Shown here one piece after another: positions 1 to 64,000 of a DNA stretch of 64,000 nucleotides (the first letter of the stretch is position 1; each line of letters begins with the position of its first letter). The notes under the pieces are model-generated. The model made no database searches. It was not told the origin of the DNA and saw only the letters and a program-made list of their open reading frames with translations. The position numbers and the translations under genes are program-made. This stretch comes from Diphasiastrum complanatum (taxonomy: Eukaryota; Streptophyta; Lycopodiopsida; Lycopodiales; Lycopodiaceae), in contig CM055095.1 in the NCBI GenBank assembly GCA_029204225.1, positions 44,171,184 through 44,235,183 on the forward strand, read 5' to 3'.

Positions 1-466
1 TAGGGTAAATCTGAAAATAAGTATCAAGCTTTGCAAACCAATTCTCTAACAAGTTCCCGTCAGAGGAACCAGAATAGGTGGCAAGCTGTACCCGATCACA
101 AAAATCTCGAGCAAAATGTGGCTCAGGAGCTAGATGTCGTGGAAAATGTGACTCAGGAGCTGTAGGACGTGGAAAACCGGGTGGTGGGTTAGGTGGAAAA
201 TGAGGCCCACCGCCAAAGGAAGTAGACGAGCATGGAAGTCCAAATGGAGACCCAAATGATGAATGAACAGGGGCTTTGCCAGGTCCATGTGGCTGTAAGG
301 AATCAATCTGTGACTGCATAGTGGCAAAGCCGGTCTGTAGAGTGGTAAAACCGGTCATCATTTGGTCGAAACGACTACTGAGGAGAGTAAGAGAGTCACG
401 CATATCAGCAAACTGTTCATCTAAAGGTCCGGAATGACTCGCAGGTGTAGTGGGTGAGCTAGCCAT
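1..466 (-). CDS. Ty3/gypsy-like Gag N-terminal part, cut by window edge
   Basis: An open frame of 155 codons runs without a stop from the ATG at 466-464 to the left window edge. The protein starts MASSPTTPASHSG. It has a hydrophilic N-terminus, then a Pro/Phe/His-rich middle with repeated APE-HF motifs, then an ATYSGSSDGNLLENWF stretch followed by KLDTYFQIYP. That last part resembles the start of the retrotransposon Gag domain of Ty3/gypsy elements, where a short F/Y-x-G motif is followed by a conserved Trp and an aromatic pair. Gag would form the virus-like particle that packages element RNA. A leader, primer site and LTR follow at 467-1731 in the order expected for a minus-strand element. 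The family call is inference from the motif; the frame and element order are seen directly. Confidence 0.7.
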   Translation of the reverse strand, partial: MASSPTTPASHSGPLDEQFADMRDSLTLLSSRFDQMMTGFTTLQTGFATMQSQIDSLQPHGPGKAPVHSSFGSPFGLPCSSTSFGGGPHFPPNPPPGFPRPTAPESHFPRHLAPEPHFARDFCDRVQLATYSGSSDGNLLENWFAKLDTYFQIYP

Positions 467-1471
467 GAGGAAGAAAAAGTAAGCGAGAAAAGAAATGTGC
501 TAAACAATTGGACGAACTGAAGGAGAGGACATAAGTCGTCACAACAGGCACGCCAATGAAAAGACACAATAGAACTCGCGATGTAAGATGAACGGAAAGG
601 ACAACTAAGTAAGAAATACCTCGTAACCGCAACCGGAAGTGAGCTGAAAAATAGCGGCGATATGTCGAGGTACCGGGCAGCCTCCAAAAAAGATGCTAAG
701 GGCCCGACAACGTGGAGTAAACGGTGGGTAAAAGTATGGGAAACAATAATGGACTATGGGGCTGGAAAGGGAGCAGCCAAGGAAAGGAAGTGATAACAAA
801 AAGGAGGTATGGGCAGCGAGGAAACAAGGCTGAAAAATCAGAGATCGCCCTTCAAGGGTAAAAAAAAGTTTGCGATAAAGACGAGGAGCAATCCCGATGC
901 GCGATGAAGTTGGGTGGGAGTGGCTTTCTAAGCATCAAGGCGTGTTTGTATTGTCCGGGGTAGGGTTGCGAACACAGACAGCAGTGTAGGAGGGTGAGCT
1001 GAAATTGAGGCGGATGTAGGGCGCCAGCTATGGTGGAGTGTGGGCGTCCAAGAGAGGTAGTAAACGGCAAAAGAAAATTGGATCAAAAAGATGGGTTGGT
1101 AGGGCGCTAGGAGTGGCTGATGGAAGGTGGCGAATAGGGGTAGCAAAAAGCGGAAATTTTCAGCAAAGGAAGGAGCAGTAGGGCGCTGGTCAACAAGCAT
1201 GAGGGCGCCCAATAGGGCAGCAAATAGGAGGCAGTAGGGCGCCCAAAATAGGGGAGGAAAAAGGCTGAAAATGCAGCAGTAGGCAGCCAGCAAGAGGGCG
1301 CTAGAAATGGGCAGCAAGTGGGCGCCTGTCCTCCTCCGATCCGTCGTGAAAATCTGCAAGACAAGTGTGGAGAAATGCTGAAGATCCGGCTGAAAAATGG
1401 TGAAGATCCAAGCTGAAGATGGGCGCCCTCCTGTGAGAGAAAAATCTGCTCAATGGAGATGCTCAGGAAAG
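467..1471 (-). other. Untranslated leader of the gypsy-like element
   Basis: About 1 kb separates the primer site from the gag ATG. Short minus-strand ORFs here are Pro/Leu/Phe-rich and look fortuitous. At least eight copies of GGGCGC occur between about 1019 and 1425, several inside a longer CAGTAGGGCGC context. Long leaders are usual in plant gypsy elements and carry packaging and translation signals, but no specific function can be assigned. Confidence 0.5.
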
Positions 1472-1484
1472 TGATCTGATACCA
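1472..1484 (-). other. Primer binding site, initiator-Met tRNA type
   Basis: On the minus strand the sequence is TGGTATCAGATCA, immediately next to the LTR end. TGGTATCAGA is complementary to the 3' end of plant initiator-methionine tRNA, the usual primer of plant LTR retrotransposons. It fixes the element's orientation and its LTR boundary. Confidence 0.8.
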
Positions 1485-1731
1485 TGTTATGAACGTAGCC
1501 ACGGCTGATCTAGATTTAGTCTATGAAAGCATCACATAAGCAAGACGAAAGCAGGAGAGAGAAAGCTTAAAGAGACTAAAGAAGGAGATCATATCATAAA
1601 CCAAGTAACAAATGACACAAAATCCCTACTTATAGCCAAGAGGAAGCCCTAAAAGGAAGCTTCCAGTGGCTAGGGCCAAACTGAGAGGGAAAATAGTGCG
1701 CCCTCCAAGAAGGCCCCCACTCTCAGTAACA
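1485..1731 (-). repeat. LTR of the gypsy-like element
   Basis: This 247-bp segment starts TGTTATGAAC and ends CTCAGTAACA, so it has matching TGTTA/TAACA ends and the canonical TG...CA termini. It directly abuts the primer site. The minus strand contains CTATAAG at 1635-1629, a plausible LTR promoter. As this is the 5' LTR of a minus-strand element, the rest of the element lies left of the window, and the target-site duplication cannot be tested. Confidence 0.75.
1629..1635 (-). promoter_or_regulatory. TATA-like box in the LTR
   Basis: CTATAAG on the minus strand lies about 145 nt before the inner LTR end, where the U3/R boundary of a short plant LTR would be. It would drive transcription toward lower coordinates into the leader and gag. 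Confidence 0.45.
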
Positions 1732-1753
1732 TGACCAAATAACCAATATAGTG

Positions 1754-1890
1754 AATCATAGGGCCCAAGGCCAATAATATGGTCTAAATGTCAATAATAG
1801 GGCCCAAGGCCAACCATATAGTCTAAATGTCAGATAATGAATAAAAAAGGGCCCAAAGCCTGCCTATGCATAAAGTAAAGTAAATGTAAA
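1754..1890. repeat. Short tandem repeat of about 45 bp
   Basis: Two clear copies and one degraded copy of a unit with the core AGGGCCCAAGGCCAA...TCTAAATG follow one another just outside the LTR. No coding content is seen. Confidence 0.6.
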
Positions 1891-2140
1891 TGGACATGGC
1901 GAATGTAATGAGCCGAGTCCATAACTGGTGTATAAATCTCAAGTATCACGAAACATGGGTGAGCAGGTGGAGGGCAGGGAGTGTGGACTAGATTGGTAGG
2001 CAACGTTGACTCAATCTTCACCCTACGTACGACTCCATCTGTATCAACAGTACCATCACTATGGCTCGAAGGAACCGATGTGAGGGAAGTGGCAGCGATG
2101 ATAGATTCTGGAGCGTTGATGGAGAGCAAGTTGTCAGTAG

Positions 2141-2330
2141 CGCTGATGGACAGGGGGTCGCTGGTGGACAGGGGGTCGTTGGTGGGTGAATCTGCATTCA
2201 GCGATGTGGAGGGAGGGATCTGGACCAGCGATGTGGAGGGATGCTGGACCAGCGATGGGGTAGATGAGGTGGTGAGCGATGTGGAGGGAGGGACCAGCGA
2301 TGAAGAGGTGGTGAGCGAGACCAGCAATGA
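2141..2330. repeat. GCGATGTGGAGGG minisatellite
   Basis: The unit GCGATG(T)GGAGGGAGGGA(CC/TC) recurs irregularly. Long ORFs on both strands here (an acidic 157-aa one on plus, a Ser/Thr/Pro-rich 219-aa one on minus) follow from the repeat lacking stop codons. Neither resembles a known protein. Confidence 0.55.
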
Positions 2331-2486
2331 AGGAGGGGCCATCGGTGGAGGAGAAGGTTGGGCCAACGCTGAGGGAGCGTGGACACGGGCAGATGTGCGT
2401 GGGGGGGGGGGGGAGCATGGGCTCCCCTTCCCTTTTTTGGCCATAGACAGCTGAAGGAACACCCGCTGCAGATTAGGCGCCATCTC

Positions 2487-2489
<3 letters not shown>

Positions 2490-2538
<49 letters not shown>

Positions 2539-2660
2539 TGACTCGTATGTTGTGTGTGTGTGTGTGTGTGTGAGTGAGGTAGAGGGAGTGTGTGTGTGTG
2601 AGAGAGAGAAGAGAGGGAGAGTGTGTGTGACGTGTGTGTGTGTGTGAAAGAGAGGGAGTG

Positions 2661-2716
<56 letters not shown>

Positions 2717-2875
2717 GAGGGAGTGTGTGCGTGTGAAAGAGAGGAAGAGTGCGTATGAGTGAGAGGAGAGGGAGAGTGAGTGAGTGAGTAAGTGTGTGTC
2801 ACTTGTGTGTGTGCGTGTGTATGTGTGTGAAAGAGAGCGAGAGAGAGTGTGTGTGTGTGTGTGAGAGGGAGAGTG
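2490..2875. repeat. Compound GA/GT microsatellite
   Basis: A (GA)n run of about 46 bp is followed by alternating GTGTGT and GAGAGA blocks to about 2875. It lies just upstream of the hAT pseudogene. ORFs over it are low-complexity artefacts. Confidence 0.9.
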
Positions 2876-2970
2876 AGGTTAGAGCTTAGGTTTTAGAAAT
2901 TAGGATTAGTTTTTAATTTAAAGTTTGAATTTCATACTATTGCTTTGTTGACACTAGATAGCTATTAGCT

Positions 2971-5900
2971 ATGCTCAGACAATGGGATCCTTTATGGGAT
3001 CAAGTCACCCTTAATTCAGGTTATGGCACGTCAGGAAGAAGTGGACTTGCAAGTATTGCGGGAATACTTATGGAGGTGGCCCCGTTCGAATAAGTGCGCA
3101 TCTTTTACGTCTCCGAGGATACGAGATCACTATTTGCACTCAAGCACCAGAGTCACTAAGGATTGCCGGGATTGGGGACGACTCTCATGCTACTACTTCA
3201 GCCACAGGTGATTCTTGTTTGATCTAAAGCTAAAATTTCAAAGTTCACTCTATAGTTTGATTACTAATGAGTAATTAGTGACTATAATTTATTAGCATCT
3301 ATGACTCTGAGTCTGTGTCATGTGACCTGTGACCCACTGACCTGTCAGATGTCTATGTTTGTCATGATTCATTGAATCCATTAAGGTTTAAACTTTAAAC
3401 ATTTGCATTGTGGCATGTGCACCATTATTGTTACAGGTGCGGCAGAGCGCCGAAATTCCACATCACAGTCGTCACCTATAGCCGGCACTAGCTCCGCTGC
3501 AGTACCCATTTCATTTTCTTCTGGAGAGACTCCTACAATGCCAGTAGGTGGGGCGGGCAGTAGTGCTGTTGGTAGGGCTGGAGTTGTTGGGGGACGGGGT
3601 CGGGGACATGTGAGAGGCAGGGATGTTTATGTGGCAGCAGTCGCATAGGGATGCAGTTGTTGCTACTGTTAGGAGGTGCTTTTACTTGTGCGACCTCCCC
3701 TTTCATTTGGCTATGACCCCTGCATGGAGGGATATGATGCGAGTAGTATCTCGTATCGGTGTTAAGTGGGAGGGCCCGACCATGGAGCAGTTGAGGACGA
3801 GAGAGCTACATGCTGAGCGGCAGTCCGTGGATAATGACCTACAGCCCATTAGGAAGTCATGAGCGAGGTATACCTTACATCTTCAAAACCTTTGCACTTA
3901 CTACTTTCAAGTTTCAATTTACAAATTTGCAAGTTAGTTAAAAGGAGTCAACTTTCAAATTTCAACTTTATTTGACTCTTTGGTGTTCAATGCTGAGTGC
4001 TCACTGCTCTAGCTGGTAGGTTGTAACCTAGTAGCCTGAGGCCTGCAAGTTACTCGATAGTTGAAACTATTGTCGAATGTTCTAGGTATGGATGCACCAT
4101 ACTATCAAATGGTTGGACAGATGCAAGGAGGCGCCATATTGTGAATATATCGGTGCCTTCTTGCATGGGCAACATGTTTTTGAGGTCCATTGATACGTCA
4201 GAGCCAGTCATGGAATTGGATGGCAAGAGATTGTTTGACTACATCTCACAGACCATTGAGGAGGTCGGAAAAGAAAATGTTGTCCAAGTATGCACTTGCC
4301 ACTTTCAAGTTTCAACATTGAGCTTTGAAGTTACATTTTGTGAATCGTTATTATTGTTTTAAATGTTGCAATTTGCATTTGCCATTTAGGCAATTACAAT
4401 TTTTTGCGAATTTCGACATTCGTTGTGACTTGTTTGAACTTTGCAGATTCCAGAATGCTCAATGTTGAATGTTCATGAGATTCAACTTTGTCAGAATTCC
4501 AATGCAAGTTGTCACGGACAACGTATCCAATTGTGTTGCCATGGGGAAGCTCGTGAATGAGAGGTACCCTTGGATTTCCTGAACTCCATGTGCAGCACAC
4601 TGCCTTGACCTCCTGGTTGAAGACATTACGAGATTACCCTAGGTCAAGGAGGTTGTAGACATGGCACAATTCTTGGTGAGATTGTCACCAAGAGACAGAG
4701 GGTCTTGAGCATGTTCAGGTCCCATTCCAGCTTGGATCTCTTGAGGCCTGCCCCCACTAGGTAACCAAGTTCCAACCTGTTTCCAATTTTTTGATTTGCA
4801 ATTTTGTTTTAGCTCAAGTCTCAATGCTCATGGAGTTTGAATTTCGCTATAGTCTGCTGCCTATGACCAATTACCATTCTTATTTCATCCTAGGTTTGCC
4901 TATATGTTCCTTGTTTTGGAGCGGCTCATAAAAGTGCATGCAAGCCCAAGGCAAATGGTTGTTTCAAACCATTGGGCAGAGTGGGGCCCATCACGAAAGG
5001 CCAGGGCCAAAAGATTTGAGGCGACCGTGATGGGGACTGCATTTGGGATGATGCATGCGCCATTATCATATCCATGCAGCCTATCTATAGTGTGTTGCAC
5101 CTTACTGATAAAGAGGGTTACACTCTTCTCTATGAGTTTATGGATAGGTTGGGAGAGCAGCTTCAAAGTTGCACTAGGTATATTACTACGTTGAAAGTTG
5201 ATTCTTAATTGAACATTCATGATTAGTTAATAGTAATGAATATTTGCAAATTTGATATTCATGATCGGAATCAGGGTTCTTGAAACTTGAATATTCAAAC
5301 TTCACTCCTGATTATTTGCAGGCTAGAAGAAATAAGGGGCCTGTTTCTAGACAGGTGGCAGTGGTTCCATCAACCTCTGCATGTCGTGGCTTGCTTGCTT
5401 CATCCACTATGGAAGAAGGAAGATCGATTCCATGATCGAGAGCTCAGGCAGGGATGGCATTCCTACGTCTCCTCTGTCTACCCTGATCCTAGGGATCAAG
5501 ATGCACTCATGGATGACTTGAATTTATTCAAGTATGTAATTAGTAATTACAAGCTCCTAGCTAGCAATACATACTTGGCCGTTATAAATTATTACTTGCC
5601 ACTTGGTGCCATCATGAATCATGATTCAAATTTCATCTATGTAGTATGTACTGAAGTCTAAGTTAGTAGTAAGCATTTAGTATTTACTATTTTGAAGGGT
5701 GATAAATGTTGAATGTTGAATGTTCAGGACCGAGCACCTCGATTTCAGTCGTGCAGCTGCCATGCTGAGGGGAGGGCAATTGTGCCATGTTTCATGGTGG
5801 ATGAAGTATGTGAATGATGTTCCCAAGTTGCAAAAACTTGCCATCCGCGTCCTCTCACAAGATTGCGCAGCAGTTGCATGCGAGAGAAATTGGAGTGTGT

Positions 5901-6610
5901 TCTCTCTGATTCATACGAAGAGGAGGAACAGACTTTCTACTGCGCAGCTAGAGAGGTTGGTGTACCTGCATGCCAACCTACGGCTTCTGAAGAAGCTAAG
6001 GGAGACCGAGGAGCCCACACAAGTAATCTGAATTCTAATTTATGTAGAGTGACGAGTCTACCATGATCTGTCTGGAGTTTGGACTAAGTACCTTTAGGCT
6101 TCAAGTTTCAACGTTAAACGTTTAAATTTGCTATTTTTTGTGGAATCGATTAACAGTACTGAGAATCAAGATCTTGGTTTAATTCCATAGGAAAATCTCG
6201 ATGACATCGATGTGGCAAGGGTTCTAGACTTGCCACCAAGAACACAAGAGGTCCGGATGTCTATAATTTACTCCATCGGCCTTATTAGCTACAGGTTGAT
6301 TTCAATGCCCGACTCCCCGATTCACTGCTTTATATCAGTACTTTGTAGATATACTAGATACTAGATTGTAAATTGTAATTTTTAAGTTAGAAGTAATGTC
6401 AATCCTAAGTCTTGATTCCAATTTCCTTGTGTGCACTACGCAAGGCCTACCACTCGAGCTGCTGCAGCACGTAGGACCAGGAGCGCAGCAAAGGGTCTAA
6501 GCCATCCAGCAGTCTCAAACACCTCTGAGAGTCCCTCTGACTCAGATGAGGAATCCGCCACTGAGGGTGAGGATGAGGATGAGGATGATGAGGATACAGG
6601 GCACCTAAAC
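2971..6610 (+). pseudogene. hAT transposase gene, decayed, intron-bearing
   Basis: Domains appear in hAT order. First comes a BED zinc finger at 3024-3206 (WTCKYCG, then H and C ligands). A DUF659-like core at 4087-4288 reads NGWTDARRR, then SIDTS and EEVGKENVVQ. The next block holds TPCAAHCLDLL near 4580-4620, followed by FLVLERL and a PLHVV segment. The C-terminal dimerisation domain at 5720-6031 is well kept (ACERNWSVFSLIHTKRRNRL). An acidic Asp/Glu tail follows at 6431-6600. Intron-like GT...AG gaps separate the blocks, for example 3208-3436 and about 4289-4446. Two in-frame stops sit where Trp is expected (about 4580 and 4639), both explained by G-to-A change. The DPLWDQVT motif just before the BED finger is in another frame. 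hAT proteins cut and paste DNA transposons; this copy cannot make a full protein. Terminal repeats were not identified. Confidence 0.85.
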
Positions 6611-6790
6611 ATAAAATGCTCCTCAAACTCCACCTCATCCAAAGAGCAAATTTGGCAAATCCACTCCTCTCTCGGAATACTGTGGAACCTCCCAGTTTTG
6701 ATAGCCAGCTGATGCGATGATACACGGAGTTGTCCGAATGTAAATCTGAGGTTCTGTGATAATTCTGAGTCCAAATAATGTGGTAAAATT
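6604..6790 (-). pseudogene. LINE-like C-terminal zinc-finger fragment
   Basis: On the minus strand a frame reads SQNLRFTFGQLRVSSHQL, then GRFHSIPREEWICQIC and EEHFMFRCP. The pattern of a basic L-R-x-S-x-H stretch, a C-x2-C pair, then H-F and a final Cys matches the small zinc-binding tail found after the reverse transcriptase of some non-LTR retrotransposons. Only about 60 residues are present. It stops at the acidic tail of the hAT pseudogene, which is read on the other strand. The family call is tentative. Confidence 0.5.
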
Positions 6791-6899
6791 GGGAACCCTG
6801 CTATGTCTAGCTCAATGAAATGAGTCTTGGGTCAAACCCACAGTTGTCGTCTCCATGTACGATCAAGATATGCCCGATATAAGAAGCATTTGAAATACT

Positions 6900-7046
6900 G
6901 GTGAGTACCTGAGCAATGTTTCATGCGGTCATTCTGCACGTCGTTTCGAAACACATTTGAAATGCGTATGAAACGGCTGGTTCAGGTTCGAAACGAGAAA
7001 TTTTTTAAGGGTTTTTTATTTTTTGAAAATGTGTTTTTAAGGGTTT
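6900..7046. other. Non-coding stretch rich in small palindromes
   Basis: GTTTCGAAAC near 6950 and GTTCGAAACG near 6986 flank a GAAACG motif, giving several short self-complementary segments. They may be remains of transposon ends beyond the hAT gene. Nothing else is recognised. Confidence 0.3.
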
Positions 7047-7343
7047 TTGGGGTTTACACATGTCATAGGAAGTCTAGTACCAAGTAGATACATCCAATTT
7101 CATGAGAATGCTCTAGAGAATGCAATTTCAAGAGGAGAAACTGTGTATGGTGACTATGGTCACTTTCCTCAGTCAATTATTGATATTGTCATGGATAGGT
7201 TATTAGGTTGCGAGAATCTATTCATGCCCATTGCCAGTACAAAGCTTATGGCCCTTGAGAAATCATGCTCAAGTCACAAGTGCATACAAGAAGTATGCAA
7301 AGACACGAGTCACACGACCATCATCATCTTTAGAGTCTTGTAA
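7047..7343 (+). CDS. Unrecognised 98-aa ORF
   Basis: The ORF is normal in composition (GDYGHFPQSIIDIVMDRLLG in the middle) and not low-complexity, but it matches no family I recognise. It lies between the hAT remains and the last visible ATM exon, so it may be transposon-derived. Whether it is translated is unknown. Confidence 0.2.
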   Translation: MGFTHVIGSLVPSRYIQFHENALENAISRGETVYGDYGHFPQSIIDIVMDRLLGCENLFMPIASTKLMALEKSCSSHKCIQEVCKDTSHTTIIIFRVL

Positions 7344-7745
7344 CTTGTAAGTAGTAAGTACTAAGAGAACAAGAAGTTTAGCTCGTGAGGGTTTGCATGC
7401 CCATTTAGTAGGTACTTGATAACGTGTCAACAATCACACTTCTATGCATGCAACAAATCACAGTCTCAAACATCCAAGAACTTCAGGAAATTATAAATAG
7501 TAAAGTTATAAACTATACAATGTACTGACCAGTGACCACCGACAAATCACAAATTACAATTCAAGAGTCAAAAGTTTAAACTTTAGTCTTTAAAGTAAAA
7601 GCATAAATAACAAGAATGTCACGCGTGGCCTCAAAGCTCAAGCCTGAGACACCATGAGAGTCATATGTATAACTACTATGCTAGAGCCTAGAGTATGCCA
7701 CTGTCATCTATGCTGAGTATTGAGTGCCCCCCCCATCTAGGCTCT

Positions 7746-7840
7746 AGCTGCCCGCCTCGGACGTTGTAGTCGTGGAGGCACTGGCATGTCCTCACGCTCA
7801 AGGTCATCAGACTCACCCTCATAGAATGTTCGTCAACATA
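7746..7840 (-). pseudogene. Charged tail fragment resembling a hAT C-terminus
   Basis: The minus strand reads TFYEGESDDLEREDMPVP, then a PRRAARA tail and a stop. An acidic stretch followed by a basic end recalls C-terminal tails of BED-type hAT proteins. No transposase core is seen with it. The surrounding 7344-8521 stretch otherwise shows only short, unconvincing ORFs. Confidence 0.25.
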
Positions 7841-8521
7841 AGGAAGACAATTTGAATGCCATGCAACTATGCTCGGACCTACTAAAAATCTCAAATAGAA
7901 TGTTCAAAATGGTGGCGCCTTTGCAAGAACAAATTATGAAGGCTCAAAATGGTCATGTGGTAATTACAACATTTTGCAACCACCAGACCCAAGTGATTAT
8001 AACACTTTGCAACCACCACAACACCTTGCCCTTTATTACTTCTAGCTATTATCTCTATCTTTGTACTTCTTTTAAGTTTGGCACAAGTCCTTTGAGAGAA
8101 TTTATCATGTACTTGGTCTCTATTCAAAGTCGCATCTTGGTATCATGCAAGTAGGATAGCAAAGTAAGAAGCTTCAAACGAGAGAAATTTGCTAAGAGCA
8201 GGTGCTAATTGATCCTCTGGGTTGTTTGCTATTAAGCACATCAAAATAGACAAACAATCTTTAATTGTTTGATGGCGGACTTAAATGCAACTCGTATGGA
8301 AACATGAATGCACAATTACTTCAAAGCTACTATAAAAAGCCTTCATAAACAAATTACAATGAATAGTAGTGGTTATTTTTGTTTGAAAACCATATTATTC
8401 AAAAGTACCATTCTGACATAATTATCTACACATCTACAAGACAATAGTTTTCCATATAACTCTAACATTTCCAAATTATGGTTTTGATTGATTCCACACA
8501 GCATTATATTGACTTATTTAC

Positions 8522-11500
8522 CTCCATTGTGCATTGCTGCAAGTGTTTCTTGACAACAGCATTTGAGGCGGCTCTTCGCCAAAGAGCGCTCAATTCTTGT
8601 AAGCATCTGCATCACAAACTCAAATTGCAAATCTAAATTATCTACTTCTCTAAGCGACTTTAAAAGTTGCAGTAGGTCATAATATAGGAGCAAGGATGCC
8701 CAAAAAATTGAATAAGGTTTGATTATTTTTGCTTGCTCATTTTAAAATCAAGCTTGTGATATTGACTATACAATTGCAGGATGGCCAATATTTATACCTC
8801 AGGGTCCATATTGAGGATTGGAAAGCACGAGTATTAACTGCATCAGAAAAGAGTCTGCAGTTCAATAAATGCTCATGTCAAATTCATTTGGAAAATCGAA
8901 GTTAAATAACTACCACTACCACTACCACACCCATATCATACATCCTGGAGAGGGGAAAAAAAACTAAAATGTTGGCACTGGAGAGAAGATACCTTTCTAG
9001 GTTCAACGCAATCGCCTCTAACCAGCTAAACCAAGTTTCTCTAGCAAACTTGAACCCAAAGCGCCGAATTAAAAATGAAAATGCACTACACCTGCAACAT
9101 GCACGATGCAAGAGATAGTGACAATTTGTTCTCGAACCATTGTATGCGAGTTGAATGCATCAAAAACTCTTTGCAACAAAAGTTCATGATTGAAAAATTA
9201 AAGCTTTAATCTAAGAAAACAAAGCAAATAATCAATCTACCAAATGAAGGATCACATGCAAGCACATCATTAGAAGAATGAAAGTTGGACACAATACATC
9301 TCAATGTTTAAACTCCAATTGGAGTGACTAGTGTATCGTTGGGATGCACTGGTAGATTGAATGTCTTGTTCCAACGCCTAGATGAGGTAACACATGGAAT
9401 TTGAACATCTTGAATGAAAAAGACATGCACAATGCTAAACACCGGTATGAGCAAGTGGGTCAACTAAAAAACTGTAAACCCACAACTACGCAAGCAATGT
9501 ATAATAATATAGAGGATAACGTCCATAAGCATATCATAAAAAAAAATTGGAGTAGGTCAAAGTGCTTGAAGAAGCCAAGAATGTTCGAGACTTCATCTGT
9601 AAATCCATATTCAAATCATGACTTTGTGGGAGTTATCAACCGAGTGCCACATCAACAATTTAGAAGCTATTATAATCTAGTAACAAGATTTATCATTATT
9701 TATCAAAATGTAGACTATACACTAGTCCATTTGATCTTCTCATCCTCAATTCACATACTCGCAATGCACTTTCGCATATTGAACGACAAAACAGGCCCCC
9801 AAGTGCGTCATATAATGTAATTAATGAAGTCCTGGTCCTCCCTATGTCTAGAACAACTTGAGACTTGTGGAGTAGATAGGAGGAGACACGTCTCTAGGTA
9901 ACTTCATGTCTCTCATGTATCAATTTACAGTTCTCTAAGATCAATCTTTGTGTGTTCTCTCCCCTCCTCTCTCCTGAATGCATTTGTTGTGTGCCCTAAA
10001 CTTCAAAGTGGCGTCAAAGTAGAATATGAATAAAACCTACTAATCTAGAACCAACTAGATTTATTCTATGTCTAGAATAGAATAGGTACTAGGAAAAAGA
10101 GAGAGAACCACGTATAGTTATGCCGAAATCCGAGTTACTGAAATTCTTTATTGAGAATCTTAGTTCAGCCCTCATCTGGAGTTTCATGCCTCAATATTGG
10201 TGATAGCGAATGATGTGACAGAAGCTAAATTCTTGTTGCAGATTTTGCAACTAGGATAAACCAATGATACAGGAGTTGTTGACTATGGACAAAGTTGATC
10301 ATAAAATCTACACGTGTTTATTGATTTAAAAAGGCTTTCAAATAAGTTTAGTCCAAGGTACTCTTTAGATATTTTCAGAAAAATCCTCACCTTCAATATA
10401 GTTGGGTTCTGAAAACCACTTCAACCACCAATGACAAAAGGCAGAAGAGATGAAAAGGGAACAGATGGCTCGACTACCTATTTCAAAAATAAAGTTATGA
10501 AAAGACTCACTTTACAAAACGGCATGCAGCGGCAAGAGTGAGTGTCATATTTTCGAATCAAACAAGAAAGAGCTACATAAAAAGTTGTGATAACCTAGAT
10601 TATTCTTATTTGTCATTTGACATTAGAATGAATCTATTACGATAATGTTGTGATGGAATTTTCAAATACTTACAAGCATTATAAGATAATCTGTATCAAA
10701 TAAATAGTCTTGAGGAGATTCAAATCAAGTTGAATTGTGCGAAAAGAATATAGAGGATCAAATCGAGCTCTAGCCAAAGGATTTTAAAAAATCCTAAAAC
10801 ATTCCAAATTCAACAGATTTGGAAGTAATGGGGGAAGTTTTCAAGAACTTTGACTAATTAGAATTGACATTCGAATCCAAAATCATTTTGAATCAAATAA
10901 ATTCAAACCAAAAAATCCCAAACAGAGAGGTCATCTTGGCCCCTTAATACTGTGCATGAATGTGACGTGATGCAATGTAATATGCACAATACTTGTCATA
11001 CATTCAGTTAAATTTTCTTTCTACTACTTTATATGTTCTATTTTGACTTTAATTACAGGTATTTTTTTTTTGAGACATTACTATCTGTGGGTTGACTCTA
11101 ATTTTAAGGTTCTAGCCCAAAGGCGTGAAAGGTTATACAAACCTATTTTTTGGTAATCTTCTTGATCCCTTGGATTCCATGCAATGGTCTTTCGAACCTA
11201 TGTAGGAAACCCTCAGCAGAATTACAGTCTGTCGCTTTTAATCACTCGGCCACTAAACAAACATTCTCTGAAACAACTACATTTTTTAGATTTACAAGTA
11301 CATCACATAGATTGCACACGGGCGAGTACAAGCAATCATTCAGCCGCTTATTTGATCAGCTTATTATTATGCAATTGTTCCACAGTCGATTTATAAGCGT
11401 AGGCGAAACTCTCTTTGGTTCTAGAGGTCTATTGAGTTGCTTTTATCAGCCATCTATACTATCTTCTTATTTGATTCTGGCAACTTACCACAAAGAGTTC

Positions 11501-14500
11501 CCGTTCATTAGCCGATCTTTTATAACAAGATCAACACTTTCCTTCCTCCTTCGCTTAGTGTTCACATAAACTTTGCTGCCAGCTCCAACCTTCAAGAATC
11601 AGAAAAATATGTTAACACTTAACAGGTCTGTAAGATGTCAAACCCTCAAAATCCTATCATACATTGAACATTTGGAAGGAACCCTGTCATACCTCAAATA
11701 AAACAGTGGCTGCAAGTTCAAAAAATGAGCGTGATGATTTTGATAAGCATCCAGGTTTGTCGTCTCTGACACCATCAGCAACAGTTGATCAAACTTGTCT
11801 ACACATCTAAAAATAATAAGGTGAATAAAAAATCTACCTGGGATTTGCTCCTTAAATGTGCAAGAGGAGTAAGGAAATACTACCTGAAGCACCCAGCAAG
11901 GAAGGCCCCCGTATGATCAAGTTCTTTCTCAATAAGCTCCAGCAACTCTTGAAGCACCCCACAATCCCTTGATGCAATGATTCTTCTTAGGTTTAATTGA
12001 GCCCGAAGATAAAGCACCAGCCCATCCTGAGAAAAAAAATGAAAAGCTTCATCAGATTTCTAGTTTCAATATTCTGTAATAATAGAACAGACCAAAAGAT
12101 AACTGCATCCTTCAAACATTGGATGAATTCATCATACAGGGATTACAAGATAGCAATAAAATTCAAAACAAACTGAACATCCTAGATGTGGACAGTAGAA
12201 ACCTTTAGCTCCCAATCGCGTGTTGTCAGCCATGTACGAACCAGGAAATGCCTGAAGCTGGAGTGTATTTTTACAACAGAATCACCTAAATTGAGGCCGT
12301 CATTGATCAATGTAGTATTCACAGCAGCTATAAGTTTCTTTGCTATTCTACCATCATCCCTGCAACCATCCGTAACGACTCTTTCACATTCAATTCGTGG
12401 TTGAATTTATAATAAAATGACAGTTTATGTCGATCTCTTTCAGGAGCATTTGAGTATCAATAATACACAAAAACATGTAGATCTACTCTCCTGAGTGTAA
12501 ACGCATACCTCAGATGTGAAAAAATGTCACAGTATCCATCCACAATATCACTTCTTAAAAGATCAGGTATATCTCCAGGTGGATGTTGAACTAGAGACAG
12601 TAGGGTCAAAGCTAATCTAAAAGCCTCTTCCTTCGTAATAGAATGTTCCGGTGCATCTTTGTGGGCCACTGATTTAACTTTTTCCAGGAAAAAATGGAAA
12701 AGATCTGCAACATCAACTTGCATGGCAGAAACTTGTCAAGAAATCAAAGGCAGAGTTTTAACTGATGGTAGAAATGGTCCATCTATAAGCATTCCTTCAA
12801 GACAAACGCACCAGGTCAATCAAGATTTGAAATTTCACATTGTGAAATCTACAGGGCTTCACCAATAGTGCCCAAACCTCAATTGTGCAAACACTGTTCT
12901 CACCTGTGTATGTCTTTTTGCTCAAGCATAACCGGTACTCTATATCAGGAAGAAGCTGGCAAAGAATTTGACCATAATCCGAAACAAAGCTAGACGCATC
13001 TCGAACCGTCTCAGATAAGTGATGGAATAACTTCTTCATCTTCCGTAAGAGCAACAATTTGTGTCCTGGAGGAAACAACAACGTCATTTCATACACCTAG
13101 GCAAACTCTACTAAGCCTGGCATCCTTCACATTTAGTAGATTCAACATGAAACTGAGAACAGGACGTTGAGTAAAAGGTCTGACTTCTATAAAAAGCACC
13201 AAAAGACACTAAGTCATGCATAGCTATCAAAAAAAATAGCTTATCTACATATGTTGCTAGAAGCACTGATAGGAGGTTGGTTCAAATCACCTGAACGATT
13301 GTGATCTTCAGCTTTCTGTACGAAAGTACGGAGAGTCTTTGACAGAAATGATTTTGGTCCTCGTTTCTTGCTTAAAGCCACTTCCATAGAGATGCATTGG
13401 CAAAGTGCATGCAGAACACCCGGCCACGTTGAAGCTGCAAAAAATGCAAAGCAAGTTCAATTCATGATCACTCCATGGCGGAAACCACTGCTTAAGTTTT
13501 AAGTGTATAATGACTCAAACTTGAAAGCCAGTCACAGAGCCAGTCAAGCAGCAGTAAACAGAAAAAAGTCTCTTTACCCACAAAAGCATAAAATCCGCTG
13601 ATTAGACTGTTGCTCTGAATCAGCAGGATATGTAGTGGAATGCAAATGACCTGTTTAACCTAGCATTATTGTGTGCTAGCTTTCGAATCACTATGTGAAA
13701 TCCAAAAAAGCTAACCTCATGTTCCACCTCAAATAGACTGATTTACTATTTTAAACGTAAGCGCACTAACATTAGATGCAGCCTGCTTCAAAATAGGTCT
13801 TCCTTCTGATATCACAGATATATAGATAATTAGGGAGATACATTAATCTCTTTCAAACAGAGGCAATATAAAGCACAGTGACAAGTTCCATCCAAGATAG
13901 AACTTCAGATTCAATCTTCAGGAGTCAGCATGAACTTTAGCTTCTAGTCCAGCATCTACTGTAAGTGCTGCAACGTGTATACGTAGATTTTATGGTTGGT
14001 TGATCAAAGGCATAATTCCCACATGACTCTTAATTGATTTGAATCGATTCATGATTATTTTTGGAAACTGAAAGAAGCTTCTGCTACCTCAAGTTTACTA
14101 ATTTACTATTAAACATAGGCATGCTAACATTGATTGTAGCCTGATTCAAAACAGGTCTTCCTTCTGATATTGCAGATAAATACATTATTAGGGAGATAGT
14201 AATCTCATTTATAAAAAGTATAACTCACAGCAATACAAGAGAACTGCCCTCTTGTCCAGCACACTGACAAGTGCTATCCAGGATAGAACTTCACACTCAA
14301 TAATTTCGGGCCTCGGCATGGACTTTTAGCTTCTAGTCAAGCATGTACTTTAAGTGCTGCATCGTGTATACATAATTATTAGAATTAATTGATCAAGGGA
14401 ATAATTCCCACACAGGATCCTGTTAAACAAATCAAAAAAAACCCTCAAAATCTATCAGATTTTCAGACAAAGAGTGGGGAAAAGGGGTAAAATCTTCAAA

Positions 14501-16045
14501 CCTCAAAAAAGTTACACATAAGATCGAGATTTGAATCCGGATTTAATTCAAAATCCAAAGATCAAGATTCTTCAAACTATGATCAAGGGCCTCATGTGTG
14601 AGTTTATGAAGAAATTAAGGTGGCATTCCCACTTCTACGACCTAGGAGGCACATGCTTTTCTTTTGAAGCGATTCTTGCCATAACAAATCAAGCCACATA
14701 GCATGATGCACTCCAATGTCCTAAATTGATAATTATCTAGTGTTAGGTTGATGACCCATAATGCTTTTCAATTATTAAAATGTGTAAGTTTAAGAGAGGA
14801 CACCTTTGCTTAGGGTTCATGCTCCATGATAGAGGAGAAGCTTGATTTCCAACACCTAAACCCTAAACCATTTGCATGTGGCATTGCTAGGTAGCGGTAA
14901 ATATGACCACACCTAGTCAAGTGGTAAACCCTAACCCCTAAATCGCCTACCTATATTGCAAAGGCTACGCACTCCTATTTTTCCAATAACTTTCCAAGTG
15001 TGAGAAATTAGTGCATCTAGTGGTTATATCCTATTCAAATTGTTAAAGTCCCACATGGGCCAGGCAGTCAGCGACTTATTCCCCCCGAACATCTAGTAGC
15101 TTCACTAGCAGTAAAAAAGTTATAGTGAGCCCATAAGGGTGAAGCACAAGTTGAAAAATCACCTAAATACTTGTGAAAGTCTCTAAAAAAATTGTTCCCT
15201 TGTGTAAACGTTGAACAAAAATTTTACTTAATCTTTTACCCAAAACGATTGGAGGATGAATGCATCATTCTCTGATATAAATAGATTGACTGAACCAGTC
15301 AAACTTTTATTGTCCATAAAAATGTCAATTATAATACGATAATCTTGTTCAGTCAACTGCTCAGTCGAATTTTGTGGACAGAATTTTTCGTCAAAGTTAA
15401 TATGAACCTGGGGAGACTTCTATGTGTACACTGTATAGATATCATTCTCTAGACGCCTGTGCCTAGCTTTTGTTCTTCATTTCATCAACACCAGTGATTT
15501 TAGGGATGGACGGAAAGGTCAGGGCTTTGTCTGCAGTGAGCCACTGCACAAATGAGCACTTAGAAGAGAAAAAAGCACAAATAAATCGTATAAATATTGA
15601 TTCGATATCCCCTTACAATGTATTCTTTCTTGTTGCTGTAGCAGAACAGTTTGATTATCCAACAATGTGCAAAAGCTTTGATTCCCAACCACTTCCAAAT
15701 AGCTGTTGAGCAATTTCAACCCCTCCTGCAACGAAGAACAAAACGATAATCAACCATAAAAGAGCTCCTTTCACATAATAAGATTAGAACACAATCATAC
15801 CATTATTCCGTTTACAAAAGCTCTTGGTACTGTAATCAATCATGAAAGAAAGGAACATATATAATATCAACATGATGTTTAAGAGAGGTTTATGGAGGCT
15901 CTCAGCATTATATTCTATTGAGAAAGATAAGAACATGATAATATTATGAAAGAGATCAAAGTGAGCATTCACGTACCTCCCGAACTCGAGTTCTGTCGGA
16001 CAGAAGCTTGCTAACAAGCTCCTCCACGTCTTCGATTGTAGTCAT
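8522..16045 (-). CDS. ATM: ATM kinase, N-terminal exons 1-12 (gene continues off recognisable sequence)
   Basis: Twelve exons join in frame with AG acceptors and GT donors: 16045-15977, 15725-15617, 13434-13291, 13065-12904, 12704-12509, 12359-12203, 12026-11884, 11765-11693, 11589-11489, 9091-8993, 8854-8798, 8606-8522. Phases agree at every junction, giving 465 codons without a stop. The product starts MTTIEDVEELVSKLLSDRTR and follows the N-terminus of plant ATM: STWPGVLHALCQCISMEV, then SKTLRTFVQKAED, KEEAFRLALTLLSL, PPGDIPDLLR and AFSFLIRRFG. ATM is a nuclear PI3K-like protein kinase that signals DNA double-strand breaks. Its N-terminal TAN/HEAT region binds partners; the kinase domain is at the far C-terminus, about 3,000 residues further on. 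No later exon was recognised below 8522, so either a very long intron follows or the copy is truncated. The intact frames favour a functional gene. Confidence 0.85.
9401..9820 (+). CDS. Unrecognised 139-aa ORF in ATM intron 9
   Basis: An open frame antisense to ATM starts MNILNEKDMHNAKHRYEQVG and ends FRILNDKTGPQVRHIM. It is Asn/His/Ile-rich, as expected from AT-rich intron DNA, and shows no domain I can name. It sits in the 2.4-kb intron between ATM exons 9 and 10. It may be chance or transposon debris. Confidence 0.15.
   Translation: MNILNEKDMHNAKHRYEQVGQLKNCKPTTTQAMYNNIEDNVHKHIIKKNWSRSKCLKKPRMFETSSVNPYSNHDFVGVINRVPHQQFRSYYNLVTRFIIIYQNVDYTLVHLIFSSSIHILAMHFRILNDKTGPQVRHIM
11191..11253 (-). 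pseudogene. trnY: tRNA-Tyr relic, plant-mitochondrial type
   Basis: The minus strand has GTGGCCGAGTGATTAAAAGC (D arm), an anticodon loop CTGTAATTC with GTA at 11225-11223, a long class II variable arm, and a GGTTCGAA T-loop. Order, spacing and sequence match plant mitochondrial (bacterial-type) tRNA-Tyr, not the nuclear one. Both halves of the acceptor stem are replaced by unrelated sequence, so it cannot fold to a full tRNA. It lies in ATM intron 9 and suggests inserted mitochondrial DNA. Confidence 0.65.
13738..14417. repeat. Diverged direct duplication in ATM intron 2
   Basis: A segment at 13738-14027 recurs at about 14098-14417 with many differences. Shared landmarks in the same order are CAGGTCTTCCTTCTGATAT-type, TTAGGGAGATA, TAGCTTCTAGTC and CATAATTCCCACA stretches. 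No coding content is seen. It is probably an old tandem duplication of intron DNA. Confidence 0.7.
14430..15616. other. Rest of ATM intron 2, no gene seen
   Basis: About 1.2 kb of AT-rich sequence separates the duplication from exon 2. Short ORFs are present, but none has recognisable motifs, microsatellites or element ends. Confidence 0.5.
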
Positions 16046-16330
16046 CCTATCAAGTCACTATGTACGCACGGATGTAGAAAAAGAAGAAGAATAATAAGAA
16101 GAAGGAGGAGGAGAGTGAAGGGAAGAAGCTATCTGACCGCCATCGCATTCATGCACGCAGGAAATCGAGCAGGGGTTCATTTAGGCAGCTAGAAGAAGCT
16201 TTTCTCTCTTTCATTTCCTTTTTTTGTTTACTCGCTCGCTTTCTCGTTCTCTCTCGTCTTATGGAATTTCAACTCGGTCTCTCGCTGGCAAATGGCGCTC
16301 AAAGGGACGATATATATTTAAAGCCCGACC
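16046..16330 (-). promoter_or_regulatory. ATM: ATM 5' UTR and core promoter
   Basis: Upstream of the ATM start codon the minus strand is GA-rich, as in many plant 5' UTRs, and holds TTTAAATATATATC at about 16322-16309, a good TATA box 265-275 nt before the ATG. A TATA position near 16315 predicts transcription start near 16285. The next 800 bp upstream (16331-17133) show no gene. Confidence 0.5.
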
Positions 16331-17133
16331 TCGTGGAAACATGGCGACGTGTCAAAATTTGACACGTGGATATTCGTTAATGGCTAAGGATGTAGACGTG
16401 GCACATTCCAATCCAAATGACCCAATGATATTGAATGCAACAATTGTATGATTAATTCAGTAAGTAGCATGTACAAATCAAAAGAATTAGGAGTACAAAA
16501 CAATAGAGGATGCAACTGTGTATTCAAAACTATCTCTGAGTATTTGATTAACTCTGTTTGACACTTCCGCTAATAAGCAGTAAGTGTTTCTAGCAATGTG
16601 CTATATTAATCTTCAGGATCAATATGCAAAAGAAGAACTAAACAAGAAGTTAATCTAGAAAGTGATCAACTATTTATACTATTTATGAATGTCGTTTAGG
16701 CTTATCCAAATGACAGTTGATGACATCTATATGGTCGCAAATCACAATTGGAACTTAGCCACAATGGGTTGTCACTTAGCTAGTTGGGCTTTCCGGAAAT
16801 TACTTGCAAAAATCATTAGGACAAGTCATTAGCTTCAAAACAAGTGGAAACAAGTTTTGTTAACATTCGACAATTTGAACACCTTTGATACTCTTTGTCA
16901 TTGTCGAACCTGATTGTATCTTTGCAAACTGTGTAAAAACATGAGGAAAATTGCAAAACTGGATAGAGGAATGGATGTAGATTAAAGTTTGATTATTTGG
17001 GTATATCCAACAAAATTCTCATCTACTGCCATTGGGTATCCAAAATCCACACATAATTCTATCATCTCTAAGCATTCAATGTGTGACTATGATGGTGTAG
17101 AAAAACATGTCAATAGATGTTGATAGCCTCATG
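16331..17133. other. Intergenic stretch, no gene seen
   Basis: AT-rich sequence lies between the ATM promoter and the 5' LTR of the next Copia element. The only ORFs are short and featureless. Confidence 0.5.
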
Positions 17134-18103
17134 TGTTGGAATTCTAATTCCACTTCAAACCTTTATCCCCCATTTGATCCAGTTGCCACTGTATTGGCTA
17201 CCAGCTATTTTCTTTCAGGTATCCAAGATGTAGTCCTAGACCTGGTTATTAACTCAAAAACCTACTACAGTTGAAGAACCTGTAGCTTTACACACAAGTT
17301 CGAGACAAAGTTTGTGAAGAGTCAACTACATTCGACACCTCACAAATTGAACCATCCTTCAACAATCAACAGTCCCTCAACTTGATAATTCAAAGACCAT
17401 CAAATTAACGATTGTTCACTATTCGAACCTAACGACAAAACTAACGTCTCAAACTATTGTTATTGCTATTGGGTCTTCACGCCCACTTTACTTCATGATC
17501 AGTCCAAGGCTAATGTGTTATACGACAACTACATTATGTACATGTATAAAGTTAGATGCACATAGAGAGTAATACAAGAGAGATGTTATCATAATGTAAT
17601 TATCAAATAGATATACTAATCTATCTGATCTGGAGCTTCAACCCGAATACATTCTTGCTGCTCTTAGCTTAGCATTATTGCTCAACTCTAAGTTGTTCAT
17701 CTAGGCCTGTACATTGATAAGTAAATTTATGTTACAACAATCTCATGTACATTTGCGCATCTTAATTATACTATGTGTTATAAAAATTGGTGTATAATGT
17801 GTGAATATTTTATTGTTATTTCTACTTTCATATTTGTGATAAGAATGCTCATTAATCTCCTTATGTGTTGTATAGAATGAGTCGAAGAGCATAATCATGA
17901 CTGTCCTTGACGCCTTCGAATTCTATATCTATGGTTGTCTTAGACACCTACCGACTCATCGATTAATCGACTGGATCTGTTGTGACAGAAGATCTAACAC
18001 ATTGCTTCTTATTCACTAAGATTTTTGTAGCGCTAACTCAGAGGTCAACTATGTCTCTTGACACTTTGAATTGTAGGCCCACCTCGCACCTCATTTTCCA
18101 ACA
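17134..18103 (+). repeat. 5' LTR of Copia element A
   Basis: The 970-bp segment starts TGTTGGAATTCTAATTCCAC and ends TTTTCCAACA, one base before a primer site. Its first about 125 bp recur at 20876-21003 as the start of the 3' LTR, with about 10-15% differences. The divergence shows an old insertion. Confidence 0.8.
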
Positions 18104-18104
18104 G

Positions 18105-18116
18105 TGGTATCAAAGC
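18105..18116 (+). other. Primer binding site of Copia element A
   Basis: TGGTATCAAAGC follows the LTR end after one spacer base. It differs by one base from the initiator-Met tRNA complement TGGTATCAGAGC and marks the plus orientation of the element. Confidence 0.8.
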
Positions 18117-18164
18117 TTGTGTTGATTATCATAACCTTTTCGGTTAATTTTTCTTAACAGACAC

Positions 18165-18623
18165 ATGGAGCAATTGTCTTCAGGAATTCGACTCATGGAG
18201 CGATTCAATGGTGTCAACTTTCACATATGGAAGTATCGTATGAAGATGATATTGTTAAAGAAATATTTATGGGATGTGGTTGATGGATCCTCGATCCTAC
18301 CACAACAAGATGGCGATTTTATAGGGAAGTCGAATGATGTTTCTACATTAGACAAGTCGATCGTGCTATACTCGAAGAAGAAGAAACACTCAAAAAAAAT
18401 TGCTATCAATAATTCAAAGTCAGATACACAACCAACACAACAAGAAAATTTAAAACATCAACATGCCAAACTCTTCTACAAGTATTGCAAAAAGAAAGGA
18501 CATGAAATAAAGGACTACAGAATCCTAGTGGTGAAGAACCAGCTGGCTCATACAACAATCACTGATGCTTCAGAAGACAAATCAACCAAAAGCTGTTTAT
18601 GGCCGAATCGAACAATTGTCTAG
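18165..18623 (+). pseudogene. Copia Gag, shortened
   Basis: The 152-aa frame begins MEQLSSGIRLMERFNG and has the Copia Gag signature RFNG-NF-IWKYRMKMIL followed by LWDVVDG. It jumps quickly to FYKYCKKKGHEIKDY, a CCHC zinc knuckle with two of three cysteines lost. Copia Gag is normally 250-350 residues long, so the middle is deleted. A second Gag scrap of the same family lies at about 54570-55050. Confidence 0.8.
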
Positions 18624-18639
18624 ATTCTATCTACTCTAG

Positions 18640-20830
18640 TGTGACACAAGACATGACTTCTAGACGAGATTGGTTTACAAGTTTTTATTCGACACATCAT
18701 GACAACACCATTCATTTTGGAGACGCTAGCTCTCTACAGATCAAAGGGAAATAAACATTTACCATTAGATTCGATGATAGTTCATCTCGATTTTTCTAGA
18801 ATGTTTTATATGTTCCAACCTTGACCAAGAACCTACTATCGGTTAGTTGAATTGCTAATCGAGGCCACACTGTCACGTTCGATGCAGATCAATGCCTCAT
18901 TCGAGACAACAACTCAAATATTATGGTCAAAAGGGTATAGAGATGGTCATCTCTATATATTAAGTCATGAATGTGCACTCTCTCCATAAGAAAAATCTTT
19001 GTCTACACCTTCATCAGACAAGAATATCCTATGGCACAAACTCCTAGGACATTTCCATATAAGAACAATAACTTATATGTTATGCAATAAAATTATCAAA
19101 GACTTAGACATTAACAAGTCCTCATTGAAACAGCTTTGTTAGACTTGAATTCTTGGCAAACATGCAAGGTCAAAATTTCCTAAAGGCCAAGCTCATGGAA
19201 CTAAAGGCATTCTGGATCTTATTCATTGTGATCTATGTGGTCTGATGCAGACCACATCGTGCAATGGATCAATGTACTTCATTACATTTATCGATGATTA
19301 TTCTTGAAGAACTATTGTCATGTTTATCAAGAACAAATCAAAAGCATGTATGTGTTTTCAACAATTTAGACGACTCTCTGAGACTTCAAAAGGAAGAAAG
19401 AATATTGAGCTCTACACATAGATGGAGGGGGAGAGTCCATTCAAATGCAATGAATGACTTTCTAAGTGAATATGGGATCTAGAGGCAGTATTCTTCGAGC
19501 TACACTCCTTAGCAGAATGGAGTAGCCAAAAGAAAGAATCGAACTCTTGTAGACAATCTTGTCTCGATTCATTCCACTTATGCACCTTGTCATTTTTCTT
19601 TCAAGTCGGTCATGATGAACAGTCAAATGTTTGAATATCTACTCGAATCACGCATCCACCAAAGAGGTGTACACCTCAAGCTTTTGGGGCAGTAGTCAAG
19701 GAGCCACTGATTGTTCGTGATGCACTATCATATGTAGATTTTGATAATTGGAAAGTAGCAATGGATAGTGAATACAATTCACTCATCAAGAACTAGACTT
19801 GGACTCTTGTTGAACCATCAATCAAAAGAAAGATAATCAATTGTAAATGGATCTACCAAAGAAAATATAATTTTGATGAATCTGTTTTGAAATGGAAGGC
19901 AAGACTTGTAGCCAAAGGCTACTCACAAGTACCAAGTATCAACTATACAGAGACCTTCGGTCCTGTCGTCAAACTTGCATCAATTCGAATCTTATTGGCA
20001 ATTGTAGCAACAGAAGACCTTGAGGTACGTCAGATGGATGTACAAACTGCATTTCTAAATGGTTTTATCCACGAAGATATCTATATGCATCAACCCACAG
20101 GCTACATTGTCAAAGGTTAGGAAGATTCACCAATGGAGCCAGGACTTAAGCTCAGCAAAGACATGTGTCTTTCAACACCCGTTAAGACTTCAGACATGAA
20201 AAGCTATCCATATCAATCTTTTATTGGCTAATGTATGTGATGATGTGCACCAAACCTGATCTGCATATATAGTAAGCACACTTCCTCAGTTCATGTTGAA
20301 TCTAATATTCGAAAACTCAAAAGAGTGATGAAATACATTTAAGCAACAATGAACCAAGTTCTTTGTTATTCTGGTAACTCTGCTACAACACTATGCATAT
20401 TTGGCTATTTTGATTTGAATTGGAGAGGAGACTTAGACACCGAGAAGTCCACTTTCAGATACTGTTTCTATCTATCATCTGCACCAGTTTCCTGGAACAA
20501 CAGAAAACATAGGTCAATCTCACTATCTTTGACCGAAGTTGAATATGTAGCAGCAACACAAGCAACTAAGAAAGCTATCTGGTTGAGGCTTTTTCTACAA
20601 GATTTGAACTTCAAATAGAACAATCCGACTACCATCTATTGTGACAACATCAACTGCATTCCTAGATTTCATTATAGGACGAAACACATAAGAATTCAAT
20701 TTCATTTTGTTTGAGAGAAAATAAATTTAGAATGTGTAGAGATGATTTACTGTTCAACAAATCTTATGGTAGCTGATATCTTTACCATGGCCTTCCCTAA
20801 GGATAAACATCTTCTATTCAAGAAGATACT
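18640..20830 (+). pseudogene. Copia pol (protease, integrase, RT, RNase H), decayed
   Basis: Modules follow in Copia order. The GAG-pre-integrase segment near 19020-19200 reads LWHKLLGHF. The integrase part near 19200-19520 includes FITFIDDYS and ends in an NGVA-like motif with stops. The RT N-terminal part at 19740-20120 has KWKARLVAKGYSQ, then VRQMDVQTAFLNGFI. A deletion removes the catalytic YVDD region. RNase H at 20349-20618 has the NRKHRSISLSLTEVEYVAAT motif. Several stops and frameshifts break the frame, so the element cannot move by itself. Confidence 0.85.
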
Positions 20831-20862
20831 AAATTTAAAGATTATCTAAATGTTTGAAGTCG

Positions 20863-20875
20863 AATTAAGGGGGAG
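20863..20875 (+). other. Polypurine tract of Copia element A
   Basis: AATTAAGGGGGAG directly precedes the 3' LTR start TGTTAGAATTC. This is the normal primer site for plus-strand DNA synthesis. Confidence 0.8.
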
Positions 20876-21003
20876 TGTTAGAATTCTAATTCCACTTCAA
20901 ACCTTTGTATCCCATTCGATTTAGCTGCCAATGTATTAGCTACCAACAATTTTCTTTAGGTATCCACGACAGAGTCCTAGACCTGGGTATTTACTTAAGA
21001 ACC
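20876..21003 (+). repeat. 3' LTR of Copia element A, truncated
   Basis: Only the first about 128 bp match the 5' LTR. The match ends at AAGAACC, where another sequence starting TGTTGGAGGA begins one or two bases later. Confidence 0.8.
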
Positions 21004-21004
21004 T

Positions 21005-21480
21005 TGTTGGAGGATTTGCAAATTCCAAGGCAACCCTAACCATAGTTAATAAGTGAGAGGGATTTGGCACCCTGCATGTGTACATCCAACCCGATGATCA
21101 CATAGTTATTTGATTAGTTAAAAGTCAATAAAAGGATTTTAGGCCTTTTTGCGGAACTTTTAATATTGCAAGGCCTAATAGTCAAGTTAGTGAATAAAAA
21201 AGGCTCCCCCCAAAATTCGAATTTCAAATAATAAGGGAGGTGGAGATTGGCCAATAGGATGAGGCCAAAGCCCTAAAATCCACTATATATAGTGGTGGTT
21301 TCGAGTTATTTTGTACATTCACTCTTCATTTCAATAAAGCAGGTGGATCCTCTTTCAAATGGATATGGAATGTCCTTTCTCTCCTTTTTCCCCTCTCTAT
21401 CTCTCATGTTTTCTTTGGATTTGCTAATTGTTGGATTTGATGTTTGTTATTGAGTAGTGGGTTGGATCTAGCTCAATGTC
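21005..21480 (+). repeat. Candidate LTR of a second element
   Basis: The segment starts TGTTGGAGGATTTGC right at the break in the Copia 3' LTR. It carries ACTATATATAGTGG (TATA box near 21285) and, about 50 bp later, CAATAAAGCAGG (poly-A signal). That is the U3-R layout of an LTR. No TG...CA right end, primer site or second copy could be fixed, so the call rests on these signals only. Confidence 0.4.
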
Positions 21481-21559
21481 GACCAAGAAAATGTCATCAA
21501 CATGAACAAGCAAAATGAAAACTCAAATACGGTTGAATAAATAAATAAAAGGAAAGATC

Positions 21560-21641
21560 GACACTTCAATAATCGTATATGTCCATATGTTGGTGTTTAA
21601 GACACTTCAATAATCATATATTTCCATATGTTGGTGTTTAA
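21560..21641. repeat. 41-bp tandem duplication
   Basis: Two adjacent 41-bp copies of GACACTTCAATAATC...GGTGTTTAA differ at two positions (21560-21600 and 21601-21641). There is no coding meaning. Confidence 0.85.
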
Positions 21642-22221
21642 GACATGTCTAAAGCAACACAAAAAAATCATGCATATGGGGAATTCTTTTGATGACTGCA
21701 AGTATCAAAGCTCTAATGTATCAAAATGGCAACCTTAAAGAACAGTTTAAAAATATATGCAAAATCAAGCCACTATAACCTATGCTTCCATCCTTGCTCT
21801 GACTTTTTCTTGTTATTCATTCTTATGGGCTTTTTTTCACATGAATCTTGAACCTATGACATTCAAGAGCATTGTTGGTTCTCAAAGATATCAAAAGCTT
21901 TATATTAATCTTTTATAGGAAATTTATAAATGACATGCTACATTCAAATGATTGTTAAGAATTTGTCCCCCAGGCATAAACCATGATTAGAGATGAACCC
22001 TAAAGATTGGTCGGCGAGTGTTCCTTTTTGGTCTTGTTGATAGCTTTTTTTTATGATACTTGTTCCAATTGAGATGAATTTGATAATCTTGTCCAATCAT
22101 ATGCCATCAAAGAAGAGCTACCAAGTTTGGAGGCCTTACAAGGTGTACTTATTGCTGAAGAGTGTAGACAAGAAAACAAGCTCGTGAGGATGGAGAATTT
22201 GAGACTTATACCCCTGACTGT

Positions 22222-23530
22222 ATGAAAATATTTTTTAATCTCCATGGTCTTGAATTTTTTGCTAACTCGAAAACTTTTTCAAAAGAACCTAAACTTGACA
22301 GGTCTTCGCCTTTTAGTACGTCGAAACATTGCCTTATCTCATTAGAAGACCGTTCGCAAGAAGAAGTGGAGACTGTTACTCATAAATATTACTTGCCTCC
22401 TCCTGCTGAAGTCTCTCCCTTTAAACCTAGTGAGGCTCATTTTACTAACCCCCTTATGCCTTATCGTATGTTTGAAGATCTCTTAAGGGTTGTTGATAAT
22501 AAAGCGTGGCTGTTTGGTAATTTTGCTATGATGGCTCCTATTTTTGCTGATATGTGGATAATTCTTGGGGACCTGGAGGTTGAACCAAAAAAGATTAAGG
22601 AGTTACATAGAAAAATGACAATAGATGAATATTACTTAATTGATAGACATCTTTGCTTACCTGCCATGTTCAGTATGGATCAATTTGAACCATCAATATG
22701 CCCCTCGCCGCATGGAATTTTCTGAAGAGTAAAAATGTGTAAGGTAAAAATGCTGAAAAAACTAAAAATTACCTTGATGAGGCTTGGCAATCTGGTTCAT
22801 TCTCAACAATCTTGATCTTTTCATGCCTGGGGATAGTCTAAAAATTAAACTGTATACTTTCCTGATGTGGCTATCCTCATAAGCAAAATTAATTGTGAGA
22901 GCCTCTTTGATATTTATTTACTTTAGAGAGTTTGTTATTGATGCTGTGAAATGCCTTTCGAAGAATCCTAATGATTGTTTGTTTCCTTCCTTGAGCCAAA
23001 AAGGTATAGCATTTATTGAAAAAGCCTTAAAACCTGGTACATTCTCTTCTAACAATAATGAGACTCCACCTAAAAGGTTAAAGACTCCTTCCTTTCGCGG
23101 GTGGTCACTTTTTTTCACGTGGAAGAACCTCTAGAACCTTCATTGGGCGACAACAGAAACAAATGTCTCTTCCCTTGCTGAAACCTTTCTCCCCATCTAT
23201 CACCTGCATTACTACACCCAAAAGCTCTAACAGTTAATCCAGCAGAGGAAGAGGAAGGTTTAATGTTGCTTACTTCTCTATACAAAATTTCTTTCATAAT
23301 ATGCTAGACTTATGTATGATCGAGGTCAAAGAAGATGTATGGAATGCTGTTAGATTTGGTTGGAAATTCACTTCTAATTTATGTTCTACCCTCTACAAAC
23401 TCGTGGACACTTTCTATAATCTCAGGGTTGAGGACATTCCTACATGTATCTATAGTAATAGTAGAAGACTTAGCCCGTTCCCACACAAAACATGGGGCCA
23501 CGTCATTTCTACAACTCAGACTTGGTAATT
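22222..23530 (+). pseudogene. Upstream coding remains of the Penelope-like element
   Basis: The 167-aa frame at 22222-22725 starts MKIFFNLHGLEFFANS and contains FEDLLRVVDNKAWLFGNFAM. A second frame at 22895-23134 contains GIAFIEKALKPGTF. A third at 23301-23528 contains EDVWNAVRFGWKFTSNLC. They lie directly before the RT frame, on the same strand, with normal protein composition. No domain is recognised and no GIY-YIG endonuclease motif is visible. They look like parts of one N-terminal region broken by frameshifts. Assignment to the RT element rests on position. Confidence 0.4.
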
Positions 23531-23619
23531 GATTCTTGGTTGCATGTTGAACTTAAGAAAGGCCTAATTCACATTCATGTTCATAACTCTAATATAACTT
23601 AAGCTTACGAAGTAATTAA

Positions 23620-24945
23620 GATGTTTGGCTGAAACTTGCTGACATTCTTGAGTTTTATGAAAAGGTTGAGGCCTATGCTGATTTTTTTAAAGAAAATATC
23701 CTTTATAGACTTTCTATTCATAATTCTGGAAAGCATAATCTGGTATGCAAGGATGACATTGCCTTAGGAAGGGAAATTAGATGGCTTTTGTCACACTTTT
23801 ACATTTGTGGTTTAGACAAAGCGCCAAATAGCCCTGTATTTTTATGTAAACGTTTGATGAGACTAGAGGCCTTAAAAAGACTGGAAAGTAAAGATTTTAT
23901 AGAGATTGATACACATTTTCATGACGTGATTAAAGAGATACACGAACAGATTTTTGTCTTTTTTCCATCTCTTGTGGTCCAACATATGTCACTTCCATTT
24001 CTGATGGGGATCTACAAGGCACATAAAGACACATTCAGATGGCTAAGCAACGCACATGCTTGTATTTTTACAGAATGCGCACTTATGGTGACCTATATTC
24101 TTTCTTCATGTATTGAGCCCCTACAACTCTTTTGCAAAAATAAACAACTTGAATTTTTTCTTCGTAGCGGTGCAAAGCCATCAGTTTTCTAGATTACAGA
24201 TGTATATGATTTTTCCATTAACTTACCAGAGGACCTATTCAGTGTCTTTTCAGCTGACATCACCAGGTGTTATGAGTCTATTCCTATCTTAGGGTCAAAT
24301 GGGTTACAAGACGTACTAAAAAAGTGATTAAAATTTCATTTAATCAGTTTGGGCTTACTTTTATCAGCTTTAAAAACTTCCCTTGTACACCAAAAAAAAA
24401 GAATCTGGTCTAAGTCTAGATATCTTAATAGTTTCTCCTTTAGTGTTGATGAGCTTATTTCCCTAAAGGACTGGCTGTCGCGAAGTATGCATGTTAGTTT
24501 AGCTAACAAAGTGTGGAGGCAGGTTTGTGGTATTCCAATGGGGTTCTCTTGTTCCCCTATTTGGTGCAATCTATACCTTTTTTTCTTTGAACTCGATTTT
24601 TGCACTAGACTGGCAAAATTGAATAGATGGGATATACTTGATAATTTCATATATCTCTTTAGATACATTGACAATATTTGTCTGATTAATGCACCTGATC
24701 CCCTTCTTTTTGTTGATACCAACGCTATAACCTCGTCTGATAACCCATTTTGGATCTACCCCATGCAATTTGTGGAAATTAAAGCTGAAATTTGCTGCTT
24801 TGCAAATTGCCATAATGGGATAGTATGTGGAACGAGGACTACTTTTTTTGACATGGAAATTATTGTGTCATCGGTCAAGTTTGCATCATTCTTTGTCACT
24901 AAATTTGATAAACGAATATCTCTCCCATTCGTCTTACGCATATAA
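23620..24945 (+). pseudogene. Penelope-like reverse transcriptase, nearly intact frame
   Basis: One frame runs for about 440 codons with only two stops (TAG 24190-24192, TGA 24325-24327). RT landmarks occur in order: GLDKAPNSPVFLCK ahead of the fingers; LPFLMGIYKAHK then FRWLSNA; motif A FSADITRCYESIP (Asp at 24256); motif B GIPMGFSCSP at 24529; motif C FRYIDNICLIN; and a YP-x-F-V-E-I segment. Motif C has Asn (24673-24675) where the second catalytic Asp of YIDD belongs. The K-x-H-K fingers motif, the GIPMG-CSP block and the DKA motif resemble the Penelope-like RTs common in invertebrates and reported in some green-lineage genomes. Copia, gypsy and LINE RTs differ clearly. The RT call is strong; the subfamily is inference. 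RT would copy element RNA at chromosomal nicks. Confidence 0.75.
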
Positions 24946-25378
24946 AGTCATTTTATCACAAATATTTCCTTTACTTTACATTTGTGATAATCCAAAGGAT
25001 GCTATGTAGCAAATGAAAATAGTGGTCGATACCTTTGTTAAAAATGGGTTTGATGAAAAAAGACTTCTATCATTGACTGGAAACTTTCTGGAGGGCTGCT
25101 TCCTTGGAGCCAGATGTTGTCCTTTAACAACTCGCTTCTTATTATGTAAGTTCGCCATGTGTTTTAGGTGTGCGACAGGTATAACCCCACTAGGTATACC
25201 TGTCGCACTACCTAGTGTGGTTGTCCTTCTTCGGGTGTTTGTTGGTGTATTGCTGCATATCTTGTTTCTTGTTGGTCTTTTTGTGGGTTGCCTTTATGTT
25301 GTTGGTTCCCTGATGACCTTTTTTTCGTGGCCTGTGTTTTTTAATTCTCTTCCTCTGGTTGTTTCTTTTGCTTTGTGA
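24946..25378 (+). pseudogene. C-terminal tail of the Penelope-like RT
   Basis: After a stop and a frame change, sequence continues with ISQIFPLLYICDNPKDAM, a stop, then VDTFVKNGFDEKRLL. Related RTs have a similar ISQ-x-Y-R-x-C...L-x-x-GF/GY segment after the palm (thumb region). The last part, to 25378, is hydrophobic and Val/Leu/Phe-rich and is probably read-through into 3' untranslated DNA. Confidence 0.5.
25170..25217 (+). other. Interlocked inverted repeats in the 3' region of the RT element
   Basis: GTGCGACAGGTAT (25170-25182) pairs perfectly with ATACCTGTCGCAC (25196-25208). CACTAGGTA (25188-25196) pairs perfectly with TACCTAGTG (25209-25217). The order is A-B-A'-B', so the two hairpins overlap in arrangement and share the base at 25196. 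No hammerhead core (CTGATGA...GAAA) was found nearby. It may be an RNA structure recognised by the element's RT. Confidence 0.6.
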
Positions 25379-25527
25379 TGGTACTTGGCTGACCTCTTGG
25401 TTCGGTTCGTTTGTTGTGGGCTTCGGGACGTTCGGGCCTTGGTGTTTTCTCCGTCATGGGACATGGTGCTCGTTACGATATTTCTTTTTGGCCTCTTAGT
25501 TTGTCTTGGTTGTACTTTTTGCCCCCT

Positions 25528-25631
<104 letters not shown>

Positions 25632-25735
25632 CTTTTGCTGTTCCTGGCTTCTGCTATGAGCCTTGCTTTTTCACGTGCTTTTGCCTGGTGTGTCGGCTGG
25701 ATGGAGGCGCTTTTATGGTGGTTGGTGGGCGCTTA

Positions 25736-25849
25736 TTTATCTTTCTCATGGCCCATATTGCTATCTCAACAAGAGGATCAAATACTATGATATAATGAAA
25801 GTTCTCAAACTAGTAACTATATAATTTAGAAGTTGATTGAGGAATCATC
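25736..25849 (+). repeat. Left arm of a perfect 114-bp inverted repeat
   Basis: From TTTATCTTTCTCATGG to GAGGAATCATC, this segment is identical, base for base, to the reverse complement of 33618-33731. The match stops sharply at both ends. The enclosed interval is 7,768 bp. The arm has no long ORF and no TG...CA ends. Confidence 0.9.
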
Positions 25850-26839
25850 AAAATATCTTCTAGACAACTTACTATACCATCAGATCATGCACAAAGATGT
25901 TATAAAGGCTTCTTTATTGCCTTGATTGAGGAGTTATTGATAGAAAATTGGAAGACTTCATTGACATAGCTCATATATGCCTTAATACATAAAGTAGACC
26001 TCCAAAGCTACAATAAGTGTCAACTATGACTATCTAATCGATTGCAAGCATGCCATAGCATAACATAGTAAGCATGAAGAGGAAATGCATCACATTGTGT
26101 TTATCTTACATAGAACGAAAACTACATAGGATGTTTCTATTAATCCTTTTCATACCATAAGAGATTGAATTGCTTAAAAAGCAATCTCAAAGTGAAGGAA
26201 AACATATTACGAGTAACACAAGACGACAAAGATAGCAAAGCCTAAAGTTAAAGACTAAACGAAAACCGTTAAGCCGTAGCAAAAAACCATCACATTGATC
26301 AGAACGTTTGAGTAATAAGTAGCATCATAATAATATCTTAAATGTGAAATTTAATGTCCATCATAATAGTGCAAGTTTACACAAAAAAAACAGCTCATCA
26401 TCAAGCAACTTCTCTAAATCCACTAGAACATAAAGTTTTCAACAAAAGTAGAAGCTTTTTGATTGCATTCGCAGTCATCCTTTTTTTGGCACTGTGACAT
26501 GAAGTCAACATTAGTAACATTGCCCATAGTAATAAATTTATTTGTGGGTGTGTGTGTGTGTGTGTGTGTGTGAAAATTACATTGGAGTATGGACTGAATA
26601 TTGATGGTAGGATGTAGCATTGTTTTCATTGGTTGTACTAATTCATATAATACAGGTAGAGTTGACATGAGAGAAAATGTTAGGTATAACCTCAACAACC
26701 ATTGCATGTGGTAATAAAAGCAGCCTATTGATGCTTATCTACTACGAAACTTGAGTACCAAGCCGTTAGTCATGCCATACATGATGCCAAATGGTTGAAA
26801 TGCTTGATTGCAAATCACAAGTACAACTATAATCACATG
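25850..26839. other. Non-coding stretch with a GT microsatellite
   Basis: AT-rich sequence with no recognisable gene. A (GT)n run of about 25 bp lies at 26545-26571. One ORF across it is low in complexity. Confidence 0.6.
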
Positions 26840-27125
26840 TCACAATCAAAGTTGCATAAGAATTCAATACTTCATGCACAAAACATATAGTGGTACATCA
26901 TTTTGTGTAAAAGAAGATCCAAGAGTAAGTCATAGAAATAGTGGTTTGCATGCATAATGACCAAATTGTAGATATATTTCCTAAAGCTCTGGGAATAGAT
27001 AAGTTTGAAAAGTTTTGTATGTTAATAATAAGAAATAATATAGCTGAGCACTAAGGGACAATGTTAGAATGTATTGCTCAATTTAGTGCATTTTTTGGAT
27101 TTTCTACACTAGATGCTTTAAGTTG
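26840..27125 (+). pseudogene. Copia 3' end: RNase H tail and LTR start
   Basis: Degraded matches to the end of Copia pol are visible, including QIVDIFPKALGIDKFEKF near 26965-27020. They are followed by AAGGGACA and then TGTTAGAATGTATTGC at 27064, which is the position of a polypurine tract and LTR start. Another Copia piece takes over by about 27130. Confidence 0.6.
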
Positions 27126-27129
27126 AATC

Positions 27130-27790
27130 TTTCTAAATAATTTGACATGACAGATCTAGGACTAGTTCATTAACTGCTTGGTATTCAGATCCTTCATGAT
27201 CGAACCAAAAAAACATTCTTTTGAAGCCAATAGAGGTATATGCAAAACATTCTAGAGAAATTCAGAATGCTCGACTCAAAGCCAATTGATTTGCCAATGG
27301 ATCTCGAACTTAAACTCAATAGAGATTGTGTCCTTCAATAGATGCTGAGATTTTTAACATGAAAAAATTATCCATACCACTCACTTATCGGTTCACTGAT
27401 GTATGTGACGGTGTGCACTAGACCTGATCGGGCATATATAGTAAGCACATTTTCTCAATTCATGTTGAACCTAGGAATCCAACATTGGAAAGCACTCAAA
27501 AGAGTGATGCAATATATTCAAGTGACAAAGAACCAAGTTCTTTGTTATGCTGGTAACTCTGCTACAACTTTATGTTTATTCTGCTATTCTAATTCAGATT
27601 AGGGAGGAAGTCTACTTTCGAATATTATTTCTACCTATAGTTTGCACTTGTTTCTTGGAATAGCAAAAAGCCAAAGTCAATCTCATTATCTTCGATTGAG
27701 ACCGAATATGTAGCAACAACACAAGCAACTAAGGAAGCCATCTAGCTGAGGTTTCTTCTACAGGACTCCTGAACTTCAACCAAATTAACT
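27130..27790 (+). pseudogene. Copia RT C-terminus and RNase H fragment
   Basis: With stops and shifts the plus strand encodes a DMTDLG segment, SLMYVTVCTRPDRAYIVSTF at 27390-27450, then CYAGNSATTLCLF and a degraded RNase H end. The last part closely resembles element A at 20349-20618 (CYSGNSATTLCIF), so both derive from one Copia family. Confidence 0.75.
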
Positions 27791-27824
27791 CAACTACCAT
27801 CTATTGTGAGAACATCAGCTGAAG

Positions 27825-28140
27825 ATGGTAACTATAAGAATTATTATATCTATTGCACGCTATTTCAAGTGGAGGATGTTCCAACTTGATGTTTCTAATG
27901 CCTTCCTCAATGGCTACCTAGAGGAAGAAATTTATATGGAGCAACCCGAGGGCTTTATCAAAGAAGGTGATGAATCCAATGTGTGTCTCTTACAAAAGTC
28001 TTTATGGGCTTAAGCAAGCCCCAAGTTCTTGGTATGCAATGCTCAATTCATATCTTATCTCACTTGGATTCAATCTAAGTGCATATGATCCATCTTTGAA
28101 TATATAATTTGTAAATAGCAATCTTGTTATTATCATCTTG
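27825..28140 (+). pseudogene. Copia RT fragment of another family
   Basis: The frame contains FQLDVSNAFLNGYLEEEIYM, then QPEGF, and after a one-base shift SLYGLKQAP. These are standard Copia RT motifs. It abuts the preceding fragment without a linker and continues into unrecognised sequence at 28141-29028. Confidence 0.8.
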
Positions 28141-29149
<1,009 letters not shown>

Positions 29150-29406
29150 TCTCTTTTGTTTGCTATGCTTATGCTCTAGTGTGGCTACTAGTGTATAGAG
29201 TGTTTTCTTGTGTGTAGTATGCTTAGGGTTTGGATCTTGCTTATGGTATGGGACATAAGTAGGGTTTGGATCTTGAGTGTGCTATGGTTTGTGGTGGTAT
29301 GCTTGTGATTAGTTATTGGTTAGCACGGGGGTGCTAGATTCGCCAAGTTGCAGGATTGCATGTGCTAGCTAGCTATGGTTGGGTGGTGAATACTTGAGGC
29401 CACTTG

Positions 29407-30603
29407 TTATCTACCTTTGTGATTAAGATTAGGGACATAGGTGGAGGCGAGATCCATGGAGGCTTGAAGGTCCTTACTTGTAGGTGGAGGCATCCTATCT
29501 TGGAGCTTGCAGGTTATTTGGAGGACCTTTGGAGGCACTACCTTTGGATTAGGAGGACTTCTTGACTTCATTTGTAAAATTTCTGGTTCTTTCTCTTCAT
29601 GTTCACGATAAGCTTTTGGTAACATAATCACAACAGCATCCAAAGTATAGCATTTGAAATGCTCGATCATATCATGATGGACTTCTTCAGATTGTTCTTT
29701 TTCATAAGGATTGATCTTGGATCTTCGTTTAGCTTTCTTGGCAGGAATCAATCGTGGAGGTGATGACTTTCTTGAAGATGTGTTCTTATTTGAAGGTGAT
29801 GACTTCCTTGATGGTGATTTCTTGCAAGAACTTTGACTTGAAGAATCATCCTTGATCTTCCTTTTTCCTTTATCCAATAAAGGTGGTTCATTCTTATAAT
29901 CAACCTTTCGAGATGATTTTTCCCATTTCAGGACCGTATTATAGTGTTGCTTAGCTTGTCTCTTCGTCAAAGGTCCTGCAACTTTTCCTTCCTTCAATAC
30001 AATTGCTTTTGGCGGTTTTATTGTTGGTTCATCAAGAATATTTCGGACTCCGAATCTCGTAGGATCTATGTGATTTAATATCTGTTCATTTGTAAGCTCT
30101 GGATCTTCATCATAAGTCAGAGTGTAACTAATATTAATTAGTTCATCTTCAATCAGATTTGGAATTGGATCTGTTGATATCCAAGCTACGTTCATCATAT
30201 TCAATGGAAAAGTGATATGTGTATCCAAAGTTCGATCTGGTAAAGGAATCTCGCTCAATTCGGATTGATTATCTCGTTGACACATATAGCCTGCTGTACA
30301 ATCCACTATTGCAAGAGCTTGGTTTCAATTGACAATATCAGTTTGAGAGTCATAGTGAACTCCCAGAGTTAATTGTTGATCACATGTATGATCCGTTGTT
30401 GATTAATCATCATCCCCTTTTTGGACTACTGGCTTGATAGTCCAAGTGACTGGATCAACTTTGACTGCATGTTTACGATTCTCGAAAGCGATTTTTTCGG
30501 TGCCCCAATTATGAATTACTTGCACAACTCTTAACCATGGGCGACCCAATAAGACACGATATACATTCGGTGCGTTAGGTAAGTCACTCTTATCGACCTA
30601 GAA
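29407..30603 (-). pseudogene. Gypsy-like pol fragment with a charged linker domain
   Basis: One minus-strand frame runs from about 30603 to 29407 with two stops near 30405 and 30328. It first has RVLLGRPWL (30551-30530) and IHNWGTEKIAF, the end of the retropepsin-like domain of Ty3/gypsy pol. A 299-residue open part follows: an acidic section, a Ser/Lys-rich tract (DDSSSQSSCKKSPSRKSSP) and a basic KKAKRRSK patch, then a Pro-rich end. The reverse transcriptase that should follow is absent. The serine-rich part looks like a disordered linker. It is not a host gene by any mark I can see. Confidence 0.6.
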
Positions 30604-30813
30604 AGAAGCAAAAACAATGGAGTCCATAAAATTATTAAATGATGACTCCTACTTGTACCATTTATTCTCCATTTTGACAACTATAAATGTAATAATTGAG
30701 CTTTGAGACGATTGCTTCACATCACTTTTTTTTGCCCATCTACTACACATTAATTTCTGCTCCACACTGTCACATATTTTGCTTCTCTCACTCACCTAGT
30801 CTTTGTGCCACTT

Positions 30814-31260
30814 GTTGAATTTCACACGTGTGGGACTCCCCAAAAGTGTGTTTATGATCTCCTAAGATGTGGTGATTGCACAAAGATCAAGCATAGATTG
30901 AAATCCAAGATCTATATAAAAAATCGAAGGCAAGAGCACTACGTAACATGCATATATCAAACACCAAAGTTCTTTCACACGTGTGGAAACTTGTGGACGA
31001 AAAAACTATGTGTGGAAAAGCCTTGCTCTCGGGTAGAGAGAGAATCCAACATCAAAGACTCGGGTAGAGAGAGAAAGCCAAAATAGCTCAAAATGGAGAA
31101 ACTCTCATTAACTCCAAAAAACTTGATTACAAATGAACCTATCACACTCTCTAATAGGAACTCGAGGTGGGGAGAGCTTGATTGTGATTGGACCTCTTTT
31201 TCTCCTCCTCTAAATTTGATTGGTTGAGTGACTTGTAAGCCCTCAAACTTGATTGGACCA
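30814..31260. repeat. Degenerate LTR related to the one at 56929-57330
   Basis: The two segments share, in order, TTCACAC(A/G)TGTG, GATCTCCTAA(G/T)ATGTG, GATTGCACA, AAGGCAAGAGCAC and GGGTAGAGAGAGAA. Divergence is high and ends are unclear here. It is probably a solo or truncated LTR of the same Copia family. Confidence 0.6.
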
Positions 31261-31318
31261 AATTGGTGAAAATCTCTCTTTTGCACGTCGATCATTGCAT
31301 CTTAAAAAAAAGATAAAC

Positions 31319-31998
31319 ATGTTAAACCAAAGCATGCCAAAAATAGTGGTTACTCCATTTCATATCAATGAAGTGTATTGCTCGAAAGGAGAATGTCTAG
31401 CTTATGACAATTCCAACAATCTGTTTATTGAAATTAATTAGTTGCTAACATTCATAATAGGATTTTATAGTATTACTAATGAGAGTGTAAATAACAAGCT
31501 AATAGTTGTCCTCAAATTAGATGAGTCTGAAATCATAAAGGGACAAAAAATGGAGAGACTTACTCTTACAGTCATGAATGGAGCACTTTCAAATTCAGAA
31601 TACCAGCACGGACTCAACTTCAGTGTTCAATCAGAAAATGATATTTGGTGGTTGGCAACATTTCAGGTATAGTTGCTCTATTGCAATTTCTATATGGATA
31701 CTCATTTTTATGTTGATTTTATGATGCAACAATATTTTGTCTCTCTTAGGTGTTGAAAGAAGACCATGACATTCTCTCATGGATATTTAGTAGAACATCA
31801 TATCATGCCATCATCAGAAGTCATATGGAGAGAGTTCCACTTATTGTTCCAAGCATTGGCAATTTTGACATAGAGTGGCATTTGGTAGGAGATCTAAAGA
31901 TGTTAAAGTGTATGTTCAACGTCTCTCATGGAGCTAATTCGAAGCACCCTTGTCTGTATTTCATGAAGACATCAAAAGACATGACAAGGAGTACATGA
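31319..31998 (+). CDS. Unrecognised gene fragment, transposase-like pattern
   Basis: Two blocks can be joined across a GT...AG gap at about 31669-31749. The first contains KMERLTLTVMNGAL and ends NDIWWLATFQ; the second starts VLKEDHDILSWIF. Near the end it reads FDIEWHLVGDLKMLKCM, then SHGANSKHPCLYFMKT. An Asp-Leu-Lys stretch followed by G-A-x-S-x-x-P-C-x-Y recalls uncharacterised transposase-like proteins in which a catalytic Asp precedes a zinc ligand, but I cannot name a family. A stop precedes the first block. It lies inside the 114-bp inverted repeat. Confidence 0.35.
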
Positions 31999-32160
31999 AT
32001 ATCAAGAGATCGAGAAGATCCAAATTGGAAATCCGTACTACCAATTCCAAGTTCTAATGTTCATATTTGTACATTACATGCAGAGGTGCTATAATAGAAA
32101 AAATAATATATCTTCAAATATTATTTGCATGAAATACCAAGCCAAAATCATCTTCAAAGC

Positions 32161-32519
32161 AAGCCATTTCCAGATTAGAGGATGTTTTGTCTAAAGCGGG
32201 CTTACATAAAGGCCATGTTAAAACAAAAAAAGATGATAAGCTCTCAGATAAATCAAGAAATATTCCATGCAAACCGGGCATTAGTGGCTCTAAAGCTCAA
32301 AAATTCTTATCAAACTACTCTGGAAAAGAATCTAGAATTGAATACTCAGTTTGGAAAGAGACAATAGCTACAACTCAAGATTTTGAGGATCGAGGTTCAA
32401 CTCGCCTACTCAAAGCAGAAGTATGGAAAAAGCTTGACAACATGGTGAAACATTTAAGAAAAGATAAATTTTCAAATAATGATGTGCTTATCTCATTATT
32501 CTTGAAGAACTTCAAATAA
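32161..32519 (+). CDS. Unrecognised basic ORF, possibly the same gene
   Basis: The 110-aa frame starts MSKAGLHKGHVKTKKDDKLS and ends KHLRKDKFSNNDVLISLFL. It is Lys/Ser-rich. It follows the fragment at 31319-31998 on the same strand, so it may be its C-terminal part or a second exon. No domain is recognised. Confidence 0.3.
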
Positions 32520-32586
32520 TGTCCCAGTGCATGTCTCATAAAAATTCACTAGTCGAAGATCATTTTGGCGTTACACATCATGTAAC

Positions 32587-33366
32587 TTAATTCAAAAAAG
32601 AACTTACACATTCAACTTGGTCTTCACTTATGATTGCCTCACTATCAATATTGTGGCCTCCTCTCGTAGTCAGAGAGCTTGAAGTATATACAGAGAGCTC
32701 CGGGAAGCCAAATTGAATTGTTTGAAACTCATCTTCACTAGGACGATCAGCTTCATTTCTATGAACTTGATCAACAACCATCTTTAAGCAATCTTTTCTT
32801 GACAAAAATTGATCATTGACTAGATCATCCACTCATGAGAGAAGATCATCAACCTCATAATCAATTAAGTCAAAAAATTCATCTAAATCTTTGCTTAAAA
32901 TACAAAGGGCTTCAGCTTCTGTGAAGTCAAAAAGATCAGAAATATCCGATAAAGTTAAATAAGAATCATTATTGATAATATAAGTAGGGAGACTAATCAA
33001 AGTCTTGCAATTAGAGGGCAAAGAGGTAGTAGAAGGAGAACATATAAATAAAGCGCTATATTAGGCAAGATCTAAATATGAACAATCATCATTATATACA
33101 ATGGTATTAAGAAGAAATGGATCCAAATCAACAGGTTTAGATTTTGTAGTTTTGACACTACTTGAAAAACCGATCTCAGAAGTAGATGTTGATGCAACAT
33201 CAGAACTATCATCAATATTTATCAAAAGAAAAAAAACAAATGTTGAATGGAATTCCAAAAATCTGCACTTCTTATCCTGCAGAGGGCAACTATCTACAGA
33301 TTTGAAATCATCATGCAACATCCTATCAAGTTTTGATTTATCTTTATTTTTGTCAATGTTCACCAA
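32587..33366 (-). pseudogene. Unrecognised acidic protein, two in-frame stops
   Basis: Three consecutive open stretches (33366-33061, 33021-32833, 32832-32587) share one frame and are separated only by stop codons. All are rich in Asp, Glu, Ser and Leu; for example SDISDLFDFTEAEALCIL, then KDLDEFFDLIDYEVDDLL. The shared frame suggests one acidic protein of about 260 residues with recent nonsense changes, read toward the ORFs on the plus strand. Function unknown. It starts about 250 bp inside the right arm of the inverted repeat. Confidence 0.4.
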
Positions 33367-33617
33367 GTCCTAATAATGTATTTCTTATTCTGAGATTTGT
33401 AGAAAGGTGGATTTATGCAAGACTTGAATCTAAGATAAATCTCAAAAAAGGCCTCTACACCAGGACCTTGGGTGACAAAAGTAGTCAGTATTATTAGTAA
33501 TTCCAAATTCTCGAAGAAGAGAGAGATGAGTAGTCTCAAATCTAGACATTTCTACGAAAATAGAGAATAGTGGCAATAAATAGAACAATAAGTTTTCTCC
33601 TTGAAAGAAGATCTTTG

Positions 33618-33731
33618 GATGATTCCTCAATCAACTTCTAAATTATATAGTTACTAGTTTGAGAACTTTCATTATATCATAGTATTTGATCCTCTTGTTG
33701 AGATAGCAATATGGGCCATGAGAAAGATAAA
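33618..33731 (-). repeat. Right arm of the perfect 114-bp inverted repeat
   Basis: It is identical to the reverse complement of 25736-25849. Just outside it reads GACCCTTGT, and just outside the left arm GGCGCTTAT. These 9-mers agree at 6 of 9 positions, so a target-site duplication is not convincing. Confidence 0.9.
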
Positions 33732-36240
33732 GACCCTTGTTGAGTAAGTATTGTGTCAAGGCAAGTTCTTAACTAGGTAGACACACCATACCCAGAAGCA
33801 ACAAGTATGAATAAATGAAAACTTTCTAACACTTGATACATGATGGTATCAAAAGTCATATTGGCCTAATGCTTGGAGTTTCTATATAAGAGTTTGTATA
33901 CCCTTATATCATATGTATACTCTTGTATAATATATACCCTTATATCATATACAAACTACATAATTTGAAATAATCCCTCTCTTAATTTATTACTTCTATA
34001 AACTTTAATGACATTCTTTGTAAGCCATGCTCAAAAGAGAATATACTTGATTGATACCGCAAACAAACGAGTGTTTACTCTCACAAAGGCCTGACATTGA
34101 CAAGTATAGAAAAAATTAAAAGCATAGTGTGTAGAGCCAATAGGGGCATCAAAACATCCAAATATGAAAATGCCCTAACCCAACATGTATTATAAAAGTG
34201 TGAAAACACCACATTGTTAGTGATGATAACTTTGAAGAGATCTCCCGATAAATTGAATACCAACATGTTTGAGGATCAAGTTTATATGGGAAGTTGGCCA
34301 CTAGGCCTTAGAGCTACATGTAGTCGGTTGACATCATTTGCAAGCATTCTATCTTGAGATGCTAGGAAATCTCATTGGCAACTTTCTATTATATGAACAC
34401 AAGATAAGTACAACATTAGAAGTAAGATATTAGGTTAGAAATTCAAGCTTAAAAAAAAAGTATTAGCAAAGTGACACTGATTTTGATGAAGTTTGAGGTT
34501 GAAAATTTTCAACAGAGGACTTTGCTTCTTTCAAGGCCTAAGGCCAAGACTTCATCAAGATTCTTCATGTGTTTGGAGTTAGTTTCCTATCAAATGTTCA
34601 CGATCAAATTTCCAATCATCAAATCTGAGTTTGTTTTTTATTGTTGCCACATTGCAATCTTGGCAACATTCCTTAGTCTTCCACATGTAAGCTCATTTAA
34701 TTCTACTTTGTAGAAAAAAATTGGCAATAATTTTCATATCTCAAAGGCCTATATGCTCTTTAAATCTTGTTACAACAACTATAGCTTGTCAAAATTGCAT
34801 TTTGGTCAACACCACCAGCATTTGAAAGTTTGCTATCATGCCTTCCACAATATCAAGTGACAAGTAATGTTCCAACTTCAAATAGTCATCTTTTGGAAGA
34901 GTTGTGTGCTTTCAAAAATAGTCAAATGCTCTTATACCTATTATTCAAGACATGCAATTGCAAATGCATGCCTCTACTTATATTCCGACCACGCATGATC
35001 TTGTATTTGAGAACTCTATATTAGTAAATCAAAATTTCCTTTGGTCAAGCAATGGCATAGAGAGCATTTATATGACTTTAAGAAGAGTTTTGTTCGTATA
35101 ATGCAAACATCATTTCAAATGAGAAACACTAAATTTCATGGACCCATGCTTTATTCCTCAAATTTTACATGGCAATGGCAAGAATTCCCAAAGGAGCTCG
35201 AATTCTAGGACAAAGGGTGAGGTGGTAGTCGTGGGTTACCAACAACTATGAACAAGTGCATCTGCATCCATTTTGAGTTTTCGGAATAATTCGCATCGAT
35301 GACTAGCTTAGGGCTCAAAAAAGTAAACTAAGGGGCTCCAGTTTCTTTCAGCAAAACCTTCAATACTTGACGTACTGGAGGCTCTTTTCTCATTCTCTCC
35401 CTCTCCTTATCCATAAAATTTTCTATTTACAATCAATCTATGTACAAGTTTGCTCTGCATTTTGAAGTAAATGTTTGCACTGCGTATCAACAAATGCAAC
35501 TTGCATGAAGCTTTTGCTCACCGAACTTGTGATTACAAGGAGAAATGATCATCACTTTCTCCTAGATTTCATGTTTCTGAAGCTCATCGATTAAATTTGT
35601 GATTGTAAGTTCAAAGGAGCCCATTGATCATCAATCCATCATGAACTCGCAAGCTGATAATTGACTCACTTTTGTAAAAGCATAGCAATTAAACGAGCGA
35701 AACTTTGTTCATAACTTGTTTGATACATTAGCCAATGTGCATCGATAAAAGATGAAGGAATGAAAACTCTAGATGGACTGGGCACCCACTAGTCAAATGC
35801 AAGCCCCATCCCAGAGTTTTTTTGGTATAAATTTGATCCAGGCTGTAACTTGAAAAGGATTCTAAATCCAAAATCATGGCATTATGCATTCTATTCCAAG
35901 CACCATCAAAGGCTGAAGCCCTAAGAAAGTCTCCCATAGAACATCAAATTGCGATTGCATGCCAAGGGGAGACTCAAATTCTGGTCAATCCAAAGGGGCT
36001 CACAGTGCTGAATCACTTGACCAACCATTTTTAGCTGTGGACTCCAAGTTGGAAGATCCCCAAGATGTTCAAACCGAGAGATCTCTCACCAACACCAAAT
36101 AAATAAGGTGTGATCATTCATGGTGGCAGGCTTCAATAAGTCATATCAGCTAATAAAAAAGTACATAACCTTCATACTGGGCTCAGGAGATAACAATAAG
36201 CCATATCCTCAGGAGGCCGGATTTGTCCATGATACACTTA
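33732..36240. other. Intergenic stretch, no gene seen
   Basis: About 2.5 kb of AT-rich DNA lies between the inverted repeat and the 3' end of MMT. Several ORFs of 60-80 codons occur, but none has a motif. No LTR end, tRNA or microsatellite of note was seen. Confidence 0.5.
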
Positions 36241-36248
36241 CATGTATT

Positions 36249-36254
36249 TTTATT
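36249..36254 (-). terminator. MMT: Candidate poly-A signal of MMT
   Basis: AATAAA on the minus strand lies about 105 nt after the MMT stop codon, within a GAAATAATAAAAATAC context. The distance suits a plant 3' UTR. Confidence 0.4.
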
Positions 36255-36358
36255 ATTTCAGACTCGTCAAATGGGTAAGGGTTGCTCGGAAATCTATTCA
36301 TAACCAATTTTGGAGATTTATGATTCTCTAGAACCCAAACACTTCATGTAGGAATTGT

Positions 36359-39300
36359 TCATGGATGAGCTTTGAATCGATGTAGTAATTCCAACGCTTG
36401 CTCAAATCTGTCTTCTTGCAAAGCAAACCCAAACCTGCAGTAGGGTGTATGTCCTGTCCAAAAGCTGCTGCTAATGCAGAGTTGAGTAACCCCAAAAATT
36501 GCATTTTTTATGTTTTGACTGTCCAGTGTTACCTTCCTTGGAACACCATGAACGTCTTCATAGGAGATGATCCGGCCTTCGTAGGCTGCAGGTCGAGCTA
36601 TCAAAGAAACACCAGCCAATGGTTCCACTGGATCCCATCCACAATCAGTAAGCACCTACATACCAACAACAGTGGGGTTACACATTTTCAATTGCTAAAT
36701 ATAGCACGGATACAAAAGAGCAAGGATTGTCCCCCACCACCAAGATTGTCCCCCATGGTTGCAATGGATAAGACCCAAGCTTGAATAATGGTTGCCACAG
36801 AAAGGGACATGGGAGCCGTGTTATCCAAATCTGGCTATGCCTTTATGTGGATGTATGGGGCAAATATTGTACATAATCATTTTAACACAACTAAATGCCA
36901 ACAGATCATGAAAACAAAGGAACGGGCTTTGAGAAGATGTAGTACCTGTTTCAATTTTTGAGCTCTTTGTTGTAGTAGTGCTCGTTGCTGCGAGAGACCT
37001 TGGAGAATCACACTGGATTCTGAGCCCTGCATTGCCATACCAAGTAATTTCTTTACAGTGTAGTTTAAGGTGCGATGAGGCTTAGTCAGGCTGGGTGCGC
37101 CCTTGAGTGCTTCAATGAACACGGGGTCTTGGACTGCAGCAAACCCAAATTCAAGGCCTCCAGTTAAGAGCTGTGTTGAAAATCCACCAATAAGCGCCAC
37201 TGCCATTCTCGATTTCTCACAAGCTGCAAAACCCACATCAGAAAGATCCCAGGATTCTTCACTGTTACTGTTATATTCCAGTCCCGAGAATGAAGTATCA
37301 ATAATCAAACGAGCAGAATGCTCTTGGCATACAGATAGGATTGAGTGGATCTCATCATTTGTGTAGATCATTCCAGTGGGGTTGACTGTTGGTCCAGTTA
37401 TATACAGCCAAGGTTTCTTTTCAGCCTTCAATGCTTCATCCAGTAACTTTGCTGTCACCTTAAAGCCATCAACGGACTGTGTTGCAATCTTTTTCACTTT
37501 GGCTTGTAGAAAGACAGCAGCAGATACATATGTGCCATTGGAAGGAGTGATAAAGAAAAGGGTTCCTTCCTCCTGGACACATGCTAGTACAAGCTTGGTG
37601 AAGAGTGACATGCAACTGTCACTTAAAATGAGCTCGGTAGTCTTTTCAGATGAGCTTACTCCATACTTACTTGTCATGAACTGCATGATTTCAGGCCTTG
37701 GGTCGGTCTCAGAATCACTGATGTTTTGCCGAGCAAAGCCTTCAAAAACTACCATTTTGATAGCTGAGGGAAAGGGTAGGCAATTTTCATCCAAGTCCAT
37801 ACGGATTGGGTCTGTTGGCTGTAACGGAAAATTGGACAGTTCTGCCTTATCCATCGCCAAAACAGCTGACTCACAAAACCTGATGAAGCCAGATGGTGCT
37901 TCTTTGCTGGGTGGTCTCTGGAGCAACAAAGTTGGCCAATCAGGTAAAAGCTTGCATAGAGGAGGCACTTGTAATGTAGGGATGTAATATACCATGAAGA
38001 TAGCAGAAACTATACCCCATAGTCGGTGGAATGTTGATGAATGCCTCCTTTCCTCTCCTCAGGGTCAAGAGCTTGACTTTAATCATCCGCACAAAAGAGG
38101 ACATACAAGAAATCAAAATAGAAAAGACTTAAATGGCAAAAGCTAACCTGGGCGGTTGTGTGTCGATTAGGAAGTTGAAAGCTGAGCAACTCGTGCAGAA
38201 GACAGCCATAGTAAAGCTGATTGATTACTGAGGTCCGACCATGAATTAGTTCCACTGTCTTGCTCATACCATGAAGGAATTCTTCATTCTCGGAAACCAT
38301 GAAAGCCACCTCCAAATCCGAATATACCTGATTGCTATCTAGAAATGTTAGATCCTACCTAAATCACTCTAAACCCTAAACACAAATGATATGATCCAGA
38401 TAAGAAAGGCCAATATGTTTCAGGAAAGCATTGCCCGAGAATTTGCGCATATGTACACTACTCCTGCAACATTTATACCGGTTCAATAGATGCAATGACT
38501 ACCTGATTTTTGACAAGCCCACACATGATTGTCACGTGAGGTGGAAGAGGATGAGCTGCCAAGTACTGCAATACACCATTCGTACCAGGTAGACTAGAGA
38601 GCCTAACATGATCAGAAATGTCCAAGAAAAGTCTAGCATTGATTTGGGCAGATTCATAAATCAGTTGTTCGAAGGCCGTGGAAGTCTTCATTTCAAAATC
38701 TGCCAAGCTAGTGATAACAACTTGCGGCTTCAAGTGCTTCAAGAGCTGCATAACTAAATCTGCTCGACATGGAGTTTCCAGCACAACAACTGCATGACCT
38801 GACTCATAGTACATCTCTTTTGTCGTTGGGAGCTCCTGCAGAGTGTCAAATCTGTCAGTAAGAAATTTGGTCTAACAGAATTCGCACAGAAAATAATTGC
38901 AATAGGCATCGAGGCAAGTTTCCAATAGTTATTATGACCAGAATGACTTACAACTTGAAATAAGCTGACGTATAAAGTGTATCGAACTAAATTACCTCAT
39001 GAGGTAACACAGTAAGCCATTTCTTAGGTAGCCACTTTGCCAGACTTGCCTCAATCAAAGCAAGTTGTGGTGAAAAGAGGTGCAAGATATTTTCAATCAA
39101 AACAGATCTTGATGGCACGACTATGAAGTTCTGCAAGGCATTACAAGACATTTGCTCATGATTTTGAACTGAAAATACTACAGGAGGCTAGTTAAATCGA
39201 ATCTGTGATATTTGCCCAAGATGTCAATGACATATAGAATATTTTGTCAAGTTCCACAGAAAGTCTTGTCAAAATTCAGAGTCCTTTTAGCAAGAACATT

Positions 39301-42300
39301 TTAGCCAAATGGGACACCAAACATATTAAAGATCAAACAATCAGCAAATTTTTTTGATAAAACACCATTTTCCAATCAAATTCAGGGATAGATCCCTCAT
39401 GGATCTTTTTCCTTAAGCGGTGATAGAAGCTGCACATCTTTGTAAGGTTTACTCACAGTAGGTGTCAGTGGAATGCAATGGTATATACGCAGAAAACCAG
39501 CTATTAGGTTTCGAAATTTTGCACTACCAGCTGGCAATTCAAAAGGAAAGTATGTGTATTCTTCCAAAGCTTGTGCTAGATGCGCAAGAAATGGGATTTT
39601 TTCCTCTGCAACTGCCTCCTCAACAAATGATAAGTCCAAAGCACCACGTATTTCTTCATTCCCAGAACTTAAAAATCTGAAGATTGTCTTAACCTGAAAT
39701 ATTTATCATCCAAATAAGTCAAGTGCAGGGCCTCAGAATCCTGAAAACAAGTAATAGCTGACTGACTAAGACAGCTTCACAACCATGGTACAGATGTTTA
39801 GTTTACATGCAAGAATGCATTGAAAAGATGTGTATGAGCACTAAGGAGGTGACATAACCTTGTACTTAGCATCCAAATTATACAAGGTATCTACCTCATT
39901 GGGCTGCTGAAGCTGACATTGATACACAGACAAACCATGCGATATTTCACCCCCCGACTTGGCATATGCCCAAGCAGTTCGAGCACAAATTGGTTCTTCA
40001 CTAAGCAATCCCATAAAGAACTCAAATCGATGCCGACTATTTTTCTCAATTTCCACAAGTGCAAGTATGTCTGTGTCAGCCGCCTGCACGTACCAAACAT
40101 GTACAGAAGTTACTACAAGATTGAAATAATGTGTATGGCATTTGATCATAAATCCATGTAGTACATTGTTGACGGCTTGTGTATCTGTTGAATGTTATGA
40201 AACCAAATACCTGCTTAACTCTTGTTTGCCAGAGCTTTGTTATCTTAAAACCTCTTCTCTTGAACAGGCGTTCACATACAGCTTGACCAGGACGGCCACC
40301 AATGTTGAAGATCATAGCACCATTTGGTTTGATGACAGCGATACCTTCTTCTACAGCTCTTGCTATGAGACCAAGGCCAAATTGGTCTTCTACAAAACCC
40401 TGAAAAGAAAACACACAAGTGCCTAAAAATAATAGAAGGTCACACAAGAACCTGAATAGGGGATTTCCTCTTTGTTGAACTTGATCTGTTCACCTTATTT
40501 GTGCATTAAGCAGAGTGAACTATGATGGGAACAAAAGCATTCTGGGTGGATAAACTACTAATAAACAGGCATGCCTCACCAAATTTTTTGAAACTTTTCA
40601 GATACCACAGCAATTATCTTGAAAGTAATTAGTATAATCAGCATCAAAGACATTGCATGGCTTGAAATGGAGGCAAAGAAACGTCATCTCCATCAGGGGT
40701 TTCAATAGAGGTTAGTCATTCAAGAATGCATGGTGGTCATATTGCAGGCATATTGAGGTAACCAGTCTGTCACTGAAATCAGAGGACTATAAAAAGGACC
40801 ACCCACTTTGGGGCCGGCAAATTAGATTTTTATTGGGCTCCGACTAATCTTAGAAACCCGTTCCGACCCTTTTGGGCCGGGCCGGAACATACTGTACGTT
40901 CCGTACAGTACATTCCGGAACGTACTGGGTCGGAATGTTTTTTTTAAAACAAAAAAAACCAGGTATCAAACTGCTGGCCATGATCTGCCTTCTTTGCATT
41001 CTTGCTTCTTGATAATATATTGAGGGATGCTTTATAATGCATTGAGGGACGCTAGAGATCAGAAACGCTGGAAAACATACAGTTCAAGCAGATTCATTTG
41101 TCAAGGTAATCTCGATTTTTTGTTAAAAATTACAGCTATTTGATGAGCGACCACCACGGCCAGCAACTGGGGACATCATCAGGACCAGCTTGATCTCATA
41201 GTTTCCCTTGGACCACAATGGACCACCACCACCATATCGGTTACTGTCACGTCCTCCATCTCTATTCGTCTCTGATATCTTCTCTGACTGCTGCTCACGT
41301 TGATCCTAGGATTGCTATCTGCCACGTTATATATATCCGGTCTGAGCCACGCTATTATCTTGATTCCGTTCCTTAATCTCCATTGCTTTGTTAAAAACTA
41401 CGTATTTTTTCAAAAAAAAAAATTGGCCAAGTTCCGGAACGCGTTCCAGAAGGCAACTAAGCGACAAATCTACATTGGGGGCCTTGATATCAACCAATAA
41501 CCCTCCATCAAAATCCTGTATTTAATGAGTACATTTCAGTTTGATCTCAAAATTTAACAGCAATCTTTTAGGCTCTACATCCTTCTCGATAGGCTTGAGA
41601 AGAAGCCCAGATTCTGTACTCGACAATGTTGAACCAGGTAATGGAGATGAAAGGGCATCCACCGACAAAATTCAGGGGGTTCATGGCCAATGAGGCCCAA
41701 GGCAATCGAAAATCCACGAAAACAAATCTTCAATGGAGAGTCACAAATTGTTATGGAAGGATGCAAAAGGTAGTGCATATTTCACTCGGAGGAGAGTATG
41801 CCGCAAAACACCCAAAACTGCATCTAGAGTCATTTGCAAGAGATGCATAAAATATTCTATCGCAACTGACAAGAAACAAATACCAAGTTGAATCACTTCA
41901 TGACATGGTGGTTGAAAAGATAGGTTCTAGAAACTACAAACATGATATGCCTGAATGTCTCACTGTGAAAAAATTGTAGGTTAGGTACATGATTTGAGCC
42001 AAAATATGTTTCAAATCAATGCTTTTTCAAATTACGTTTTGCTACGTAGTCCACAGTGAGATTCTATCCAAGATTCCATTGTAATCCATGCCGTGGGAAA
42101 TGGTTAATGTGCATGAGTTGCCATGGATAAACTGGTCTAAGTTGAGTCATAGCAACTAGTTGGCTACAAAGGATAAGAAGCACCACTTGACATTGTATGG
42201 TACAGTAATTAGCGATATGAATATATTAAAGCACAGATGCAATAAACCATTGCTTGCAAAAACAAATCTGAAATGTTCAGTGATTGCTCATAGAATGTAA

Positions 42301-45300
42301 AACCTTCACTAGGTGACAGTATGCCCAATAACTAGATGTCTTTAAGCAAAATACAACAATTTCAGTATAACAGAGATTGCAAGACCAAACCTGAAGGCCA
42401 CAATAATTGCTGAGAGAATACAAAAACTCTTCACTTGCGTTTTCTGAAACAATTTTGAGCATAGCATCAGGATCTGGATTAAGGACCTGAAAAGCATGAA
42501 AATAAAGGACACACAGCATCAGAGTAATAGTAGGTCCTCTGATCTATTTACCAGCAAATTGCATGAGGAATTCCATACGCAACAACCTTGTTGAATGATT
42601 TCAACCCCAAACTGGATGATTTATTACAAACTGAAGCAGAAGATAACAGATCATTGATTACAAACTCGGGAAAATAATGGTTGCTTTTTGGACAATCCAC
42701 AATTCAAGGCCGGCTTCAGAGATACACTAGTACAAAATTTAAAATAGTCGTTCATTTATAGGGGTGGAAGAAACAACCTGGGTGCAGGCTTTACCTGCGG
42801 TATGCAACCTATGATTCGATCGAGCATAATTTCTTTCTCTTTGCAGTATCCTAGCAAATCCGAGACATGAAACTCAACTCTATCCAGTAAAGTCTTCCCT
42901 TCATGATCATAAACGGGAGAACCATCCACATTCAGTGCATTGAGGTAGAGATTGATCCACGCAACTTTGATGGCTCTTGGATTAATATCAAGCCCATACA
43001 CCTATGTGCACAATGGAAAGGGTAAGAAGAAACACATTAAAAAATTCCACAGCATATACCTGCTCTAGGAAAAAAAATGAACAATGACAACCTGGTCTCC
43101 CAAAAGATTCAGACTGATACTTGCCTTTTCAGGAGACCACTTCTCAGCAAGAGCAATAGACACCCATCCATTTCCACAACCAAGCTCTGCCACAACACGG
43201 TCCTGGAATGCACTGTCTGAAAGCCTGTTTATTCCTTCAAAGAACGTGAAGGACCAATCTTCAGGTATGAATATGCTTGGAAGCTCCAGCAACGTCAGCT
43301 TCTGCCTATTTTTTCGAAACCCTTCATCCCAAGCAAGAAATCAGACACCTCGTAAATCCTCTAGTGGTCACAAATAGCTTCAACATTTTGCAAAGTTATA
43401 ATAACACGAAAGACACTATTTGGTACCCCCTTTTCAGCAGCAAATCATGAGTCATATGTCCATTTCAATCAGGTGCCCCAATTCTGGGCCATTGCAGTTA
43501 CCAATTCCATGAAATTGATAGAATGAAAGCCCCACAAATTAAGAATACAACTGCAAGAGGGGATCAAGAAACCTTTCTATCAGTGATAACCCACATATAT
43601 GAAGGAAAGGGAGCTTACATGATGTGAAGGATGAAGTAAACAATGTGTTCCGAAAATGAGAATGTCACTTAACTACCAAGCTCACACCCGTCAACAAGGA
43701 ACCTTTGTAACCAACTGTGTAAGTAAAATGGTAAGTGCGCATAAGAGACAATGATGGAGAGCTCTGGTGATTGTTCACAGAGAGAGAGTGGGAACTCATG
43801 GCCAGGCATGCCAGAAATGGAACTGTACAGATGTTGTGGAAAGAGGCCATATCTGAACATAGCATGAGAAAACGGGTTTCTGTTGATCATGGGTGTCACA
43901 GCAACACTGTGTGTTTCAGCTATGTCTCTGATATCGGCACGGCAGTGGACGGCAAGTGTGCCAATGATAGGGACTGTTTCCCTGTCAGAAGCACTGGGAA
44001 AAGCTTGAAATTTCCCAGAAGAATAATAACTTTTGAGGCCAGAAATGTGTCTAACATGCTGACCGGCATAAGAATTCCTGTCAGTGCCTAATGGAGACCA
44101 AAGTGTCAGCTTACTCCAGTGGGAGATCCCTCACTTCAATAACCTGGCACAGTTCTGCCAGCATTATTGGAAGCGTCTATCCTTCTCATTATGTTCCACA
44201 CTTGAAGAACCCATATTCGGAATTCCTGTCAATGCTAAACTTCATGGGGAGTTCACTTCAATAGCTGCCAGCATTATTGGAAGCATCTCAAGTCTATCTT
44301 CTCATTAAGTACCACACTTGAAGAACCCATATTCGGAATTCCTGGACATACCAATGCCTGAAAGAAGCAACTTGGACGTGGTACTGATCCCTGCTATATA
44401 TATCCTTTAAAGGTGCCAAACTTGTATTACCAGAAGACAAGAGTTGAACAAATGAGCCATATAGATTGAAGAAGCTACCAAGAAGATGCTTGAGAAACAA
44501 GTTAAACATTGTTTTGAATCCTGTGTGAAGCAAGTGAGCTTAGACAAAGTAGAGTAATGAATGGAGAAGTTTGGAGCAGTTTGTCGAAAGCAAGAGATCC
44601 TACTAGTGTAACAACCCAGCTAGATACGAATACTCAGAAAATTCCGTGAAGAACAAGTATAAGATGATTACTCTTCACCCATTCATAGACATATACATGC
44701 AAACCATTTATTAACATGTGCATGCAAATCCTTAATTGCATGTGTGACCTCTATGGTCACACGCATGACCTTTTAAGTCATACGTACATACGTGTGACCT
44801 AAACAGTCCACATACATGACTACTGAAGTCAATGCATGTCACACATCATCACATGCATTTTTACGTGGTGGTTACTTCACTATGCAGTCTAAGATCCTAC
44901 TCGACCCCTGTGGAACTTAGCTCGACCATTGTGGAACTCAGAAAGATTCATACCCTGCAATTCGGCTCACTTCAAATCCTGCTTTATCCGAAATAAAATC
45001 ATGTTCCCTCTGAAGGCCATGGCCTTCAAAGACCGCCTGCCAGATGCTAGCCAAAGGGAAGCATAAGTATAAGTCAAACGAATTTGAACTTCAGGGCCCC
45101 TCTCAATTTGAAATTTTTTTATGAAGTTGAAGGCCCTTTTGCCCTTCGAACCCCTTCACATGAAACGTGAAATGAAATTCTTGAGTATCCAACGATGAAC
45201 TACCATCCAATGGCCAGAAATCATTGAAGACTTGATCATTGATCTCCTTGAGTCGCGATCAGACAGCTGTGAGCCATTTTTGTGCGCCCAACACGGTTCT

Positions 45301-48300
45301 TGCAGCCGCTATACACCTAAATGCGCTAAGCTTGGTTCCTCCTTCACCGCGCTGCAAGTATATTCTTAGTGGAAAGCCCATCATATGTGTAAGACAACGA
45401 TGGGGAGCCTTCATGAATCTGTTCTTCCCGAGTCAAGCAAGTTAGATGGATCTAACTACAGCTTTTGGAAGTTCAAACTGAAGAATATACTTATGGACAG
45501 GGATTATTGGCAAATTGTCATGGGACAAGAGGTGATGGCTCAAAATCTCAATGATCAAGATAGAAGGATATTTGAGAAACGGGTGCAACGTGCACATCAT
45601 ATCATCAACTTATTTGTGAAGGATAAGGTTATTCATCCTGATCAGGAATGCAGTCGGGCCTAAGGATGCATGGGATATTCTTAGGAATACATATGAAACC
45701 GTGAGTAAGTCTCGAGCTTTGTTCTTGAATAATAAACTTCATACCTTGACAATGGAATCAGAAGAATCCATTACGGATTTTATTACTAGGGTGAAGGATC
45801 TAAGAGATTATAGGGGAAATTGTACTTGACAATACTCTTGTACAAATTGTTTTGAATAGCTTACCATTTCAATATCAAAACTTTGTTATGACACTGAGTT
45901 TGAGGGAGAGACCGCCGACATTCGACGAGATGAATGGTTTGCTACTTCAAGAAGAGTTACGAAGACAAAACTTGATGTCTAGGGAAGATTTCAAGGAGCT
46001 GGATTTCTTCACCACGAATCAAGACAAGAAGAAAGGAGGCAAAAAGGATCAGAAGCAGGAAGGCAAGGACAATACGGAAAGGAGACAGTTCCAAATCCAA
46101 TCCAAAGAGAATGGGTAATTGTAACTTTTGTGGTAAATATGGTCATTTTGCGTTTGAGTGCAGGAAAAAGAAGGCAATCCAGGACAAGAAGCAGTCAGGC
46201 AACTTCATTGAAGACGAAGACAAAAGTGAAGCTGCGGGATGCTATGAGTTATTCTCAGCTTCAACATCAGGGATCTTTGAAGACTGCTGGTACATTGATT
46301 CTGGAGCAACGCAACATATGACACCACATTGTGAGTTGTTTACACAGTTTGAGGACAGTGGTGTAAATGCACATGTCAAGCTTGGAGACAATTCTTCTTA
46401 CGACATCAAAGGTCGAGGTACAGTGAGAGTACATTTACCTTCAGGGGATATAGGAGAAACTAAGAATGTTCTCTATGTTCCAGGTTTAAAGAAGAATTTA
46501 CTTTCAATTTCTGCTATCACTAAACAGAACATGAGAGTTGAGTTTGATAATCAGAAGTGTCTTATCAAAGACAAAAACAAAGGTTACAAAGTTGTGGTCA
46601 CAGGATATTTGGCAGGTCAACTTTACAAACTTGATGCGTCTACATCGGATCATCAGGTTTGTGCAGCTTCTGATAGTATGGAGAGCAGGATGTGGCATGA
46701 AAGGTTTGGACATCTGAACTATAAAAGTTTACAAGTTCCAAAAGACAATAATTTGGTAATAGGATTACCTAATATTGTATCTTCGGAAAAAATCTGTGAA
46801 GGACGTGTTATGGGCAAGCATCATCGTATGCAGTTTCCTAAGGATGGAGCATATAGAGCCAAGGAGATCTTGGAGATTGTTCATATAGACTTACGTGGTC
46901 CCATGCAGATTGAGGAGCATCCTACTTCATGGTACTTGTGGATACACTTGCTTAAGTATAAAAGTCAAGATTTTAAGTTCTTTACTCAGTTCAAATCACT
47001 TGTTGAGAAGCAAACAGGAAAGCAAATAAAGATTCTACGTTCAGATAAGGGAGGTGAATTCATATCTACAGAGTTCCATGAATTCTGCAGAACATGGAAT
47101 CAAGAGACAATTTGCTTCGACAGATACACCACAACATAATGGAGTAGCCGAGAGAAAGAACAGGTCCATTGTGGTGAGTGCTCGAAGCATGCTACGAGGT
47201 AAGAACCTCAAGAATCATTTGTGGGGTTAAGCAGTTTGTACAACAGTTTACTTACTTAACAGAAGTCCTACAAAAGCAGTTCTCAATCAAACTCCAGAAG
47301 AAGCTTTCACAGGTGTTGTATTGCATATGCTCATATTCCTAAAGATAATCGTCAAAAACTTGATTCAAAGGCAGTCAAGTGTTTATTCTGTGGTTATGAT
47401 GAGCAAGAGAAGGCATATCGCCTTTATAATCTTACCAGTAAGAAGGTGATTATGAGCAGGAATGTTGTGTTTGAAGAAAGTGAGTCTTCTAACCTAGAAG
47501 ATCAATGAGGAGGATGTATTTTCTCCTACATCAAAAACTCCTGTCATAGATGATATTCAGGAAGATACAGGTCCATGTGATACAGCTTCTACACAAATTG
47601 TACCAAGGATGAGTACACAGGTGGATCTTGGTAAACGAAAGGAAAGGTCAAGCGTATTTGATACTTATTCTCCTTCTACATCACGTACAAAGAAGTTACC
47701 AAGATGGTATTTTGAGACTATAAAAGATAGTCACATGTTGGATGAGGGAGAATCGAGTTAACAAGGAGCTAAGAGATTGACATGTTCAAGTGTCAACTAT
47801 TGTAAAATGGTGAAGAAACGCATTATGCGTTTATGGCTTCAGTGTTGGATTCAGAGGATCCTTTATTTTATGAAGATGCTGCAAAGGAACAAGTTTGGAA
47901 GACTGCTATGGATGAGTAGTACAGTTCTATTATGAAAAACGAGACATGGGATCTTGTTGTACTTCCAGCAGGTTACAAGTGGATTTATAGAACCAAGTTT
48001 AAGTCTGATGATTCTATAGATAAGTATAAAGCTGGTTGATCTACTGCAACACCAATGATCAAGTTGTAGATATCTTCACAAAAGGACTTGGTCATGAAAA
48101 TCAGGACACTCCTAGGTCTTATTGATAATCAATTATCCAATAAGGGGGAGTGTTAGGAATTAATGGTTAATTAATTAATTGTACGCCAGCCTGCGTGCTA
48201 GAAGGCCTATTTCTATTTTTAGTATAGGTACTATCTATTTTTAGTATAAGTACCTAAGTTAGTAAACATAGATTGCTATTTCTGAGATTTAGTAATTAGC

Positions 48301-51300
48301 ATAATTGCTTCTGCCAAACGGTACTTTAGGCAAATAGCTTTTGCCTTAGAGTTAGTCAAGTCTCTATAAGAGCAGATGGGCGCCCACCTTCATTATCAAT
48401 TCAATACAGATCAGTACTGTTAATTGCTCTTGTGATTCGTCTTCTTCCTCTTGTGTTTGGTGTTTTGTGAGTACTAATAAGATTAGTCTACTCCTAGTTT
48501 CAGAATCACTCAGATTCTATCAAGGCTTGTACCACACTTGAACACGCCATAGCGATAGCTACAATTTATGAGGGTGGCGTCAAAGGCAAAGGTGTCTATG
48601 TAGTATGGGTAGATTATGATAGGCACACAACGCCAGAGCTTTCATAAGCCAGCACCAATAGAATTTCAACAAAGTCAAAAGCACAAGGTAATAACTAGTA
48701 AACCCCGCAAGTCTTTCCAACAATCTACCATGATAGTTCAGCAAAAGGAGCATGCCAAGAAAGGTCTTTTTAATTTCTGCTTGGATAAGCACTTATACAA
48801 GGATTGTCCTAGGCGTTATGGCAAAAAGAAGATTCACCAAATGAAGACTTGACTTGAGGATGAGAGGCAAGGTCAGGATATCCATTTCCAAAATAAAATT
48901 AGTACACATTGAGGGAAATTGGCAAGTCGGGAGGTTGTTGTACTTCATCAACTCCCCTTGGTGTAGAAGCTAAAGCTACCTCCCTCAAAATATAAGTATA
49001 CTGTGGAGATGCCTAACGACAAAGTTCAAAAGTATCAGACCAGAAGCTAGTGCAGGCCTCTCATCATTCAGACTTACACCAAAATAATATGTAGTGGTGA
49101 TTGCAGCATACCTAATAATTCCTTGATTTGCTACTTCATATCCAAAAAATTAGTTCCTCAATGTTAGCCTCTCAAAATTGCTTCATGAAATCAGTCACAT
49201 CTTAACTGAGAAAAGAATGAGCTGCAGTGAACATCTCTGTCACTCCTGCTCTGCAAACTCTTTCACATCAGATTAACATGTTTTATCCAATTTCTGATAC
49301 TGGCCTCTTGTCATAGGCTTAGTGAGGAGATCAATTGCTGTCTAGTGTTTTACATTATTCAACATCAGATTATGGTTTTCATGGATAAAGTGAAATTGTA
49401 TATGTGTATGCTGTGTTCAGTTTTGACCGATTGAATTTCTTGATAATGAGATGAAAGTCTTATTATCGGCAAGAAAAACAGTTGGTGTCTCTAGCTGAAA
49501 TCCAATTTTCAATAGTAGATATGGAATCAGAATGACCTCGTCGGTGGCTTGCACTAATGCAATATACTTAGCTTATGTAATTGACAGAGCTACCACACTT
49601 CATCACCATCTAGCTGATGGCTCTATCTCCCAATAGGAGAACATAAACAAATGTAGATTTCAGATCATCCAAATTTCCTGCCTATGAGATTCACATGAAG
49701 CTCCATTTGGTTCAATCTCTATAGTGATTTTCACCACCGGCATGAACCTAGTACAGGTTATAGGGCGGCTACAGGCCTAATCAAGGAGTGGAAGCATCCT
49801 TTGTAACATTGATATCCAAGTATCTTGGTTTATATTTTGGTCCTCCAATCAAGCTTTTTGATTGGAATGTTAGCAGACTATTAACGGTGACTAGTAATCT
49901 TGTTATTATTCAGAAGGACAACCTACTGTATTTTAAAAAATAAGAGTTTCTTCAAAAAAAATCCAAACACATCTCATAAAACAAGGAGGAACTAATATGC
50001 TTCTTACTAGGAGATAAATATTTCACAACTTAATAAAATATAAGTCTTTAGTGAATCTTGACGAAATCATTTATCGATTAACTTAAAAGCCAAAAGCCAA
50101 AATAGAGAAGGAACTCTGATTGGTAAAATCTGATAGAGAATTGATCTCAAACACTTGGTGAAATATTGCACACGTATTCAAGCCAATCATGGGACATACA
50201 CATAGTTTTGCATTACAAAATTAGGCATTTGTATAATTTGGTTGGGTGCATGCAACAAATCTATCAAAGAAACTATCACGTCTTCTGTTAAAGATTGAAG
50301 TTAATTTTGATCCAATTCAATCTTACAATTGGACATCCTAAGAATACTTGAATAACGACACTGGGTATACTATGAGAATTCAATAATGGAGCACAAAATC
50401 TCAAAGAAATTTTCTATCATTAGTAGTTACTGATTCAAGCTAGAGATTAGGAAAAAAGACACCACTAACGTGCTTAAGTAAATATTTACAAAAAGAATAC
50501 TTAAGTAAATATTCACAATGAATAAATAGAAGCTAATCTTTATCTTCAAGGATAGAGTCAAATCTTATAGGAAAGTAACAGGATAAAAGAAAAATCTATT
50601 GTTGGTTGCCGAGCCGCATGCCAACGCTTACCTACACGGCATCATAGCGTGTGAACCGAGTAACAGAGTACACTAAAATCTATAATCCTTAATCTACATC
50701 AGCTTTAATTTTACTTGATTGGATGGTGTCACGTTTGAGAAACCCTATTATCCAGTGCTAATATTCAGCCCCGATATTTTCCTGGTTATCTCATTGGTAG
50801 TAATTTTGATACTCTCATCTTGAGCCCTGATGGACTTTTTGAGAATCCTGAGCCCTCTTGAATAGAATTGATAGATGGAATCTGCAAACCCCTGAGCCCT
50901 TGTGGCTGGAGTGTTTCTTACTAACGCAAATTAAGTTAGATAACTTTCACACCTTGGCATACTATGGCAATTACTGGCACATCCTCTCTTCTCGCCACTA
51001 CCACAGCTCAACGAGAGGACTCTCGGGTAATATCCATAATATGCCCTGTCATGAGCATTATCTAGTTCAGGTAGCAACGTAAATCTATTCTTCTCCTAGA
51101 GTTCGGGCTATCGCTGGAGTTGGGTGTTTTTTATATCTTGTAAGTTTGTTTGCCTATTGTTTATCTGTTCAGTGTTCTGATTTTTATTCTTTTCGGATCT
51201 GAAGTTATTTCTAACAAATCATTGCCAGCAGATAGGTCTATGAAATTGATGAAATTTATGATATATGGGTAAGGAATATCGGATAGCATTCGCATATTTG

Positions 51301-51996
51301 ATATCTGGGGGAAGCTCCAAGAAAGTTTAATTGAAGCTATAATCGCATTCACACGATGAAACAATCTCGGACGTTTGAAGTCAAGTGATCACCAGGTTCA
51401 CACGATCTAACATTTTTGGATGATTACTTGAAACCACAACCGGATTCACACGATCCAACGTTGTCATACGTAGAAGCTGAAGCTATATTCGCGTTCACAC
51501 GAACTAACATTATCAAATTACTTGAAACAAAGACAAGAAAAAACTCAGGCAAAACAGCAAGAAGCTTGATTCACGGCCGAAACCGGCTTCACATAATCTA
51601 CTATTTTTGGATTCTTTGAATCGAATCTCAAAGATTGCATTATGTCAATCACTTCCTGCCATTCCAACGAGACAACAACAACAACAACAACAAGTGTAGA
51701 AACGAAGCTTGCTTACCTTCGAAATTTGTGAGCGAAATCTGGTGGATCTTGAAATGAAAAGTGGCAAGGCAATCTAAATTACTATGCTGCTGGTTCACGT
51801 AATTCTCGACCGATGAAAGCAGCAAGCGGGCCTGAGTGCGAGAGTCAGCATTGCCGCACAGTCTCTCCAGCACCAGCTTGAAGGCGCCATAGGCCTTGTC
51901 CCCCGATTCCCTGCACTCCTCCAGAAACTGCTTCACTTCGCCATTGCTCCTCTCCATCGCCGCTGCCGCTGCCGCTGCTGCTTCATCCAAATTCAT
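36359..51996 (-). CDS. MMT: Methionine S-methyltransferase
   Basis: Exons: 51996-51717, 43321-43125, 43001-42795, 42486-42391, 40399-40211, 40083-39859, 39693-39457, 39130-38996, 38835-38503, 38327-38148, about 38052-36946, 36655-36359. They join in frame into about 1,160 residues (known MMTs: about 1,070-1,090). MMT transfers methyl from S-adenosylmethionine to methionine, giving S-methylmethionine, in the cytosol. Residues 108-122 read PSIFIPEDWSFTFFE. Methyltransferase motif I is VAELGCGNG (137-145), followed by VYGLDINPRA and GCIPQVLNPDPDAM. Then come ADTDILALVEIEKNS and PICARTAWAYAKSGG. The C-terminal third resembles class I aminotransferases (QPTDPIRMDLDEN; NPTG at about 917-920) but has GGFSTQLLTGG where a PLP lysine would sit. 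Intron 2 has a GC donor (AAG|GCAAGT). The start of exon 11 is uncertain. No stop or frameshift was found. Confidence 0.92.
40800..41470. mobile_element. Hairpin-rich insertion in the intron upstream of MMT exon 5
   Basis: The left part (40858-40940) holds CGTTCCGACCC and GGGTCGGAATG as inverted arms, and inside them TACTGTAC-GTTCC-GTACAGTA. The right part (41440-41456) holds GTTCCGGAACGCGTTCCAG. Repeated GGAACG/CGTTCC motifs at both sides suggest the ends of a non-autonomous DNA element of about 600 bp. Between them, minus strand 41290-41170 has a Gly/Arg-rich coding-like stretch (NRDGGRDSNRYGGGG). Boundaries and target duplication were not established. Confidence 0.35.
42800..44154. other. 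MMT introns around exons 2-3 and inner end of intron 1
   Basis: Apart from exons 2 and 3, this stretch shows only short ORFs on both strands without motifs. 43322-44154 is the inner end of MMT intron 1 and carries no recognised element. Confidence 0.45.
44155..44344. repeat. Tandem duplication of about 110 bp in MMT intron 1
   Basis: Copy 1 starts CTGCCAGCATTATTGGAAGC at 44155 and runs to about 44228. Copy 2 starts with the same 20 bases at 44265 and runs to 44344. Both end AACCCATATTCGGAATTCCTG. Copy 2 has a 6-bp insertion. This is a recent duplication. Confidence 0.85.
44735..44850. repeat. Cluster of small hairpins around TGTGACC
   Basis: GTGTGACC (44742-44749) and GGTCACAC (44755-44762) form an 8-bp stem with a 5-base loop. 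ATGAC/GTCAT (44765-44781) form another, and further ACGTGTGACC and CATGTCACAC copies follow to about 44850. It lies in MMT intron 1, upstream of the Copia gag. Possibly remains of a small inverted-repeat element. Confidence 0.5.
45385..46118 (+). pseudogene. Copia element B Gag, frameshifted
   Basis: The frame starts MCKTTMGSLHESVLPESSKL and has LDGSNYSFWKFKLKNIL, the Copia Gag N-terminal signature. A shift near 45660 moves it to a frame with KDAWDILRNTYE. A stop near 45825 breaks it again, and the part at 45852-46118 starts MNSLPFQYQNFVMTL and ends in a Lys/Gln-rich stretch. Its zinc knuckle begins the next frame. It sits in MMT intron 1, opposite to the gene. No 5' LTR or primer site was found upstream. 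Confidence 0.8.
46111..47139 (+). CDS. Copia element B: zinc knuckle, protease, integrase N-terminal part
   Basis: The 342-residue open frame has an intact CCHC knuckle (CNFCGKYGHFAFEC), the protease active site CWYIDSGATQHMT, the LKKNLLSISAITKQ segment after the protease, and a GAG-pre-integrase block with WHERFGHLNYKSLQ. The integrase core follows with HIDLRGPMQ and the RSDKGGEF motif. The frame ends at 47139, just before the third catalytic residue. A shifted frame then continues with a degraded NGVAERKN region near 47140. It is the best-preserved retroelement frame in the window. The integrase lacks part of the segment between the first two Asp residues, so activity is doubtful. Confidence 0.85.
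   Translation: MGNCNFCGKYGHFAFECRKKKAIQDKKQSGNFIEDEDKSEAAGCYELFSASTSGIFEDCWYIDSGATQHMTPHCELFTQFEDSGVNAHVKLGDNSSYDIKGRGTVRVHLPSGDIGETKNVLYVPGLKKNLLSISAITKQNMRVEFDNQKCLIKDKNKGYKVVVTGYLAGQLYKLDASTSDHQVCAASDSMESRMWHERFGHLNYKSLQVPKDNNLVIGLPNIVSSEKICEGRVMGKHHRMQFPKDGAYRAKEILEIVHIDLRGPMQIEEHPTSWYLWIHLLKYKSQDFKFFTQFKSLVEKQTGKQIKILRSDKGGEFISTEFHEFCRTWNQETICFDRYTTT
47140..48150 (+). pseudogene. Copia element B: pol remainder, large deletion, polypurine tract
   Basis: Broken frames encode the integrase C-terminal part (NRSPTKAVLNQTPEEAF) up to about 47500. The start of RT follows at 47820-48020 (KEQVWKTAMDE, then ETWDLVVLPAGYKWIYRTKF). RT then jumps to a few residues of the RNase H tail (QKDLVMKIRTLLGLIDN). 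The palm, YVDD and most of RNase H are deleted. AAGGGGGAG at 48142-48150 is the polypurine tract. Confidence 0.8.
48151..48560 (+). repeat. 3' LTR of Copia element B
   Basis: It starts TGTTAGGAATTAATGG right after the polypurine tract. CTATAAGAG at about 48364 is a TATA box, placed about 60% along the LTR as expected. The right end is not certain because no 5' LTR is available for comparison; TATCA near 48522 or CA near 48543 are candidates. Confidence 0.6.
48580..48852 (+). pseudogene. Gypsy-like gag scrap with degenerate zinc knuckle
   Basis: The 78-aa frame contains KPAPIEFQQSQKHKVI and a GLFNFCLDKHLYKDCPRR segment, a CCHC knuckle with the first Cys changed to Phe. The Gln/Lys-rich lead-in and the KDCP ending are typical of plant Ty3/gypsy Gag. 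It follows the Copia LTR directly, inside MMT intron 1. Confidence 0.55.
49280..49700 (-). pseudogene. Copia RNase H fragment
   Basis: With stops, the minus strand reads AKYIALVQATDEVILIPYLL, then TPTVFLADNKTFISLSRN, followed by a degraded H-I-Q-F-H-F-I end. This is the C-terminal RNase H of Copia pol, oriented like MMT. There is no LTR next to it. Confidence 0.7.
49701..51285. other. MMT intron 1, no gene seen
   Basis: AT-rich intron DNA with short ORFs only. No element end was recognised. Confidence 0.5.
51286..51610. repeat. 48-49-bp periodic repeat array next to MMT exon 1
   Basis: The core TTCACACGATCTAACATT recurs with changes at 51348, 51397, 51445, 51494 and 51588. Spacings are 49, 48, 49 and 94 (two periods) bases. 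A weaker start lies at 51286. Units also share GAAGCTATA(A/T)TCGC before the core and ATTACTTGAAA after it. The array ends about 105 bp from the exon 1 donor. It is too diverged and irregular for CRISPR and lies in a plant intron. Confidence 0.75.
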
Positions 51997-52330
51997 AGAT
52001 AGACAGACAAACAGACAGACAGATAGAGAGAGAGATTATTAATAGCAGAAGAGATTATAGCAGAATTAGTGTCATTGATCGGAGGCGAGCGAGGCAGCGA
52101 GCAAAATTGCTTCACAAGCAAAACGGAGATGACGGTGACAAGGCGGGGCAAAATATTAATATTATATTTTTTTATTTTTATTAATTAATTAATTATGTAA
52201 TACCAATGCCCATTGGCCAGGCCCCTGCCAACGCGCAGCACTGGTAAGACCAAACCACCCCCCCGGCTCCTCCTCTCATATCGCATCTAAGAAGCATGTA
52301 GTGCTTTGGCCCGGGCGTGCTCGGTCACAT
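51997..52330 (-). promoter_or_regulatory. MMT: MMT 5' UTR and promoter region
   Basis: Upstream of the MMT start the minus strand has a CT/TCTG-rich leader (51997-52035), then a GC-rich stretch with TTGCCTCGCC-like segments. An AT-rich block follows at 52148-52200 that includes AATATAATATT. The AT block about 160 nt upstream could hold the TATA box. No transcription start can be fixed. Confidence 0.35.
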
Positions 52331-52399
52331 GGTTTTTTTTAAACTGCTGCATCGAGACTCTAAAACCATGTCATGGGGCAAGCCGAAACATAAGCCAGA

Positions 52400-52760
52400 T
52401 AACTGCAAACTAGACCCTTCACTCACATGTGTGTGGGGTGCCCGGGATGCAGGTCCTCAGGAGAGGAGTTGGGTGCCCCATAAGAAAATGGTGCCGGTGT
52501 ATGGGATTCGGGTGCCCCGAATAGTCGTCGATGCTTGGGAAAAATGGAGCAATGCCCGAGAAAAAATGGCATCGGTGCCTGAGAAAAAAATGTCGTCGGT
52601 GCTCGGATGCTGGGGTGCTCGAGATAGTGGTGCCGATGCTCTGATGCGGGGGTGCTCGGGAAAAAAATGGCAACAATAGTCGAGAAAAAGTGGTGCCCAG
52701 GTTGCGAGTGGCCGATACTCACAGGACTGTGGTGCCCACGGGACAGATTTTTCTTGGACG
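52400..52760. repeat. Degenerate minisatellite with GGTGC...GAAAAAATGG units
   Basis: Units of the type GGTGC(T/C)CG(A/G)GAAAAAA(A)TGG recur irregularly between about 52480 and 52700. Plus- and minus-strand ORFs of 85-136 codons here lack known motifs and come from the repeat. Confidence 0.6.
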
Positions 52761-52929
52761 TTACCACTAGATGGGGCCAAATCCCAAACACGTGCCACCC
52801 CGTGCCCCCGGGGCCTTGCATCCCATCTATCAATTTTTATGTATGGTATGGAGACTATCACCGCGGGGGCGAAGATTGCTTTAAGTCACACCAACACTCT
52901 CATATATGGGTGATTTACTAAAATGACAT

Positions 52930-53635
52930 ATACACTGTGATTGTGAAACAAAGGTTATTTTATTATGGAATATATTAAAAATATTAACACAATGCATTTT
53001 TTCAAGGCTCCATGTGGCAACACCACATTGCTCGTTGACCTGATTGAACAGGCCACATGTGGAGCAATGCCTTTGAGATACGAGAAAATGTTAATGTGTT
53101 AAGACGTAACTTTTCAAGACAATGTGGTAAGCTATATACGGCAAGATGATTTGTGCTAAGACGTAAGCTACCGTAACAATATGCTTTAAGCTATCATGAC
53201 ACTATGTTAAAAGTTGGATGTCCACACAAAGACAATTTCTTTGTTTCAAATCGTTTTGAATTGCAATTTTTGGTATTTTTTTAAAAAATAGAATGTCCAA
53301 TTTTTAAACTTTGATCCAACACATTTATGAGAAAAATTGGCATGATATATTTTTTCCAAGTAAATAGATATCATTGATTAGATATAGAATGTACATAAAG
53401 AGACATTACTAACCATTGAATTGGTTCATAGTTCCTTTATAAAAGCACCACTCATCACATCAAAGCCTAAAACAAAAACTACATATGTCTAAAAATTTCT
53501 TCACAAAAAATAGGCTCATCGTGTAGGAAGGCCATATGTCCGCATGTTACAAATAATTCTCCTATGCGGTGGGAACTTTGACTCATTGAGATGAAATGCA
53601 TTCCTCACCAATTCACATCACTTTCTTTATACACC
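52930..53635. other. Intergenic stretch, no gene seen
   Basis: AT-rich. It contains a weak repeat with the core GCTAAGACGTAA (near 53100 and 53155) and an imperfect inverted pair GCTCCATGTGGC / GCCACATGTGGAGC (near 53009 and 53071). No coding motif is seen. Confidence 0.45.
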
Positions 53636-53639
53636 CAAC

Positions 53640-53715
53640 GGGGTTGTCTTAGTTGGTTAGCTTGACATCCAAACTTTCTTTGGTCTCAGGTTCGAGCCTC
53701 CCCTTGGAAACCAAG
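53640..53715 (+). mobile_element. tRNA-derived SINE head
   Basis: TCTTAGTTGGTTAGCTTGAC resembles an RNA polymerase III A box, and GGTTCGAGCCT about 25-30 bases later a B box. Their order and distance are those of the tRNA-related head of plant SINEs. A full tRNA fold, a poly-A or T tail and target duplications were not found, so the 3' end is undefined. Confidence 0.5.
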
Positions 53716-54199
53716 AAGCACTTTCTTTATACATAATCTGACTTCTAGTTTTCAAGCAACACAATGATTGTCTTTTAAATTTTTGAGGTAAGTCTTTTTG
53801 TACTGAGGAATGGTTTTTATAGTGACCTTGCACCTAGCAAAATGACATTAAAATTTTGGTGAGGTCTTAAGCCGAGCCATATTTGAATGGTTGTTGAACC
53901 AGGTGTAAAGGTCACAAAAAAGATCTTTTAAAGGATGGCAAGGAAGATAAATTTTCATAGTTGAGATATTTTTTTGAGTTTTGTCTATGCATCTTTATGG
54001 GTCATAATCTCCCTTCTCAAATTTTTTTACGAATTTTTATAAGCACAATGTTCATGTGAAAAAATGGACTTTAAATTTGATAACATGCCAAAACAATAGG
54101 TGAGGTCAGTATTAAATTTATAATGTGCAAAAATAGCTAGATGAGGTCACTTTCAAACTTCATATTGTGAGGTTTGCTTGATGGGCAACATTCACGAAC

Positions 54200-55050
54200 T
54201 CCAACTCATAATTTCTTGAGGAAGGGCAACATTTGCAAGAGTCGGATTGCAGAAACATGGGTGTCCTTGACACCTTTGCTATTATAACATCGTGGTTATC
54301 CTTGACACCTTTGGACTTAATCAAATTGTAGGTTGTGGTAGATGGTCCATCTAGTGGGACACAATAATTTCTCTTTTATCATAGTCTTTCACAACACACA
54401 TATCCTAAGTGATAAAAAATATTGAACGTAGTTTCATTAACATCATGACTGCTTATTGTGTTTATCATTCCACTTGACACCAATAAGAGTATCAGAGCTT
54501 GCCTTGATTGTCATAACATTTCCAGTAGTTCATAGGTGACATGTCACATGGATCAATCATCTTTAGATATTCAATTTTTTTAGAGATTCAATGGGCAAAA
54601 CTTTCACATGTGGAAGTATCATATAAAGATGATATTATTGGAGAAAGATTTATGGGATGTGATTGACGGATCCACTATATTCTCCCAACAAGATGCAAAT
54701 TTGATTTTCTAATGAAAATCTATAGATGGCAAAGCACTTGCATTAATATCCATAAATCTAAAATATTTCTAGATATATCATATCAAAGTGGCTACAAAAC
54801 ATCTAAGCAAGCTTGGGACTCTCATCAATTTGTATGAGACCCAAGAAGTTACCACTTGTCTGTACTTGAGAAAAAAGTTCTTCTCATGCAAGATGTCATA
54901 ATCAACTTCAATATGTGATCATATTAATAATGTTAGATCACTACTTGATTAACTTGTTGTTGTAGGACCACCCATTGCTAACAATGATGTTTTTGTGACA
55001 CTCTTAGAAAGTCTCTTTGCCTCTAATGACCATCTTGTCATGTTGATAAG
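54200..55050 (+). pseudogene. Copia fragment: LTR end, primer site, Gag
   Basis: LTR-like sequence (CATCATGACTGCTTATTGTG) leads to AGTATCAGAGCTTGCC near 54488, a damaged primer site. A degraded Gag follows: RFNGQNFHMWKYHIKMILLE, then KDLWDVIDGS at about 54580-54680, with stops. It is of the same family as element A (RFNG-NFHIWKYRMKMIL). Sequence past 55050 belongs to an element on the other strand. Confidence 0.7.
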
Positions 55051-55079
55051 CAATACATCACATCTCATTTTTTTTCTAC

Positions 55080-56200
55080 ACCATTACTATGTGGCGTATG
55101 TGTTTGGGTAAATTGTCTCTTAATGCCATGTTTCTTGCAAAAGTCTTCAAAATCCTCTGATTTAAATTCGCGCCCTCTATCTGATCTAAGCACTTTGATT
55201 CGTGCATCCAACTAGTTCTCTACTAGAGCCTTGAATTTTTTAAAATGAGCAAAAGCATAAGATTTCTTTTTCAAGAAATATATCCATGTCCTCTTGGAGT
55301 AATCATCTATGAAAATCATAAAATAATAAGCTCTCCCTTCATTGGGCCGCACAAATCGCTATGGATGAGTTCAAGTGGTTTCTTGGCCCTTGCAGCCCCA
55401 CCTTTCTTGAATGTCTCCATGTGATGCTTTCCCATTACACATCCTTCACATATGGGGTGGTAATCATCCTGCAATGCTGGTAATCCATTCGCTATCTTCA
55501 ATTTTGCCATCAATCTTAGGCTCTCATAGTTCAAGTGGCCCAATCTTCTGTGCCACAATTCTGATTGTGATGATGTTGAGGCGGCTAAACCATATTTTTC
55601 TGGTTTTGCAACATCCAATTCATAAAGGCCACAGTTACTATCTCAATACCCCTTCCACCACTTTATAGTTGTGATCCATATCCTTCATTAGACACCCATC
55701 TTGTTGATTTGCCATCACGCCAACATAAAGTAAACTATTCTCGAGTCAAAGAACATAAAGTACTTTGGGAATATTCTTGATCTTACCATCGAGAAACTGC
55801 ACAGATACATTGCTGACACCTTGAATCTGGCATTTCTCTCCATTAGCCTACGTGACCTTGTCCCCATCATGGATTGGTGAGAAGTTCTCGAACCAATCAT
55901 GTTTCTTGGTCATATGCCTCGTGATTCCTGAATCAATAAACCACCTGGCACCATCATCTACCTGGGATGCTAACGTTGATGAGAAGACACTAGTTTCATC
56001 ATCTTCCCTATCATCTTCGGCAATATTGCCATGTTGTTTCACTTTTCCCTACTTTATGTCAGCTTTCTTCTTATAGCATTCACGTGCCCAATGACCAGGT
56101 TTGTGGCAATAGTAACATTTACCTTTCTTCTTCTTTTTCAATTTTGACAATGACTCTCCCTCATCCTCATTATCCTTGCCCTGAAATTGACTTGTAATGA
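55080..56200 (-). pseudogene. Copia element C: Gag knuckle, protease, integrase part
   Basis: On the minus strand, in order: a CCHC knuckle (CYYCHKPGHWARECYKKK, near 56115), protease RWFIDSGITRHMT (near 55950), GAG-pre-integrase ELWHRRLGHLNYESLR (near 55530), and the integrase start IHSDLCGPMKG (55340). A frameshifted integrase core continues to about 55080. Between the protease and pre-integrase blocks the frame shifts. RT and RNase H are missing at the left, where a plus-strand Copia scrap begins. Confidence 0.8.
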
Positions 56201-56916
56201 ATCCAAAAAAACAAGTACAAATGTTGTTTTTTTCTTAAAAAAAATTTGATAATGGTGTCCAAAACCAAACTGAGATCTTGCAATAAATATGTGAGGACAA
56301 TCTCACTAGCTATGACAATATCCCTTCAATCTAGATCTAGCTTCACTTCAAAGATGAAGCACCACAAGATTTTGATCCAAATTCTTCTAGGCATGTGTAC
56401 AGCACTCAAAGATACCACAAAAGACTCAAATCTACTTGATTTGCACGAATCTATGTGGATATGGCCTCAATTCACACCTAGATCACACCTAGACAAGATT
56501 GGCAAGCAAAAACGTGAGTTTTTTTAATCAAATAGGCTACATATGAGTCAAACTTGATGTGTCCAACCAGGTTGGGTGCCCTACCCACATCTATTCAAAT
56601 GATATAACTTCCACAAGACACATCCAATTGAGTTGAAACAAATTGCAACACAAACTAGCTTCATTAGCTTTCTATCAAGCTATCACACTCTAGATTTGGA
56701 TGTACCTTGGAGATAAATCAACCAAACAAAGTTTGATGATCCCACACATGTCTAAGCAGTACAATACCTAGCATGGAACTAATCAATGTGCTTTAGATCC
56801 ATTTTTATCCAAAAAAAAATCCTATGATAGCTATCGTGATCAACTACACTCTCCAAAACTAGATTTCAAGCCAAAAATCTCATCACGCTTGTTAGATACA
56901 AATCAATATTAGGTTG
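56200..56916 (-). other. Leader and Gag N-terminal region of Copia element C
   Basis: The stretch between the knuckle and the primer site should hold Gag. Minus-strand frames are broken and only weakly Gag-like, so it is probably a decayed or deleted Gag. Confidence 0.35.
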
Positions 56917-56928
56917 GCTCTGATAGCA
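56917..56928 (-). other. Primer binding site of Copia element C
   Basis: Minus-strand TGCTATCAGAGC differs by one base from the initiator-Met tRNA complement. It touches the LTR and sets the element's orientation. Confidence 0.75.
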
Positions 56929-57330
56929 TGTGTACTTTTCACACATGTGAGGACGTCTCAAACAGTGTAAATGATCTCCTAATATGTGTGTGATTGCACA
57001 TAGATCTATCTTGCAAAAGATACAAGCAATCTAACTCCAAAAATCTCTAAGGCAAGAGCACTCTACACATGCAATCTATCACATACCATTCATCACACAT
57101 AATGAGAGGCACTTTGGATGAAAAAAACTAAGCATAAAATTGGCTTGCTTTCAGGTAGAGAGAGAATGCTACATCAAGCTCTCGGGTAGAGAGTGAATCT
57201 AGAAAATAATCAATGTATCTCTTGTTAAAATATCACATCCAACTTTATGTACCTTGTAGATCTTAAGTTATTTGATCTTGATAGGATCTCACACATGTGG
57301 AGTTTGTTCCCACGTGTGAAAGAATGTACA
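56929..57330 (-). repeat. 5' LTR of Copia element C
   Basis: The 402-bp segment starts TGTGTACTTTTCACAC and ends GTGTGAAAGAATGTACA, giving imperfect inverted ends and TG...CA termini. A diverged relative is at 30814-31260. Confidence 0.75.
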
Positions 57331-57405
57331 TAAGTCATTTTTTATAAAGTTAGATTGATTTTAGGTTTATCTACACCAGTGTGAAATTGACCTTTAAGTA
57401 GAATC

Positions 57406-58410
57406 TTGAAAATGGTCAAATTGGACAAGTTGTCTCCAAATGCATCTAATCTCTTAGGTGATGAAGATCTTGCAACACCCGAGGAGGAGCCTCTTGAAAA
57501 TGATCTTTTGGGAGATCAAAATCAAGTGACAAAGGAGCCGAGAGGATCCACAAGGATCAAGACCAAGCCTTCAAGGCTCACATACTTTGAGAAAGGGAAG
57601 CAAAGAAAAGACACATCTCCTTCTACCTCTTACTCTTTTCTAACCACAATGCTTGAAGAGCCATCATGTTATGAAGATGCAAGTAGGAGAGATTCAATGC
57701 AAGTAGAGTTTGATGCTTTGATAGATAATCAAACTTGGAATCTTGTACACCTTCCATATGGGAAGAAACCACTTGCATGTAAGTGGATCTAACCTAGATT
57801 GGTTGCTAAGGGGTTTCTTCAAACTAAAGGCATAGATTATGAAGAAACATTTGCTCCGATAGCAAAACTTGTAACCATTAGATTGATCATTTGTATTGAT
57901 ACTTTATTCAAGTGGAATCTCCATCAAATGGATGTGACAAATGCTTTTTTGAATGGCTACTTGGAGGAGGAAATATACATGTTGCAACCTGAGGGCTTCA
58001 TCAAGGATGGTGAGGAGGACAAGGTTTGCCACTTAAGGAAGAGCCTATATGGCTTGAAGCAAGCACCTAGAGCTTGGTACTCTAGGTTACATGATTTTCT
58101 CTACTCTCTTGGCTTTGTGATTAGCTCTTATGAGCCTTCTTTGTACATCAAATGTAATGATGGAAAGATCATCATTTTAGTACTTTATGCTGATGATATC
58201 ATATTGACAGGATATGATGGTGAAGGCATAAGAAATGTTAAAGTTTCCTTGTCTAGTGAATTCAAGATGGTAGATCTAGGACTTCTTAAGTTCATACTTG
58301 GAATAGAAGTTACTAGAGGTAGTGATTATACTTTTATAAGTCAATCAAAGTATGCTACCTCCATTCTTGAAAGGTTTGGCATGAAAGATACCCCAGTCAC
58401 AATGAAGATC
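57406..58410 (+). pseudogene. Copia reverse transcriptase, one stop
   Basis: The frame starts inside the region before RT (TKEPRGSTRIKTKPSRLTYF), reaches RT at QVEFDALIDNQTWNLV and KPLACKWI, has one stop at 57790-57792, then reads on through LVAKGFLQTKGIDYEETFAP, HQMDVTNAFLNGYLEEEIYM, SLYGLKQAPRAWYSRL and the catalytic LYADDIILTG. After FILGIEVTRG and a SKYATSILERFGM stretch it leaves Copia sequence at about 58410. This is the only Copia RT here with an intact YADD box. It lies on the outer side of element C's LTR, facing the other way. Confidence 0.85.
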
Positions 58411-59500
58411 CTTCAGAAAGGGAAACACAAGCATTGGAAAATCAGTCTCCTTCTTCAACTAGCCTGTTGCCATACTTCTACACTCATTCTCATGCCTATC
58501 ATCCACACCATCTACCGTTGTCACCACCACCACCACCCTTCCTTCCATCTGTTTGTCTATCATCAGTTCACTGTTCTTTTGAGAGATCCCCAGTTTTTTA
58601 GTCTTACTGAAGCGGCTAAAAGATCATTGCAAATGTCTTGCGGAGACCAACTACCACCTACAATGGTTGATCAGCCAGAAAAGATCTAAGAAGCAGGCGA
58701 AGCAGTTAGAAGACATAAAGAGAAAGATACAAGAAGCTGAGGAGGAAAGGACAAAACCTAAGCAATAGTTGAGACAGATCGATCTTGATCAAAAGAAACT
58801 CTCTGGAGCAATGATAGTTGAATTCCCTCTTATGAAGCCCAAAGAGATCCAAAAGTAATGGATCAAAAGAAAGAGCTATAGAAAAATAAAGACGAAGACA
58901 ACCATGAACCTACAAAATAAAGCGAGCTCCTCACCCAGCAAGTGGTGGTCAAAGCTTGACATTGCAAGGGTCCAAGGCTGCAACTGTTGAACTATCAGTT
59001 CCTTTACCCTTCCACCAAGCCTTCATCATGTTTCCTTACCATTACCAAACCGTCCATCTAAATATGTTCCTACCACCAATTTTTTGATGATGAGTCCATC
59101 CCCTTGAGACTGATAATCAAAGTTTGTGCAACTTGCAGAGTGAAGGTTTTCCTTGAGACTGGAACTTCAACTGAGAGAAGAACCACAAAAACACCTAGAA
59201 GCAAATGGAGGATACAGACCTCTCCGAAGTTAGAATCTGCCAAGAAACCAGAGATGAAACCGTCAATGACAGATACAAGTGATAAGAGAAAAAGACACAT
59301 GGGAAGCACTCAGGCATGCAAGTTGTAAAGCTGCTGGGAGCTCTCCAAATTTTGAGAACATCAACCACCTACAACAATAAGCACTTGGTTTTACTCAAGT
59401 GAACGAGGATCTACGCTTTTCCAAGTGACAATCAAAGATGCCAATGCCAATAGTAGAGTGACATCATTCAATATGAGTTGTAGTGGGTCCTGCAACACAA
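58411..59500 (+). pseudogene. Unrecognised coding-like sequence fused to Copia RT
   Basis: The RT frame runs for 93 more codons through non-Copia sequence (HTIYRCHHHHHPSFHLF) to 58689. In another frame, 58670-58800 encodes KQAKQLEDIKRKIQEAEEER, a likely coiled coil. A later frame (59104-59328) has a basic TERRTTKTPRSKWRI segment. None is recognised. It may be gag-like debris of another element or a captured host exon. Confidence 0.3.
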
Positions 59501-60630
59501 TAGGAGTGGGATGATGTTGGCTGATTTTGATGAATACCCAAGATACTCGGCCAGAGCTACCCAAGAGCTCCTCTCACCTTAGACCGAGGAGGTCTCTGAG
59601 AAGACGGGACGAATGACAATCTCCTCTGCCTGAGCTGGGGCTCTAAAACAAGATAGATAATCTAAAACAAGTGCCCACAGTTTTCGCTGACAGGCAGAGC
59701 ACAAACACAACCTGTAAGTAAGAAGAAAATAACCAGTAAACAGATCCTCCCAAGCAGAGGATCTATCAACAAGCCGCTCAAGTTTTGGAAGCCGGGCCTC
59801 AAATCCGAGTACCTGTGATGCCATAGTTCTCATCTCAGCAACATGACCGGGGGAGGAAAGAAACCCACTACATGTACTTTGGCTTGGCCACATTATAATT
59901 TTTGGGCCATGTTTGCTAACATATGATGTTGCTAATATTCTTTTGTATTTAGCAAGTTGCATATTGTGAAATGTCACATTATAGTAGTTACGTTAAGGCA
60001 TGTAAACGATGTTGTTCACAGAAGTCCATGGAATTCCAAGCAGCCATAAGAGGTTGTATATGTGTTTTAAGAAGTTTGGTGTTATCATAGAAGTCGTTTA
60101 TGTTTGTTACAAAAAATATTATAAGTAGAGGAATTGTCTCGGAATGTAGGGTTGGTATTTGACAACTAGTGTTAATTTAGTATTTGAGAAGAGATCTTGA
60201 TTGGAAGTGTGTCGTAATTTTGTATGTTAAGGAGGAGAGCTAAGTTTTGCAATTGCATTATTACTATCATAAATTGTGTAACGGCTAGAAACAAGAGGAA
60301 TTTCCTTGCATCAAACCCAATTGAAAGCTTGTGCTTATGGAAGAGTAATGCAGTTGTGATGTAAGACATGTACATTGTTTGTTATAGTGAATGAAAATGT
60401 TGTTCTTTTAAGTATACATGGGAACTATGGCTAAAGACAGAGCTCACCTATATGAACTACTAGAGGTGGACATTATTCATGATAGCAAATTGCACTAAGT
60501 TGTGAGTTGAAAGACAAGAGCTAAAGCTATATGTATTGGGGTTGGCATTCCATTGACTCATTTTAATCTTTGATAAGATTATGAGCTCATTAGGGCCTCT
60601 AGTGCTTAGTCAAGGCAATTCCATGACTAA
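59501..60630. other. Non-coding stretch, no gene seen
   Basis: No motif, LTR end or RNA gene was recognised. ORFs are short, and the longest (minus, 59977-59579) has no domain. Confidence 0.5.
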
Positions 60631-60638
60631 GTTTGGGC

Positions 60639-60810
60639 CACAATCTTATGGGACACCATAGCTACTAACTAAGGGATGGATCGAGGTTATTATGTCGTCG
60701 TAACTTATGGGTGGAGTTGGGACACAATCTTATGGGACACCTATAGCTACTAACTAAGGGATGGATCAACATTGTTATGTAGACTCGCACAACTTATATG
60801 TGAGCTTGGA
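60639..60810. repeat. 84-bp tandem duplication
   Basis: CACAATCTTATGGGACACC starts copies at 60639 and 60723. Both continue through TAGCTACTAACTAAGGGATG and then diverge. No coding content. Confidence 0.8.
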
Positions 60811-61149
60811 TCAGCTCTATGCATGGGAGGTGATGTCAATGTCTACTTGCTAGTCTTGCTCAAGTTAAACTATGCTAGGTTAGGCTCTAGGGAGGCAATA
60901 TGAGTGTCATTTAATGTTGGATATCTAAAGTATCCTACCTTAGGATATTTGGGTGCAAAGCTTATGCACACATTTTGAGTGAAATGAGAAAAAATCTTGA
61001 TTCGACATTATGCAACTATATGTTCATAGGGTGTGATGAGCAATTCAAAAATATATTTCTTCTATGATGAGCAATTTAGGTGCTAACCAACTACATTATT
61101 AGAATGAGAAACTCAATGAAATAGTACTATGGACCATGGATTGAACACA

Positions 61150-61281
<132 letters not shown>

Positions 61282-61438
61282 AATCAACGTCTTACTTAGT
61301 CTAAGATCTATGCTATTCATGGAACATACCTCCATGATGGTGTCACACTAAAGTGTTAACAAGTATTTCAAAAAAAAACTTTTTAAATAATTGTTTCCAA
61401 ACCAAGATTAGCTCTAAAAGTTTCAAACTTGTCTTTAC

Positions 61439-63281
61439 TTAAGGCTTTTGTAAATATATCAGCAAGTTGCAACGTTGTAGAGCAATGTGTAACGCTAATA
61501 ATTTCTCACACACAAAGTGATATTTTACTTCAATGTGTTTAGTTCTTGCATGAAAAACTAGATTTTTGGCCAGTTGTATTCCACTTTGGCTATCATTTAA
61601 GATAATAGTTGGGTGTATTTGCTTCGTACCAATCTCACTCAACAATCTTTGCAGCCATACATCTTCTTGAGTAGCAGAACTTAATGCTTTATACTCAACT
61701 TCTATCGATGAAAGAGAAATGGTGTCTTGCTTCTTACTAGACCATGAAAAACAAGCATTTCCAGAGTTGAAAGCATACCCAGTAGTTGATTTTCTATTGT
61801 CTACATTGCCAACCCAATCAGCGTCAACATATCGTTGCAATCTAGGTAAAGCATTTTCCCTCCTATAAATCAAGCCAAGGTTGGGTGTGCCTTTTACGTA
61901 CCTCAAGATTCTTTTTGCGGCTTTCCAATGATCCAATGTAGGTAATGACATGAATTGACTGATTAAGCTTACAACATAGCAAATATTAGGGTGAGTAGTC
62001 ATAAGATAAATCAAACTTCCAACCAATTGATGAAATGTATCATCAACTTGACCACTATCGTCAACACGAGACAACTTCTTACCAACTTCACATGGAGTGA
62101 TGGATGGCTTACACTTTGTCATGTCATTAGAGGAGTTCTAAATCCAAAAAGGATCCTTTGTAAAGATTCTCTTTATATGTTTTTTCAGATTTTTCTTACA
62201 CGTGGACCAATCAAAACACTCAAATTTGAAATCTACGTAACGTAACTTTTTGAGTCCACATTAAAAATGGCATAATTGTTTAGTGGTAAGTCTGATTTTA
62301 GCAAAGTTTGGTGCGTTGGAAAGTGCTTTGATGAGCGCTTTCCAATAATATTTGACATGACATACTTTTGAACTACGATTAAAAAGTTATGGCAAGTCAA
62401 ATGTTTTAGTTGAAAATAGTGTTTCAATATTTTAATAATACAAAATGGATGTTTGCACGAATTTTTATAAGGTTCTTTTGGAGCTCAATACTCCCCTAAT
62501 GGAAATCTCTATAGAATCTCGCGAACATATATGCTTTAACATAGCCTGATGTTGTTGCCATTCTGCCATACTTCAACCCCCAAGCAATAATGCATAAGTT
62601 CTAAATTTGTCATTTCAAATTGCTTGCACAAATTGGCTTTGATAGAGTGAATGTGATAATAATGTCATCAACATATAGTACAATTAAGACAATGTTACCA
62701 TCGTTTATAAGATCATAAAGATTTGGATATGAACTTGTTATTATAAACTTGTGAGAGAAAAAGTAATGGTCAATACATCCATACCATTCACGTGGCACTT
62801 GCTTGAGACCATAAAGTGCTTTGTGTAGCTTGCATACCTTATCTTCACGTCCCTTCGCAATAAAGCCCTATGGTTGGAACATATATACTTCCTCCTCTAA
62901 GTCACCATTCAAGAATGCGGATTTCATATCCATTTGGTGGATCTTCCACCCGAGATAGGATGCCAAGGCAACAATTAGGCATAACATAGTCCACTTGGCC
63001 ATTGGAGCAAACGTCTCCTCATGGTCGATCCCCTTACTTTGCTCATAACCTTTTACCACTAGGCGTGCCTTATGCTTTGCAATCGTGCCATCTGCATGAA
63101 ACTTCATTCTATACATCGATTTGTTGTCAATGTCTTTCTTTCCAGGTGGAAGGTCAACCAACTTCCCCGTATCATGCCTATGGATCGATTCCATCTCCCC
63201 CTCCATTGCCCTTTGCCACTCATTGAGATCCTTTGCTTCATCAAAGATCGACGACTCTTGACACTTCAAAATGTCGCTCAT
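61439..63281 (-). pseudogene. Copia RT and RNase H, interrupted
   Basis: RT begins at 63281 with EAKDLNEWQRAMEGEMESI and continues through KHKARLVVKGYEQSKGIDHE and KIHQMDMKSAFLNGDLEEEV. After a stop, it goes on with KLHKALYGLKQVPREWYG and the catalytic LYVDDIIIT near 62675. RNase H resumes at 62122 (PCEVGKKLSRVDDS) and reads through LVGSLIYLMTTHPNICYVVS, DADWVGNVDNRKSTTG, KKQDTISLSS and DSQSGIQLAKNLVFHARTKH to 61439. Between about 62630 and 62125 about 500 bp does not encode the missing RT end, so it is an insertion or replacement. Both LTRs are absent. Confidence 0.85.
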
Positions 63282-63329
63282 TAGGCATAATTTACATGGT
63301 AACGATCAGGATCTTTTCTTTCAAAGTGC

Positions 63330-64000
63330 AGAAACTTAGATGTCTTTGATGCCTTCACTATTTTGACACTGTGGTTGTCATTGACACCTTTTGACTCAAT
63401 TAAATTGTAGGTTTTGTTGTGACATATAGTTCATCTAGTAAACACGATAATTTTTCTTTTCTCATAGTTTTTAGAGCACACATATACCAAGTAAAAATAA
63501 TAAAAAAAAATTGAATGTAATTTTATTGATATTATGAATGCTCATTATGTCGATCATTCCACTGGATACCAACAATCTAATGTACCATTGTATTCATGAT
63601 GCATAGATAGTGGAGCTAGTTCACACATGACTAGTCATGAAATTTTTTTTTCTTCCATGTCTATATCCAAAGAAAGTCATTTTTGCAACAAATGATGGTC
63701 AATGCATAATTGAGGAAGAGGGTTGTAATGCACTCCTACTCATAATTGAGGAAAAGGTTTCTAATGCACTCCTACTCATAGATGGTGGCAAAACATCAAG
63801 ACTTTTAAGGCATGTTCTATGTTTCTAGTCTTGCTAAAAATCCCATAAGTGTAGAACATATTGAGAATTAGACATGATGAAGAATTCACCGATAATGTTT
63901 GCACCGTCATGAAGAACGATAATTTGGTAGCAAAACACATGAAGTATGGTGCACTTTACAAGGTAGATGCTTTGGTTTCACATAATTGAATGCCATGAAT
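63330..64000 (+). pseudogene. Copia fragment: LTR remains, protease and pre-integrase region
   Basis: LTR-like sequence at 63330-63560 parallels that at 54270-54480 (GTTGTCATTGACACCTTTTG, then TCATTATGTCGATCATTCCA). At 63605 the plus strand reads IDSGASSHMTSHE, the Copia protease active site. Stops follow, then NDNLVAKHMKYGALYKVDAL near 63910-63980, a region before integrase. The fragment runs off the window edge. Confidence 0.65.

Follow-up and report, generated by a model that had tools for sequence, protein, structure and literature searches.

A decayed reverse transcriptase (RT) frame in the genome of Diphasiastrum complanatum raises two questions: from what class of element it came, and how such an element would have been inserted. 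It lies in a stretch of 64,000 nucleotides, the whole of which was analysed and is here termed the window. From its letters an earlier note had read a Penelope-like element (PLE) at 22222-25378, with an RT frame of about 440 codons interrupted by two stops and carrying all RT core motifs. The limits it gave are near those of the nucleotide homology with other copies in the same genome, and the frame has 441 codons, a run with two stops that none of 200 simulated windows (order-1 Markov, 64 kb each) equalled, their maximum being 301. The fingers motif with KAHK and motifs A, B and C were all located. The features are as follows.

~22194-25247, + strand: body of the decayed PLE copy, to the limits of blastn homology with same-genome copies L132-L161
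22168-22725, + strand: N-terminal ORF of 185 amino acids, of no known family, with homologous ORFs ahead of the RT in L161, L162 and L163
22883-23134, + strand: second N-terminal block (...FVIDAVKCLSKNPNDCLFP...), in a different frame, with a nucleotide match to L161 at 22787-23035
23620-24945, + strand: RT frame, 441 codons at 23620-24942 and closing TAA at 24943-24945
23809-23841, + strand: GLDKA motif, in the RT frame
23992-24045, + strand: fingers motif LPFLMGIYKAHKDTFRWL, which includes KAHK, in the RT frame
24190-24192 (TAG) and 24325-24327 (TGA), + strand: internal stops of the RT frame
24247-24285, + strand: RT motif A, FSADITRCYESIP, in the RT frame
24324-24404, + strand: out-of-frame coding piece within the RT, in a different frame
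24526-24579, + strand: RT motif B, CGIPMGFSCSPIWCNLYL, in the RT frame
24658-24675, + strand: RT motif C, FRYIDN, in the RT frame
24941-25075, + strand: RT C-terminus (thumb), read in a third frame that has one stop at 25007, like SYKVILSQIFPILYICDN...FVKNGFDEKRLL of L150
25170-25224, + strand: interleaved inverted repeats X-Y-X'-Y' of the 3' UTR (arms of X at 25170-25180 and 25198-25208, of Y at 25184-25194 and 25211-25221)
25533-25628, + strand: (CT)n tract, 591 nt past the RT
26337-26572, - strand: inverted pieces like the sequence past the 3' UTR of L141 and L161 (blastn, 71-79%)

The body of the copy is matched in segments, with 75% identity to L161 at 22194-22787, 71% to L161 at 22787-23035 and 67% to L150 at 23301-25247; the alignment is interrupted at 22787, where L161 is longer by some 82 nt. 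Copia elements adjoin the copy, and these match RVT_2. In a motif table of 32 loci the family retains the RT core motifs, with KAHK exact at 22 of them and motif C in the form Y[IV]DD at 26, and because the window copy has YIDN there its RT is probably catalytically dead, as judged from the residues.

Used as a query against the 1.745-Gb genome the RT gave 99 match rows; apart from the row of the window itself, which is among them, identity is 34-73% (59% to an RT copy on a different contig), and stops interrupt 88 of the 99. An exact search with the motif B pattern found 643 sites, and the reversed pattern none. Given these rows and sites, the feature in the window is one dead copy from a large and diverse family. 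A search for more copies in the same genome, which the earlier note had proposed, was thus productive, while its statement that PLEs are rare in land plants fails for this genome. The earlier note had allowed for either a vertical relic or a horizontal arrival; that the copies are so diverged, and spread over hundreds of sites across the assembly, argues for long residence of the family. Some near-identical pairs do occur in the set of 28 loci used below (L134 with L135, L148 with L149). Among the literature matches listed no paper is titled on the PLEs of Diphasiastrum complanatum. The copy number bears also on the possibility that the frame is of the rvt type, rvt genes being single-copy, RT-related cellular genes rather than mobile elements. 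Such a host gene could likewise have a long RT frame preceded by extra sequence and match Pfam weakly, but the 643 sites, the stops in most match rows and the direct repeats that flank some copies speak against it, and since copy number already contradicts it the chance of this is practically negligible.

As to the class of RT, Pfam gave RVT_1 at sub-threshold values only (E 0.0054-0.019) for the window RT and no match there to RVT_2, the Copia domain; its best NCBIfam match, a group II maturase, was far under the cut-off (E 0.022). A profile of motifs B to C, with six hand-picked rows (five RTs from this genome and one mussel fragment, considered below), had as its top match in the PDB the telomerase RT 6d6v, which we take to be that of Tetrahymena, at E 0.0025, the best non-telomerase row being at 0.072; telomerase RT accounts for 4 of the 11 PDB matches listed. 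With this profile, then, telomerase RT is the closest of the RTs in the PDB, as is expected for PLEs. Telomerase RT was also best with a two-row profile (E 0.043, or 0.33 for its best domain alone). In PDB searches it was unmatched by a 12-row long RT profile and by single sequences, and the affinity therefore depends on the short profiles.

The mussel fragment came from a pattern search of prokaryote genomes in which a single contig matched, from the assembly of a mussel symbiont, and the contig is probably mussel DNA. The fragment aligns without gaps over 51 residues at 33% identity (tblastn E 3.7e-6), a score reached by none of 20000 shuffles in which the residues fixed by the pattern were masked, and it is the sole clear relative among 122 loci. 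L001, antisense to a long phage-like ORF, and L003-L122, with no tblastn E below 3, were set aside as chance matches. As a lone query the fragment matched group II RTs at E 1.5, and the fragments of the contig with motif A and with motif C, each taken alone, were not significant. Its motif B is of the GIPMG type, and we take it to belong to Naiad. No relatives were found among viral contigs, phages and plasmids, nor in a protein scan of prokaryote genomes. One of the viral-contig patterns demanded Phe or Tyr where the Diphasiastrum complanatum family carries Trp, and so was able to retrieve animal-type relatives only.

The mussel similarity at motif B, together with the precedent of conifer Dryad elements that are reported to be arthropod-derived (PMC9033089 and PMC9370799, in excerpt), lends something to the idea that the family was acquired horizontally from an animal or that the sequence is a contaminant. 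Against it, the similarity to the mussel fragment is lower than that among copies inside the genome, and the hundreds of assembly-wide sites with their 34-73% identity point to long residence. The locus is in a large contig, has hundreds of relatives and is adjoined by Copia elements, on which grounds it is taken as plant, as the earlier note had it, rather than contaminant, and an animal origin or contamination is very unlikely.

Pseudo-LTRs and partial tandem copies, a PLE trait, are present in related copies only; the window copy has no pseudo-LTR. At C15 direct repeats of 1.94 kb, 95% identical, flank the ORFs, at L163 there is a direct repeat of 355 nt (93%), and the sequence past the tract of L153 resembles that ahead of the L155 and L157 RTs. 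ORFs between long direct repeats, as at C15, could also belong to an LTR retrotransposon whose RT is atypical. However, RVT_2, RNase H and integrase were unmatched in the RT and N-terminal ORFs scanned, the C15 repeats start with a (CT)n tract instead of TG, and the extent of such repeats varies among copies, which leaves an LTR element highly improbable. No target-site duplication was seen at C15 on inspection by eye. The assignment of the RT as Penelope-like is supported by the sub-threshold RVT_1 match and the lack of one to RVT_2, by telomerase RT as best PDB relative and by the pseudo-LTRs of some copies.

Upstream of the RT the 185-codon ORF is not convincing by itself, as similar stop-free runs arose in 6 of 200 simulated windows (order-1 Markov, 64 kb), and it is supported by the homologous ORFs of other copies. 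At the second N-terminal block the L161 ORF reads ...FREFIIDALKKLVENPHSPLFPGL..., and a long conserved N-terminal region ahead of the RT is common to L161, L162, L163 and the window. Pfam had no match for ORF 22168-22725 and, for the N-terminal ORFs of other copies, only a sub-threshold CFAP61_dimer (E 0.17); a PDB search, with the second block only, had none. A GIY-YIG endonuclease, which the earlier note had suggested seeking before or after the RT, was not found on the + strand of the window at 18-27 kb, either upstream or downstream of the RT, or in 10 ORFs of L161-L164 (7 N-terminal ORFs and the RT ORFs of L161-L163). The RT frames that are complete to the C-terminus terminate soon past the thumb. 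The family is thus likely to be endonuclease-less. A permuted PLE of the Chlamys/Naiad type, its N-terminal endonuclease diverged past profile detection or lying inside the uncharacterised N-terminal region, would account for that long conserved region and for the relative found by pattern in a mussel-symbiont assembly, invertebrates being reportedly (Craig, 2021) among the hosts of the Chlamys/Naiad clade. The GIY-YIG profile nevertheless functions in this genome, with at least 150 sites elsewhere and none in the N-terminal ORFs scanned, and the 25 matches listed on C1-C3 are all at least 91 kb from the motif B sites there, so that such a permuted element is judged unlikely.

Past the RT the inverted repeats of the window (window position = L131 position + 22119) have counterparts in other copies, the best stem being 236-304 nt past the RT end at 25 of 32 loci, a count without location control in which a few stems are weak. 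Folding z values for four chosen copies were -4.5, -3.6, -2.2 and -5.8. In the 3' UTR alignment 92.1% of cells are paired, and at most 49.9% when it is slid; changes on both sides occur in 20 cells against 7.5 in shuffles. Two covariation measures were not above shuffles (208 and 341 of 500), compensatory change is lacking in helix Y and compensation is chiefly between two lineages, so the support from covariation is partial. A dinucleotide tract lies 200-520 nt past the RT at 23 of 28 loci, with 2 of 28 in equal upstream windows; on the sense strand 19 of the 23 are AC and 4 CT, with no GT, AG or AT. The window copy has no AC or CT tract at the usual place, and because its (CT)n tract at 25533-25628 is 591 nt past the RT, where ~326-362 nt is found in other copies, that tract is perhaps not the junction of the PLE itself. 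(CT)n as a general 3' mark was dropped; the clade of the window mostly has (AC)n.

Several copies taken together give a composite element in which a pseudo-LTR is followed by the uncharacterised N-terminal region, the telomerase-like RT and a structured 3' UTR with its strong hairpin; beyond the hairpin lie a G-rich word, for example GGTTGGTGGG, the dinucleotide tract and the next pseudo-LTR. Very probably what the window holds is a dead member of a PLE family with high copy number, which is compatible with both a permuted Chlamys/Naiad element and an animal origin or contamination, and the element is apparently an endonuclease-less PLE. Its RT may bind its own RNA at the 3' hairpin, and reverse transcription may be primed, in the target-primed manner considered for PLEs, by a DNA 3' end in or close to the dinucleotide tract. 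As the element has no detected endonuclease that 3' end would probably be supplied by nicks or breaks already present, or by a nuclease acting in trans, and incomplete synthesis or template re-use could leave the partial tandem copies. These priming steps are a possibility to be held tentatively. More speculative, and rather unlikely in full, is that an endonuclease-less PLE lineage has swapped telomeric ends for dinucleotide microsatellites. The RNA would then end in the conserved hairpin, the G-rich word and a run of (AC)n or (CT)n particular to the clade. At breaks this run could pair with DNA ends of (GT)n or (AG)n, where reverse transcription would be primed, each clade using and spreading its own microsatellite; the N-terminal region would act as a new module for binding RNA or DNA. 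PLEs are mobile elements related to telomerase, and to our knowledge the insertion mode of those without an endonuclease is unsettled. With 643 motif B sites, several deep clades, a partly covarying 3' structure and a microsatellite whose position is nearly constant, the priming question is testable by genome comparison.

Set beside known systems, the family resembles telomerase RT, to which its short RT profile comes closest among solved structures and with which it has the YxxIP of motif A in common, and is unlike it in its high copy number, the pseudo-LTRs of some copies and frames that are mostly broken. From Copia and other LTR retrotransposons it differs in that RVT_2, RNase H and integrase are not found with the PLE ORFs scanned. 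Bdelloid rotifer PLEs deficient in endonuclease are telomere-associated (PMC3846280, in excerpt); as against such Athena/Coprina-type elements, none of 28 Diphasiastrum complanatum loci has tandem telomeric repeats (two or more TTTAGGG or CCCTAAA units). An anole PLE carries a hammerhead ribozyme (PMC11167929, in excerpt), unlike the family here, where none was found in the window, its 19-29 kb part or L161-L165; no Rfam family reached its gathering score in the window. Chlamys/Naiad elements have their RT C-terminal, after a long N-terminal region, as does this family, and motif B of the GIPMG type is common to it and the mussel fragment; unlike them it has no N-terminal GIY-YIG in the regions scanned. 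Dryad, said to have been described by Lin in 2016 as a conifer PLE of the Penelope/Poseidon group, is likewise a PLE in plants. It is endonuclease-positive (PMC9033089, in excerpt), and in canonical Penelope/Poseidon the GIY-YIG domain is C-terminal (PMC11167929, in excerpt), a position at which the window (+ strand, 18-27 kb) and the RT ORFs of L161-L163 differ in having none. A review table (PMC9033089, in excerpt) lists endonuclease-deficient PLEs for Selaginella moellendorffii, Pinus taeda and Picea abies, and these, compared by description, are similarly land-plant PLE RTs without a recognisable GIY-YIG. Diphasiastrum complanatum is a further case of abundant PLEs in land plants, beside that of conifers (Wollemi pine, in the excerpted literature).

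The reverse transcriptase (RT) frame of the Penelope-like element (PLE) runs for 441 codons (23620-24945, plus strand), with internal stops TAG at 24190 and TGA at 24325, and as none of 200 simulated 64-kb sequences of local composition contained such a run, the long frame claimed in the earlier note is borne out; the RT core motifs lie at their stated positions. Because the coding frame differs at 24324-24404 and again in the C-terminal thumb (24941-25075), and motif C reads YIDN, the copy is very probably dead. Its homology to other copies spans 22194-25247. A 41-bp tandem duplication, 95% identical, is present at 21560-21641.

The host is a plant, as indicated by the Copia elements on both flanks of this copy and by an aminotransferase exon.

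Neighbours of the PLE copy in the window
4027-4362, plus strand: DUF659 fragment (E 7.4e-21)
18135-20656, 27288-28107, 45976-47139, 57391-58689 and 61439-63305: Copia pieces, with family matches at 18135-18623, 45976-47139 and 57793-58689 and also within 18-20.2 kb, the remainder called by eye or by self-similarity
25736-25861 and 33606-33731: inverted repeat pair of 126 bp, 98% identical; its ends are sharp and the flanks unrelated
36877-38058, minus strand: aminotransferase class I/II exon (Pfam, E 2.7e-18)
38473-38871, minus strand: second ORF, without family match

The region 36877-38871 (minus strand), which includes both the exon and the second ORF, presumably resembles the C-terminal portion of methionine S-methyltransferase from plants. 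DUF659 occurs in hAT-like transposases.

Further copies in the same genome, for which the earlier note had proposed a search, are numerous, and the family is resident, diverse and high-copy. With the window RT as query, the 1.745-Gb assembly, in which the window is C4:44171184-44235183, yielded at least 99 match rows at E <=0.001, a figure that counts the window's own row, a number of copies split in two and some pairs that are nearly identical, and that is a lower bound on copy number because only the best 95 of 4647 first-look candidates were scored. Identity to the window RT is 34-73% by row (the window's own row excluded), and internal stops interrupt 88 of the 99. Exact matches to the motif-B pattern number 643, with 328 on one strand and 315 on the other; the reversed pattern has none. 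In a FastTree phylogeny of 32 loci, L152, L158 and L161 having been dropped because they repeat other loci, two outlying clades (each with support 1.0, and joined to each other at 0.99) stand apart from the group that holds the window copy; several inner nodes are weak, down to 0.18. Twelve motif-B sites sharing one identical 29-base sequence lie within 1.6 Mb at C3:54612807-56168490 and, to judge from the sequence, come from one PLE copy that was amplified locally or by segmental duplication.

The affinity of the RT emerges from short profiles. With Pfam, the window RT and three RT ORFs of other copies match RVT_1 at sub-threshold level only, and the NCBIfam match of the window RT, to a group II maturase (E 0.022), is far under cut-off. 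A degenerate motif-B-region pattern, scanned over a prokaryote collection (84,980 species, one genome each), matched one contig, L002, in a mussel-symbiont assembly. It encodes RT fragments, among them FDFSTLYTTIPHSKLKDKL; PLE RT fragments occupy 3174-3789 (minus strand), and from their broken frames and the filing of the contig under a Bathymodiolus symbiont genome it is probably host mussel DNA inside a bacterial assembly. Its motif-B fragment aligns with the window RT over 51 ungapped residues at z 17, versus z 0.1 with the window's Copia RT, and with pattern-fixed residues masked none of 20000 shuffles attained the score; the contig's motif A and motif C fragments do not reach significance by themselves. 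When the two motif-B segments were made into a profile, the top PDB match was the telomerase RT 6d6v, which we take to be that of Tetrahymena, at E 0.043 (0.33 for its best domain taken singly); retron RTs scored 0.16. When five RTs of the window's genome were combined with the mussel segment, 6d6v came at E 0.0025; among 11 listed rows, 4 were telomerase RTs and the top one of another kind was at 0.072. The mussel fragment alone matched retron and group II RTs (E 1.5). The proposal of a Penelope-like RT is thus upheld by the short profiles, but a long 12-row RT profile had no PDB match and the window RT as a single sequence matched no RT there.

Five copies were examined as 6.5-kb stretches. 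An N-terminal region is common to the loci L161, L162 and L163 and to window ORF 22168-22725, with pieces also in L164 and in the C15 copy. Direct repeats surround the ORFs of the latter.

Direct repeats at C15:36025600-36037400
1555-3491 and 7058-8982, around the ORFs: 1.94 kb, 95% identical

L163 is bracketed by a 355-nt direct repeat (92.7%), and what follows the tract in L153 matches sequence lying upstream of the RT in both L155 and L157. These repeats fit the pseudo-LTR or partial-tandem arrangements described for PLEs in PMC11167929. No direct flanking repeat was found at the window copy or, within the sequence examined, in the L161, L162 and L164 stretches. Downstream of the L161 copy is an array of diverged ~400-nt repeats (4589-6498, reverse strand coordinates).

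Within 420 nt after the RT the best stem is at 236-304 nt in 25 of 32 loci, positions that rest on extrapolated RT ends, without location control and including a small number of weak stems. This stem, in the window's clade and in a second one, forms part of interleaved inverted repeats, X-Y-X'-Y', Y being present in 21 of 28 loci. Across 19 of the 21 Y-bearing sequences (two near-duplicates omitted; 18 distinct), helices X and Y are 92.1% paired, versus 18.7-49.9% when slid, and both sides have changed in 20 cells, versus 7.5 in shuffles (attained in 0 of 500). Neither pairs with both-side changes (5 versus 4.3) nor further pair types (13 versus 13.0) exceed the shuffles; helix Y has no compensatory change, and compensation sits mainly between two lineages. 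X and Y may pair simultaneously or alternately. A third clade has a different hairpin in a similar place (folding z -5.8 in L163), and three copies from the other clades gave -4.5, -3.6 and -2.2.

The hairpin is followed on its 3' side by a G-rich word, for example GGTTGGTGGG, and then by a dinucleotide tract, which at 200-520 nt after the RT is (AC)n in 19 and (CT)n in 4 of 28 loci, with GT, AG and AT in none; it starts at 326-362 nt in 20 of the 23 tract-bearing loci, and equal windows upstream contain one in 2 of 28. The window copy is without a tract in that interval; its (CT)n lies at 591 nt. Within the (CT)n clade, the tract leads into ATGG[AG]CTCT, where the pseudo-LTR starts, in L153, L155, L157, L164 and C15; in L163 it leads into a different part of the 5' region. 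At C15, (TC)n stands at the start of each pseudo-LTR, and the left flank is unrelated. The tract may be element-encoded or may reflect the target.

A GIY-YIG domain before or after the RT, as raised in the earlier note, was found neither on the plus strand of window 18-27 kb nor in 10 ORFs of L161-L164. Genome-wide at least 150 GIY-YIG matches were listed out of 471 candidates; those in three loci inspected are small stand-alone ORFs, all 25 listed on C1-C3 are at least 91 kb from the motif-B sites there, and eight loci examined contain no RT of the window's family. With none in the regions scanned and the sites on C1-C3 distant, the element appears to lack an endonuclease. A nuclease may instead be hidden in the N-terminal region, which has no Pfam match over cut-off and whose second block has no PDB match. 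Small GIY-YIG ORFs (...YKIASRVGKMVYIGQTTNL...) are dense at 0.6-3.2 Mb of contig C8 (for example L168, L169, L172, L173 and L175), with further copies on other contigs, and are possibly a mobile family of their own or a nuclease acting in trans.

The family shows an RT of telomerase affinity, 3' inverted repeats, the tract and, in some copies, pseudo-LTRs. The RT would recognize the 3' hairpin, priming would start at a DNA 3' end close to the dinucleotide tract, and insertion would use no endonuclease of the element's own. PMC9033089 lists PLEs without endonuclease, EN(-), for Selaginella, Pinus and Picea and, for conifers, EN(+) Dryads; PMC12477816 reports Chlamys PLEs from the brown alga Ectocarpus. 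Telomeric repeats, expected for Athena/Coprina-type elements, were present in none of 28 loci. Because the window's family works like an EN(-) PLE, yet shows neither the telomere feature of Athena/Coprina nor the endonuclease feature of Dryad or of Chlamys/Naiad, it is filed as PLE only, without a subgroup.
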